NCBI GenBank assembly: GCA_949751835.1
Contig: CATKHK010000034.1
Span: 1-64,000 of the forward strand
Origin: Blepharisma japonicum
Lineage: Eukaryota > Ciliophora > Heterotrichea > Heterotrichida > Blepharismidae
DNA: 64,000 nucleotides
Direction of reading: 5' to 3'
Under the pieces are notes generated by a model. It did not search any database and was not told the origin of the DNA. It worked only from the letters and a program-made list of their open reading frames with translations. Of the stretch, positions 1 through 64,000 are shown one piece after another (within the stretch, counting starts at the first letter, position 1; the number at the start of each line of letters is the position of its first letter). The translations under genes were made by a program, and so were the position numbers.

Positions 1-2012
1 AAATTTAGCTGATAAGGATCGTAATAATCAAGTCCTTGATTTATAATAGAGTCTAAAGCAATTGCTATATAATAAGCTGCATCATAGAGAGAGCAAGCAT
101 ATGAAGTAGGAACAGTATTATAGAGAGATGCTATCTTTGAGTAAGCCAATTTTCCGACTTTTCCAACCCAATTTTGTCCAGTAATAGTGATCATTGGAAT
201 TCCTATTTCTTTGAATTTATAAGTATACATAAAATCATATTGTAACATTGTGAGAAACGCTGGAGTTATTACAAAAATTACAAGATCGCCTTTTCTCATG
301 CCCATATCATATAACTTTTCAAGGACATAATATAATGAAGGCGTATTAAATATCAAAACCAAAAACCTTGCTTGTGTATCAATAATTGCTTGCAGTGAAT
401 CAGTATATTTTTGAATAGTGGTTCTGTTCAGATTATCAGGGATAGCACTTAAGTTTTCAGGATTTAGAATTTCTAATCCATATTGAGGCGCATTTTTTTT
501 AAATATGCTATATGATGATTTGCTTGATGTATCATTAGTATATAAAATACAGAGCTTATTCCAGCCTAAAGCTTTAAATAAAAGCGAAGCCAAAGTTATC
601 ATATAGTTGTAAGAAATATTGATTCTTGTAAACATAGGATAAATTGCTGTAGAATTCAGTGAGGAGTCTCCAGCCATCCCTCCAATAACTGGAAAAATTA
701 AATCTAATTTCTTAAAGAGCTTCACATCTCCAACTGTCGTTGAAGAAGCAGGAGCTGAAATATGTGCTAATCCGAATTTATCTTGGTCTTTCGTAAAGCA
801 AGCTTTTGCAAAACTTTCATTGTAAATTGTTGCACCACAATCAAAATTAAAGTACTCTATTTGGAAATTCTTTAAAATCCCTAATTTACCATCATTTATT
901 AATCTTCATGCCGTAAATGCGCCATAATAGTAAAGGGGTACAGCTGTCATTGGAAGAGTACCCGGATTTGTAGAACCTCCGGAAACTGACATGTGCAAAA
1001 TTTTTTTAATTGATTTTGGGACATTATAGGTATTTCCTGGAAAAGTTAAATTTCCAAAAATTTTTACTGTATCATCAAAGACTGACCCGATAACTTCCCG
1101 CTTACTGTCCTGAATATTTACGATAGAAAATAGAATTTTTTCGTTGTATTTCTTTAGCAGATGTTTTAATTCTTCAACTGATTCTATCGTGCTATTTAAT
1201 AAATATTGTAATATACTCATAGCTGAATTAAATGTAGACTCATCTTCAGAGCTTACATATTCTTGACCCTTTATAGTGATAATAATTGCCCCATCAGCTT
1301 TGCATCCATAGCCACTGCTTTGGTTTAAAATTATCCCATCTCCGTTCAGCAGAAGCTTTTTGAATTTTAATGTTTCTTGAATTTTTGACGAGAGAACAGA
1401 ATTTGCATAAATGTAATATAACGTAGTGCCTAAAGGCTTGATAATTCGATTTACCAAATTTTCAATATTTCCTGATGATTCTATAGTTAAGTAATCAAAA
1501 TTCGCTGAATATTCTAAAAATTTTTGTTTGGTGTTTATATTATCTTCGTCAGTGATTACAAGTCCTTGAGTCCAGTTAAAGTAGTCTAAAATTGTAAAAT
1601 ATGCATTCAATTGAGTTAAGTGTGAAGGGATAATGCTATAAGTTCATTCATCATAGTAATAAGACTCATACTTTTTCTGAGAAACCAAGTGGATTTTCTT
1701 ATTTTTTTCACATAGTTGAGATAGATTCAGCTGTATTTCAAAATCATCTGATAAATCAAGAACGATTAAAGTATCGGGATACATATTAAGGCATTCCGAA
1801 ATCGCTGAGTAGTTACAGTGGTGCCAATCGATAACTAGCTCGAATGGTTTTTTTATTTCTTTGATCCAATTTGGGCTGTCTTTATTTTTATCATTTTGGA
1901 CAATAAGAATATCAGTAGAAGAAGACAAATTTAGCATAGCTAAAAAATATAATATCTTAAGAAATCCTATGCCAGAAATGCCTTGATTCTTTTTTACTAG
2001 TTTTTCGGTCAT
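1..2012 (-). CDS. Family A receptor-like membrane protein, N-terminal two thirds (runs off window)
   Basis: Reads from ATG at 2012 through TGA-as-Trp codons to the window edge with no TAA or TAG. The first ~35 residues form a basic start plus a hydrophobic run (GISGIGFLKILYFLAMLNL), a likely signal peptide. The next ~330 residues resemble one lobe set of a family-I periplasmic-binding or ANF receptor fold, with a Tyr-rich YESYYYDE stretch, then IIPS, then an F-N-W-T and V-I-T-D-E strand. After AYTAW the second half has the ANF-like series FPVIGG, MFTRINIS, LGWNKLCILY. The frame is cut at DYYDPYQLN, before the membrane part known from whole copies at 19905-23378 and 42959-46378. Extracellular ligand binding is inferred from fold resemblance; no ligand can be named. 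This copy shows no lesion in the visible part. Confidence 0.75.
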
Positions 2013-2102
2013 TTTTATTAGAGATATAATTTATTTACAAAAATATAAAAGTCCAAATTATATAAAAACATTTATGACCATGAAACGAATATAAATAACG
2101 GA

Positions 2103-2675
2103 CTCGATTACTACGATCCTTATCAGCTAAATTTGACAATTAGAGAACAGAAGTTTATAGGGTGCACAGGAAAGGTCTCAATTGACAAAAATAGCAATGA
2201 CAGAATAATGGAAAATTTTGATATTAGTGTCAACAAAATTGATCCAATTTCGGGAAATGTGACTGCCTACAAAATGGGAGAATTCCAGCCATATAGCAGC
2301 AGAATGCTAATTATTAATGCACCGATTATTTATGGAGATGGGTCTACTACAAAGCCATATGATCTAAGAAGCCAAGATAACGAATGCCCTTTTTCTGATA
2401 AGCTAATAAGGACGTTTACAAAAGGAAGATTGATTACTTTTGGAATTTGCTTTGTGTTTGCCTTACTTTCTTTAGCTTTTACAGCATACATATGAAAAAA
2501 GTGGTGAAATATAAATATAGAAGAACTTAAAGAAAGGAAAGAAATTTCTTTTCAAGATTTTATTGTTCAATTCACAATCGGCATTGAATTTTTCCAGTTT
2601 GTAGCTATAGGGCCAGATACTAACCCAATTAATAGCTTCTTAAAAGTTAAAATTTCTAATTTTATGAAACTATAA
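2103..2675 (+). pseudogene. Family A fragment: stalk and first membrane segment only
   Basis: Begins abruptly at LDYYDPYQLN and follows the family frame through KFIGCTGKVSIDKNSND, GEFQPYSS and the first membrane span (ITFGICFVFALLSLAF) to IWKKWW and IEELKERKE, then diverges after NSFLK and ends at TAA 2673. It has no start codon, no ligand-binding region and no later membrane spans. Its first 37 bases are an inverted copy, with two mismatches, of window bases 1-34, where the oppositely oriented gene at 1-2012 is cut. It is a rearrangement relic, not a working gene. Confidence 0.8.
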
Positions 2676-2775
2676 AAATATATTGATTTTAAATAATGAA
2701 ATTGGATCTCTTCCAATTGAATCTGATTAGAAACACTCCATGAAAGTCAATATGGTTGCCTTAGGTATCTGGGAT

Positions 2776-3960
2776 CTCAAACTGTACCTCCAACAACTGG
2801 AAAAGTTAAATTTAACTTCTTAAAGAGTTTCATCTCTGAAGCTGCCATTGAAGAAGAAGGGGGTGGAATATAAGCTAATCCTAATTTATCTTTATCTTTT
2901 GTAAAGCAAGCTGTTGCGAAATTTTCATCATAGATCGATACTCCACAATCAAAAATAAAGTGCTCTATTTGGAAATTTTTTAAAATCCCGAATGTGCCAT
3001 CATTTATTAATTTTCATGCTGTATATGCACCGTAATAAAAAAGGGGTGCAGATGTCTCAGGAGGAGCTCCAGGATTTGTAGAACCTCCAGAGACTGACAC
3101 ATGCAAAATCTTTTTAGCTGATTTTGGGATGTTATGACTATTTCCAGGAAAAGTTAAATTTCCCCAAATCGTTACCGTTTTATCAGAGACTGATCCGACA
3201 ACTTCTCGTTTACCATCCTGAATATTTATGATAGAATATACACTTTTTTCGTTATATTTTTTTAGCAAATATTTTAATTCTTCAACAGATTCTACCGTGC
3301 TATTTAATAAATATTGTAATAAATTTGCAGTTGAATTAAATAAAAATTCCTCTTCAGAAATTCCATATTCTTGGTCTTTTAAAGTGACAATAATTGCCCC
3401 ATCAGTTTTGCATCCACAACCACTGTTTTGATTTAAAACTATTCCATCTCCATTAAGCAAGAGCTTTTTGGATTTTAATGCTTCTTGAATTTTTGATGAG
3501 AGAACAGAATTTGCAAAAATGTAATATAATGTCGCGCCTAAAGGCTTGATAATTCGATTTACTAAACTTTCAATGTTTGTCGACGATTCTACAGCTAAAT
3601 AATCAAAACGAGCTGAAAAATCTAAAAATTTTTTTTTATTTTTTGTATTAGTTTCGTCAGTGATTACAAGTCCTCGAGTCCAGTTAAAGTAGTCTAAAAT
3701 TGCAAAATATGCATTCAATTGAGCTGATTGTGAAGGGAAAAGACTAAAAGCCCATTCGTCATAATAATGGGACTCATACTTTTTCTGAGAAACTAAATGG
3801 ATTTTCTTACTTTCTTCACATAGTTGAGAAAGACCCAGCTGCTTTTCAAAATCGTCTGATAAATCAAGAACGATTAAAGTATTGGGATACATATGAAGGC
3901 AATCGGAAATTGCTAAGGATTTTTTATATATCTCTGCTTCTTGCTATGAATGCAGACCAT
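2776..3960 (-). pseudogene. Family A pseudogene, truncated at both ends
   Basis: Minus-strand family A sequence is recognisable from about 3930 (LAISDCLHMYP) to about 2780 (FPVVGGTV), including YESHYYDE, the FNWTRG strand, VSGGSTNPG and AYTAW. The signal peptide and first ~60 residues are missing. The 3' side stops at FPVVGG, before the rest of the second lobe, the stalk and all membrane spans. The frame between these limits is open when TGA is Trp, so loss was by breakage rather than slow point decay. It lies head to head with the copy starting at 4089, about 130 bp away. Confidence 0.75.
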
Positions 3961-4088
3961 ATTGAGGTTTATATTTTAATGCCTTTATTGCAAAAATTTT
4001 TATTGAGCTAAGGATATTCATTACAATTCTTTCACCATTAAAATAGAAACAAATTTTATATGAGTATAATTATTTCTATTTTTTAGCT

Positions 4089-7000
4089 ATGCTAAATTTG
4101 TCTTCTTCTGCTGATATTCTTATTATCCAAAAAGATAGGAATGAAGACAGCCAAAATTGAATTAATGAAATAAAAAAGCCATACGAGCTAGCGACCGATT
4201 GGCACCACTGTAACTATTCAGCAATTTCAGAGTGTCTTAATATGTATCCTGATACTTTAATAGTCCTTGATTTATCAGACGATTTTGAAATACAAATGAG
4301 TTTATCTCAAATATGTGAAGAAAATAAAAAAATCCATTTGGTTTCTCAAAAAAAGTATGAGTCTTATTATTATGACGAATGGACTTATAGCATATTCCCT
4401 TCACACTCAGCTGAAATGAAAACATATTTTACTATTTTAGATTACTTTAACTGGACTCAAGGACTTGTAATCACTGATGAAGATAATATAAGCAGCAAAC
4501 AACATTTTTTAGATTATTCAGCAAAATTTAATTATTTAACTATAGAATCATCAGGAAATATTGAAAATTTGGTTAATCAAATTATCAAGCCTTTAGGCAC
4601 TACACTATATTACATTTTTGCAAATTCTGTTCTTTCGTCAAAAATTCAGGACACATTAAAATCAAAAAAACTCCTGCTGAAAGGTGATGGAATAATTTTA
4701 AATCAGAACAGCGGGTATGGATGCAAAACTGATGGGGCAATTATTATCACTATAAAGGGTCAAGAATATGTAAGCTCTGAAGATGAGTCTTTATTTAATT
4801 CAGCTGTGAGTATATTACAATATTTATTAAATAGCACGGTAGAATCTGTTGAAGAATTAAAATATTTGTTAAAGAAATACAACGAAAAAAGCCTATTTTC
4901 TATTGTAAATGTTCAGAAAAGCAAAAGAGAAATTGTCGGATTAGTTTCTGATAAAACAATAACAATTTTGGGAAATTTAACTTTTCCTGGAAATGTTCAA
5001 AATATACCAAAATCAGACAAAAAGATTTTGCACGTGTCAGTCTCTGGAGGCGCTACAAATCCAGGAACTCCTCCTATGACATCTATACCACCTTTATATT
5101 ATGGTGCATATACAGCATGAAAATTAATAAATGATGGCACACTAGGAATTTTAAAGAATTTCCAAATAGAATACTTTATTTTTGATTGCGGAGTAATTAA
5201 TTTCGATGAAAATTTTGCAACAGCTTGCTTCGCCAAAGACATAGAAAAAATCGGATTAGCATTCATTTCAGCTCCTTCATCTTCAGTGACAGCTGCACAG
5301 ATGAAGCTCTTTGAGAGATTAAATTTAACTTTCCCGATTGTTGGAGGGGTAAATGGAGACATCTCACTCAACTCCACAGCAACTTATCCTATGTTTACCA
5401 GGATCGCTATTTCTTTCAACTATATGATGACTTTGGCTTCGCTTTTGCTTAAAGGTTTAGACTGGCATAAAATCTGCGTTCTATATGATTTTATGTATAC
5501 CTATAAAATCAAAGAAGTAGGAGTTCCAATGATCACTATATCTGGACAGAATTGAGTTGGAAAAGTTGGACAATTGGCTTACTCGAAGATAGCATCCCTT
5601 TATAATACTGTCCCTTCTTCATATGCTTGCTATTTCTATGATGCAGCCTATTATATAGCAAGTGCTTTAGACTCTATTATCCATCACGGACTTGATTATT
5701 ATGATCCTTACCAGCTAAATTTGACGCTTAGAGAACAGAAATTTGCAGGATGTACAGGAAAAGTCTCAATTGATAAAAACAGCAATGACAGGATTATGGA
5801 AATTTTTGATATTATGGTAAATAAAATTGATCCAATTTCGGGAAACATCACTGCATACAAAATGGGAGTATTCCAACCATATAGTAGCACAATGCTAATT
5901 ATTGATACACCAATTGTTTATGGAGATGGGTCTACTATAAAGCCAGATGATCTGAGAAATCAAGATAGTAAATGCCCTTTTTCTGATAAGTTAGTGAAGA
6001 CGTTTACAAAAGGAAGAATGCTTACTTTTGGAATCTGCATTGCATTCGCCTTAATTTCTTTTGCTTCTACTGCATATATATGAAAAAAATGGTGAAATAT
6101 AAATATAGAAGAACTTAAAGAAAGGAAAGAAATTTCACTGCAAGATTTTATCGTTCAATTAACAATTGGCATTGAATTTTTACAATATCAAGAAATGGGG
6201 CCAGATATAACCCCAATTAATAGCTTCTTAGCAAAAGTCAGCAATTATTTTTCTCTCAACTTAGAAAATATTTTAAACCTCAAAAACGGAGTATTTTGGA
6301 TTGTTATTGATGGAGTTTACGGATCTATTATCGTATGATTAATTTTGTGTGCTACTATTCTGCTCAGATTGGACGAAAAATTCCCCAGAGTATCGCTTTT
6401 TAGATTTTTAGCTTGAATTGCAGATTATTTAATGCCAATTTTAGGTAATTTATGCTTTATACCTTTTATTTCGATGTGCTTGAATGTGTTTGTGTGCGAT
6501 CAATCTATTGGAGAAAATTTCACTGACAGTTTTCTTGCTCAAGACTGCTATTATTTTTGCTGAAAAGGTGACCATCTATTATATGCAATTTTTTCTTTTA
6601 TAGCTCTTTTGTGTTACGAGCCTCTTGCGGTATATTGTAGACCTTTGTGGCAAGAATTGCAGAATAATTTACACATTAATACGTCCCCTTTATTTTTAAT
6701 GGTAAAAACCATAGTCCAAGTTATTTTTATAGTGATGAATAAAACAGTGAAAAGAGCTGATAGCACAGTTCATGGAGCTTTATTTGCTATCCTAATGGCT
6801 GCCTATATTGGATTTATATTTAGATGGAAGCCTTATAATTATCCAAGACTATGTTGGTGACAAACTCTGAGCCTAATTGGGGTATTATGGCTTTCTGTGC
6901 TTTCAACTATCTCATCCAATATTAAAGGAAATCATTTGATTTATCTTTTATTGATTATTATAGGGTGGATAGTAATTATTATTGTTGGCATTCATGTACA

Positions 7001-7178
7001 AAGAAAGAAATACCCCAGCCTGCTATATAGAAGAAAAGGTCTGGATACAAATCATTTATACAGGTTCGCATTTACTTTTGGCAAACACTCGAGAAATGCT
7101 CTTTCAAAAATAGCTCCACGTCGATCATCTAAAACTTCAGTATCCAAAGACTTCCAAATTATAAAGGAAGTCTCTTAA
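4089..7178 (+). CDS. Family A receptor-like protein with internal deletion and no signal peptide
   Basis: Open for 1029 residues from ATG 4089 (MLNLSSSADI) to TAA 7178 using TGA as Trp. It keeps the first ligand-binding stretch, part of the second, the stalk (CTGKVSIDKNSND), all ~8 membrane spans and the basic tail (VQRKKYPSLLYRRKG). Two things are odd. Family homology starts inside the signal peptide, and the DNA just upstream gives no in-frame ATG or signal sequence. Also ICVLY joins directly to DFMYTYK, removing about 100 residues that every other copy has there, without breaking frame. The product would lack secretion and half of the second lobe, so it may be a recent pseudogene despite its long frame. 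Confidence 0.6.
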
Positions 7179-7452
7179 AATAATAAAATTTTGAGAATTT
7201 AATATTAAAGTAAATTAATTATATATGCGTACTATAATTTATTAGTGTGAAAAGAAGCACTTTTGGATGTGCAAATTTACTTTTAAGGATAAATATCTTG
7301 CTTCTTAACTTTTAGCAAATTGGCTATATTTCTAATAAAATAATATAAATGAAATATCAGAAAAAATTAAGCAAGGTATTTTTGGCATAGGATTGCTACA
7401 GTATGAGTATAAGATTAATTTGTTTTAAAAGTAAATTCACAAAATTTATTAT

Positions 7453-10400
7453 TTAATAAGCTTGCTTTATCATCTCAAAGCCTTTGGATACCGAATCTTC
7501 AGATGATCGACGTGGAGCTATTTTTGAAAGGGCATTTTTTGAGTGCTTACCAAAAGTAAATGCGAATTTATATAAATGAGTTGTATCCAGACCTTTTCTT
7601 CTATATAGCAGACTGGGGTATTTCTTTCTTTGCACATGAATACCAACAAGAGCAATTAACACCCATCCTATAAAAACCAATAAAAAATAAATCAAATAAT
7701 CACCTTTAGCAATCAATGAGATAGTTGAAAGCACAGAAACCCATAATACCCCAATTAAGCTTAAAGCCTGCCACCAGCTGAATCTTGGATAATTATAAGG
7801 TTTCCATCTAAATATAAATCCTATATAAGCAGCCATTAGGATAGCAAATAAAGCTCCATGTACTGTGCTTTCAGCTCTTTTCACTGTTTTATTCATCACT
7901 ACAAAAATAACTTGGACTAGTGTTTTTACCATTAAAAATAAAGGCGAAGTATGAATATGCAAATTTTGCTGCAATTCTTGCCACAAAGGTCTGCAAAATA
8001 TTGCAAGAGGCTCATAGCATAAAAGGCCTATAAAAGAAAATATCGCATATAATAAATGATCGCCTTTTCAGCAAAAATAATAGCAATCTTCAACAAGAAA
8101 ACTGTCAGTGAAATTATCCCCAATAGATTGATCGCACACAAACACATTCAAGCACATCGAAATAAAAGGCATAAAGCATAAATTACCTAAAATTGGCATT
8201 AAATAGTCTGCAATTCAAGCTAAAAATCTGAAAAGCGATACTCTGGGGAATTTTTCATCCAATCTGAGCAGAATAGTAGCACACAAAATAAGTCATAAGA
8301 TAATAGCCCCATAAACTCCATCAATTACAATCCAAAATACTCCATTTTTGAGCTTTAAAATATTTTCTAAATTAAGAGAAAAAGAGTTGCTGATTTTTGA
8401 TATGAAACCATTAATTGATGTTATATCTGGCCCCATAGCTATAAACTGGAAAAATTCAATACTGATTGTTAATTGAACTATAAAATCCTCTAGCGAAATT
8501 TCTTTTTTATCTTTAAGTTCTTCTATATTTATATTTCACCACCTTTTTCATATATATAAGGTAATTACAATAGAAATTAAGGCAAACGCAAAGCAGATAC
8601 CAAAAGTAAGCATTCTTCCTTTTGTAAAAGTCCTTACCAGCTTATTAGAAAAAGGGCATTCGTTATCTTGATTTCTCAAATCATCTGGCTTTATAGTAGA
8701 CCCATCTCCATAAATTATCGGAATATCAATAGCTAGCATTATACTACTATATGGGTGGAATTCTCCCATTCTATATGCAGTGACATTTCCTGAAATTGGA
8801 TCAATTTTATTGACAGTAATATCAAAACTTTCCATAATTCTATCATTGCTGTTTTTATCAATTGAAACTTTCCCTGTGCATCCTGTAAACTTCTGATCTC
8901 TAAGAGTCAAATTTAGTTGATAAGGGTCGTAGTAATCAAGTCCTTGATTTATAATTGACTCCAAGGCAATTGCTATATAATAAGCTGCATCCTAGAAATA
9001 GCAAGCATATGAAGCAGGGACAATATTATAGAGAGATGATATCTTTGAGTAAGCCAATTTTCCAACTTCTCCAACCCAATTCTGTCCAGATATAGCCATC
9101 ATTGGAACTCCTACTTCTTTGAATTTATAGGGATACATAAAATCATATTGTAGCATTGTGAGAAACTCTGGACTTATTACAAAAATTACAAGATCACCTT
9201 TTCTCAGGCCCATATCGTATAGCTCTTCAAGGATGTAATAGAATTCAGGAGGATTGAAAAGCAAAACTAAAAACCTTGCTTGTGTAGCAACAACTGCTTG
9301 GAGTGAATCACTATATTGTTTCAACGCAGTTCTGTTCAAATTTTCAGGGATATTCCTCAAACTTTCAGGATTCAGAATTTCCAACCCATATTGATGAATA
9401 TTATTCATAAATGTGAAATATATTGACTTGTTTGATGGATCATTAGAATATAGAACACAGAGTTTATTCCATCCTAAAACTTTAATTAAAAGCGAAGATA
9501 AAGTCATCATATAGTTCAGAGAAATAGCGATTCTTGTATACATAGGAAAAATTGCTGTTGAATTGAGTGAGGGTGCTCCATTAGTCCCTCCTACAACTGG
9601 AAAAGTTAAATTTAACCTCTTAAAGAGAATCATTTCTTGAGTTGCCATTGAAGAAGAAACAGCTGAAATATGCACTAATCCGAATTTATCTTGGTCTTTT
9701 GTAAAGCAAGCCTTTGCGAAATTTTCATCATAGTTCAATATTCCGCAATCAAAAATAAAGTGCTCTATTTGGAAATTCTTTAAAATCCCTAATTTACCAT
9801 CATTTATTAATTTTCATGCTGTATATGCCCCATTATAGAAAAGGGCCAAAGATGCCATAGGAGGAGTTCCTGGATTTGTAGAACCTCCAGAGACTGTAAC
9901 ATGCAGAATTTTTTTAACTGATTTTGGGACATTGTGAGTATTTCCAGGAAAAGTTAAATTCCCTGAAATCATGACTGCTCCATAAGACACCGACCCAACA
10001 ACTTTTCGTTTGCTATCCTGAATATTTACGATAGAAAATAGAGATTTTTCGTTGTTTTTTTTCAGCAAATATTTTAATTCTTCAACTGATTCTGCAGAGT
10101 TATTTAATAAATATTGTAATATGCTTTCAGTTGAATTATATAAAAACTCCTCTTCAGAATCTGCATATTCTTGGCCTTTTATAGTGATTATAATTGTCCC
10201 ATCAGTTTTGCATCCATAACCACTGCTTTGATTTAAAATTATCCCATCCCCGTTCAGCAAAAGCTTTTTGGATTTTAATGTTTCTTGAATTTTTGACGAG
10301 AGAACAGAATTTGCAAAAAGGTAATATAATGTCGTGCCTAAAGGCTTGATAATTTGATTAATCAAATTTTCAATATTTCCTGATGATTCTATAGTTAAGT

Positions 10401-10919
10401 AATCAAAAGTTGCTGAATATTCTAAAAATTTTTGTTTGCTTTTAATATTATCTTCGTCAGTGATTACAAGTCCTCGAGTCCAGTTAAAGTAGTCTAAAAT
10501 TGTAAAATATGCATTCATTTGAGCTAAGTTTGAAGGGATGATGCTATACGTCCATTGGTTATAGTAATAAGACTCATACTTTTTTTGAGAAACCAAATGA
10601 ATTTTCTTATTTTCTTCACATAGCTGAGATAGACTTAGTTGTAATTCAAAATTATCTGATAAGTCAAGAATGATTAAAGTATTGGGATACATATTAAGAC
10701 ACTCTGTAATTGTTGAATAGTTACATTCGTGCCAATCGATAGATAGCTCGAATTGTTTTTTTATTTCCTTAATCCAATTTGTGCTGTCTTTATTTCTATC
10801 ATTTTGGGCAATAATAATATCAACAGAAGAAGACAAATTTAGCATAGCCAAAAAAATAATATCCTAAGAAATCCTATGCCAAAAATTCCTTGATTCTTTT
10901 TTACTGGCTTTTCATTCAT
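7453..10919 (-). pseudogene. Family A full-length copy with a frameshift and a nonsense codon
   Basis: All parts of the family are present in order: start MNEKPVKKNQGI at 10919, two ANF-like stretches, stalk, ~8 membrane spans and the tail ending KGFEMIKQAY at TAA 7453. Two lesions break it. Near 10853 a T/A-rich run is one base shorter than in the copy at 1-2012, which throws the signal peptide into a stop (FFWLC then TAA). At 8992-8994 a TAG replaces the Tyr codon in the conserved ACYFYDAAYY segment. Elsewhere the frame is intact with many TGA Trp codons, so decay is recent. An assembly error in the homopolymer could explain the first lesion but not easily the second. Confidence 0.8.
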
Positions 10920-11179
10920 TTTTTACTAGAGATATAATTCATTTGAAAAAAATATTTAAGCCTGATAATTTTAAATTATATAAGAAGATTTATACCATGG
11001 ATATAATTCAAAATGATATTTGGAAGCACTGTCTGTTTCTATATTTTCTCTTCATAAATTAATTTTTGATATTTGAGGAAATGATTTTATAAAAGCTTTG
11101 GTATACTATAGGCTCATCTTTATAAACATTGGCATGCAAAAATTTATTAAACTTTAATTTATGCAATTCATTGGAAAAT

Positions 11180-11798
11180 TTTCATGACCAAACTTCAAAC
11201 AATTTATAAAAAGATAAAATTAATTTAATATCAACTCTATTAAGTGATAGCCAATTTATCTTATTTATATATGACACTTAATGACCTTGGAAAAATAAAG
11301 GTTGGTAGTTATGATTAATTAAATCTTTATAAGACCTTATAAGAGTAAGCCAGATTGATATCGTTAACGTTAATTAAGATTATTTTTAAGCTTTCTGATG
11401 GCTGCAGGATATCGTGCTTAACTTTCTCTCAGAGATTGCGCCTTTAGATCTATCAGCTCCTTCAGAGAATGTGTAATATAAAGAACAAATTCCAGGATGC
11501 CTAGGCCCTATATCACTTTAGATTTTCCCAGATGCAAATGCCTGCCTGAAATCTACAAAATCTAGCTAAATTAATAAACTAAAAGTAATTTTGCATTCAT
11601 CAAGATCCTTATTACTGAGTAAGCTAGTATTCGCAGGAACAGAAGGATGAGTTGGTTCTCGAGGACATTTAATTTGGATGTTAGATGATATTAAATTGAG
11701 TTACAAATGTCAAATAATTATAATAGATATTATGATTATAGCATTATTTTATAATTTAATTGATTAAAATATTGATTAAAATAATGAGGAATGATTAA
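11180..11798. repeat. Direct repeat R copy 1, 3' flank of TPR pseudogene
   Basis: Closely matches 31060-31660 along its length and more loosely 14795-15255 and 34195-34670, all in the same orientation. Shared landmarks are GTTAACGTTAAT, GGATATCGTGC, TAACTTTCTCTCAGAG, the TTAGATTTTCCCAGA block and GGAACAGAAGGATGAG. On the minus strand from about 11667 to 11395 one frame reads like protein (PREPTHPSVPANTSLLSN, later GADRSKGAISERKLS) but has stops, so it may be a decayed coding sequence. The last ~90 bp before the TPR stop (AT-rich, repeated TATTATGATTATAGCATT) is shared with 31600-31660. Confidence 0.75.
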
Positions 11799-14382
11799 TT
11801 ACTCCAAACTTGCTATCAGGCTACTGATAGTTTCAATGTCAAGCTCTGCTAGATTATAGCCGATTTGCTCTAGTTTCATACAGTAGTCAATAACCTTTGA
11901 AAAGCAAAGATTGGTAATAATGCTTATGTCTTTCAACAAACTTGGGTTGTTCAATAAGTAGCATTTATATTTTAATTCTTTTATATAAAAAACATTGCAT
12001 TCACTAGACTTATAATTTTTTGGTTCTATTATTTTTGAAGCAGTAACTTCCACTAAATGATTGGCAATTTCTTTTGGATCTAAATTATTTAGATTTTGAT
12101 CATACATGATTGAATAGAGTATCTTTAAAGCATCAATACAACCTAAAATAAATGATTCATGCTGACTTGAACTGCTTTCAGTAAAAAAACTTTTCAATTA
12201 TTCATAACTCCTTCTTTTATCCAATAATCGACCTCAGAATTATTTCTACAGTCTTTGATTTTAATTTCGTTTCTTAAAGTGACAGTCTCTGCTATTTGTA
12301 TAATAACATTTCTAATTCACTGGAATTTCTAGAAGTTTTTTTGCATACTTTTTAATATTATCAGTTGTTATTTTTTCTGCGTTTTTAGTGGAGACGTTAC
12401 TAAGCAATTTTCTCTCAGCTGAGGTTAGCTTCATTATTTGATAATAAAGTTTGAATCTGGTGAATCTATAACAATATCTGTATTATAAATTTTTTCAACC
12501 TCCGAGCGAGCGTATTGAAGTTTTCTAAAACGAGTATTATAGTATCACATTAATGAAAGATTTCTTTCTATTTTAGGGTTTATCTCAGGAATTGATTCTG
12601 CTGTGTATCTATTTAGAGTTTGTTTCAATGTTTCAATTTTTTCATTTTAAAATCATCAAATTCATTTTCTATTCATCAAATTTCTTGAAGTGGCTCTCTG
12701 TTGCTAAATGCAAATCTATGATATTAGCAAATTTCCCCCCAATTTTTGCAAACTTTTCTAGAGTACTTAACTCTTGATCAATGATCATGTTATTAAATTC
12801 TCGGTTGCCTTGAGCAGCATCCTTTAGTCTTTGAAGTTCCTCTCCAAAATTTTTTACAATTCCATATAGCTGAAAAAATTTTAGTTACTGTTCTATAGCA
12901 TCATTACTCATTTTAATGCCAAAATGATAATTAAAACCTTTAAAATTATAAGAATGGTTGATTTCTTCATTGTTTTCTTGCAGAGATTACAATCTTGATT
13001 AAAGTCCTGTAAAGCCTCTAATTCTTTTCCTCGCTCATTATACGCTCTTGCTCGACGCAAGCAATTATCAGATCGAAGTTTGATAGCTTTATTGAAACAC
13101 TCCTCTGCCTTAGTTCTTCGGCCTAAGCCAATAAATACAAGCCTTTAAAAGAGTATCCTATATCGTTATCTGGCTGAATTTCAATTGATGTGCTAACGCA
13201 TTTAATTGCATCTGCTAAATTTTTTAAATTCGCAGACATTAAATCTTTATTGAAATAAGCTGAAGCAAGATCGGGTTGTAATTTAATAGCTATATCAAAG
13301 CAATCTGCAGCTTCAGGATATCTGCCTAAATGTCTAAGAGATTCACCTTTGCCATCATAAGCATCAGCTTCATTAGGGTTTATTTCGATAGCCTTATCAT
13401 AATACTTAATTGCTTCAATGTCATTCCTTAAATACATAAAAACATCGCCTTTCCTTAAGTATGCTTCAGCTAAGTTGGATTGGATTTCAATAGCTTGATC
13501 ACAGCATTCTATTGCTTCAGTATATCTACCTATGCTAATAAAGCAATCAGCTTTAATGCAATAAGATTCTGCTCAATCAGGTTTGATTTTAATAGCATTG
13601 CTACAACATTCAATTGCCTCACGATTTCTGTACAAAGCATTAAGAGCGGATCCTTTATAGGAGTAGACCTCACAATAATCAGGCTTGAGTTTTATTGCTT
13701 CATTAAAATTTTCTATTGCTTCAAGAATTATTCAATAACTATTTCTAGTTTCAGTCTCATTGTATTTGAGTTCTTTATAAAGCTCTACAATTTCTTTCTT
13801 TCTATTTATACTCAAAAGAGCAGTACCCTTACCGCAATATGCTTCAGCAAGATCAGGCTTAAGCTTTATTGCTTCATCGAAGTATTCTAATGCTTCAATG
13901 TATTTTTCTGAATTAACAAGAGCAGAACTTATATTGAGGTAAGCCTCAGAAAAATTAGGCTGCAACTTTATTGCCTTTTTCCAGCATCTTATTGCCTTTT
14001 TATTTTTACCTAAATTCTTAAGAGCTGACCCTTTATTATTGTAAGCATGCATATTGTCTGGCTCCAGTTTGATTACTTCCTCATAGCGCTCTACTGCCTC
14101 AATTGTTCTACCTAAGGTATAAAGAGTCATGCCCTTGTTAATGTAGGCATCAGCATCACCAGGATTTAATTTGATTACAATCTCATAGCATTCTATTGCT
14201 TCAAGATCTCTTTGAAAAGAATTAAGAGCAATGGATTTACTTTTGTAGGCTGTAGCATCATCAGGTTTTAGTTTAATTGCTTCTTCGTAGCATTTTATTG
14301 CCTTTCTTAATTTATCTTTTTCCTGAAACCTTTCGCCTTTTTCAAGCCAACTCATATAATCTCTAGACAACTTGCCAGCCAT
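11799..14382 (-). pseudogene. Family B TPR pseudogene, near twin of 31662-33962
   Basis: Starts MAGKLSRDYMSWLEKGERF and carries about 13 TPR units (pattern EAIKCYEEAIKLKPDDATAY) followed by the coiled-coil and C-terminal region of the family, ending KLEQIGYNLAELDIETISSL. Compared with its twin it has several breaks: a one-base loss near 13125 that brings TAG into frame after KGLYLLA, a TAA replacing Leu in AIEQLLKF (near 12890), and a frameshift near 12330 in the region matching LLRILNINSSE. The last ~130 codons (from 12197) are again open. The shared flanks show it arose with the twin by duplication of a block of about 3.8 kb. Confidence 0.85.
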
Positions 14383-14564
14383 TATATTTTATCTACCTAT
14401 AATTTTGAATTAAAATTCAGATTATTATGCAAGCTCTTATTTAGGTTTAAAATGTTAAACGATCTTTAAAAGTTTTATAGTTTGCTAAATGATATTTGAA
14501 AATACTATCACTTAATCTTAATATATTATTCAAGACGCTGCTTATAAAATTGAGTGTCATGAAT

Positions 14565-14655
14565 TAAAAATTATTTATTAGAAATTTTTCAAAGCTAGAA
14601 ACTTATTCATTATTTATTAGAAATTTTTCAAAGCTAGACTTATTCATTATTTATT
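14565..14655. repeat. Short tandem duplication upstream of TPR pseudogene
   Basis: A unit of about 40 bp reading TTATTTATTAGAAATTTTTC then AAAGCTAGA occurs twice in a row. The corresponding place upstream of the twin gene (about 34025-34075) has only one unit, so the extra copy arose after the block duplication. Confidence 0.7.
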
Positions 14656-14794
14656 ATGCACTTTTTGAACTAATAAATTTTGTTGGGATAATTATTCAAA
14701 TTTATTATATTTTAATTTAGATAATTAATTAAAGTAATTGTAGTGGCTAAGCTTAAAACAAATTTATTCATAAGATAAAATGCTTTTAGCCTCA

Positions 14795-15255
14795 AGATCT
14801 AGTAAGTGATATCCAATTTACCCTATTTATATACGATAGTCAATGGCTTTTGAAAAATAAAAGTTGGTAGTCGTGCTTATTAAGTCTTTATAAGACCTTT
14901 ATAAGTGTAAGTAAGATTGATATCGTTAATATTAATTAAGATTATTTATAAGCTTTCTGTTAACTGGAGAATATCGTGCCTAACTTTCTCTAAGAGTATT
15001 GCACCTTTAGATGTGTCAGTCCCTTCAGAGGGAGTGCAATTAAAGAAGTAGATTCCAGGATATCTATGTATTTAGCGCTTTAGATTTACCCAGAGGTCAT
15101 TGCCCTTGCCGAAATCCACAAAATTCAGCTAAAATTATAAACTAAAAACTATTTTAAATTTATCAAGATCCATATTACTGTGTAAGCTAGCATTTACAGG
15201 AACAGAAGGACGAGATGGCTTTTGAGGATATTAATCTAGATGCTAGATAATAATA
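14795..15255. repeat. Direct repeat R copy 2, 5' flank of TPR pseudogene
   Basis: Same order of landmarks as the copy at 11180, but more diverged from it than from 34195-34670, which occupies the matching place upstream of the twin TPR gene. The R copies therefore pair by position: the two 3' flanks match each other best and the two 5' flanks match each other best. Confidence 0.7.
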
Positions 15256-15269
15256 TAAATTAGGCTTTA

Positions 15270-15830
15270 ATAGTTTCTTATAAAATTTTATTACTTCAGC
15301 AATTCTACTTAAATTTTTAAGAACTAAATTTTAGTAAAATAAGCTGAAGTTAGATTTTAATAGCTTTATCGCAAAATTCCATAGCTGCTATTTTCTATTA
15401 ATCCTCATAGTCATTTAATAGCAACTAATTAGAAATTTTGCAAAAGACTTTGCGAACTAAACAAGGAATGGCTAGGTAATTTTCTTTCAGTTTGTAAAAG
15501 CTTTTGCTAGTCTGATATACTTATGCATGTAAATGATTTTCATGTTGAAATAATAAGATGCTCTTAAATAATTTATCTAAATTCTATGATTTTCATTATG
15601 TGTGATTTAGTATTTAATAAAATTTAATATCCCTCTGGAAAAAGAAGTTTTTTACTCTTTATAGAGAAATAAGAGCATTGCCTTTATTATTGTAGGTTAT
15701 AGTGTCATCAGGCTTTAGCTTGATCACTTTTTAATAGCATTCTATTGCTTTGCTTGATTTATTTTTCTTTTCTAAGTTTTGTCTTACCAATTCATATAAA
15801 TTTTGATCGATTACGATTATTTAGTTAATC
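15270..15830 (-). pseudogene. Scraps of a decayed TPR gene
   Basis: Minus-strand pieces of family B are visible near 15290-15400 (part of a TPR helix pair) and near 15650-15800. The latter matches the gene N-terminus, with an LRKxxKIKQSNRML type helix followed by a TPR start. They are interrupted by stops and by 200 bp of unrelated AT-rich sequence. A matching scrap lies at 34680-34810 next to the twin locus. Confidence 0.55.
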
Positions 15831-15839
15831 CATAATTTT

Positions 15840-16611
15840 TTAGATTAAAAATTACGATTATTTCCAAGCGCCACATCTTTATCAAATTGACACCAGACGA
15901 ATTTTGATCGATTATGTTTGCTTAATTTATATATAATTTTTAAATTAAAGTTGAATATTTATTTATTATTAGTTAATATTTAAGTCTTAAATATGATCAC
16001 TGATGATTTTCAGATGACATTTGAAAACTTTATCATCTACCCTTAAAATTCAATTTCAAGCCGATAATTATAAATTTGAGTTTCTAAAGCCTTTTTAATA
16101 GAAACCTTGTTTGAAATTCGCTTTGCAATTTATTATAATTACTTTAAATTACGGAACTGATTTAGACTTGTAAATCGATAAAGATATATAAAATTCATAA
16201 GTGGTAAATTAGGGATGCATCTCAAATCTGATTCTGAAATTTGGCTTGCAAAATAAGAATGAACAAGTTCAGATAGAAAAAGAGTTGGCTGTTAAGTCAT
16301 ATGCATACAATTTTTATGAACTGATTGCAATTACAAGATAATTGCTCAAAACATAAAAGGTAAGGATAACCATATAAATCTCTGCCAGGCCTATCCTAGT
16401 ACTTTTAAAATCCAAACCGAGATAGAGAAAATATTAAGTGCATAACAGAGCTTTATTTAATATAAAAATAAAGAGAATTTGGTTATATTATAATTCTTAA
16501 GCTATTATACTTATATAAATGAAAAAAAGTGCAGCTATATTAAATATATTAAAAGAGGTATAATAAAATTATGTATTTGAATGGTTTAACGCATTAAAAT
16601 AATTACTAAAT
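15840..16611. other. Intergenic, AT-rich, with a short coding-like remnant
   Basis: Mostly featureless. On the plus strand 16213-16341 is open (NKNEQVQIEKELAVKSYAYN) and a second frame 16338-16445 continues it (IIAQNIKGKDNHINLCQAYP) before TAA. Together they read like one protein interrupted by a frameshift. I do not recognise the family. The ~60 bp before 16612 resembles the 3' flanks of the other TPR genes. Confidence 0.35.
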
Positions 16612-19470
16612 TTACTCCAAACTTGCAATCAGGTTACCAATAGTTTCAATGTCAAGCTCTTGCAAGTTGTAGCCAATTTGCTCAAGCTTTATGCTAGAGT
16701 CAATTACTTTAGATAAAGAAAGATTGGTAATTGAACTTAAGTTTTTAAGTAAGCTTGGTTTGTTCAATATCTCGAATTTATATTTTATATTTGTGGATAG
16801 AAAAACATTACAACACTCACAGCACTTAGAGTTTGCTAACTTTATTTTGGAAGCAGTTACTGCAACTAAGTGATTAATAATTTCTTCTGGTTTTAAATTT
16901 CTTAGATTTGAATCATACAGAGTTGCGTATAGTATCTTTAGACTATCAATACAACCTAAAATTTCAGGCCTGCTTTGATTTAGATTGCTTTCTAAATTTT
17001 CTATAAAAAAATCTTTGAACTTATTTATTAAGCCTTTTTTTATCCAATAATTTACCTCAGAATTATTTTCAATTTCTTCTATTTTTCTTTTGTTACTTAG
17101 GGTGGCAGTCTCTGCTATGGTTCTAATTACACTTTTTAAATTGTTAATATTTATATTCAAAGTGTTAATAAGCTTTTCTGCATGCTTTTTAATAGAATAA
17201 GCAGCTATTTTTTCTGCTTTCCCAGTGGAAGAATTGCTAAGCAGCATTCTCACTTTTGAAGGTAGACTTATTACTTTGGAAATAATAAATTCTCTTAAAT
17301 TTTCTGCATCTAGAAGAATATTTTCATCTATACAAATTGTTTGAGCAATTTCAAAATCATCATAAAGTCTACTAAATAGAGCTTCAAAGTATCTTTTAAA
17401 TTTATTATTTTCTTCTATTTTAGAGTTTATCTTAAAATCATTAGGCTCTAATTCGTCTTCATTCTCATTTTGCTGAAAAGATGATCAGAGAAGAGCTATT
17501 TTTTCAATCGCATTTTTATTAAAATCAGAAGATTGTTTTTCAAGTTCCTGAATATTTTCCTGCATTCCTTTTCTTAATTCCTCATGCTTAAATCCTAGGT
17601 TGTGTACTGTATTTGCAAGAATTTTTAAATGCTGCTCTTTAATTTCTAGCTCTTGATTTTCAATCAATTCCATCAATTCTTGGTTTTCTAAAGCTGTATT
17701 TTTGAGTCTCTCAAATTCATCTTTAAATTGAATTACACTTTCCTGTAACTGGATAAGCTTTTGAAGTAATACAAAAATATCTTTTCTTAGCTCGTGGCTA
17801 AGTCAGCTAAATAAGGCTTCACAATTGAGCAAAATAGTGTTGGCTTCAACTTTTGGATGTTCTGAAATTAAATCATAAGCTATGTTGAAGTCCTGTAAAG
17901 CTTCAAATTCTTGTCCTAGCTCATTTAATATTACAGCTCGAAAAAAGAAAAACAAAGGATAATTAGGTTCAAGTTTGATGGCTCGATTGTAGCATTCTAG
18001 AGCTTCAGAGCTTTTATCTAAAATCCAAAGAGCGCTTCCTTTACAATGATAAGCTGTGGAGAGATGAGGCTGAATTTCAATAGCTTTGTTTCCACATTCT
18101 ATTGCTTGATCATTTTGGCCTAAGCTAATAAGAGCTAAGCCTTTGTTACAATAAGCTAAAGCGAGATCAGGTTTAATTGTAATAGCTTGATTGTAGCATT
18201 CTATTGCTTCAGTCGTCTTGTCTAAATTCATAAGAACATCACCTTTATTCAAATAAACTTCAGCACAATTAGGTTGGAGTTTAATTGATTCATTACAATA
18301 TTCTACTGCGTCAAGATATTTGTCTAAAGTATTAAGATGCAAATCTGTATTATTGTTAGCTTCAATATTATTAGATTTCAGTTTAGCAGCTCAGTTAAAA
18401 TATTCTGCTGCTTCATAGTTTCTGCTTGAATTCATAAGATATGCTCCGAAATTTTTAGAGCAAGCATCAGCTAGAATATTAGGATTGAGTTGCATTGTTT
18501 TGTAGAGCCACTCCATTCCTTCAACATTTCTGCCTAAAGTTATTAAAGCACCAGATTTAATAGAGTATGAATTAAATAGACCAGGATCAATCTCAATTGC
18601 TTTGTCACAACATTTTATTGCTTCAAGGCTTTTGCCTATTCTTAATAGAGCTGAACCTTTACCAGCATAAGCCGTAGCTAGATTGGGTTTGAGTCTGATT
18701 GCTTCATTTATTTTGCCTAAATTCTCAAGAGCAGAACCTTTGTTACTGTAAGCCTCAGCTAGACTAGGATTGAGTTCAATTGCTTTGTTAAAACATTCTA
18801 CTGCTTCAATATTTCTTTCTAAATCTAATAAAGCTGAACCTTTTAAACAGTAATCCTGAGCTTGATTAGGCTCTAATTTAATTGCTTCGTTTAAATATTC
18901 TATTGCTTCAGCACATCGGTTCAAATTTATAAGAGCGGAACCTATATTTAAGTAAGCCCCAGCTAAATCAGGCTTGAGCTCTATTGCTTTGCTGTAGAAT
19001 TCTATTGCTTCAGCATTTTTACCTAGATTAACAAGAGCAGCTCCTTTATTCAAATAAGCTTCAGCTATCATTGGATCAAGCTTAATTGCTTCATCAAAAT
19101 ACTCAATACTTTCACGATTTCTGGATAAATTTAAAAGAGCGGAGCCTTTATTTATGTACGCTTTAGCTAAATCAGGTTTGAGTTTAATTGCTTCATTACA
19201 GCATTCAATTGCTTCAATATATCGACCTAAATCAAACAGAGCTCCAGCTTTATTAGAGTAAGCTTCAGCCAAATCAGGGTAGCATTTTATTGTTTCATTG
19301 CAGAATTCTAATGTTTTTTGACTATTTTTTAAAGCACTGAAACAAATAGTCGCTTTAGTTCTAATCTCTTTATTGTCAAGTTTTAATTCTAATGCTCTTA
19401 AAAAGCAATCTAATGCTTCTTTGTACTTTCCTGACTCAAAAAGAATTAAGCCTTTATTGCTGTAGGCCAT
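16612..19470 (-). CDS. Family B TPR protein, probably 5' truncated
   Basis: Open from an ATG at 19470 (MAYSNKGLILFESGKYKEAL) to TAA 16612, 952 residues with TGA as Trp. About 15 TPR units fill the first ~530 residues, then a helical, Glu/Lys-rich stretch (LIQLQESVIQFKDEFERL) and the family C-terminal region with the Cys cluster KCCECCNVF and the end IGYNLQELDIETIGNL. The same frame continues upstream to about 19868 with three more TPR units but no ATG, and the usual start (LSRDYxxWLEKGE) is absent. The homology stops where the 3' flank of the receptor gene at 19905 begins, so the original 5' end was probably lost. TPR arrays bind proteins; no partner can be named. Confidence 0.7.
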
Positions 19471-19904
19471 AGCAAAATCAGGGAAAATGTTAATTGCATT
19501 GGTGTAGTATTCTATTGCTTCAAATTGTAATCCTACTGAATTATAAGTTTCAGCATTTTTATAAAATTTATCGGCTAAATTAGGCTCAAGTTGAATTGCT
19601 TTATTATAGCATTCTGTTGCTTCAAAATTTCTACCAATATCAGTAAGAAGAAAGCATTTATAATAGTAAAGATCAGAAAGATTAGGCTTTAATGCGATTG
19701 ATTCATCTAAACAGTTAATTGCATCTTCAATTCTACCTATAGCTTTAAGAGAATTAGCTTTAGCAACATAAGCATCAATGAAATCAGGCTTTAGTTTTAT
19801 ATTAAGCCTATGGTTAAACCATGATCTTTTACATGATAATAAAGCTTACAAAATACTGATTATTTTTTAATATTAATATAAAATCGTAAAATCAAATTAA
19901 TTAT

Positions 19905-22900
19905 TTATTGAGCTGGCTTTAAGTATGAAAGGCCTTTGAATATCGAATCTTCAGGTGACCTATTTGGAGCAATTTTTGAAAGAGCGTTCTTAGAGTTCTT
20001 ACCAAATGCAAATGCGAACTTGTATAGATTAGTTGTATCTAAGCCTTTTTTCCTATACAATAGGGTGGGATATTTTTTCCTTTGCACATAAATTCCTAAA
20101 GCAATAATTACTACTCACCCTATGAGCATCAAAAAAAAATAAATCAAATAGTTTCCCTCAACACTTGATGAGACCGTTGAAAGCACAGAAAGTCACAATA
20201 CACCAATTAAACTTAAAGTTTGTCACCAGCAAAGCATTGGATAATTATAAGGCTTTCATCTCAATAAAAATCCAATATAAGCTGCCATCAAAATCGCAAA
20301 TAAAGTCCCATGAACTATACTTTCAGATCTTTTGACTGTTTTATTCATGACTATAAAAATTATTTGAACTATAGTTTTTACCATTAAAAATAAAGGGGAC
20401 GTTTGTATGTGAAGATTAGACTGCAATTCTTGCCATAATGGTCTACAAAATACTGCGAGTGGCTCATAGCACAAGAGTGCAACAAAAGATAAAATTGCAT
20501 ATATTAAATGATCCCCTTTCCAGCAAAAATAATAGCAATCTTGAGACAGAAAACTGTCAGTAAAGTTTTCTCCAATAGATTGATCGCACACAAAGACATT
20601 CAAACACATTGAAATAAAAGGAATAAAGCATAAATTGCCTAAAATAGGCATTAAATAGTCAGCAAGTCAAGCTAAAAATATAAATATCGGCACTCTAGGG
20701 AATTTTTCATCTAGCCTAAACAGAATAACTAAACACAAAGCTAGCCATAATATAATAGCTCCATAAACTCCATCAATTACAATCCAAAATACCCCATTTT
20801 TTAACTTCAGGACGTTTTCTAAATTCAGAGAAAAAGAATTGCTGAGTTTTCCTAAGAAGCTATTGATTGGAATTATATCTGGTCCCATAGCCGCAAATTG
20901 CAAAAATTCAATACCAATTGTAAGCTCAATGATCAAATCTTGAAGTGAAATTTCTTGCCTTTCTTTAAGCTCATTAATATTTATATTTCACCATCTTTTT
21001 CATATATACGCTGTTGAAACTAAAGATACCAAAGCAAATCCAAAGCAAACTCCAAAAGCGACAATTCTTCCTCTCATAAAAGTTCTTACTAGCTTTTCAG
21101 GAAAAGGGCATTTGCTATCTTGGTTTCTCAAATCATTTGGTTTTATAGTAGTTCCATCCCCATAAATCATAGGTGTATCAATAGTTAGCATAATGCTACT
21201 ATACGGGTGGAATTCTCCCATTTTATAAGCAGTCACATTTCTTGAAATTCCATCTATTTTGCTAACTTTAATATCAAAAACATCCATAACTCTATTATTG
21301 CTATTTTTATCAATAGAAACAGCTCCTGTACACCCAGTAAACTTCTGTGCTCTCAAAGCCATATTTACTTGATAAGGATCGTAATAATCAAGTCCTTGGT
21401 TTATCATATAATCCAAAGCAATTGCAATATAGTATGCTGCGTCATAGTATAAGCAAGCGTATGAATATGGAACAGTTTTATATAAAGATGCTATTTTTGA
21501 GTAAGCAAATTCCCCAACTTTGCCGACTCAATTTTGTCCAGATACAGCAATCATTGGAACTCCTGTTTCTTTGAATTTATAAGTATACATAAAATCGTAT
21601 TGCAGCATTGTAAGATATTCTGAAGTTAAAACAAAAGTAACAAGATCTCCTTTTCTCAGACCCATATCATACAACTCTTCAAGTACATAATACATTCCAG
21701 GAAGTGGCAAAAATAAAATTAGAAGCCTTGCTTGTGTGTCTATGATTTCTTGCAATAAGCCAGTATAATTTTTTATATTGGTTCTATTGAGATTATCATG
21801 AATCATCCTTGAGCTTTCAGGGTTCATAATCTCTAAACCATATTGTTCAGCGCTTTTTATAAACCCTGAGTACGCTGCTCCATTTGTTGTGTCGTTAAAA
21901 TATAGAACACAGAGTTTGCTTCAACCTAAGGCTTTAAATAAAAGTGAGCTTAGAGTAAACAGATAACGGTTAGAAATAACGACTCTTGTAAATAAAGGAT
22001 AAAGCGCTGTAGAATTTAGTGAATAATCACCCGATGTTGCTCCAACAGATGGAATAGTTAAATTTAATCTGGTAAAAAGCTTCATCTCTGCAACCGCTAC
22101 TAGAGAAGAAGCAGCAGATATGTGTACTAGTCCAAACTTGTCTATATCTTTGCTAAAACAGGATTTCGCAAACTTTTCGTCGTAGTTCCATACACCGCAG
22201 TCAAAGCTAAAGTGGCTTATTTGGAAATTTTTTAAAATCCCCAATGAGCCGTCGTTAATCAAACTTCATGCTGTCAATGCTCCATAAACGAAAAGAGGGA
22301 CTGTTGTCACAGGAGAAGTGCCAGGGTTGGTGGGGCCTCCTGATATTGTTAAGTGTAAATTCTTCTTAGCTGATATTGGCACATTATTGGTATTACCAGG
22401 AAAAATAAACTCTTTCAGGATTGTTACTGTCCCATCAGAGATCGAACCTACAATTTCTCTTTTACCTTCTCTAATATTTATAATAGAAAATTGATTTTTC
22501 TCATTATATTTCTTCAGTAAATACCTTAATTTTTCAAACGTTTCAGGCTCATTTGTACTATCCAATAAATATTGTAATATATTTAGAGTTGAGTTAAATA
22601 AAAACTCCTCTTGAGAATTTGCATTTTCTTGCCCGTCTACAGTAATAATTATTGATCCTTCAATTTCGCATCCAAAACCACTGTTTTGATTTAAAATTAT
22701 CCCATCTCCTTTTAATAGGAGTTTTCTGAATTCCAAAGCCTCTTGAATTTTTAATGAGAGAATAGGCTCTGCGAAAATATAATATAGTGTAGTACCTAAA
22801 GGCTTGATAACCCGATTTACCAAATTTTCAATGCTTGCTGATGATTCTACAGTCAAATAGTCAAAAGACACTGAATAATCCAAAAATTTTTGTTTGCTAT

Positions 22901-23378
22901 AAATATTGCTCTCATCAGTGATTACAAGCCCTTGAGTCCAGTTAAAGAAACTTAAAACCGCAAAATACGCATCCATTTGAGCTGAGCTTGATGGGACGAC
23001 GCTATATGTCAATTCTTCATAGTATAAGGATTCATATTTTTTCTGTGGAACTAAATGGATTTTCTTATGTTCTTTGCACAGTTGAGATAGAAGTAGCTGC
23101 ATTTCAAAATCGTCTGATAAATCAAGAACGATTAATACATCAAAGTTTATAGTAATGCATTCTGAAATCGCTGATAAATTACAATGATGTCAGTCGATAA
23201 CTGAATCAAATCTTTTGATTATTTCTTCTATCCAAATTTGGCTGCTTTTATTTTTATCGCTTTGGGCAATAAGGATACTACTAGAGGAAGACAAATTTAG
23301 TATAGATAAAAATAATCATATCTTTATAATCCCTATACCAGAAAAATATTGCCTCTTTTTTACTAATTTTTTGGTCAT
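19905..23378 (-). CDS. Family A receptor-like membrane protein, intact
   Basis: 1157 residues from ATG 23378 (MTKKLVKKRQYFSGIG) to TAA 19905, unbroken with TGA as Trp. Residues ~1-37 look like a signal peptide. Residues ~38-370 and ~371-650 are two stretches with ANF or periplasmic-binding type I character; the second has VHISAASSLVAVAEMKLF, FPxxG-like IPSVGATSG, LFTRVVIS and LGWSKLCVLYFND. A stalk follows with paired Cys (KFTGCTGAV, SKCPFPEK). About eight hydrophobic spans lie at roughly 773-792, 860-885, 903-930, 957-977, 993-1013, 1023-1042, 1057-1073 and 1076-1098, with a basic tail (VQRKKYPTLLYRKKG). The many NxS/T sites suit an extracellular N-terminus. It may be a small-molecule or peptide receptor. 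It is not a class C GPCR by span count, and I do not recognise the membrane module. Confidence 0.85.
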
Positions 23379-23519
23379 TTTTGTATTAGGTTTATCTCTA
23401 TCAGAAACTTTATTTTTAATAATTTTATTTAAAAGAGTATTAACTTATATTGATGAAATGAAAATAAATAGTCTCCATGGTGTCTGGAAGCAATGTCAGA
23501 CTTTATGTCATTATTAATA

Positions 23520-24460
23520 TTTTATTATTATTATAAATAATAAATAATGAACTTTTATTTTACACAAATTTACTGTAATATATAAAAGCTAATATAATAA
23601 ATTATTTATTAGTAATATCATTTATAAAGTTTCTATCTAAATACCTAATTAAAGTAGATAAAACTTAAGAGGCTCAATAAATTTGATTGAACCTGAATAC
23701 TGGGATTATAGCATGTGAAAATAAGAATCAAGGCCTATTGCCATCATATATTACTATTTCAGCATTTTTGCATTATATTGGAGTGATCTCTGATAAATGG
23801 AAAATGTTTTATGTGATTATGGATAAGTAAAAATAATTTTTAAGGTCGCTTGAGATTTATCTGCAGCGTATCAAGATGCCTGCCAATTAATAATACCTGT
23901 CTGGGTAGCAGTATACTTTACCCAAATATATAATTGGAAGGAAAATAAAGAAGGCTATACTGATCAGTATATAAGCATATCATTGCAAATCACAATTTCA
24001 AACACATAGAATTATCCTAAATTTTTATATACTAGGAAAAAACTTTAAAAAATTGAGGATCAGAGCTGCAGCATTTAATTTTACTATTTATTTTTGAAAT
24101 ATAATGTGATATAAGGGGTGTTTTTATCATTTGCTTTTTACAGAGTGTGAAGCTTTAAGTTATGTTGCTCAGTAATCAAGAAAATAAAGCATGAAAAATA
24201 AATGTGAAAAAGAGGAATCATTTTATAAAATACTTGTTTCACTTTCTGTGTAGATTTGATAGTTATAATGCTCAAATGTGTTTAAGATGTAAATTATAAC
24301 TTAGGAAATCACAATAATCAAAATTTTTTCACTGTTAATTATCTCAAAATCCAGAGATCTTATTGAAATACTAAATTGTAATAAATACCAGATTTATTAT
24401 CATTTTTCAATCAATAAATAAATAAATAATAAATTGAAACATTTTTATTATTTAATCTTA
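23520..24460. other. Intergenic with a coding-like remnant
   Basis: AT-rich. On the plus strand 23827-24009 is open and reads like protein (AWDLSAAYQDACQLIIPVW, then VAVYFTQIYNWKENK), with TGA as Trp and a TAG end. Upstream, a different frame gives FLHYIGVISDKWKMFYVIMD. The two may be parts of one decayed gene. The family is not recognised. Nothing else supportable. Confidence 0.35.
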
Positions 24461-24469
24461 ACCAAAGCT

Positions 24470-25080
24470 TATTAAAGGCTGCCAATAGTTTCAGCATCAA
24501 GCTCGAGCAAATTATAGCCAATTTACTCTAGCTTTATACCAAAATCAATTACTTTGGAAATAGAAAAGATATTAATAGTGCTTAATTCTTTTAGCAATTT
24601 TGTCTACTCAATTAAATAAAATATTAGTGCATTAACAACTACTCTTTCCTTCTATATCAGAAACATTTACTGCTACTAATTGATTGATGATTTATCCTGG
24701 ACTTACATTATTTAGGTTTTAATCATATATTATAGCGTAAATTATTTAGGGTGCCAAGCAGCCTAAAATTTTGGGCCTACTTTGATTTTGATCTCATTCT
24801 GAGTTTCCTGTAAAAAATTTTGTATTTCTTCACATATTTTTTAGTATCAAATATTTGATCACAGAATTTTTATCACGAGCTTCGATTTTAATGTTTTTAT
24901 TAAAAGTGAAAGTCTCTACTATTGTTCTAATTAAACTTTCTAACAAATTAGAATTTATGCTCAGAGCGCTTATAAGTTTTTCTGATAGTTTTTTAATATT
25001 ATCAGCAGATATTATTTCTGCCTTTCCAATTGGGAGCTGCTAAGCAGTTTTCACACATTTTGAGTTAGGCATTTTATCGA
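24470..25080 (-). pseudogene. Decayed family B C-terminal region
   Basis: The minus strand matches the last ~200 residues of the TPR family: the KVIDFGIKLE and IGYNLLELDAETIGSL end near 24470-24560, the CIDALKI-like and NLNN segments near 24690-24790, and the AEKLISALSINS-like helix near 24940-25020. Stops and frameshifts occur throughout. No TPR array remains upstream. Confidence 0.7.
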
Positions 25081-25588
25081 TTTTATTGCCAAAATATTGC
25101 CCGATATTCATCTTTATTTAAGTTTGCTAGAATTTTGGTCATAGTATCGGTTAAAATCTATTTTGATCTTAAATTATTTTTGCGGATGCCATTAAGTATA
25201 ATTATGATAATCAAATTTTGTTAAAATCTTTGCTAAAGTATTAAATTTTATTTAGCCAAATCAATAGAAGAAAAAAAACATCGCCAAAAAGATCTGTCTT
25301 GATGCTGAGTTAAGGGTTGTGTAATTTTCAGGAATATTACTAATAAATCAATCATATTATGGTTATGAAATTATAAAAATGAAATGATAAGCCTTGATGA
25401 GATGCAGATATATTTAAGAGTTAGGCTATAGTAGAAAAGATGATGATACAGCGCAGTTTATCTATAAAGTTAATTTCGACTGCTTGCAAAGAGTCCGATG
25501 AGAGAAGAAATTATTAAATGATTATAATAGATATTACTATTATAGTAATATAATAATTTAATTAATTAAAATAATTATAATTCCTGAA
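25081..25588. other. Intergenic, no gene seen
   Basis: AT-rich with no supportable frame. The last ~90 bp share the TAATAGATATTA and ATTATAG motifs seen downstream of the other TPR genes and may be common 3' flanking sequence. Confidence 0.4.
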
Positions 25589-28500
25589 TTACTCTAAACT
25601 TATCATCAGGCTACCAATAGTTTCATCGTCAAGCTCTAATAAATTATAGCCAATTTGCTCTAATTTCATACAACAGTCAATAACTTTTGAAGAAGAAAGA
25701 CTTGTAATGGTGCATAACTCTTTCAGTAGGCTTGGCTTATTCAGTAAGCAGCATTTATATTTTATTTCTTTTATATAAAAAACATTGCAGCACTTACAAC
25801 ACTTAGAATTTTTTATTTCTATTTCTGAAGAAGTCACTGCCACTAACTGATTGACAATTTCTCTTGGATTTAGATTATTTAGATTTTGATCATACATAAT
25901 TGAATAGAATATCTTTAAAGCATCAATACAACCTAAAATTTCTGGCTTGTTTTGATTTGGACTGTTTCCTATGTTTTCAATAAAAAAACCTTTACATTTA
26001 TTTATAAGTCCTTTTCTTATCCAATACTCGACCTCAAAATTATTTTCACAGGCTTCGATTTTAGTTTTGTTTCTTAAAGTGGCAGCCTCTGCTATTGATT
26101 TAATTACACTTTCTGGTTCATTTGAATTTATAATCAAAATGTTTAGAATCTTTTCTGCATGCTTTTTAATATTATCACTTGTTATTTTTTCTATCTCTTG
26201 AGTGGAGATGTTACTAAGCAATTTTCTCACATCTGGAGTTAGCCTCATTATTTTGATAATAATGCTTGAATTTGATGCATCTATAGAAGTAACTATACCT
26301 GCATAAAGTGTTTCAGTCTCCAAGTGAGCATCGTGAAGTCTTTTAAACAGAACTTCATAGTATCTTTTTAATATATTATCTCTCTCTATTTCAGGGTTTA
26401 CCACAAATCTTAATTCTATTTGATCTCTATTTGTATTTTGCTGTAATCATGATCAGAGAAGAGCAATTTTTTCAGTAGCCTCATTTTTAAAATCATCAAA
26501 TTCAATTTCTAATTGCCGAATATCTTGCTGCGGTTCTTTGCTAAATTGATAGTATTGTGAGTCTAAACTATCAACTGATTTTGCAACGATTTTTGAATAC
26601 TGTGCTTTAATTGCTACCCCTTGATCCATAATCATATTCAAAAATTCAGGGTTTCCTTGAGAAGCATTATTTAGTCTCTGAAATTCATCTTTAAATCCAA
26701 CTACGATTTCATGCAGCTGAATAAGTTTTTGTAGCTGCTCAATAAGATTATTGCTTATATTTTTGTTATAAACATAATTATAACCTTCAAAAACTCCAGG
26801 ATCGCTGATTTCATTTGCTTGGATTTTTTGCATTAGATCATAAGCTTGATGAAAGTCCTGTAAAGCTTCTACTTCTTGTCAAAGCTCATTTAACGCTCTC
26901 GCTCGAAAGCAAAAATGCAAACAATTATATGGTTGAAGTTGGATGGCTTCATTGAAACATTCTATTGCTTCAGTATTTTTGCCCAATTTTATAAGAGAAG
27001 CTCCTTTATATGCGTGTGTTATATCGATATCTGGTTGAATTTCAATAGACTCGTCGAAACATTTTATTGCTTTGCTATACTTGCCTAATTTCATAAGTGC
27101 TAAACCTTTATTGCAATAAGCTGAAGCATGATCAGGTTGCATTTTAATAGCTTTGTCAAAACATTTTATTGCTTCATTATATTTGTCTAAATTTCCAAGA
27201 GCGCTACCTTTACTATTATAAACATCAGCTTCATAAGGGTTTATTTCGATAGCCTTATCATAACACTCAATTGCTTTAGCTTCATTTTTTAAATATATAA
27301 AAGCATCACCTTTCCTTAAATATGCTTCAAATAAATCAGATTGAATGTCAATAGCTTTATTACAACATTCTATTGCTTCAGTATATCCACCTATATTAAT
27401 AAGAAAATCAGCTTTATCGCAGTAGGTTTGTGCTTGATCAGGTTTAATTTTGATAGCATTGTCGTAGCATTCTATAGCCTCAAGATTTTTGCCTAAAGCA
27501 TTAAGAGCAGAACCTTTATCAGAGTAAGCGTCATAATAGTCAGGCTTGAATTTTATTGCTTCATTAAAGCATTCTATGGCTTCAAGATTTACCTCTCTAT
27601 TCAGGTCTTTATTATCGCTAGTTTCAATCTCATTATTTTTGAGTTCCTTATAAAGTTCTATTGTTTTTACATTTCTGCTTATACACATAAGAGCAGCACC
27701 TTTATTATAGTAAGCCTCAGCAAGGTCAGGCTTAAGCTTGATTGCTTCATCGCAATATTCTAATGCTTCAATGTATTTATCTAAATCAATAAGAGCAGCA
27801 CTAATATTAAGGTAGGCCTGAGCATAATGAGGCTGCAACTTGATTGCTTTTTTACAAGATTTTATTGCATCATCATTTCTACCTAAATGCAGAAAAGCTA
27901 ATCCTTTATTACAGTAAGCTTCAGGTAGATCAGGTTTAAGATTGGCTGCTTTGGTAAATAATTCTATTGCTTCAGTGTCTCTTTTTAAATTTATCAGAGC
28001 AACACCTGTATTGCAGTAAGCTTCAGCATGATAAGGCTTTATCTTGATTGCTTTTTCAAAAGATTTTATTGCTTCAGCGTCGCTGCCTAAATTCATAAGA
28101 GCTAAGCCTTTTCTATAGTGAGCTTCAGGTATGTCAGGCTGGATTTTAATAGCCTCATTACAGTATTCTATTGCTTCAAGATTTTTTCCACACATAATAA
28201 GATGAGCAGCTTTATCACAATAAGTCAGCGCTAGATCAGGCTGGATTTTGACAGCTTCTTTGTAGCATTCTGTTCCTTCGTCAGTTTTGCCTAAATTCAT
28301 CAGAGCGCTACCTTTATTATGTAGAGCTTTAGCCAGATTAGGATTTATTCTGATTGCTTTGTCGCAATATTCTATTGCTTCAGTGTTTCTGCCTAGCTTT
28401 ACTAGGGCAACACCTTTATTTGCATATGCTTCAGCGAAATGAGGCTGGATTTTGATAGCTTCATCATAGCATGTTGTTGCTTCAATATTTTTGCCTAAAG

Positions 28501-29683
28501 TATCAAGAACTAAGCCTTTATTACAATAAGCGCCAGCATCACCAGGTTTTAATTTGATCGCTTCGTCACAGCAATCTATTGCTTCAAGATATCTGCCTAA
28601 AGCTTTTAGCGCAACAGCTTTATTACAGTAAGCTTCTGCAAAACCAGGGTAAAGTTTTATAGTTTCATCAAAAAAATCAATTGCTTCCTGATTTTTGTCT
28701 AAAGCACAAAGGCAAGCTATTATATTACTTCTAATTTCTTTTTCATCAAGATTAAGCTCTAATGCTCTATATCAGCAATCTAATGCTTCTTGGTATTTTT
28801 CTAACTCATAAAGTGCGTCGGCTTTATTGCTATAAGCATTAGCGAAATCAGGCAAAATGTTGATTGCTTCATTGTAGCTTTCTATTGCTTCCTGGTATTT
28901 TCTCAAGGCATAAAGAGCTGAGCCTTTATCATGATAAGCATTTGCTAGATTATCTTGAAGCTTAGCTGCTTGATTGTAGAGTTCTTGAGCTTCAATACTT
29001 TTGCCTATATCAGTAAGTGCATCGCCATTATTTCTATATGAAAGAATTTCATCAGTTATGAGTTCGATTGTTTTATTATGGCATTTTATTGCTCTATTAT
29101 ATTTGCCTAAACTATAAAGAGCTATGCCTTTATTAACATAAGCATCAGCATCATCAGGATTAAGCTTTATTGCCTTACCAAAGCATTTTACTGCGTCAGC
29201 ATTTTTACCTAGACTTGCAAGAACAAAACCTTTATTGCAGTAGGCAAAAGGATCATCAGGCTCTCGCTCAATTGCCTTATCATAGAATTCTATTGCTTCA
29301 TCTTTTCTGCCTAATTCTTCAAGGGCATTGGCTATATTATTGTAAGGATGCGCATTGTCTGGCTCGAGTTTTATTGCTTCTTCATAGCAATTTATTGCTT
29401 CAATTATTTTACCTAAGCCATGAAGAGTAGCACCTTTGTTAATATGAGCATCAGCATCATTAGGATTTAATTTGATTATTTGATCATAACATTCTAGTGC
29501 TTCAAGATCTCTTTGTAAAGAACTAAGAGCAGCGGCTTTATTATTGTATGCTGTAGCATCATCAGGTTTTAGTCTGATTGCTTCTTCATAGCATTCTATT
29601 GCCTCGCTTAATTTATCTTCTACTTCAAATTCTTCGCCTTTTTCGAGCCAATTCAGATAGTCTCTAGACAAATTGTGATCCAT
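25589..29683 (-). CDS. Family B giant TPR protein, intact
   Basis: 1364 residues from ATG 29683 (MDHNLSRDYLNWLEKGEEF) to TAA 25589 without a break when TGA is Trp. The first ~930 residues are about 27 consecutive TPR units of 34 residues (typical unit EAIECYNEAIKLKPDxAEAY with NKGxAL helices). Then come ~125 residues of coiled-coil character (IEQLQKLIQLHEIVVGFKDE), the family boundary motif ALLWSWLQQ, and the conserved C-terminal region: IKKHAEKIL, LGCIDALKIFYSIMYD, the Cys cluster KCCKCCNVFYIKEIKYKCC and the end IGYNLLELDDETIGSL. The start is the conserved family start. There is no signal peptide or membrane span, so it is probably a cytosolic scaffold. Near-identical repeat units suggest ongoing repeat exchange. 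Confidence 0.85.
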
Positions 29684-29899
29684 TACACTTATATAATTAA
29701 TCTATAATTTTTAATAAATTTAATTATATGGAAAAACAAGAAAAGCCAATTGCTAATTCCAAAAGACACACAACTGTTTATGATATTAAAATAATAGGGT
29801 CGCATATTTCTTACTCTTTTCAAACCAGAGTGTAAATTCTCAGCGAGAATTTAAAATTAATGGCAGGGGTGAAATTAAAACAGGAAGCAAGGCTTTTCA

Positions 29900-31030
29900 A
29901 GGAATCATGCCTAATATAAATTAAGGAACTCTTGGGAATTGTCAGGAAATGAATGAGGTTGAAGTATTTATGACATGATAACTTGGTGATCACCATGAGG
30001 CTCAAAAATTCAGCTGACAAGTGAAGCATTGAACAATCTGAAAATTGAGGCACTAAGGGACAAAAAGCTTGTAAAAATCATCAAGTCATATCTTAAAATG
30101 AGCTTAAGAGAAGAATTTGGAGTATCGATTAGTGCCTTTAGGGACTTTTAGAGGATGTAAAATTTTCAGGAGTGGCTAAGAGAATTCTTGAGTAGAGGAG
30201 AGCTATATATTTTTTGACAAGTTATGGATAACAATAAAACCACTCATAGAAGAAGGCGCTATAAATTACAGAATCCAAATAAAAAAAGTAATTTTTGATT
30301 ATCATTTACCAACAGAATCAATAATATATAACTTGGATCTATATGGAAGTGATAGAGGTCAGAATCAGAAATGAAATAGTTGGAGATGATGACCTTCTGC
30401 AGTATATGCTAACTTTGGGAACCAGTAGGCACCCAGAGCTCTTAGTAGCAATATAATCACAGGCCTAATAAGAACTCTGAATCAACTTATTTAAGGAAGT
30501 TAGGATATATGTTAAATGTAATAGAAATTGAAAATTTTTGCTTCAAAATGAGTGGAGTGTGTCAGATTCATTGCGATTTAATATAGTTGATATTTGTTGA
30601 GGTATATGCTACTGTCAATTGCGACAGCAGAGAAACCATAGACAGCTACTTTGAGTTCATACAACTGATTGCTGAAATACTTCTACGGCTCAATGATATT
30701 CTTAGGAGATATGAATTCTCATATTAATGGATACTGCTCATATAGCACAAATGCGAAATGTCTATACCATATTTAGCTACTAAATTTTTAGAATGCGCCA
30801 ATGTTGAACTAAAGTTGAGATAAGATATATGCAGTAGAGGCATGTGTATGGAAAAGTAGAGTAAAATTTATCAGTTTTTGAAGGAAGTGCTAGGATTTCA
30901 CTCTGATCACTCTCAGTGAGCTAATTCTGTTTCAGTTGGAAATTTGAAGATTTATAAAGTTAATACAGGAGATAAAAATATGGAAATGATAGAAAAGATC
31001 AGATACTTCTGGAAAAATTGTAAAAATTGA
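29900..31030 (+). mobile_element. Decayed LINE-like (non-LTR) retroelement, endonuclease region
   Basis: Around 30584-30700 the plus strand reads LIFVEVYATVNCDSRETI then DSYFEFIQLIAEI. After a frameshift near 30695 it reads MIFLGDMNSHINGYCS, and near 30895-30912 GFHSDHS. The order V-Y-A-x-x-N, L-G-D-x-N-x-H, S-D-H-S is that of the apurinic-type endonuclease of non-LTR retrotransposons. An upstream open stretch 30180-30428 (FFDKLWITIKPLIEEG, NSWRWWPSAVYANFGNQ) and helical pieces from 29985 may be an earlier part of the element. No reverse transcriptase motif was found. Frameshifts and stops show it is dead. Confidence 0.6.
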
Positions 31031-31059
31031 AGAACTCTAGAAATAGACTTGGTCATATT

Positions 31060-31661
31060 TAGCATGACCAAGCTTAAAAAGATAAAATTAGTTCTAACGT
31101 CAAGCTATATTAACTGATAGCCAATTTATCCTATTTATGTATGACACTTAATGGCTTTGGAAAAATAAAAGGTTGGTAGTTATGATTAATTAAGTCTTTA
31201 TAAGACCTTATATATAAGAGTAAGCCAGATTGATATTGTTAACGTTAATTCTGATTATTTATAAGCTTCTGATGGCTGCAGGATATCGTGCCTAACTTTC
31301 TCTCAGAGATTGCGCCTTTAGATCTACCAGCTCCTCCAGAGAATGCGTAATATAAACAAGCAGATTCCAGGATACCTAGGCCCTATATCACTTTAGATTT
31401 TCCCAGATGCAATTGCTTTGCCGGAAATCTATAAAATCTAGCTAGATTTATAAACTAAAAAAAATTTTGTATTCATCAAGATCCTTATTACTGAGTAAGC
31501 AAGTATTCGCAGAAACAGAAGGATGAGTTGGCTCTCGAGGACATATATGCGGATGCTAGATGATATTAAATTAGAGTTAAAAAATCAAATCATTATAATA
31601 GATATTATGATTATAGCATTATTTTATAATTTAATTGGTTAAAATAATGAGAAATGATTAA
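31060..31661. repeat. Direct repeat R copy 3, 3' flank of intact TPR gene
   Basis: Aligns with 11180-11798 almost end to end. Homology between the two loci begins near 31060, just after the LINE remnant, which marks the edge of the duplicated block. The protein-like minus-strand frame seen in copy 1 has an extra frameshift here. Confidence 0.75.
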
Positions 31662-33962
31662 TTACTCTAAACTTGCTATCAGGCTACTGATAGTTTCAAC
31701 GTCAAGCTCTGCTAGATTATAGCCGATTTGCTCTAGTTCCATACAGTAGTCAATAACCTTTGAAAAACAAAGACTGGTAATAATGCTTATGTCTTTCAGC
31801 AAGCTTGGCTCGTTCAATAAGTAACATTTATATTCTATTTTTTTTATATAAAAAACGTTGCATCCACTAGACTTAGGTTTTTTTAGTTCTATTTCTGCAG
31901 TAGTAACTGTCACAAACTGATTGGTAATTTCTTTAGGATCTAAATTATTTAGATTTTGATCATACATGATTGCATAGAGTATCTTTAAAGTATCAATACA
32001 GCCTAAAATTATTGATTCACGATGACTTGGGTTATTTTCAGTAAAAAAATCTTGTCAATTATTTATAACTCCTTCTTTTATCCAATAATCGACCTCAGGA
32101 TTATTTCTACAGTCTTTGACTTTAACTTCGTTACTTAAAGTGACGGTCTCTGCTATTTGTAAAATAAAACTTTCGAATTCACTGGAATTTATATTCAAAA
32201 TTCTTAGAAGTTTTTCTGCATACTTTTTAATATTATCAGTTTTTATTTTTTCTTTGTTTTCAGTAGTGACATTGCTAAGCAATCTTCTCTCAGCTGAGGT
32301 TAGCTTCATTATTTTCATAATAAAATTTGGATTTGATGAATCTATAACTATATCTGTACCTGTATAAATTTTTTCAGCCTCCGAGCGAGCGTCTTGAAGT
32401 TTTCTAAATAGAGTATTATGGTATCACACTAATGAAAGATTTTTTTTTATTTGAGGGTTTATCACAGGAATTGCGTATCTATTTAGATTTTGTTTCAATG
32501 TTTCAATTTTTTCATTTACTTCATTTTTAAAATCATCAAATTCATCATCTATTCGTCAGATTTCTTGATGAGGCTCTCTGCTGCTGCTAAAATGCAAATC
32601 CATGATATAAGATAATTTCCCTCCAATTTTTGCAAACTTTTCTATAATACTTGTCTCTTCATCCTTGATCATGCTCTTAAATTCCCGGTTATCTTGAGCA
32701 GCATCATTGAGTTTTTGAAGTTCCTCTCTGAAATTAATTACAATTCCCTGTAGTTGAGAAAATTTTAGTAGCTGTTCTATGGCATCACTGCTCATTTTAA
32801 GGTTAAAATGATAATTAAAACCTTTAAAAATACCAGAATGGCAGATTTCTTCATTGTTTTCTTGCATAAGATTGCAATCTTGATTAAAGTCCTGTAAAGC
32901 CTCTAATTCTTGTCCTCGTTCATTATACGCTCTTGCTCGACGCAAGCTATTATCAGATCGTAGTTTGATAGCTTTATTGAAATACTCCACTGCATCAGTG
33001 CCTTGGCCTAAGGCCATACTAACAAGTCCTTTATAAGAGTATGCCATATCATTATCTGGCTGAATTTCAATTGATGTGCTAAAGCATTTAATTGCATCTA
33101 CTAAATTTTTTAAATTCATAGACACTAAACCTTTATTGAAATAAGCTGAAGCAAGATCGGGTTGTAATTTAATAGCTATATCAAAGCAATCTGCAGCTTC
33201 AGAATATCTGCCTAAAAGTCTAAGAGACTGACCTTTACCAATATAAGCATCAGCTTCATTAGGGTTTATTTCGATAGCCTTATCATAAGATTCAATTGCT
33301 TCAATGTGATTCCTTAAATACATAAAAGCATCCCCTTTCCTTAAGTATGCTTCAGCTAAGTTGGATTGGATTTCAATAGCTTTATCACAGCATTCTATTG
33401 CTTCAGTATATCTACCTATGCTAATAAGGCAATCAGCTTTAATGCAATAAGTTTCTGCTCGATCAGGTTTGATTTTAATAGCATCGTTGCAACATTCAAT
33501 TGCCTCACGATTTCTGTGCAAAGAATAAAGAGCAGATCCTTTATAGGAGTAGACTTCATAATAATCAGGCTTGAGTTTTATTGCTTCATTAAAATTTTCT
33601 ATTGCTTCAAGAATTATTCAATAATTATCTCTTGTTTCAGTCTCATTGCGTTTGAGTTCTTTATAAAGCTCTATCGTTTCTTTCTTTCTACATATACTCA
33701 AAAGAGCAGCGCCCTTACCGCAATATGCTTCAGCAAGATCAGATTTAAGCTTTATTGCTTCATCGAAGTATTCTAGTGCTTCAAGATCTCTTTGTAAAGA
33801 ACTAAGAGCAATGGCTTTACTTTTGTAGGCTATAGCATCATCAGGTTTTAGTTTAATTGCTTCTTCATAGCACTCTATTGCCTCGCTTAATTTATCTTCT
33901 TCCTTAAACCTTTCGCCTTTTTCAAGCCAACTCATATGATCTCTAGACAAATCGTCAGCCAT
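31662..33962 (-). CDS. Family B TPR protein, intact shorter member
   Basis: 766 residues from ATG 33962 (MADDLSRDHMSWLEKGERF) to TAA 31662 with TGA as Trp. About ten TPR units occupy residues ~12-360. A helical linker follows (FSQLQGIVINFREELQKL, FDDFKNEVNEKIETLKQ), then the family C-terminal region with LGCIDTLKILYAIMYDQN, SSGCNVFYIKKIEYKCYLL and the end LEQIGYNLAELDVETISSL. The Cys cluster is reduced to SSGCN. It is the working twin of the pseudogene at 11799-14382, but with three fewer TPR units. A cytosolic scaffold role is inferred from the repeats only. Confidence 0.85.
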
Positions 33963-34194
33963 TATATTTTATCTACCGATAATTTTGAATTAAAATTCAG
34001 CTTATTATACTTTTTTAAAAATAATTTATTAGAAATTTTTCAAAGCCAGAAACCTATTTATTATTTATTATGCACCATTTTTGAATTAATAAAATTTGCT
34101 GGGATATTATTCAAATTTATTAAATTTTAATTTATATAATTGATTAAAGTAATTGTAGTGGCTAAGCTTAAAACCAATTTATTCATAAGATAAA

Positions 34195-34670
34195 ATGATT
34201 TTAAAAGCTCTAGTAAGTGATATCCAATTTACCCTATTTATATATGATAGTCATTGACTTTTGAAAAATAAAGGTTGGTAGACGTGTTTAATTAAGTCTT
34301 TATAAAACCTTTATAAGTGTAAGTAAGATTGATATCGTTAACGTTAATTAAGATTATTTATAACATTCTGCTAACTGAAGAATATCGTGCCTAACTTTCT
34401 CTCAGAGTATTGCACCTTTAGATGTGTCAGCGCCTCCAGAGGGAGTGCAATTAAAGAAGTAGATTTCAGGATATCTATGTCTTTTAGCGCTTTAGATTTT
34501 CCCAGAGGTCATTACCCTTGCCGGAAGTCCACAAAATTCAGCTAAATTTATAAACTAAAAGCAATTTTACATTTATCAAGATCCATATTATTGTGTAAGC
34601 TAGCATTTACAGGAACAGAAGGACGAGATGGCTTTTGAGGATATTAATGCAGATGATAGATAATATCAAA
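34195..34670. repeat. Direct repeat R copy 4, 5' flank of intact TPR gene
   Basis: Matches 14795-15255 closely and the 3' flank copies more weakly. In the minus-strand frame the same protein-like words recur (PSRPSVPVNASLHNNMDLDK), with stops. The preserved amino-acid wording across four diverged copies suggests a once-coding sequence. Confidence 0.7.
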
Positions 34671-35344
34671 TTAGGCTTAAATAGTTTCTTATAGAATTTA
34701 CTACTTCAGCATTTCTACCTAGATTTTTAAGAGCTAAATTTTAGTAAAATAAGCTGAAGCTAGATTTTAATAGCTTTATTGTAAAATTCCATAGCTGCTA
34801 TTTTCTATTAGGTATTTTCTTTCAGTTTGTAAAAGCTTTTTCTAGTCTGATATACTTAAGTATGTAAATGATTTTCATGTTGAAATGATAAGATGCTCTT
34901 AATATGCTAGCTATTTATATTGTTTAATACTGTTCGGTGACTTATAGAAAGCTAATAGGAGCTGAAGAGTAATAATAAAAATAAAGAATCATAATAATAT
35001 ATGGAAATAAAACTAGTTAAGGAAAAATTATTATATTTAGGGAAAGCGTGCTAAGCTTAGATGAAAATAAAAATATTAATAAGTTATTTAAACTATTTAT
35101 TTTGAAGTTTTCTTTTTAAGGAAGATTAGCTTAAATAAAACACTGCTCCAAGTCAGATAATTATCAAGACTTTCGAATAATAAATAATTCTTTAATCTAT
35201 TGCATGCATAATATATCAAGGTAATATAAAAAATATTTGAATAAATGTAAAATTGCAAATAATAAATTAAATTTTAAACTTATTAGAATATATTTCTAGT
35301 TTTGATTAACCAAAGAGTATCAGTAACTCTTTCTTATGCAGCAC
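34671..35344. other. TPR scrap followed by AT-rich intergenic sequence
   Basis: 34680-34810 repeats the TPR scrap also seen at 15270-15400. From 34900 to 35340 the sequence is very AT-rich and I see no gene. Confidence 0.45.
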
Positions 35345-36345
35345 TGAATTGCTCAATACAAATGAGTCTTATTAAAGACAGTCATTCTTCCATATCCAAA
35401 GTCATTAGAACTAAATAAATTCCATAAATGAGAGGTATTGCTTAATTCTGCATTGTGGCCTATAACGCTTCTCCATTCCCATCAATCATATAAACAGTTG
35501 CCTGTGGATTTAAATGTAAATTCGAATCATCACGCTCGCTTTGAATTGTTTGATTTTTGGTATATTGGGCCCATTCTTTCATAAGTATGTAAATGGCCAG
35601 CAAGAAACATATCAACTCCTTGCTCATAAAAAATGTCCTCAAATTTATCTCTGAAAAACCACGTATCAGCCCCACAGACAATATTTCTTTCTACACTATG
35701 TTTAAAGAAATCATATGAGCAATAGAGGGGATGATGAGTCATTACAATTATTCATGGTCTTTCATTACGGTGGGTATTTGCATCAGTTAAGTCATTTATA
35801 AGCCAAAGTCTTTGAAGATCTTCATCATCGTAAGGGTAATAATAATAATAATAATTAAAATAAATTTCTGTGTTTAAAAAACAAAGTGGGCTGGGCCAAT
35901 ATTTATGGAATAAAAAAGACCATCCGGGTCAATGCTGTTTTTCGGCATATTAAACCTCATCCGGTAATGTAGCATATTTTGGTCATTTTCATGGTTTCCG
36001 GGTAAAGTCAGTGAGCTATACTGCTCAAAGAGCATATGTGTTTTATTATACACAGTAAGTTTCCCAAATCCATAGTCATCTGTCCTATAAACACTTCACA
36101 ACTGAGGAGTATGAACAGCTTTGGCATTGTGTCTTAATCGGTTTCCACCTATTCCATCAACTATATGAACTGTTGCCCTTGGATTATTAATATTTGTATT
36201 TGCATTATCATCATCATATTGACTTTTCAAAGTGACATTATGATAAATTGGAGTTATTAATTCATATGAGTGCACAATAGCAGTAAAAAAGACATCGACA
36301 GCATTTTCATGGAATAATTCTTCGTATTCTTACCGTTTTACCTGC
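35345..36345 (-). pseudogene. Purple acid phosphatase-like metallophosphoesterase, chimeric pseudogene
   Basis: Two partial copies are joined on the minus strand. From 36340 to about 36005 there is the 3' part of one copy: NAVDVFFTAIVHSYELITPI, GGNRLRHNAKA, DDYGFGKLTVYNKTH. It runs straight into the middle of a second copy: GNHENDQN, FYSINIGPAHF, MTHHPLYCSYD, FLAGHLHTYERMGPIY. The second copy has the GNHE, H-H-P-L-Y-C-S and G-H-L-H-T-Y-E metal-site motifs of purple acid phosphatases. In the first, the G-H-x-H motif is degraded to TAIVHS. The second also has a frameshift near 35870 (before NTEIYF) and one near 35530. The N-terminal part with the first metal motifs is missing. Confidence 0.75.
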
Positions 36346-36364
36346 CGCACAAGTAATGTTTTGG

Positions 36365-37560
36365 AGGATCATAGTATTAAGCAGCCAATAGATAGATTCA
36401 TCTTCAAGCTTCAACAAGTTATTGCCAATTTGCTCTATCTTATACAACAGCCAATAATTTTTGAAAAATAAGTCTGGTCATGAGTTTAAGTCTTTAAGTA
36501 AACTAGGTTTTTCAATAATTCGCATTTATATTTTATGTCTTTTAATTAAAAAATACAGCATTTGCACTTCTTTTTGATTTTTTCTCTTCTTGAGTAAAAT
36601 TAATATAAGAAGTGTTACACTCATTAATAGAGTGATAGTTTCTTTTTGATGTTTACCTCTTAGATTTGGATTATACATGATTGCATAGAGGATCTTTAGG
36701 GCATCAATACAGCCTAGAATTTCAGTCTTTCTAGATGATCATTCTCTTTCATGTTTACAATAAATAAAGATTTGTATTTATCTACAAATCCGTTATATAC
36801 CCAATATTCGATCTCATAATTATTATCGCAATCCTCTATTTTATTTTTTTTATTTGAAGTTTCAGCCTCTGAAATCATTTTTATTACACTTGTTTGCATA
36901 TTGAGATTTACATTCAAAGTGCGTAAAGAATTCCTGTACTTTTTTTAACGATTTAACAGTTATTCTTTCTGCTCTTCCATAACAGATATTACTAGCTCCT
37001 TCGTAGAATTTTTATTAATATAGCCAATACTTACTTTATTACTATTTCATTGTGTGCGATTGTTGATTTCTTCTTTTTCTTGATTTTCTTGCATCAAGTT
37101 ATAAGCTCTATTAAACCTGTAAAGCTTCGAGTTCTTGTCCTAGACTATTCAATATTCTAGCTCGATTGCGAAAAAAATAGGATTATTAGGTTGCAGATTT
37201 ATTAATTCGCTATAGCATCCTAATGCCCCAGCATTCGGCCCAAAAGAATAAGCGTTGATCCTTTATTAGCATAATTTATAGCATCATCAGGCTTTAATTT
37301 GATTATTTCATTATAGCATTTTATCACTCTAGCATGTCTACCTAACTTATTAAGAGCAATAGCTTTGTTTTAATAAGCAAGAGTATAATCAGTTTTTTTG
37401 GATTGCTTCATTAAAACACTCTAATGATTCTTCATTCCTATTTAAATTTCCAAGAACAAGGCCTTTTTTATAAGCTTGAGCATAATTAGGTTTAGATTAG
37501 GCAGGTTTCAGTATCCTATTAGATAGAAAAAGTCTTGGAATTTCATTCTTATAGAAATCT
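36365..37560 (-). pseudogene. Decayed family B TPR gene
   Basis: The minus strand shows the C-terminal region in pieces: the end matching KLEQIGNNLLKLEDESI near 36380-36440, the N-V-F and KEIKYK area near 36510-36570, and an open stretch 36714-36917 (TSVIKMISEAETSNKKNKIE). TPR units follow from about 37100 to 37490 with frameshifts in most of them. Only a few TPR units remain and no start is visible. Confidence 0.7.
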
Positions 37561-37724
37561 GATGCGCTAAGAGTATCTGGAAAATTTAAAAATCAACCTT
37601 TTGACTCATCATTTTTTGCTAATAGCCAAGCTAATTCTCAGGGCCTCATGCAGCTCAAGATTATGCTTATCTTATCCAGAATATATAGTATTTATTTTAA
37701 ATTCTTAATAATTAGCTGCTAATC

Positions 37725-40700
37725 TTACTCTAAGCTTATTATAAGGCTGCCAATAGTTTCAATGTCAAGCTCCAACAATTTATATCCAATTTGCTGTAGC
37801 TTTGTAATGCAGGCAATAGTTTTAGAAAAGGGAAAATTAGTCATGGTGCTTAAGTCTTTGAGTAAACTTGGCTTGTTCAATAAATCACATTTATATTTTA
37901 TTTCTTTTATAAAGAAAACATTGCAACATTTGCACTTCTTTTTTGAGTCCTTTTTTCTTTGAGTGAATGTACAAGAAGTAATTACTGCTACTAATTGATT
38001 AATAGTTTCTTCTGGGCTTAAATCTTTTATATTTTTATTATACAGGATTGCAAAGAGTACCTTTAAAGCGTCAATGCAACTTAAAATTTCGAGTTTGCTT
38101 TGATTTCAATTTTTTTCTCTGCTGACAATAAAAAAATCTTTGCATTTATGAGTAAATCGATTTTTTATCCAATATTCTACTTCAAGATCCTTTTCACAAG
38201 CCTCTATTTTATTTTTGTTATTTAAAGTTGCAGTCTCAGCAATAATTTTAATTAAGGTTGCTTTGGCGTTTGTATTAAATCTCAAAGTACTTATAATTTT
38301 TTCTGCATGCATTTTAATAGAATAATCAGTTATTATTTCTGCTCCATTAGATTTGGAGTTACTAAGTATATTTCGCAAAGATGGTGTTTGGCTTATAACT
38401 TTGAAAATTATAAAAAAACTTAAATTTGATACATCTAAAGCAATATTCCTATCTGAATGAATTATTTCTGCCTCTTTAGCAGTATTATAAAGTCTGTTAT
38501 ATAGAACTTCAAAATAACGTTTCAATTTTTTATTTCGGTTTATTTCTGGAATTGTGTCAAGATCGTAAGTTTCTATTTCGTATTTTCTACCTTTTTGCTG
38601 TAAAGGTGGCCAAAAAGTAAAGGTTTTTTCAGGTATTTTTTTATATTCTGCAAAATCATTTTCAGATTCCTGGGTATTTTGCTGATTTTCTTTAATTCAT
38701 TCAGTATATTTAGAATCTGAGCTAACCAATCTTATGCCATTTTTAGAATGCTGAAATGTATTGTCTATTTCTTCTCCTTCAATCAATTTCAATAATTCTG
38801 GGTTTTTTGGCTCAGCATTTTTGAGCCTTTGCACATCTTCTTTAAAGTCAAAAGATGATCAAAAAATAGCAATTTTTTGATTGGCTTCTTTTCTATACTT
38901 ATCAGATTTTTTTTTAAATTTCAGAATTTTTTGCTGAATTTCTTTCTTTGATTCTTCATCTTTTGAGTTTAAGTAATCAATAGTTTTTCCAACAATTTTT
39001 GAATGCTTTGCTTTAATTTCCATCTTTTTTTCTTCAATCGATTTCATCAATTCTGGGTTTTCTGTTGCAGCACACCTGAGTTTCTGGAATTCCTCTTTAA
39101 ATTCAATTGCGATTTCCTGCATCTGGGCAAGTTGCTTGTGCAATTCCAAAAGATTTTTGCAAAATACTTCATTACTATCATCAATGTTGCCTTTATTAAG
39201 GTTTAATTGTGTGTGATTTCTAGTTCTCATTTCGTACATTTTTTGGATCAAGTAATAAGCTTTATTAAAGTCATTTAGGGCTTCTACTTCTTTTTCTAGG
39301 CAATTGAATACTCTAGCACGATTGCAGAAAAACTGAGGATTATTAGGCTGCAACTCAATTGCTCTGTCATAGCATTCTAATGCCTCAATATTCCTGTCTA
39401 AAGAAGACAGAGCATATCCTTTGTGAAAATAAGCATTAGCATCATTAGGTCGTAGCATGATTACTTTGCTATATAATTCTATTGCTTCAGCATTTCTGCC
39501 TATAGAAGAAAGAGCAGCACCTTTATTAGCGTAAGCCAGAGCATGACTAGGTTTGAGTTTGATTGCTTCCTCACAACATTCTATTGCTTCAATATTTCTG
39601 CCTAAATTCATAAGGGCTAAGCTTTTGTTATTATAAGCTTGAGCATAGTTAGGCATGAGTTCAACTGCCTGGTTATAACATTCAATTGCATCAGTATTTC
39701 TACCTAAACTCATAAGAGCCAAACCTTTGTCATTGTAACCTTGAGCATAGTTAGGTATAAGTTTAATTGCTTCGTTATGACATTCTATTGCCTCAACATT
39801 TCTGTTTAATTTTCATAGAGCTAGACCTTTATTGGAGTAAGCTTGAGTAAGATCAGGCTGAAACTTTATTGTTTCATCGCAACTTTTAATTGCCTCAGCA
39901 TATCTTCCTAAATTCAAAAGAGTGGCACCTTTATCAAAATGGACTATTGCTAAATCAGGTTGCAATTTAAGTGCTTCATCATAACATTTTATTGCTTCAG
40001 CGTTTCTGCCTAAGGCTTTAAGAGCAAAGCCTTTATTAGCATAAGACATAGCATGATCAGGTTTTAATTTGATTGCTTCATCACAGCATTCTATTGCTTC
40101 AGTATTTCTACCTAAGGCCGTGAGAGCAACACTTTTATTACAATAAGCTTCTGCATAATCAGGCTGCTGTTTAAGTGCTTCGTTGAAGCATTCTATTCCT
40201 TCAGCATTTTTCCCTAAAGAGCAAAGAGCTGCACCTTTATTACAGAAAGCTAAAGCTATATCAGGTCGGAGTTTGATGCTGCCTAAAGAAGTGAGAATAG
40301 TATTTTGTTTAGAGTTAGCTATAGCTAGATCAGGTCGGAGCTTGATTGCAAGATTGAAATATTCTATTGCCTCAGCACTTCTTCCTAGATTATTAAGAGC
40401 AGCGCCCATATTCGAATAGGCTTCGGCTAGGTCAGGCTTGAGTTTGATTGCTTCAATAAAGAATTCCATTGCTTCAAGATATCTTCCTAAAGAAGAAAGA
40501 GCTATGCCTTTATTAGCATAAGCCATAGCATATTCAGGTTTAAGCTTAATTGCTTCATTAAAATGCTCTATTGCTTCAATATTTCTCCCTAAAGCATTGA
40601 ATGCACCACCTTTATTAGAGTAAACTTCAGCTAGATCAGGTTGGAGTTTAATTGCTTGGTTATAGCATTCTATTGCTTCAAAATTTCTACTTAAATTATC

Positions 40701-42020
40701 AAGAGCTAAGCCTTTATTATTGTAAGCGAGAGCTAGATTTGGTTTTAATTTAATCGCTTCATTGTAGCATTCTAATGCTTCAACGTTTTTGCCCAAATTC
40801 ATAAGAGCTAAGCCTTTATTAGAGAGCGCTTCAGCATAATCTGGCTTTAGTCTGATTGCTTCATTATAGCACTCTATTGCTTCAACATTTCTGCCTAAAT
40901 TCTTTAGTGCTAAACCTTTATTAGAGTAAGATAGAACAAGCCTAGGATTTAATCTAATTGCTTCGTTACAATATTCTATTGCTTCTACACTTTTGCCTAA
41001 ACTTATAAAAGCTAAACCTTTATAAGAGTAAGCTTCAGCTAGATCAGGCTTGAGTTTAATTGCCCAGCTGCAACATTCTATTGCTTCAATTATTCTACCT
41101 AGATTATAAAGAGCAATACCTTTATTGCAATAAGGTCCAGCATGGTCAGGTTTTAATTTTATGGCTTCATTATAGCATTCTATTGCTTCAAGGTATCTAT
41201 TTAATTTCATAAGTATTGCGCCTTTATTAAAATAAGTCTCAGCATAGTCAGGCTTTAGTCTAATTGCTTCATTATAGCATTCTAATGCTTCAACATTTTT
41301 GTCTAAATACATAAGAGCAGCACCTTTACCATAATAAGCAGAAGCTAAACTAGGTTTTAGTTTAATAGCTTTGTCACAATATTCAATTGCTTCAAGATAT
41401 TTGTCTAAATCTACTAGAGCTAAACCTTTATTAGAATAGGCTTCTGCATAATCTGGTTTTAAATTAATTGCTTTATCACAAAGCTCTAGTGCTTCAGTAT
41501 TTCTGCTTAAAGCTCTGAGAACTGCACTTTTATTAGAGTAAGATTCAGCATCATTAGGCTTCAAATTAATTGCTTCATTAAAGCATTCAATCGCTTCAGC
41601 ATTTCTGCCAAAAAATGAAAGAGCCAACCCCTTATTAGAATATGCAGGAGCATAATCAGGCTTTAGCTTAATTGCTTTATTAAGACATTCGATTGCTTCA
41701 AGATTTCTGTCTAAATTCAAAAGAGCTCAGCCTTTACTAGAGTAAGCTTCAGCATAATCAGGTTTTATCTTTAATGCTTCGTTAAAAAACTCGATTGCTT
41801 CTTCATATTTATATAGCTCAATAAGAGCTGAGCCTTTGTAGTAGTGATATTCAGTATTATCAAGATTGAGTTTAATTATTTCATTATAACATTCTATTTC
41901 TTCATTTTTTCTATCCTCAGTATTCAGAAAATTCCCTTTATCCAATGATTCTTCAGTATTCTTAGAAACTTCATCATATACATGATCTATCTCATCGCTA
42001 AAATGCTGCTCACTAATCAT
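37725..42020 (-). CDS. Family B giant TPR protein, intact, variant N-terminus
   Basis: 1431 residues from ATG 42020 (MISEQHFSDEIDHVYDEV) to TAA 37725, open throughout with TGA as Trp. About 24 TPR units span residues ~34-865, many nearly identical at DNA level (102-bp period). Then comes a long Lys/Glu-rich helical linker (KKEIQQKILKFKKKSDKY), longer than in the other members and containing two boundary motifs (AIFWSSF and TFWPPLQQ). It ends with the family C-terminal region, which has KKKCKCCNVFFIKEIKYKCD and QQIGYKLLELDIETIGSL. The N-terminus lacks the LSRDYxxWLEKGE start of other members and is acidic instead. No signal peptide or membrane span. Function unknown beyond probable protein binding. 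Confidence 0.85.
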
Positions 42021-42202
42021 CTTTATTTAATTTATCTATATTTTCCCCTAAAGCACAGAAAATTTATTATGCATTCATTCAGCCTAAATCTAGTGCTTTT
42101 CTAATTTTATTTGTGAAATCAAAAAAATTATTTAAAACCTAATCACATACCTAAATATATTAGCCAAAGATTATAATCTTAAATAATTATACACTTTAAC
42201 GC

Positions 42203-42343
42203 CTATTGCAGAGACACCAATTCTTCAGCTAACACTATATCGGCACTTCGTCCATGTTGTTCTTTCAAAGGAAGTCTTAAGATGGCAGGATAAAGATGCT
42301 TATTAACATTTCTGCTTCGGTGTACACCAGTTTTAAATAGGTA
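42203..42343 (-). pseudogene. Short 3' coding remnant, family not recognised
   Basis: Minus-strand frame ending at TAG 42203 reads KTGVHRSRNVNKHLYPAILR and LPLKEQHGRSADIVLAEELV. The composition is protein-like, unlike the AT-rich surroundings. A stop lies directly upstream, and the preceding frame continues similar wording (LLLEKFLVPI), suggesting a frameshift. It could be the tail of a small real gene; I cannot name it. Confidence 0.35.
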
Positions 42344-42656
42344 CTAAGAATTTTTCAAGCAAAAGTTTGCTTGTTCAATTTTAAAAATGAGTGCCTTGAT
42401 GATTTATGATCCTAATACTTTTGCTGTGAAATATTGCAAAGGGATTAGAAGAAATTAATATTTTTCATAACTTTATGCATTTAATTCTCTTTAATATTTA
42501 TTATAAAAGATACTATCCGCCAATTAGAGCGACTTTCAATAATAAAAAAAAACTACTTGAAGGAAATAAACAGCTCAAAAAAGGCGGAGCCCTCTTAATA
42601 ACTCAGAAGGAGATTTTCTCATTTTGGAGTACAATTATTACAAAGATGTATTAAAA

Positions 42657-42866
42657 ATGAGCAGATCAAGTGATAATTTAATAAAGACTCGAAGGAGGCC
42701 TTTCTAGCAAATACTGAGTCCTAATTCCCAGTATCCTGTATCTAAGATTAAAGCGTTCCACTCATTGCTAAGATTCTATATAGCCTAGCAAAACGTTTAT
42801 ATGCACCAGCTACTTTATCAAGGCGATGAGCGTGCTAGGCTATATTTTAGACAAATCAAACCATAA
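42657..42866 (+). pseudogene. Small coding-like remnant with two TAG codons
   Basis: From ATG 42657 the plus strand reads MSRSSDNLIKTRRRPF, TAG, QILSPNSQYPVSKIKAFHSL and LRFYIA, TAG, QNVYMHQLLYQGDERARLYF, and ends at TAA. The same frame is open upstream to about 42560 (RSPLNNSEGDFLILEYNYYK). No GT-AG interval of 15-16 nt removes the TAG codons. Probably a broken gene of unknown family. Confidence 0.35.
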
Positions 42867-42958
42867 TTTTTTAATTCAATTACTATTAAAATATCTCAAT
42901 ATTAAAAAACAATTATTATCTTTTAATAAACGTTTTATAGACTTTTTGGATATAAAAC

Positions 42959-45900
42959 TTATGATGTTGTTTTTTGGACAATTTTTGATAAGGCATTTTG
43001 TGAATTCTTTCCAAAAGAAAATGCGAAAGTGAATAATATAGATGTATTTAATGCTTCTTTTCTATATAGCAAACTTGGGTATTTTTTTCTTTGAACGTAT
43101 ATTCCAATAAGACCAATTATTCCCCACCCCGCACATGCCAAAATAAAATAAATCAAATAGTATCCTCCAGCAATTAATGAAATTGTCGAAAGTAGAGAAA
43201 GCCATAATACTCCTATTAAACTTAAAGCTTGCCATCAACAAAGTCGTGGATAATTATAAGGTTTGCATCTAAATATAAATCAAATATAAATTGCCATTAT
43301 AAAACTAAATATAGCTCCATGAACTGAACTTTCAGCCCTTTTTACTGTTTTATTCAAAACTATAAAAGTGATTTGGACTATTGTTTTTACCATTAAAAAT
43401 AAAGGAGATGTCTCAATATGCAGTGTATTCTGTAATTCTTGCCATAGAGGTCTGCAAAATACTGCAAATGGCTGATAGCATAAGAGAGCTATAAATGAAA
43501 AAATCGCATATATTAAATGGTCGTCTTTCCAGCAAAAATAATAGCAATCTTGAGCAAGAAAGCTGTCTGTAAAATTGTCTCCTATAGATTGGTCGCATAC
43601 AAAAATATTTAAACACATGGAAATAAACGGAATAAAGCATAAATCACCTAGAATAGGCATTAAATAGTCTGCAAGCCAAGCTAAAAATCTAAAAAGTGAT
43701 ACTCCTCGGAATTTTTCATCAAGTCTTAGCAAAATAGTTAAACACAAAATGACCCACAAGATAATAGCTCCAAAGACTGCATCAACTACAATCCAAAACA
43801 TGCCGTTTTTAAGATCAAAAATGTTTTCTCAAGCAAAAGAGAAAGAATCGCTGATCTTTGCTAAGAAGCTATTAATTGCCGTTGTGCTTGGCCCCATCGC
43901 TGCAAATTGGAAAAATTCGATACAAATTGTAAACTCAACTATATAATCTTGCAGAGAGATTTCATGTTTTTCTTTAAGCTCAGAAGTTGATATATTTCAC
44001 CATCTTTTTCATATATATGCAGTTAAAGCTAAAGATACTAAAGCAAATCCCAAGCAGATACCAAAAGTGAGAATTCTTCCTTTCGTAAATGTCCTGATTA
44101 GCTTCTCAGGGAAAGGACATTTTAAATTTTGATTTCTTAAATCATCTGGCTTTATAGTTGTCCCATCTCTGTAAACAATAGGTGTGTTAATAACTAGCAT
44201 TGTGCTACTGTATGGACGAAATTCACCCATTTTATAAGCAGTCGCGTTTCCAGAAGTTGTATCTATTTTATTAACCATAATATTTAAAGCATCTGCTATC
44301 CTATCATTGCTTGTTTTATCAATCGAAACTGTTCCTGTGCATCCAGTAAACTTCTGTACCCTTAATGCTGAATTCATTTGGTAAGGATCATCATAATCAA
44401 GTCCTTGATTTATCACATAGTCCAATGCAGCTGCGATATAATATGCAGCATCATAACAATTGCAAGAGTAAGGGTACGGGACTATATTATATAAAGATGC
44501 TATTTTCGAGTATGCAAATTGTCCAACTTTTCCAACTCAATTTTGTGCAGCAATCGACATCATTGGAGCTCCAGTTTCTTTAATTTTATACGTATACATA
44601 TTATCGTATTGAAACATTGTAAGATAGTCAGGAATTGGAACTACAGTAAAAATATCCCCTTTTCTTAAGCCCCTATCATACAATTCTTCAAGGACATAAT
44701 AACTCCAAGGAGGAGTTATCAAAAACACAAAAAACCTTGCTTGCGTGTCAATAAGTGCTTGAAATAATTTAGCATGATCTTTTATATTGGTTCTGTTTAG
44801 ATCTACTGGAATTGCTCTTGAGCTTTCAGGGTTGAGAATTTCCAAATTATACTGCTCTGCACTTTTCGCAAAGGCTAAATAGTTAAAGCTTCATGTTGAA
44901 TCATTGTAATAGATAACGTTGATTTTATTTCAGCCTAAAGCTTTAATTGTGAGTGAATCCAAAGTAATAATATAAAGTGCCGAAATCGTGATTCTTGTAA
45001 ACCAAGGATAAAGCGCTGTTGAACTTAGTGCATAATGTGTTTGTGTTGGCCCAACAATTGGAACTGTTACATTTAAGCTTTTAAAGAGCTTCATTTCGGC
45101 CATAGCCAATGGAGAAGATGCAGGTGATATGTGTGCTAATCCGAATTGATCTATATCTTTGGTAAAGCAAGGCCTAGCGAACTTTTCATCATAATTTAGA
45201 GCACCACAATCAAAAATAAAGTGACTTATTTGGAAATTTTTTAAAATTCCGAGTGTACCATCATTAATTAAACTTCATGCTGTATATGAGCCTGTAAATA
45301 AAAGAGGAGAAGATGTTACAGGAGGAGTACCAGGATTTGTGGAGCCTCCAGAGACTGTTACGTGTAAATTTTTTTTTTCAGATTTTGGGACAGTATTTGT
45401 ATTTCCAGGGAAAGTTATATTTTTCATTATTGATACTATTCCATCAGAGACTGATCCAACAATTTCTCTTTTACTGTTCTTAATATTGACAATAGAAAAT
45501 TGATTATTTTCTTTGTATTTCTCTAGCATAAACCTTAATCCTTCGATTGTAGCTGGTTCTATTGTATTGGCTAATAAATATTCTAATAATTTTTTAGCTG
45601 AATAAGATAAAGACTCATCTTGAGAGCTTTTATATTCTTGCCCTTCAGGAGTAATTATTAGTGCTCCATCAATTATGCATCCATAACCGCTTTGCTGATT
45701 TAAAATTATTCCATCTCCATTCAATAGGAGTTTTTTTAGTTTTAAAGACTCTTGAATTTTAAGTGAGAGATCAGTTTCTGCGAAAATGTAATATAATTTA
45801 AGCCCTAAAGGCTTAATAATTCGATTTACCAACTTTTCAATACTTGATGACGATTCTACAGTCAAATAATCAAAGGCATTTGAATGATCTAAAAATTTAT

Positions 45901-46378
45901 ACTTGCAGTTGAAATTATTTTCGTCATTTATGACAAGTCCATTGTTTCAATTAAAATAATTTAAGACTGAAAAATACGCATCCATCTGAACTGACTTAGA
46001 TGGTAAAATGCTATACGTTCACTCGTCGTAATAAGAGTCATACTTACTCTCCATAACCAAATGTATTTTGTTGCTTTCTTTGCAGATCTGAGATATGCTT
46101 AGTTGAGTTTCAATGTCATCTGATAAATCAAAAATGATTAAAATGCTTGGATGCATATTAAGATGCTCTGAGATGGCTGAGTAGTTGCATTGATGTCATT
46201 CTATATCTGGCTCAAATTGGCTTTTTACTTCTTCGATTCAATTTTGGAGGTCTTTATACTTATCATTTTGAGCAATAAGAATATTCATAGAAGAAGATAA
46301 ATGTAGCATGGTCAAAAGATATCATATCTTAATAGCTCCTATGCCACTTTGCTTCATTTTTGCAGATATTTCATTCAT
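42959..46378 (-). CDS. Family A receptor-like membrane protein, intact
   Basis: 1139 residues from ATG 46378 (MNEISAKMKQSGIGAIKIWY) to TAA 42959, unbroken with TGA as Trp. Order of parts is as in 19905-23378: signal peptide, two ANF-like stretches (SILPSKSVQMDAYFSVL and GLVINDEN; then FPxxG-like VPIVGPTQT, WFTRITIS, LGWNKINVIYYND), stalk with CTGTVSIDKTSND, ~8 membrane spans and a basic tail ending IVQKTTS. It is the most diverged member seen here and lies nearest the conserved gene block. The tail is shorter than in the other copies. Ligand and signalling output are unknown. Confidence 0.85.
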
Positions 46379-47202
46379 TTTTTGTATTAGCCACTAATTA
46401 AATCTATTTTTAGTTAAAAGTTTTAAAAGATATAAATTTAAATTTTGAAAAGAATAAAATTCGTTTATTGTAATATTTTTTGGCAAATCTAATTTCACAC
46501 TTATGCCATTAATTTTTTGAGGATAAATTATATTTTTTTATCTGCCTAAGTTTAAAATTAAAGCAACGCTTCTCATCAACTATATATAAAATGCTTTATC
46601 TTTCCTATTCTCCAGAAAAAGACAGATTCTTAAAGTTGGATAAATTCCCTTAGAAACTAGAGCCTGATAGGTAAAATATAGAATTTAATTACTTGTGCAG
46701 AAGGCTACTTGGAATGATTTCCCCTTTTCATAACCTTATATGAAAGGGGAAAGATCTCCAGCATATAGAGCTATTTGATTCCAGTATACATTATAAATCA
46801 TTATGCTAGATAAATCTCAAACAATAAAAATGCTTTAACTTCAAATACCCTCAGCTAATGCATCTTAATTTTTATTGAATCTTATAGAAAGGTAGTAAGA
46901 TGCTTTAGATTTAATTACCTCTGATTGTCCATCAAACAAATTAGTATCTTTAAGAAATTCAGAGAAATAAGTTGAGTATCAACTATTTGAATTTTTCAGA
47001 TTAGAAAAAATTTTAAGATAGCTAGACAGCTCAAAAAATGTAGAAAGACGATTGGTGACTGCTTAGTTTGTTTAACTAATATTTATGTTTTTATTCTAAT
47101 TTTATTGCAAGAATATTAAATCATTATAATTAGAACAATAAATTGATATATCGAGAATATTTATTTCAATAGTTTAAAACAATTAAAAATTTTCTCTTCA
47201 AC
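46379..47202. other. Intergenic between receptor gene and superoxide dismutase
   Basis: About 820 bp, AT-rich. A plus-strand stretch near 46590-46650 (MLYLSYSPEKDRFLKLDKF) reads protein-like but is stopped at once. Apart from the hairpin at 46720-46750, I see nothing firm. Confidence 0.4.
46720..46750. repeat. Inverted repeat with ~12-nt arms
   Basis: CCCCTTTTCATA and TATGAAAGGGG face each other across about 6 bases. Such a G/C-run palindrome is unusual in this AT-rich spacer. It could be a transcript hairpin or an end of a lost element. Confidence 0.6.
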
Positions 47203-48072
47203 TTATTCCATGCTTATCATCAAGCTCCCAATCGTATCAACGTCTAAATCTATTAAGTCATAGCCAACCTCCTCCAACTTAATGCTATAATCAATGACTT
47301 TAGAAAATGAAAAGCCAGTCACAGTGCTTAAGTTTTTAAGCAATTCTGGATTACCCAGCAAGTGGCAATCATATTCTATCTCTTTTGTAAAAAAAATACT
47401 GCAGCATCCACTCTTCTTAGCAGGTCTAGAAAATGGCACTGCCTGTCCTTTTTTCGCATAATTTTCATAATTATTCACCACAGTATCCCAATTGACAATT
47501 TTCCATCAATTTTCCACAAATTCAGGCCTCCTCTGCTGATACTTTAAATAATAAGCATGCTCCCAAACATCGCAAGTCAAAATTGGGACTCCATGGATTG
47601 TCCCAATTCCATCCATAAGAGGATTTTCATGTCCAGGGGTGTTATGGACTTCAAGTGTCCCATCCTGCTTGACAGTCAAAAATGCCCAGCCAGAAGCAAA
47701 TCTATTAACAGCGGCAGCAGTGAATTGCCCCTTAAAAGCTTCAAATGAGCCAAATTTTTGATCAATTTTGGCAGCAAGTTCTCCAAAAGGAGTTGGATTT
47801 GATGATCCTACAGGACCCATATTTTGCCAAAAAAGAGTGTGATTATAGTGTCCGCCTGCATTGTTTATAACAGCAGGGCTAGTGACTGACACAACATGCT
47901 GCAAAGCAGTGAGATCTAGATTGGCTTTGTCCGGGAAATCAGCAAGTGCTGCATTTAGTTTGGTGACATAAGAATTGTGATGAGCTGTATGATGGATTTC
48001 AAGAGTTTGAGCATCCATATGAGGCTCAAGAGCTGTATAGGAGTAAGGGAGTGGAAGTAAGGTATGGACCAT
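47203..48072 (-). CDS. Fe/Mn superoxide dismutase fused to the C-terminal domain of the TPR family
   Basis: 289 residues from ATG 48072 (MVHTLLPLPYSYTALEPH); an in-frame ATG 24 nt upstream is less family-like. Residues 1-~205 are a complete superoxide dismutase, which turns superoxide into O2 and H2O2. It has the ligand segments IHHTAHHNSYV, GGHYNHTLFW and DVWEHAYYLKY, and the closing WWKIVNWDTV, whose first W is TGA. GHENPLM stands where Mn-SODs have NQDxPL. There is no evident organelle presequence, so it is probably cytosolic. Residues ~224-289 (GCCSIFFTKEIEYDCHLL to VDVDTIGSLMISM-like end) match the end of the neighbouring TPR proteins. No stop separates the two parts. A fused tail is not usual in this family. 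Confidence 0.9.
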
Positions 48073-48096
48073 TTTAATTATCAGTGAACTTATCAA

Positions 48097-48777
48097 GAGA
48101 CTAATTAAAACAGTTAGTAATGGACATCAAAAAAGTTATATGAAAAATTATAATCACATTATCTATATACATTAATTTTTTCAAAAAATAATGATTTTCA
48201 AATGGAGAGTTAAATTTTTTTGCTTCTTAAATATTATTAGCATACTTTATAAAAAATTAACAAAATATTAAAATTAGCATAAAATAATCATGCCCTCTGT
48301 ATAATCTATAATGGTTATTAAAATTAATTATAAAATAATTTTGATGCCAATTATTAACGTAAACATTAAATAATCCACCCTTTTAATAATCCATCTTTTG
48401 AATGCATCGCTTTAATAAAATTCCTATTATAAAAATAAAAAATAATTTATTGCATATACCAGGAGCCAAGATTCGATTAATCTGATGAAAAAGCTTTAAT
48501 TGATGAAAAGCTCGTTGTTAGATTAGCAAAAAACCTCATCTGGAGACAAAAATTAGCTTCATAAAACACAGCTCTTAATTGGTAGAGATATAACCTTTAG
48601 TTTTCATTTTTTATCTCGCCTGGAATCGAACAAAGTTAGAGAAAATTGTGAGCTTGTTGAAATTCTTGCAATGCTGGATGAAATTGTGATTTACCTGTCT
48701 TAATATTTGAGAATATATAAAACTAACTTGACCTCCGAATAATCATTAAAGTAAGATTTTATTAAATTCATAGAAAA
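48097..48777. other. Intergenic with a frameshifted coding-like remnant
   Basis: 48481-48564 on the plus strand reads SDEKALIDEKLVVRLAKNLI, and 48557-48703 in another frame reads RDITFSFHFLSRLESNKVRE and NCELVEILAMLDEIVIYLS before TAA. The two join with a frameshift, so this may be a dead gene or one with an unrecognised intron. The family is unknown. The rest is AT-rich. Confidence 0.35.
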
Positions 48778-49467
48778 CTAATTACTAATATTTTGCTTAC
48801 TATCTATACTCTCTCTCATAACTCTAATTGCTTCTCTTGGATTTGGGTGCTCAAAAACCCCAGTTGCTGACACAATCACATTTGCTCCCGCATCAGCCAC
48901 AACATCAATATTATCTACTTTCACTCCCCCATCTACTTCAACATTAAGCTCTGGGAAATCTCTCCTAAGGCTTCTAACTTTTTCCATCATATCTACCATA
49001 AATTTCTGCCCTGAGAATCCTGGTTCTACTGTCATAATCAATACCAAATCAATTAATCCTCTTCTAATTCCATCATAAAGCATCTCTGAAAGCTGCGTTC
49101 CTGGTTTTAAGGCTACCCCAGTTTTCATCCCTTTAGCTCTAATATCATTTAATAATCCAAGAAATTGTGACTCCTCAGGAGTAGTTTCTATATGAAAAGT
49201 ATATCCGGAGCCTCCAGCCTTTTTTACAGCTTCTACCCAATTCCAAGGGTGGCTCACCATCATATGACAGTCAAAAAAGACTTCCGAAATCCCATCCCTC
49301 AATGATTTTATAACTGGTGGCCCAAATGATAAATTTGGGACAAAGTGTCCATCCATCACATCCAAATGTATCCAGTCAGCACCTTGATCAATCACATTGC
49401 GTGAGTCTTCTAATAAGCATGCTAAATTAGCCGACAAAACAGAAGGAGCGATGATAGTTTTTCTCAT
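48778..49467 (-). CDS. RPE: Ribulose-phosphate 3-epimerase
   Basis: 229 residues from ATG 49467 to TAG 48778. It interconverts ribulose 5-phosphate and xylulose 5-phosphate in the pentose phosphate pathway, in the cytosol. The TIM-barrel landmarks are in order: IIAPSVLSAN, HLDVMDGHFVPNLSFGP, DCHMMVSHP, MTVEPGFSGQKF and VEVDGGV. The metal-binding His and Asp of LDVMDG and DCHMM and the phosphate-binding GG near the end are present. The length is typical. A longer frame (MLILNLFIK) would overlap the stop of the upstream gene, so the MRKT start is chosen. Only 13 nt separate it from the stop of the ABC ATPase gene upstream. Confidence 0.93.
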   Translation of the reverse strand: MRKTIIAPSVLSANLACLLEDSRNVIDQGADWIHLDVMDGHFVPNLSFGPPVIKSLRDGISEVFFDCHMMVSHPWNWVEAVKKAGGSGYTFHIETTPEESQFLGLLNDIRAKGMKTGVALKPGTQLSEMLYDGIRRGLIDLVLIMTVEPGFSGQKFMVDMMEKVRSLRRDFPELNVEVDGGVKVDNIDVVADAGANVIVSATGVFEHPNPREAIRVMRESIDSKQNISN

Positions 49468-49480
49468 TTTTATAAATAAA

Positions 49481-50389
49481 TTAAGGATTAACATCTAAAA
49501 ATGCAACATAATCTTCATAAACCAAAGGTGTTTTTTCGCTATTGTAAGCTTGGAATTGGAATTCCCCATCTTTCACATACAAAATTCTATCAGCGTAACA
49601 CTCAAGCTCAGGATTATGTGTAACCATAATGCAGGTAGTAGGTCTTTCTCCAGTTTTCCCCATATTAATATCTAATAGCAAATTCATGACATCTACAGTA
49701 CTTCTGCTATCTAAATCTCCAGTAGGCTCATCTAGCAGCAGTAATTCAGGGCTGTTTGCTAGAGCTCTTGCTATAGCAACCCTTTGCTGCTCACCTCCAG
49801 ATAGTTCTGAGGGTAAATGGTCCATCCTGTCCTGAAGCCCAACTTTTGTCAATAAGCTTCTGACCTTCAGTCTGATTTCTTTTTTCTTTAGTTTTCCTAG
49901 TAGATTCATAGGAAGTGCGACGTTTTCGAACGCTGTCATAGTAGCGAGTAAGTTAAACGATTGGAACACAAAACCTATATGCTCAAGTCTGAGCTTGGAT
50001 AAATAGCTGTCAGAGGAATTTTTAGAGATAAACGTCCCAAATAGTTCGATTTCGCCTTCAGTGGGGGTGTCAATAGTCCCAATCATGTTGAGAAGAGTAG
50101 TTTTACCACCTCCAGATGGCCCACGAATTATGATGAATTCGCCTTCACGAATTGGACCGAATTCAGCTGTTTCGACGAGATTGATACTTTTCAGTGCAAC
50201 AACAGACTCTTCACGTCCTGGCATTTTGTATATTTTTGAGAGATTTCGGATCCTAAGAATGGGTTCTGATAATGCGCATTGTGGAAGCTTCATGGTATTT
50301 TCATTGGTAACATATTGTGAAGGGAAAGAATAAAGGCTATTCTTGTGACAAACAGCTTCGCCGATTTCTATTTCTTGAATCGAACTCAT
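49481..50389 (-). CDS. ABC transporter ATPase, LolD/MacB-like, stand-alone
   Basis: 302 residues from ATG 50389 to TAA 49481. One nucleotide-binding domain lies at ~45-290: Walker A GPSGGGKTT, Q-loop VFQSFNLL, signature LSGGEQQRVAIARAL, Walker B LLLLDEPTGDLDS and H-loop VTHNPE. The PTGDLDS form and the absence of a membrane domain are typical of the LolD/FtsE/MacB ATPases of bacteria and of the related stand-alone proteins in some protists. It should couple ATP hydrolysis to a separate membrane partner, which is not in this window. The ~40-residue N-terminal extension is Ser-rich and of unknown role. It may be an old transfer from bacteria. Confidence 0.88.
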   Translation of the reverse strand: MSSIQEIEIGEAVCHKNSLYSFPSQYVTNENTMKLPQCALSEPILRIRNLSKIYKMPGREESVVALKSINLVETAEFGPIREGEFIIIRGPSGGGKTTLLNMIGTIDTPTEGEIELFGTFISKNSSDSYLSKLRLEHIGFVFQSFNLLATMTAFENVALPMNLLGKLKKKEIRLKVRSLLTKVGLQDRMDHLPSELSGGEQQRVAIARALANSPELLLLDEPTGDLDSRSTVDVMNLLLDINMGKTGERPTTCIMVTHNPELECYADRILYVKDGEFQFQAYNSEKTPLVYEDYVAFLDVNP

Positions 50390-50586
50390 TTTTATTTAGA
50401 TGCAATTGAAAAAGAAAATTTAGTGGAAATTTTCTCTATATATAGTTGATATTCTCTTTAGTGCGTTTAAATTAATAAAATTCCAAATTAATAGAATAAT
50501 AGACTACTAATTAAATATTTCAGCATCATTTATAAGTCTATATTTATTTTATATGAATAATTATATCTTATTAATCTCCTATAAAA

Positions 50587-52347
50587 ATGCAAAGCAAAGA
50601 TGACGAGATCCTCTACTGAAGAGATCGATATTTCAGCATTTTAAACCAAAATCAGCAGCTGCGTGAAAAAAATGCTGAGTTAATTACATCTCTTACAGAG
50701 GCATCAGAAAGAAGCAAAAAAGACCAAGAGTTGATAGAAAATCTTCAATCTCAAATCAAAGCTTTGTCTCAGAGACAGCAGGCAGACTATTTAACTATCC
50801 CTAATCAACAAATCGACGAATTAGCCCAAACTTTATGTGGCTCCAGCAACACACTCCAATCCTCCATTAACAAGGCTCTAACTATGAAGCAAATGCTCCA
50901 TAAAGAAACTGAAGAACAGATCAACCCTTTTTCTAGAGAAAGCAACACTCCAAAAGCAAACAAACTTTTCGAAGAATTTTTTATCTTAGGTATCAGCGAG
51001 GACCGAAAAGTAAGGCCTGGAATTATAACTGAGGCAGAAGTCCTTTATCAGTATCCAGCCAGAAATATTACAAGCTCAAGCCCACAATATAGAGCAATAG
51101 GGAATTTTTCGTTCCCATCAGGAGTTACAGTAAGATATTTAGGGCTTACAGAGTCTGCTAGTGACGTGCACGAAGTATTAAGGCCTCACCAAAAACGAGA
51201 AGGGAACAGTTTTGTGTTTACCTTAAAATCAAATAATACTGAAGAAAAATTCCCTTATGAGAGCATAGCAAATTCTGAAAAAGAGCTTTTATATTGCTGT
51301 TGTGTCATTATAGACGATCTTAGCACTGATCAACAAATTGAAAACACACATATCATAATCCCTAAATGCTACTGTTTGGTATCATATTGTCCAACATTTG
51401 AGCTTCACTTTGAGATTCTATATAAAATTCTAGCTATAAAGCAGATCCAAAGACTAAGCAACATTTCAGAGCGTTCTCCTTATAACCGAGGATCGATTGA
51501 ATCTGTTTTTCGAAGGCAGAGAATGATTAGTGATGAAGAAATTGGATTATTGCAGGACTATTATACAAATTATTCACTTATACCAACTTTGCAAATAATG
51601 ATAAATTTGCATTCGATCAATGACATATATTATTCACTTCCTAGTGATTTATCTTTATTGGATTCTTCTTTTTTTTGTCCTTTATTATTTTCTCTATTAG
51701 AATTTAAAGACTTTTTCTGGCTTTTATGTGCATTAGTCCAAGAAAAATCTGTAGTTTTTGTAAGCAGAAATCTTGACTATGTTAGTAGCTGTGTCTTAGG
51801 ATTTTATTCATTATTAAGACCATTTAACTGGACACATTTATTGACCCCGGTTTTGCCTGAGTCATTAAAAGATGTCTTGGAAGCCCCAGTTCCTTTGCTT
51901 GTGGGACTTCCAACAGCACCTCAGTCATACACAAATAAAAAATATTCACATATTATATGAGTGATTTTGGATGAGCCAAAAATATCCAAAAGAATTTTAA
52001 GGACCAATGCAATTTCTAAGTCAGTGAAAGAGCCTTTTGCGAACAATTTGAAAAATGTTTTAAGTGTTCCTTATAAAAAATTCGCAGGAAGAGTCTGCTA
52101 TACTCCATCAAGTGATCAGAAAAATGCTTATGATAACATTATAGATGAAATTGGAAGATATTGGCAAAGTATACTTGGACTGTTACCAAGGCAGCCATCT
52201 AGGCTGGAAAGCAAATATTTGGATATAGAAGAGTTGGGGAAAATTTTGCTAGATAATGCTCCATCTGGGGATGTAAAATTTTTGGAGAAAGTTGTGAGCA
52301 CACAAATATTTATAAATGCTGTCGAAAAAGTCTATCATTTAATTTAA
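50587..52347 (+). CDS. DENN domain protein
   Basis: 586 residues from ATG 50587 to TAA 52345, with three TGA Trp codons (after EILY, at 51958 in HIIWVILDEP, and one near the start). DENN proteins act on Rab GTPases, usually as exchange factors. Residues ~20-75 are a coiled coil. An upstream DENN part follows from ~125 (FFILGISEDRKVRPGI, VLYQYPA) with IIPKCYCLVSYCP. The core DENN part has ALVQEKSVVFVSRNLDYVSS, FNWTHLLTPVLP and the hallmark LLVGLPTAP, and the downstream part extends to the end. The gene is divergent from the ABC ATPase gene across ~197 bp, which must hold both promoters. Confidence 0.85.
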
Positions 52348-53247
52348 TAGGCCTTTATCATAGTTTTTTAGTTAATGATATTAATTTGCATCTTTATGCA
52401 TATTTTATAAAGCTAAAATTTCGGCTATTAGTAAAACTTTTAAGGTCTATTATAATATGAACTTAGGAATATTTATTGAGAACTTTGGTATTAATTGTGA
52501 CAATCTGCTCTTTGAATGCTATTTTCAAAAACTAAATTCATTGCGAGTTTTTTTTTTAAGCCATAGCTTAGCAATTTTAAGCAATTTTTAAAAAAAATAT
52601 TTGGTATTTGATTATTTGAAATGAAATAGAGGGATATTTCTCAATAAAGAAATAGAATGTATAAATTTAGCGAATTTTAGAAAAAAATATAAAAGTCTAT
52701 TGAAAAGAGGTATATATTGGATGACAAATGTAGAAGCATCTTGCAAACAGCTAAATGCATCCAAGAAAGACTTATCTGTGCATGATTGATGAGATCAATT
52801 GAAATTCTCAGATATCTCAAAAAATAATGAAGATAAAGAGATATTATCAATCATCCGAATGATTTTAATTTATTTTGGTTTGAGGTGTAATTACAATTTT
52901 AAATTTCGCATATAGGAAACTCTTATAATAAATAAGTTTTTAGTCATTAATTTTATATCAGTTGATAAATCCCAGATTAAATCAAAAATCATTTGCAAAA
53001 ACTCCTCAAAATATTAAAAATTCCTCAAATTTTAGTTAAAAAAACCCATAATTACATAAGTTTATCAACATATTTAATAATATTCAGTAATGCACAATAA
53101 ACATAACGATTATAAATTAAATTTTCTCTAAAAAAATCATACCAATACTTATTCCAATCTGAATTTCTTCTTCTTTAACATCGCTTCTCATCCTCTTTCC
53201 CTCTGAATCCCACCATTTTCATAAGATAATCTCAGTCTTATAATAAA
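52348..53247. other. Intergenic, one small open frame
   Basis: Very AT-rich. The only candidate is a 64-codon plus-strand frame at 52721-52915 (MTNVEASCKQLNASKKDLSV, then HDWWDQLKFSDISKN) that uses two TGA codons as Trp and ends at TAG. Its composition is protein-like, but no family is recognised. The rest shows nothing. Confidence 0.35.
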
Positions 53248-54078
53248 ATGAAATTCTCAAACATAACTAATATCACTCCTACAGAAAGACTATTTAATCC
53301 AATATCAGAGTCTTCACACACATCTTCACAGTCAAATAATTCTCAGTTTTTGCAGCTCCCGAATAAACGAGACCCAAGACTATTATTTAATGAGGCGAAA
53401 AAAAGCCCTACTCATAGAAGCACATATTCCATGGATGAATTTTCATTAAAACCACCACTCTTAAGCCACCCGAAGCCAAGTCATAAGCGTACTATTTCTG
53501 GGACACAATCTTATTTTTCGGCATTATCTAATAAAATTCCAGAAATAGAAGTTGACGGTAGCCAGAAAATCAAATCAATTTTAAAGGCTAATAAATATAG
53601 CGAAGAAATGAGCCTACCAATTTTGAATGAAATAGAAGAAAAGATAGACGAGCCTCGACTGATAAGCCAAGAAAGTGAAGACGAGTCAAATTCTAATCGT
53701 GGAATCCAAGAATTCCAAGATATGATTGACATTATAGAACAAAATAACGAATTCACCAAGAATAACAAGGAAGAACATTTGAGAAAATTAAAAAACTCAT
53801 TGCTAGAAAGAATAAATAGCAAAATGGGAAGTTTTGAATCAGATTTATTTATTAAAGAAGACATGATAAGTACGGCAAGGCTATCAGATTTGTTGTTAGG
53901 AAGCATTACGTCATCAAGTAAAACACAGAACGGTCCTGGAAGCTTTTTTATGCATGATATTCCTGATTGCTCTTATATACCAGAGATCAATTTTCAAGAG
54001 CAAGAAGACAGTGTCATTTTTAAGCCGAGACCAAGCAAAGGACATAATAGAAGAAAAAGCGAAAATATTATAATGTAA
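53248..54078 (+). CDS. Hypothetical Ser-rich, mostly disordered protein
   Basis: 276 residues, ATG 53248 to TAA 54076. There is no recognised domain. It is rich in Ser, Lys, Glu and Asn. Basic-Ser patches such as HKRTISGTQS and HNRRKSEN look like possible kinase sites, and an acidic centre (ISQESEDESNSN) precedes a short helical stretch (DMIDIIEQNNEFTKNNKEEH). It has no signal peptide or membrane span. Protein-like composition over the full length, against a very AT-rich surround, supports a real gene. Function unknown. Confidence 0.65.
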   Translation: MKFSNITNITPTERLFNPISESSHTSSQSNNSQFLQLPNKRDPRLLFNEAKKSPTHRSTYSMDEFSLKPPLLSHPKPSHKRTISGTQSYFSALSNKIPEIEVDGSQKIKSILKANKYSEEMSLPILNEIEEKIDEPRLISQESEDESNSNRGIQEFQDMIDIIEQNNEFTKNNKEEHLRKLKNSLLERINSKMGSFESDLFIKEDMISTARLSDLLLGSITSSSKTQNGPGSFFMHDIPDCSYIPEINFQEQEDSVIFKPRPSKGHNRRKSENIIM

Positions 54079-54149
54079 ATAATGAATTTTGGAGAGAAAA
54101 TTAATTTTATAAAGAAATTTTTGATAGTTTCTGGAGACTATAAAATTAG

Positions 54150-54437
54150 CTATACTTGATTATTATTGACGTCATCTGAAGGCTTCATTTTTATAAGAAT
54201 ATTTTGTTGATGAAAATGTTGTGCTAAGAAATGATTAAATTTACGTTTTATGATTTTACTATCGAAAATTTCACTATTTTTAGCAAATTTGTCCAAAGTT
54301 CTCCCTATTTTTTCTGCGATATTCCTATAAAATTTCTTCGCCTTCTTTAAATTGATTTATTTCATTTCCTGCCTTTTCCTTAAAATTTCGATTATTGATG
54401 CTAAAAATTTATTAAGCAATTTGACGGCTCTTTTCAT
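54150..54437 (-). pseudogene. Small open frame with one internal TAA
   Basis: From ATG 54437 the minus strand reads MKRAVKLLNKFLASIIEILR and KRQEMK, then TAA, then INLKKAKKFYRNIAEKIGRT, FAKNSEIFDSKIIKRKFNHF and MKPSDDVNNNQV to TAG 54150. No GT-AG interval removes the TAA. It may be a recently broken small basic protein gene. The family is not recognised. Confidence 0.35.
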
Positions 54438-54476
54438 GCTTCATTATAAACCAATATTCTTAATTTGATATAAAAT

Positions 54477-55364
54477 ATGGGTGTCTGCAACGAAGGACAA
54501 ATGAGTGTGAGCGTTGAGTTCACTCTCGATTCCCGGTTCTTTCAAACCACAAATTTGCGACTAAGGGTTCGGCGTGATTACCCAATGAAAAGCATTTGTG
54601 AGGATCTTAAGTCCTTTCTACCATTGTCATACACCGTAGAAAATTATCAAGTTCTTGTTAAATTTCGTGGGAAAGTTTATGGTCATAAAGACCATGTAAC
54701 ACTTGCTGATTTAAATAGTGCAAATTCTGAAAAAATGACAGCAATTGTAGTTCCCAAAAATAAAGATAAAATTTCCATAACTCTTTCAGTACACTGTTGC
54801 TCTGATTCTTCAACTTGCATCCAGCTACCAAAGAATTTTACAGTTTATAATCTTAAAACTGAAATTTTAAAAGCCAAAAGCTGCTGTACAAGATCAGAGT
54901 GCCGTGTTATTATAAATGACACAGAAGTTACACTGGATGACAGTTTTCCATATTCTAAAAAATCTCAAATTCATATAATATTCCAATCAGAAACTCATGG
55001 GTCCTGCACTCCTAGTTCATGAAAAATCAAAAAAACTGGCCTCAATAAAGAAGGCCTCTGCATGAACCCTTCCTGTGCAGCTTATAAGCAAGTCGTCTAC
55101 ATATGTAAAGGCTTCGGGACTTTTGATTTATTAATGGAATCATCGTCCTTAAAAGAAGAAAAATGCATAATGTGTGAGACTAACCTATATAGCACCCAGC
55201 GATTCGGTTTCATTAACTGTATTTATTCTTATATTGCAGAGGATGATAACAAAGACGTTTTAGAAGAAGAAAAAGAAGCTGGTTTAGAATATTCCCAGCT
55301 TAGTTTAGTGAAAAATGGGACCTGGACCCGTTTTGAAGTTAAAGTTGATAAATATTGTAATTAA
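54477..55364 (+). CDS. Ubiquitin-like domain protein with Cys-rich C-terminal module
   Basis: 295 residues from ATG 54477 to TAA 55362; the TGA at 55020 is read as Trp. Residues ~5-90 and ~95-170 each look like a beta-grasp (ubiquitin-like) domain (LRLRVRRDYPMKSICEDL; ITLSVHCC then IQLPKNFTVYNLKTEIL). The C-terminal ~110 residues hold paired Cys that could bind zinc (GLCMNPSCAAY, KCIMCETN) and a GFxNCxY motif. Ciliate proteins that combine ubiquitin-like domains with such a module are familiar to me only in outline, and the precise role is unknown. Its stop is 9 nt before the start of the DHHC gene. Confidence 0.65.
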
Positions 55365-55373
55365 CTTATAATA

Positions 55374-55940
55374 ATGGAAGAAATCGGCGAAGTAAAGTTT
55401 CAAAAAAAATCCGGAATTTCCAAGCTTGGCAAATGCGTTGTTTGGTACTCTCAAGGCAAAATTACCTACACAATAGGCCCTGACTGGATGTTTAATCTTT
55501 GCCTATTATCAATCATAATCTCTGCAATGGTTTTTAATGTTTTAGTTATGGCTCCTATGGTCGACCCTACTATGCAGTTTATCGGCTTTGGTGCAATCAC
55601 ATGAGTACTTATGAGCTATTTAATGACAGCGTTGAAAAATCCTGGGATTGTAGTAAATGACACACAAGAAGAAATCGAGCTGGGAAAAGCTGATAATAAA
55701 AGTTTCTGTAGGGTTTGCCACGTTATGACTGCAAAAGGAACAGAACATTGCGAAGATTGTGGGCTATGCTGTGAAGGGTATGATCACCATTGCCCACTTT
55801 CAGGGAAATGTATAGGAAAAGGGAATATTATTTGGTTTTATTTATTTTTAGCCTCAATTTTAGGCTTTTTTGTATATTTCATGATCTGGGCTTTTATAGC
55901 AGCCAAGCTTCAATTTGAAAGAACAGCAAGAAATAATTAA
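55374..55940 (+). CDS. DHHC-type protein S-acyltransferase, short
   Basis: 188 residues from ATG 55374 to TAA 55938, with TGA 55602 as Trp. These enzymes attach palmitate to Cys of membrane proteins. Two membrane spans lie at ~40-62 and ~68-90, then a TTxE-like region (NPGIVV). The Cys-rich domain is CRVCHVMTAKGTEHCEDCG with the catalytic DHHCPLSGKCIG, in which Leu-Ser replaces the common Trp-x. A third span (IIWFYLFLASILGFF) follows. The protein ends shortly after it, so the fourth span of typical family members is missing. The stop overlaps that of the convergent phosphatase gene by 3-4 bases. Confidence 0.88.
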
Positions 55941-56428
55941 AAAATTACGCATTTACAAGCTTTTATATTTATTTGGTCTTGACTTTCTAGTAATTTTCGT
56001 TTGTATTCTGATAGTTGTTTTTTGAATCCTTTATTAGGATTCGCCCTAGGGTGCTTTTTCCTTATATACTCTAAGGCTTGATTTGTGCTCATCTTCTGTT
56101 GTTTAATTAAATAAGCCGCTAAAATAGTGACACTTCTAGAAATTCCCATAGCACAATGCACAAAAATAGACCCGCCTGATAAAACGGCTTCCTGGATGAA
56201 TTTTGAGCTTTCATCAAAAAATTCAATAATTCGAAATGATGGGGTATCTTCCACCTTTAAATGCTTATAAGTAAACTCATCGTTGTAGTTGCTGGGTAGG
56301 CCGATACCACAGACCAAGATGTGGGTGATCTGATTAAATTTCATAAGAGTCTTGTTAATTGCTGCACTGCAGTTTCCGATATAAATATTTTCAGTAATTT
56401 TGCTACAAACTGCTTCTTGGCTGAACAT
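55937..56428 (-). CDS. Dual-specificity protein phosphatase with CaaX end
   Basis: 163 residues from ATG 56428 to TAA 55937. It has the DUSP fold: ITENIYIGNCSAA at the start, a general-acid Asp in KVEDTP, and the catalytic loop HCAMGISRSVTI with nucleophile Cys and Arg. AYLIKQQKMSTNQAL and the helix before KKHPRANPNKGF are also family-like. It removes phosphate from Tyr and Ser/Thr of proteins. The last four residues are CVIF with another Cys two positions earlier (KACKCVIF), a good CaaX prenylation box of geranylgeranyl type, so the enzyme is probably membrane-attached. The 3' end overlaps the neighbouring acyltransferase gene. Confidence 0.9.
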   Translation of the reverse strand: MFSQEAVCSKITENIYIGNCSAAINKTLMKFNQITHILVCGIGLPSNYNDEFTYKHLKVEDTPSFRIIEFFDESSKFIQEAVLSGGSIFVHCAMGISRSVTILAAYLIKQQKMSTNQALEYIRKKHPRANPNKGFKKQLSEYKRKLLESQDQINIKACKCVIF

Positions 56429-56622
56429 ATTTATTTGTCATTAAAATCTATTTTAGACGAAGCAAATCTTCTTTAATAAGAAATAAGAATAAATTGATTC
56501 AACATTTTCTATTAAGTTGGAAATCTTATTAATTGTAATAAAATAGAAAAATTATCTTACCCTTATATAAATTATATACCCTTTGCAATTTTTATTAAAA
56601 TATATACAACTCACATCTTATT

Positions 56623-57378
56623 TTAAAATTTACCCTCCGAAGTACCTTTGCAAATTCTAAGCACCTCAGTAGGCAAATCTGCATAATGATTATGAAGACA
56701 AAGTTTTGTTATTACTTCATATGATGTTAATAGCTCAAATGGCTTATCAAACTTTACATTTGTATCAATCCCTCTACTAGAAACTTTCATTTCCAGCTTC
56801 AAATCGCTCTCAATTGGGCTATCTGTCATCAAAACAACAAATGGAACCTTCAAAATCGCTTGGGGCTTCGATTTTTTCATGTTCCTATTTATTAGCCCTT
56901 TCATAGATCCCACCTTTTCTACAAGTTCTCGTAGGATTTTTCGCTTCTCTATGACAGATTCACTGTCACATGAGAAATTTTCTTTATTTTTGTGTTTAAT
57001 TTCGACAAATCTCCCGTTTTTGGCTAAAACGTCAGCAGCAATTAATACGTTTAATGCGTCATAAACTCGTCGTCTGATATTTTTTTCATCCTTAGTCGCA
57101 GTTGTGGGAATATTAAGTTCAGATAATAGCTCGTCGGCAACAGATTTGTAGGAAGTTAAGCCTTGTCGCTCAACGATGTCCTTTACCTTCCAACTTATTG
57201 ATTTTAAGCCATTTCTGGACCGAGGAAAAGGAGCTGATGGAGAACTGTCTGTAGAGGGTTGAGTAGGGAGTTGTGGAGCTTGGGCTTCGCTCCACATAGT
57301 GCTGAGGCTGGACTCTTCAAATAGGTGTGGAGATCCAAGACATAGATCGAGGTCTATATCACTAGTAGTTGATATCAT
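56623..57378 (-). CDS. DP/E2F-family transcription factor (DP-like)
   Basis: 251 residues from ATG 57378 to TAA 56623. A winged-helix DNA-binding domain spans ~58-145: LKSISWKVKDIVERQGLTSY, the recognition helix DEKNIRRRVYDALNVL typical of DP proteins, and VLAKNGRFVEI. A dimerisation region follows (VIEKRKILRELVEKVGSM). The N-terminal 55 residues are acidic and Ser/Pro-rich and may be regulatory. DP proteins pair with E2F proteins to control S-phase genes. The RRRVYDALNVL sequence fits DP better than E2F, which has RRIYDITNVL. Confidence 0.88.
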   Translation of the reverse strand: MISTTSDIDLDLCLGSPHLFEESSLSTMWSEAQAPQLPTQPSTDSSPSAPFPRSRNGLKSISWKVKDIVERQGLTSYKSVADELLSELNIPTTATKDEKNIRRRVYDALNVLIAADVLAKNGRFVEIKHKNKENFSCDSESVIEKRKILRELVEKVGSMKGLINRNMKKSKPQAILKVPFVVLMTDSPIESDLKLEMKVSSRGIDTNVKFDKPFELLTSYEVITKLCLHNHYADLPTEVLRICKGTSEGKF

Positions 57379-57855
57379 TTTAAAAAATAATATAAGGTGA
57401 GAAAAATTATTAAATATACGTATGAGCGTAAATATGATATTTAATAGTTATAGGATTTATTCTTATATTAAATTTCCATTTTAAGAAGGTTTAATTTCGA
57501 TATATCTTTTAAGATTTTCCATTTTACTTAGCTATATAGCAAAATTAAATATGGATACTTTGGGCTGAAAGACAAAAATGCTAAGGAGTTGTAAAACCCA
57601 ATTTATTAAACCAATTAATTATTTGGTTTGAATTTTATGTTTCTTTATTGAAAATTTTAGCAGAAAACAATTTATTTGATTTTTATAATCTAATGGGTCT
57701 ATTAAGAATTTATCAAATTTAACCTTGATATTAACACAATTTTAGAAAAGCTTTATATTAATTTACCAGCTATGCTGTTTTACACAATATTAGGCTAAGC
57801 TTGCTGCGATTAAATTAAAATAAGTCAATAATAAAACAATTACTCTAATATTGAA
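57379..57855. other. Intergenic, no gene seen
   Basis: About 480 bp of AT-rich sequence between the start of the DP-like gene and the end of the cyclic-nucleotide-binding gene. I see no supportable frame. Confidence 0.5.
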
Positions 57856-59034
57856 TTAAAACATTGTTTTATATATTGGACTAAGCTTGATATGTGATAA
57901 AGGTTTTGAAAAAATATTTTCTGGTGTTATGCTTCTGGATTTAAATGACTTTATTGGTTCCATCCTAAAGTTAAAATTATTTTTGTACTTTTTTTCGAAC
58001 TTGATACTATTCACGTACGAATGTTTATATGAATTTCATTTTTCTGTCTGAATATAATTTTTTCTTATTTCGTTATCATCAGCAAGGCTTTCCGTCAAAT
58101 TCACTAAATTTTGAAAATCAATGGAATCAAGCAATTTTAGATCCTGCATAGAAACTTTATAAACCTTTGTAGGCATCGTTGCAATAGCAGTACAGCTGCA
58201 TGGTAAATTTCTTAATACTTCATAATCAGCTATAGAGTCTCCTTTTGACAAATTTTGTATTTCCACTAGTTTTGTCTCTATACTTTGCTCTTGATAATCT
58301 GTATCATTTGGCTCAGATGGTGATAAAACACTATACAAATTCGGAATTTTTTTAAAATCAATTCTCCTCATCAATTTTACTGCACCTTTAATTATAAAAA
58401 AAATTGCTTCTGATTTAAACCCTTGCTTTACTATTAAATCACTAGTTTTGAACTCGATAGGCTTTTTGCATTTTTTAGCTATATCAATTAATAACTGATG
58501 AGGGATTGATTGCAATAATTTATGTTTTTGGAAAAAATGTATAGCCTTTGTTTGAATTTCTAAATCGTCTCCTTTTGTTTCTTTATCATAATTTTCTTTC
58601 GTTAAAACCATAGCTTCTACTGGTGTATTTGTAATAGCAGAGCTACTCCTTTTGATGCCATATAAAAGTCCAAGTTCCCCAAAAGAGTCTCCTTCTTTGG
58701 ATTCGGCTACACTAATAAGCTTGGTTTTGCCGTTTTTAGATGATGAAACATAATGGATAACTTTTCCAGAAATTATGTAATAAAATGCTTCACCGTCATC
58801 TCCTTCTCGGAATATTGTTTCTTTTGTACCATAAGATACCAATAAAAGGTGTTTGCATAAGTTTTTTAGCTTCAGGGTGTATTTAAAATCTTGGAAAATT
58901 TTTATGTCCTGAATAGAGAATACAGAGATAAGATTGGAGAGATCACATAGGTCTTGATAAGAGCGCTCTTGTGGAGAAATGTGGAGAAGGTGAAGTAGAG
59001 CAGATTTCCGATCACCTATGACTGAATATTGCAT
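57856..59034 (-). CDS. Protein with two cyclic-nucleotide-binding domains
   Basis: 392 residues from ATG 59034 to TAA 57856. Reading TGA at 58036 as Trp adds 59 residues (EKWNSYKHSYV to IYKTMF). The first CNB domain (~65-165) has IFREGDDGEAFYYIISGKV and the phosphate-cassette-like FGELGLLYGIKRSSSAIT. The usual Arg-Ala pair is RSSS here, so cAMP or cGMP binding may be weak or altered. The second (~185-315) has LIVKQGFKSEAIFFIIKGAV but an interrupted cassette (KGDSIADYEVL). There is no kinase or channel domain, so it may be a regulatory subunit or a degenerate relative. It is divergent from the gene at 59180 across 145 bp. Confidence 0.82.
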
Positions 59035-59179
59035 TTTTTCAAAGCAAATTATATATGGACTAACAACTATGAGAAGAGATTTTTTTGATTTTTATAATTT
59101 TTGCTTTTCTTTTAGTCCTTATATTCCAAAATTGTAATCGATTTTACTTCTTATACGAATGTAAATTTTAATAAAAATA

Positions 59180-59818
59180 ATGTCTGTGATAGAAACATTA
59201 AATATTCCAGGCCTTTACATAATTACAGACACTCTTGAAAATGACAGTACTGGATTTATTTTACAATTGCTCAAGCAAATATCTCATCCATGCCTATTCT
59301 TGTCATCTTCTGGAAATAGTGCTCATTATTCAGCACTATTTAAAAAATATATGATTGATCCAATATATTTAGAATATGAAACTGCGTGAAACTCTGAAGA
59401 TTTTCCACTATTAGAAGAACCCCCTTCTGCTTGGCAAAGTCCTAAAAATTCCACAAAAATAGATTCACTTCTTAAAAAAATTGAAAAATTTAGTGGTAGA
59501 ACACAGATACTCGTCATAGATAATTTATTTCCTTTATATTGCATCAAAGGTGTGAATTTCTGCTTACAATTAATCTATTCCTTGAAGCTTATTTACCCAT
59601 TTATGATAGTAAAAATACCTGAAGCAATTTTATCACATTTTTGGCAACTCGAAGAAAGTTCAGATACGTATATAGAAATAAAAGAATTAGAAAGTGGATA
59701 TTCAACAGAATATTCAGGAAGAATAAAAATATTTCAAAGACAAAGCTACGTGAAAGAAGAAATAGGCAATTTTTGGTTTCAATTAAAGCAAAATAATTTC
59801 CAAATAATTGAGAGTTAA
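59180..59818 (+). CDS. Hypothetical protein, possibly Elongator Elp5/Elp6-like
   Basis: 212 residues from ATG 59180 to TAA 59816; TGA at 59387 is read as Trp. The first strand GLYIITDTLENDSTGFILQL and the later hydrophobic strand ILVIDNLFPL, with helices between, resemble the RecA-like fold without Walker A found in Elp5 and Elp6 of the tRNA-modifying Elongator complex. This is a weak fold-level impression, and other P-loop-like proteins are possible. Its stop overlaps the stop of the convergent IQ gene. Confidence 0.5.
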
Positions 59819-61113
59819 GCTAATTTTTTTAAAATTCTTTGATTTATGCTAGGCTTCAATAAGTTTGTTGGCTTCAACAAAATATGATCTTTTAATATCC
59901 TTTTGCGGCCTTCCGCAGTGCTTTCCCTGCTTTTGTTTAAAACTGTAGAGTTTTGGGTGCTTATGCCGCTTAAATTGGTAAAACTGATATTTATTGTTTG
60001 GTTTCTGGAGGTTCTGGCAGACACATCTAAAGGCTTCATTTGATTTCTTGATATATCATATGACTTATTAAATATATCCTCATCTTCTTCATCAGTCATA
60101 AGAACAGGCTCAATTGGCTTAAGTCTTAACGGTTTGATACAATATGAAATTTTTGCTTTTCTTATTCTTTTTCTTCTTTCTGCAATTATAGCATTTTGTG
60201 TCAAAATATCTTCCATAAGATTATTTGAAATTGGCTCTGGCTCATGACCAGAACTTGCAGGAGTGTGAGTCAAATGTCTAAATGGAGTGGAATGTGATGA
60301 AGCTACTGAGCATGAAGAATTTCTTCTTTGATTTGTAATTGTTTCTGGCACCCCTATCACAAATCTGCCAGCCATTCTTTGAATTGTGCCTTGTGCGAAC
60401 AATTTTCTATAATATTTTTGATATCTTCTTACAATGATCTTTCCTGACAAATTTAATTTTTTCCAAATTTGGCTGATTTTGAGCAGGGCTAGGTTTCTTT
60501 GAATTCTTTTCAGCTCTTTTTCTCTAAAAACACATAATTTTTCATTTTTAACCTTAATTCTGTTGGCTAACACCATTATTCCTTTTTTAATGATTTTCTT
60601 TGCTTCCTTCTTTTTACGTTTTTTTATTGAATTTAGTATTTTGACTGTTTCATATATTTTTCTTATAAGTTTATGCCTTCTATAAGCTTGTTGAATTTTT
60701 TTTACACTTTTTTCAAGCCCAGGACCAAAATTCAAAAAAATATAATTAGAAGTAGATTGAAGATTTTCAATGTTTTCACATACAGAAAATCTAAGATTTT
60801 CCAGCTTGACTTCTTCATGCTTTTGATTGACCTTTATATTTCTGTATCAATGTTGAATGGTTTTTGCATAATTATGCAATCTAACATTCTTTTCATTTTG
60901 CATTCTGAGGTATTGTCTGATTTGTTTTTTCATAGCTTCGTTTGTGCGAAATCTCTCTCATTTTTCTCTCCTTAATTGTTCCTTTTCTTCTAATATCTTC
61001 TTATTTGCCTCTAAATCTTTTATAGCTTTTTCATATCTTTCTTTTTTCCGCTTTTCCTTTTGTAATGAATTATCTGAAAATAATGCTTTTATTGTTAAGA
61101 CTCTATTTGACAT
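59815..61113 (-). CDS. IQ-motif basic helical protein
   Basis: 432 residues from ATG 61113 (MSNRVLTIKALFSDNSLQKE) to TAA 59815, with two TGA Trp codons (EKWERF, IQHWYRN). The N-terminal third is a charged helix (KEKRKKERYEKAIKDLEANK). IQ-like calmodulin-binding segments occur at IQHWYRNIKV, KKIQQAYRRHKLIRKI and possibly IVRRYQKYYRKLF. The C-terminal part is Ser/Thr-rich and probably unstructured. It probably binds calmodulin. Its start is 18 nt from the stop of the K+ channel gene upstream on the same strand, a gene whose family is also calmodulin-linked. Confidence 0.75.
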
Positions 61114-61131
61114 TTATTAAATTATCACAAT

Positions 61132-62676
61132 CTAACTTGCTTTTTTCATCAATTTTTGAATAATTGTATCAAGTTGACCATCTAGCTCTTCTAAATAAGA
61201 GATAGATAGCTTTGTTGCATTAATTCCTTGCTCTTGGAAAACTTCGACTCTTTTGAGCTGTTGCTCAATTTCAAACACACTGGCTACTTGACTTTTAAGT
61301 GTCTCTAAATCAACATCAATCCTTTCTGCAAGCTGCTTAAGCATTTCTTCAACTGGCGGTTCCCAATCTTTCCATATTTTCCTCTGTGCAGCAAAAGTCT
61401 GCAAAACTTTCATTAGTTCATTATACTTCATCAAATAATGGTGATGAAGCGCTTGGTCCTTTTTCTTTTTTCTTTTTAAAAAATTCACCTGAATAGCCTT
61501 TGCTGCAACTTTTTTGGCAATATGGCTAGCTCTTTCCTTGGCCTTTAGCCTATATAAAATATCATAAGCTCTAGCTTCTCCTTTGCTAAACTCAGAACTC
61601 TCCGTCAACGTGACGACAGTCATTGATACTAAAAATACACCCCAAAAGCAAGCTATAACAATAACAAATCTCCCCATATGAGTTTGAGGGTAAAAATCAC
61701 CATACCCAACCGTACACATGGTAATAATAACTAGCCAAAACGCATTTCACACATAATTATAATTTTGTTTATCCTCCCCCTCAATTTCTGCATTATAAGG
61801 CCTTTCAAAAGTTCTTACTGCAAAACCAAAAATGGCGATACTCAATATCATACAACAGCCTAATACCAAATAAGGCTTGTCCTTAAATACTGATTTTAAT
61901 ACAAATAAATTATTTGCATCGCACCCAAAATAGTCACAGACTTGGTCAGCATGACTTGTCCCTCACTTTGTATAATGCTTAACCACTCTTACCAATATAT
62001 AAGCTCTAATAAGCATAATACAAGTAAGCATTTGGTCCACTGACAATACTAAAGTCCCATGTAGCTGTTCGAAATGAAATTCTACATCAAGCCCAGGTGG
62101 GCAATGAATTGCATTATATAATATTTCAACCCACATTCATTTGAATTGAATGCTACCATAAAAGCTGGAGCCGACACCTTCAGATGTCGTTTGATGCTCA
62201 CGTGCTATTTGATATACAAATAAGTGATGTAAATATATAAAGAAAAGCAAAGTCACAGTGGAAACCGTAATTATAGATCTCAGCAGAAAATCATAACTAT
62301 TAGACTCATTTCTTTTTTTCCCACCGTTTGTGCTATAATTATTTTCGACTTCCAAAAACGCTAAAAACACTCCACCAGCTGACAGAATTACAGAAACTGT
62401 GTCAAAAATTTTTAATTTTGCTTTATATCTTGCTATTTTTTCAAGCTTTTTTTTCATGAGCTGGTTTTTAACTGCTCTGGACTGTTCTTTGCGTTTTTCT
62501 TCTTGTTCATTAAAAGAATTTGAATCCATCATATCTTCATCGACTGCTTCATCTCTGATGCGTGAGAGATCTTCTTGTCTCATTAAGGCTTCACGGTTAT
62601 CCATGGCATGCTCTTCTAATTCTGACATATTCATACCGCGCCCTCTGAAAAGCGCTTGCCTTATAACTACTGCCAT
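61132..62676 (-). CDS. Small-conductance Ca2+-activated (SK-like) K+ channel
   Basis: 514 residues from ATG 62676 to TAG 61132, with TGA Trp codons (for example FKWMWVEIL, VWNAFW). Six spans lie at ~93-112, 133-155, 175-195 (weak), 213-229, 266-283 and 336-357. The pore helix and filter are NAFWLVIITMCTVGYGDFYP, whose TVGYGD is the K+ filter. The cytoplasmic part after S6 (AYDILYRLKAKERASHIAKK) has the length and basic-helical character of the SK calmodulin-binding region, and the end is a coiled coil. The S4 segment (MLIRAYILVRVVKHY) has few Arg, as in SK rather than Kv channels. It is probably in the plasma or ciliary membrane, linking Ca2+ to membrane potential. Confidence 0.88.
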
Positions 62677-62750
62677 TTCTTTTGTTTTTTATATTATTGA
62701 TATAAAACTAGATGAATTTTACCAATTTTTATTCTTAAAGTATTTAAACT

Positions 62751-64000
62751 ATGGCAAAATTCGTAAAAGTTTATGTAGCCTCAACGATATGACTCGTCTT
62801 CTATTGCAGCAGTATTGCAGGCGCATCAAGATTTGGATAAGTCTTTTCAACAAGTTCCTGTAAGGTCAAGAAGTACTGATATTAAGCTAAGAGGCGGCCC
62901 ACCATCAGGAATTGGAACTCCACAATCAAGAGGTCGTAACCGAGTCCCAGAAGACATTGCATCTAAGGTATCAGCTTTGGATTTAAAAATAAAAGAGCAA
63001 GAAAGGCTTAATTCTTTTATTTTAGACCAAATGAGCAAATTTGAAAAAGGAAACTCAGTCCAAGCAGACTCAGAGTTAATCCAAATGAGAAACATTCTTC
63101 AAGACAAACTAACTGAAGACCAAAAAGTACAGCTGAAAAATAAAGAAAAATCACAAGTTTTGTTTGGAGAAGTGGTAAGACTTGGAGAATCTCAAGAAAA
63201 AATGAATGAATTTTTGCAAAATTTGTCCATTAGTGTAGAAAGCCGTGTCTCTCAGCTAGAGTCACGATTAAATCATGGAGAACGACAAGTAGTGACTTTA
63301 GATACAAAAGCTGATACTAATGTAAATTTATTGATTGAATTAGCAGAAAAAGTGGAAAGGAGGGTCCAAATGGTAGAAACGGCTCTTCTAGCTCTTGGCA
63401 ATGAGCAAGAGCAAGACCATAAAATAATTGATAAAGTAGAAGTTGGGTCACAAAGGCTCCAAGAAGACTTAAAACTGTTTTTACGTCAGTTGCAAGGAGA
63501 TATACAGCACCGAGTTGAGCTTAAAACTGGAGATTTATTAAACCGACTAATCCAAGAACAAGAAGAAAGATTGAGAACCCATCAAGATCTCAAATACACT
63601 TTTGATGCCAAAGAAAAAATGACACATGAAAAAATGCAGTTTGATAGAGAAGAATTTCGAGATAGACTTGCAAATTTAGAAACTCTTATGAGAACAGAAT
63701 TTCAAAGAAAAGAAGAAATGATTAATCATTTAAATGCAAACTTAGACATGCAGATTAGAAGTATTTTTGAAGGCTTAAAACAAGAAGAAGGAGCAAGATT
63801 TCAAGGAGAAGCTACATTGAGGGATGACTTATCACAAGTGGGAGATGCTGCTAGAGACGCAATTGAGCAGTTTAAGAGTTATCAAGCTTCAATTACAGAG
63901 AAAATGACAGAAATGGTCAAAACTGAGATCGATTGTAGACTAAAAGCAGAAAAAGATTTAAAGCAGATGATACAGAATACCACAAAAGGAATTTTCCAAG
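62751..64000 (+). CDS. Coiled-coil cytoskeletal-type protein, partial (runs off window)
   Basis: ATG 62751 begins MAKF. A 16-nt intron (62763-62778) then joins to PQRYDSSSIAAVLQAHQDLD and an open frame to the window end, ~410 residues seen. The first ~75 residues are Pro/Gly/Ser/Arg-rich (RGGPPSGIGTPQSRGRNRV). The remainder is one long coiled coil (IKEQERLNSFILDQMSKFEK, VERRVQMVETALLALG). A basic Pro/Ser head followed by a segmented coiled coil recalls SF-assemblin/giardin proteins of basal-body fibres, but the evidence is composition only. Without splicing, a TAG would block the frame. It is divergent from the channel gene across 74 bp. Confidence 0.7.
62763..62778 (+). other. 16-nt spliceosomal intron
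   Basis: GTAAAAGTTTATGTAG starts with GT and ends with AG. Its removal joins TTC (Phe 4) to CCT in phase 0 and links the only ATG to the long coiled-coil frame; kept in, it puts TAG in frame. Introns of 15-16 nt are known in heterotrich ciliates. Confidence 0.8.

Follow-up and report, generated by a model that had tools for sequence, protein, structure and literature searches.

Does the minus-strand gene at 48072-47203 encode a true chimeric enzyme, in which a superoxide dismutase (SOD) runs on into the C-terminal block of a neighbouring family of TPR proteins, and, if so, what might the added tail do? The window analysed here is the 64,000-nucleotide stretch G000:C34:1-64000, and the genome searched comprised 45.2 Mb in 224 contigs. 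A sequence-only reading of the window had claimed that the SOD frame continues into the TPR-family block, and translation with genetic code table 4 (TGA = Trp) confirmed this. The frame was a single ORF of 289 codons, with ATG at 48072 and TAA at 47205-47203, in which residues 1-215 made up a complete Fe/Mn SOD and residues 216-289 the tail. Openness of this frame requires TGA as a sense codon. Only one in-frame TGA was present (47508-47506); it lies within the SOD core and aligns with TGG in both close SOD paralogues, on contigs C35 and C8, and it closes the stop-to-stop frame when table 1 is used. Many further long ORFs in the window likewise contain sense TGA, and 12 long frames were terminated by TAA (10) or TAG (2). 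In Blepharisma stoltei, TGA is read as Trp and the somatic genome is compact, with introns mostly of 15-16 bp, according to the cited part of PMC9942806, which also names developmental RNA-seq data (ERR6049461 to ERR6049485). Chance is excluded as the source of the frame joining SOD and TPR tail. A true chimeric enzyme gene is likely and, judged from its sequence, a fused protein likely exists. The features of the locus are collected in the Table.

Table. Coordinates of the fused SOD gene and of related tails in the window.
Feature	Position	Strand	Evidence
SOD core, 215 aa, complete to the final sense codon of the paralogues	47428..48072	-	Pfam and paralogue identity
TGA read as Trp in the SOD core	47506..47508	-	TGG in paralogues; end of the table 1 frame
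Joint	47418..47436	-	C35/C8 alignment, blastn, frame test, run coordinates
74-aa tail and TAA stop, homologous to the TPR-family C-terminal block	47203..47427	-	
3' flank past the tail stop, weak match to TPR genes	47149..47202	-	blastn
TPR protein, 1077-aa frame, same tail	16612..19845	-	
TPR protein, 1370-aa frame, same tail	25589..29701	-	
TPR protein, 768-aa frame, same tail	31662..33968	-	
TPR protein, 1433-aa frame, same tail	37725..42026	-	
TPR-family C-terminus, alone in a short frame; TPR-like repeats in another frame, 13123-14388	11799..12197	-	
Decayed stray tail, in-frame stops	24463..24618	-	
Decayed stray tail, a stop and frame breaks	36379..36552	-	
Decayed stray tail fragment with stops	14776..14883	-	

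Pfam analysis of the SOD core revealed PF00081 (91.9 bits, 3.6e-26) and PF02777 (131.2 bits, 1.7e-38), both above cut-off. Alignment with 29 bacterial relatives showed the motifs EIHH, GGHxNHxLFW and DVWEHAYY to be present in the core, with the three His and one Asp residues which we take to be the metal ligands of the fused SOD. The core displayed 90% amino acid identity with the C35 paralogue and 80% with the C8 paralogue. These two SODs terminate at QAVPFA and QAVPFS, respectively, precisely where the window gene continues. The dismutase had been thought to end at VNWDTVVNNYENY; the two paralogues place its true end at QAVPF(S/A), ten residues further on. A matching SOD C-terminal domain was found at 11 places in the genome and, when each C-terminal end was read to the first stop, the tail was present in 1 of the 11 and in none of the other 10. 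With our own codon model (TGA = Trp), applied to the branches of both SOD core and tail, the omega of the SOD core on the C34 branch was determined to be 0.065, and neutrality was rejected (lnL -1535.34 versus -1542.04). The SOD core is under constraint, as in a working gene.

The fused SOD shares its core domains and ligand motifs with the SodFM family (PF00081, PF02777), as described in the cited part of PMC10172142, but differs in its additional C-terminal extension and in a His in place of the usual Gln. This His lies in the sequence GHENPLM, found in three SODs of the genome (window 48072-47428, C35:199923 and C8:652485), where bacterial relatives mostly have NQDNPLM; the position is Gln in 24 of the 29 aligned bacterial relatives. 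SodFM3 and SodFM4, the groups where a His of this type is usual, are reported to be absent from the sampled eukaryotes in the cited part of PMC10172142. The nearest matches of the fused SOD were bacterial because the collection searched is bacterial. Another SOD (L003, C4:751349) has a 337-aa frame with, as judged by eye, about 90-100 additional residues in its N-terminal half.

The last ~70 of the 74 tail residues match the C-termini of the TPR proteins at 11799, 16612, 25589, 31662 and 37725 (named here by their first coordinates), with 53-60% identity over 67-71 aa. Similarity to all of these ends except 11799 had been noted from the letters alone, and it holds on profile comparison too. 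A profile built from nine TPR tails, with the SOD excluded, gave 113.4 bits (5.9e-34) for the SOD tail, as against 10.1 bits for the best among 2000 shuffles of the same tail, 1955 of which were reported. When the 10 other SODs were compared with this profile, four were reported, the best at 0.1 bits, and six remained unreported at E up to 1000.

Searches with four queries revealed the tail at a minimum of 16 places, all counts of places being lower bounds: the SOD, nine intact TPR-family ends, one truncated TPR end and five strays devoid of a protein body. A weak extra match on C18 (E 0.055 and 0.07) was kept outside the count. The nine intact tails comprise the five in the window, C145:13285, one on C54 and two on C13, while the shortened tail sits on a TPR gene of C85. 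The strays lie at 14776, 24463 and 36379 in the window, and at C145:45240 and C16:347409. The latter two are open, C145:45240 over 60 codons, with no obvious use; they may represent either recent decay or independent use. TPR repeats were detected by Pfam in all nine long carriers (25589, 37725, 16612, 31662, C145, C54, two on C13, and C85), and the complete donor block survives in the long open frames of eight TPR genes. In the fused protein itself, Pfam detected only the SOD domains; the TPR repeats and the ILGCIDALKI block that precedes the tail in the TPR proteins are missing from it. At a threshold of 1e-3, Pfam showed no domain in the fused SOD tail, the 11799 C-terminus or the 285-aa C-terminus of 25589, and at E up to 10 a single phage family was matched by one of six tails, at 0.54. 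Comparison of the tail with PDB sequences gave two weak matches, the best at 0.082 over 14 residues, and none of the 262 pattern matches in IMG/VR was confirmed. The module had been described as mobile between unrelated proteins, a wording that these sequences do not support: only one transfer, from the TPR family to a single one of the 11 SODs, is evident from these sequences, and the 15 other places are TPR ends or strays.

The joint can be placed to within about ten bases, since SOD homology stops at 47428 and homology to tail DNA starts at 47420-47418. The TPR proteins have a variable linker between two conserved C-terminal blocks. The SOD holds only the last of these blocks, and the position of its joint corresponds to the linker ahead of it. 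In two of the five window comparisons, the blastn match extended past the tail stop, by 54 bases for 37725 and by 45 bases for 16612 (identity along the full length of the matches, 67-69%). With 25589 and 31662 the match gives out ahead of the tail stop, and 11799 produced none that covers it. These alignments hint that the gained piece may have been the 3' end of a TPR gene together with some of its flank.

We lean, by a modest degree, towards a single lineage-specific chimeric gene, encoding a working SOD with a translated TPR tail that may serve as a docking module. An Fe/Mn SOD gene copy would have come to sit directly ahead of a TPR-family gene's 3' end, such that the whole SOD was retained and only its stop codon lost, and the final conserved TPR block (~70 aa) would thereby have turned into the SOD C-terminus. 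The SOD core would dismutate superoxide as usual. The tail would be translated, presumably adopts a stable fold, and may work as an interaction or localisation module that docks the enzyme where the TPR proteins sit; docking itself we rate as less likely than not.

How the two parts came together bears on a further proposal, namely that a simple local deletion joined a resident SOD to a neighbouring TPR gene. Such an event is compatible with the chimeric gene outlined above, and we consider it possible though on the unlikely side. The location of the fusion beside the TPR cluster was borne out, and the SOD does border the TPR/receptor array. AU tests, carried out with the remainder of the tree fixed, kept the SOD tail as sister to 16612 (0.11), 37725 (0.17), C145 (0.25) or either of two cluster-tail groups (0.15 and 0.46). 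However, they rejected its placement as sister to 11799 (0.003), 31662 (0.003) and 25589 (0.026), and in the best tree the SOD tail falls outside those of the cluster (ultrafast bootstrap 67). Moreover, no TPR remnant was detected by tblastn upstream of the SOD (48076-48777), and the nearest SODs are on other contigs. The sequence-only reading had taken local deletion as the simplest origin. A search of 46394-47202 for TPR or receptor remnants was also negative. Since the two closest SODs lie elsewhere, on contigs C35 and C8, and no tail place was found on either, the SOD may have been moved to the edge of the TPR array. On the evidence of these trees, a specific donor of the tail cannot be named.

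As for selection on the tail, its branch showed an omega of 0.14, as compared to 0.27 for the rest of the tree; omega = 1 was rejected (2dlnL 7.3), and the 95% limits, obtained by interpolation, were near 0.035-0.47. When three distant tails were left out, omega of the tail branch was 0.19 (2dlnL 12.9). A model with two omegas did not improve upon that with a single one (2dlnL 1.1), and therefore the tail appears constrained to the same extent as its TPR relatives and no more. Over 72 aligned codons, comparison with six other cluster tails gave 11-13 differences at position 2, 21-32 at position 1 and 32-39 at position 3. The tail branch measured 0.25 amino acid substitutions per site, shorter than the tail branches of 16612, C145 and C54. 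In the codon model its length was 0.95, about twice that of the SOD core branch since the C35 split (0.46), though it is poorly fixed, being 0.41 at omega 0.4 and 1.86 at omega 0.05. Because the tail branch exceeds that of the SOD core, part of the low omega of the tail may predate the fusion and belong to the TPR gene.

It is this last point that lends some weight to a passenger tail. According to this alternative, the fusion is real and translated, but the SOD stop was lost recently and the enzyme now reads through into a TPR relic, with neutral or mildly harmful effect. Divergence of the tail may largely precede the fusion, body-less strays are common here (five places, two of them still open), and 10 of the 11 SODs manage without a tail. 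By our own arithmetic, a background omega of 0.27 leaves room, within the upper limit of ~0.47, for neutrality along about a quarter of the branch. However, fusion at the C34/C35 split followed by neutrality would lead to an omega of ~0.6, again by our arithmetic, which is disfavoured (2dlnL 5.1), an argument that is rough because branch length shifts with omega. In simulations with substitutions only, a neutral tail remained stop-free in about 5% of cases at 0.5 substitutions per site, and in 40% at 0.1. An open frame by itself says little about use, since two strays among the five have one as well; the omega test is uninformative for a fusion much younger than the C34/C35 split. We judge a passenger tail to be rather improbable, and continue to favour the chimeric gene with a candidate docking tail.

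The joint itself reads CCA TTT TCT AGA CC, with a run of four T at 47433-47430. One added T converts it to CCA TTT TTC TAG, that is AVPFF followed by a stop, which is the canonical SOD length and the same as in the paralogues. The fusion therefore hinges on one base in this run, since an extra T restores the SOD stop, and loss of a base in a T run is a simple natural route for the stop to disappear. The TCTAGA at the joint contains a TA, a site that could have housed a TA-bounded element excised from the germline (MIC) sequence. Runs of four or more A/T numbered 891 in the 15 window frames of 400 aa or more (778 in 12 of those frames), a count with the caveat that frames chosen for being open cannot reveal missed sequence errors. 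Broken frames are found among the TPR and receptor genes of the window: 13123/11799, 8992/7453 and the segment 1-3943. The frame 8992-10863 is half a receptor gene, split from the other half by an in-frame TAG. That the assembly lacks one T, the SOD ending in TAG as usual and the tail being an untranslated relic, is very unlikely: the restored length is exactly that of the paralogues and the other broken frames may stem from error as well as decay, but the run is just four T, a length reached or exceeded by 891 A/T runs in the long open frames, and the tail must also have stayed stop-free in precisely one frame.

An assembly gap at the joint, a concern raised by the sequence-only reading, was dismissed, there being no N in 46600-48600. 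An intron at the joint (frame base 645) was likewise rejected, as no 15- or 16-base GT..AG stretch occurs there; within the fused frame, a 15-base stretch is present at frame base 530 and a 16-base stretch at 201. Removal of a 14-base candidate at 633 would yield a stop after 213 residues, and this candidate was also discarded.

If the chimeric gene works as proposed, its tail may be a new docking domain of lineage-specific TPR scaffolds, and the SOD would bring superoxide removal to the partner of the scaffold. We offer this fuller account tentatively, as an idea that may well prove wrong. Blepharisma, from which this genome probably comes, is a light-sensitive ciliate with pigments that generate reactive oxygen. 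Should the docking reading be true, the locus would be a natural experiment in enzyme retargeting, and the fusion could supply the first function for a domain unrecognised by Pfam. Relocation of an otherwise soluble enzyme by one domain is easily testable here, since relatives of both parents persist in the genome.

Precedents exist both for SODs extended at the C-terminus (PMC8278866) and for gene fusions that involve a SOD (PMC6332867). For PAP9/FSD2, a plant plastid Fe-SOD, the authors hypothesise that a C-terminal extension targets the plastid RNA polymerase complex, and the C-terminal 34 residues are reported as unfolded in the stand-alone protein (cited part of PMC8278866). Like the fused SOD, PAP9 has a C-terminal extension without counterpart in its paralogue (PAP4/FSD3 there; C35 and C8 here). 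In contrast to PAP9, the 74 residues of the fused SOD correspond to a block that recurs in another protein family of the same genome. By analogy, PAP9 may serve as a precedent in kind for tail-directed placement of a SOD. The ubiquitin-NiSOD fusion resembles the fused SOD in that a dismutase is joined to an unrelated module. It differs in being a nickel SOD with ubiquitin at the N-terminus, and its distribution is wide but patchy, almost exclusively among phototrophs, according to the cited part of PMC6332867. Among the open-access papers listed for SOD fusions, SOD extensions and the SODs and TPR proteins of Blepharisma, none showed a fusion of SOD with a TPR block, or such a block as a partner of SOD.

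The surroundings of the fused gene showed some features of their own. The TPR genes and large receptor-like genes occur in alternation, the latter at 42959-46393, 19905-23444, 7453-10863 and 4047-7178. An ANF_receptor ligand domain was detected in the two that were tested, at 42962-46393 (5.6e-20) and 8995-10863 (4.3e-18). The remaining receptor-like genes are alike by tblastn or by eye, with several apparent membrane spans, also by eye. Similar receptor genes adjoin the TPR tails on C145 (C145:43500-53141). Between TPR genes, at 35296-36329, lie pieces of a purple-acid-phosphatase-like gene with broken frames, for which Pfam gave PF14008 and PF00149 on 35297-35949. The first part of the window, 1-3943, holds pieces of receptor genes in opposing orientations (3-2015 minus, 2091-2672 plus and 2783-3913 minus), which suggests that they are rearranged or decaying copies.
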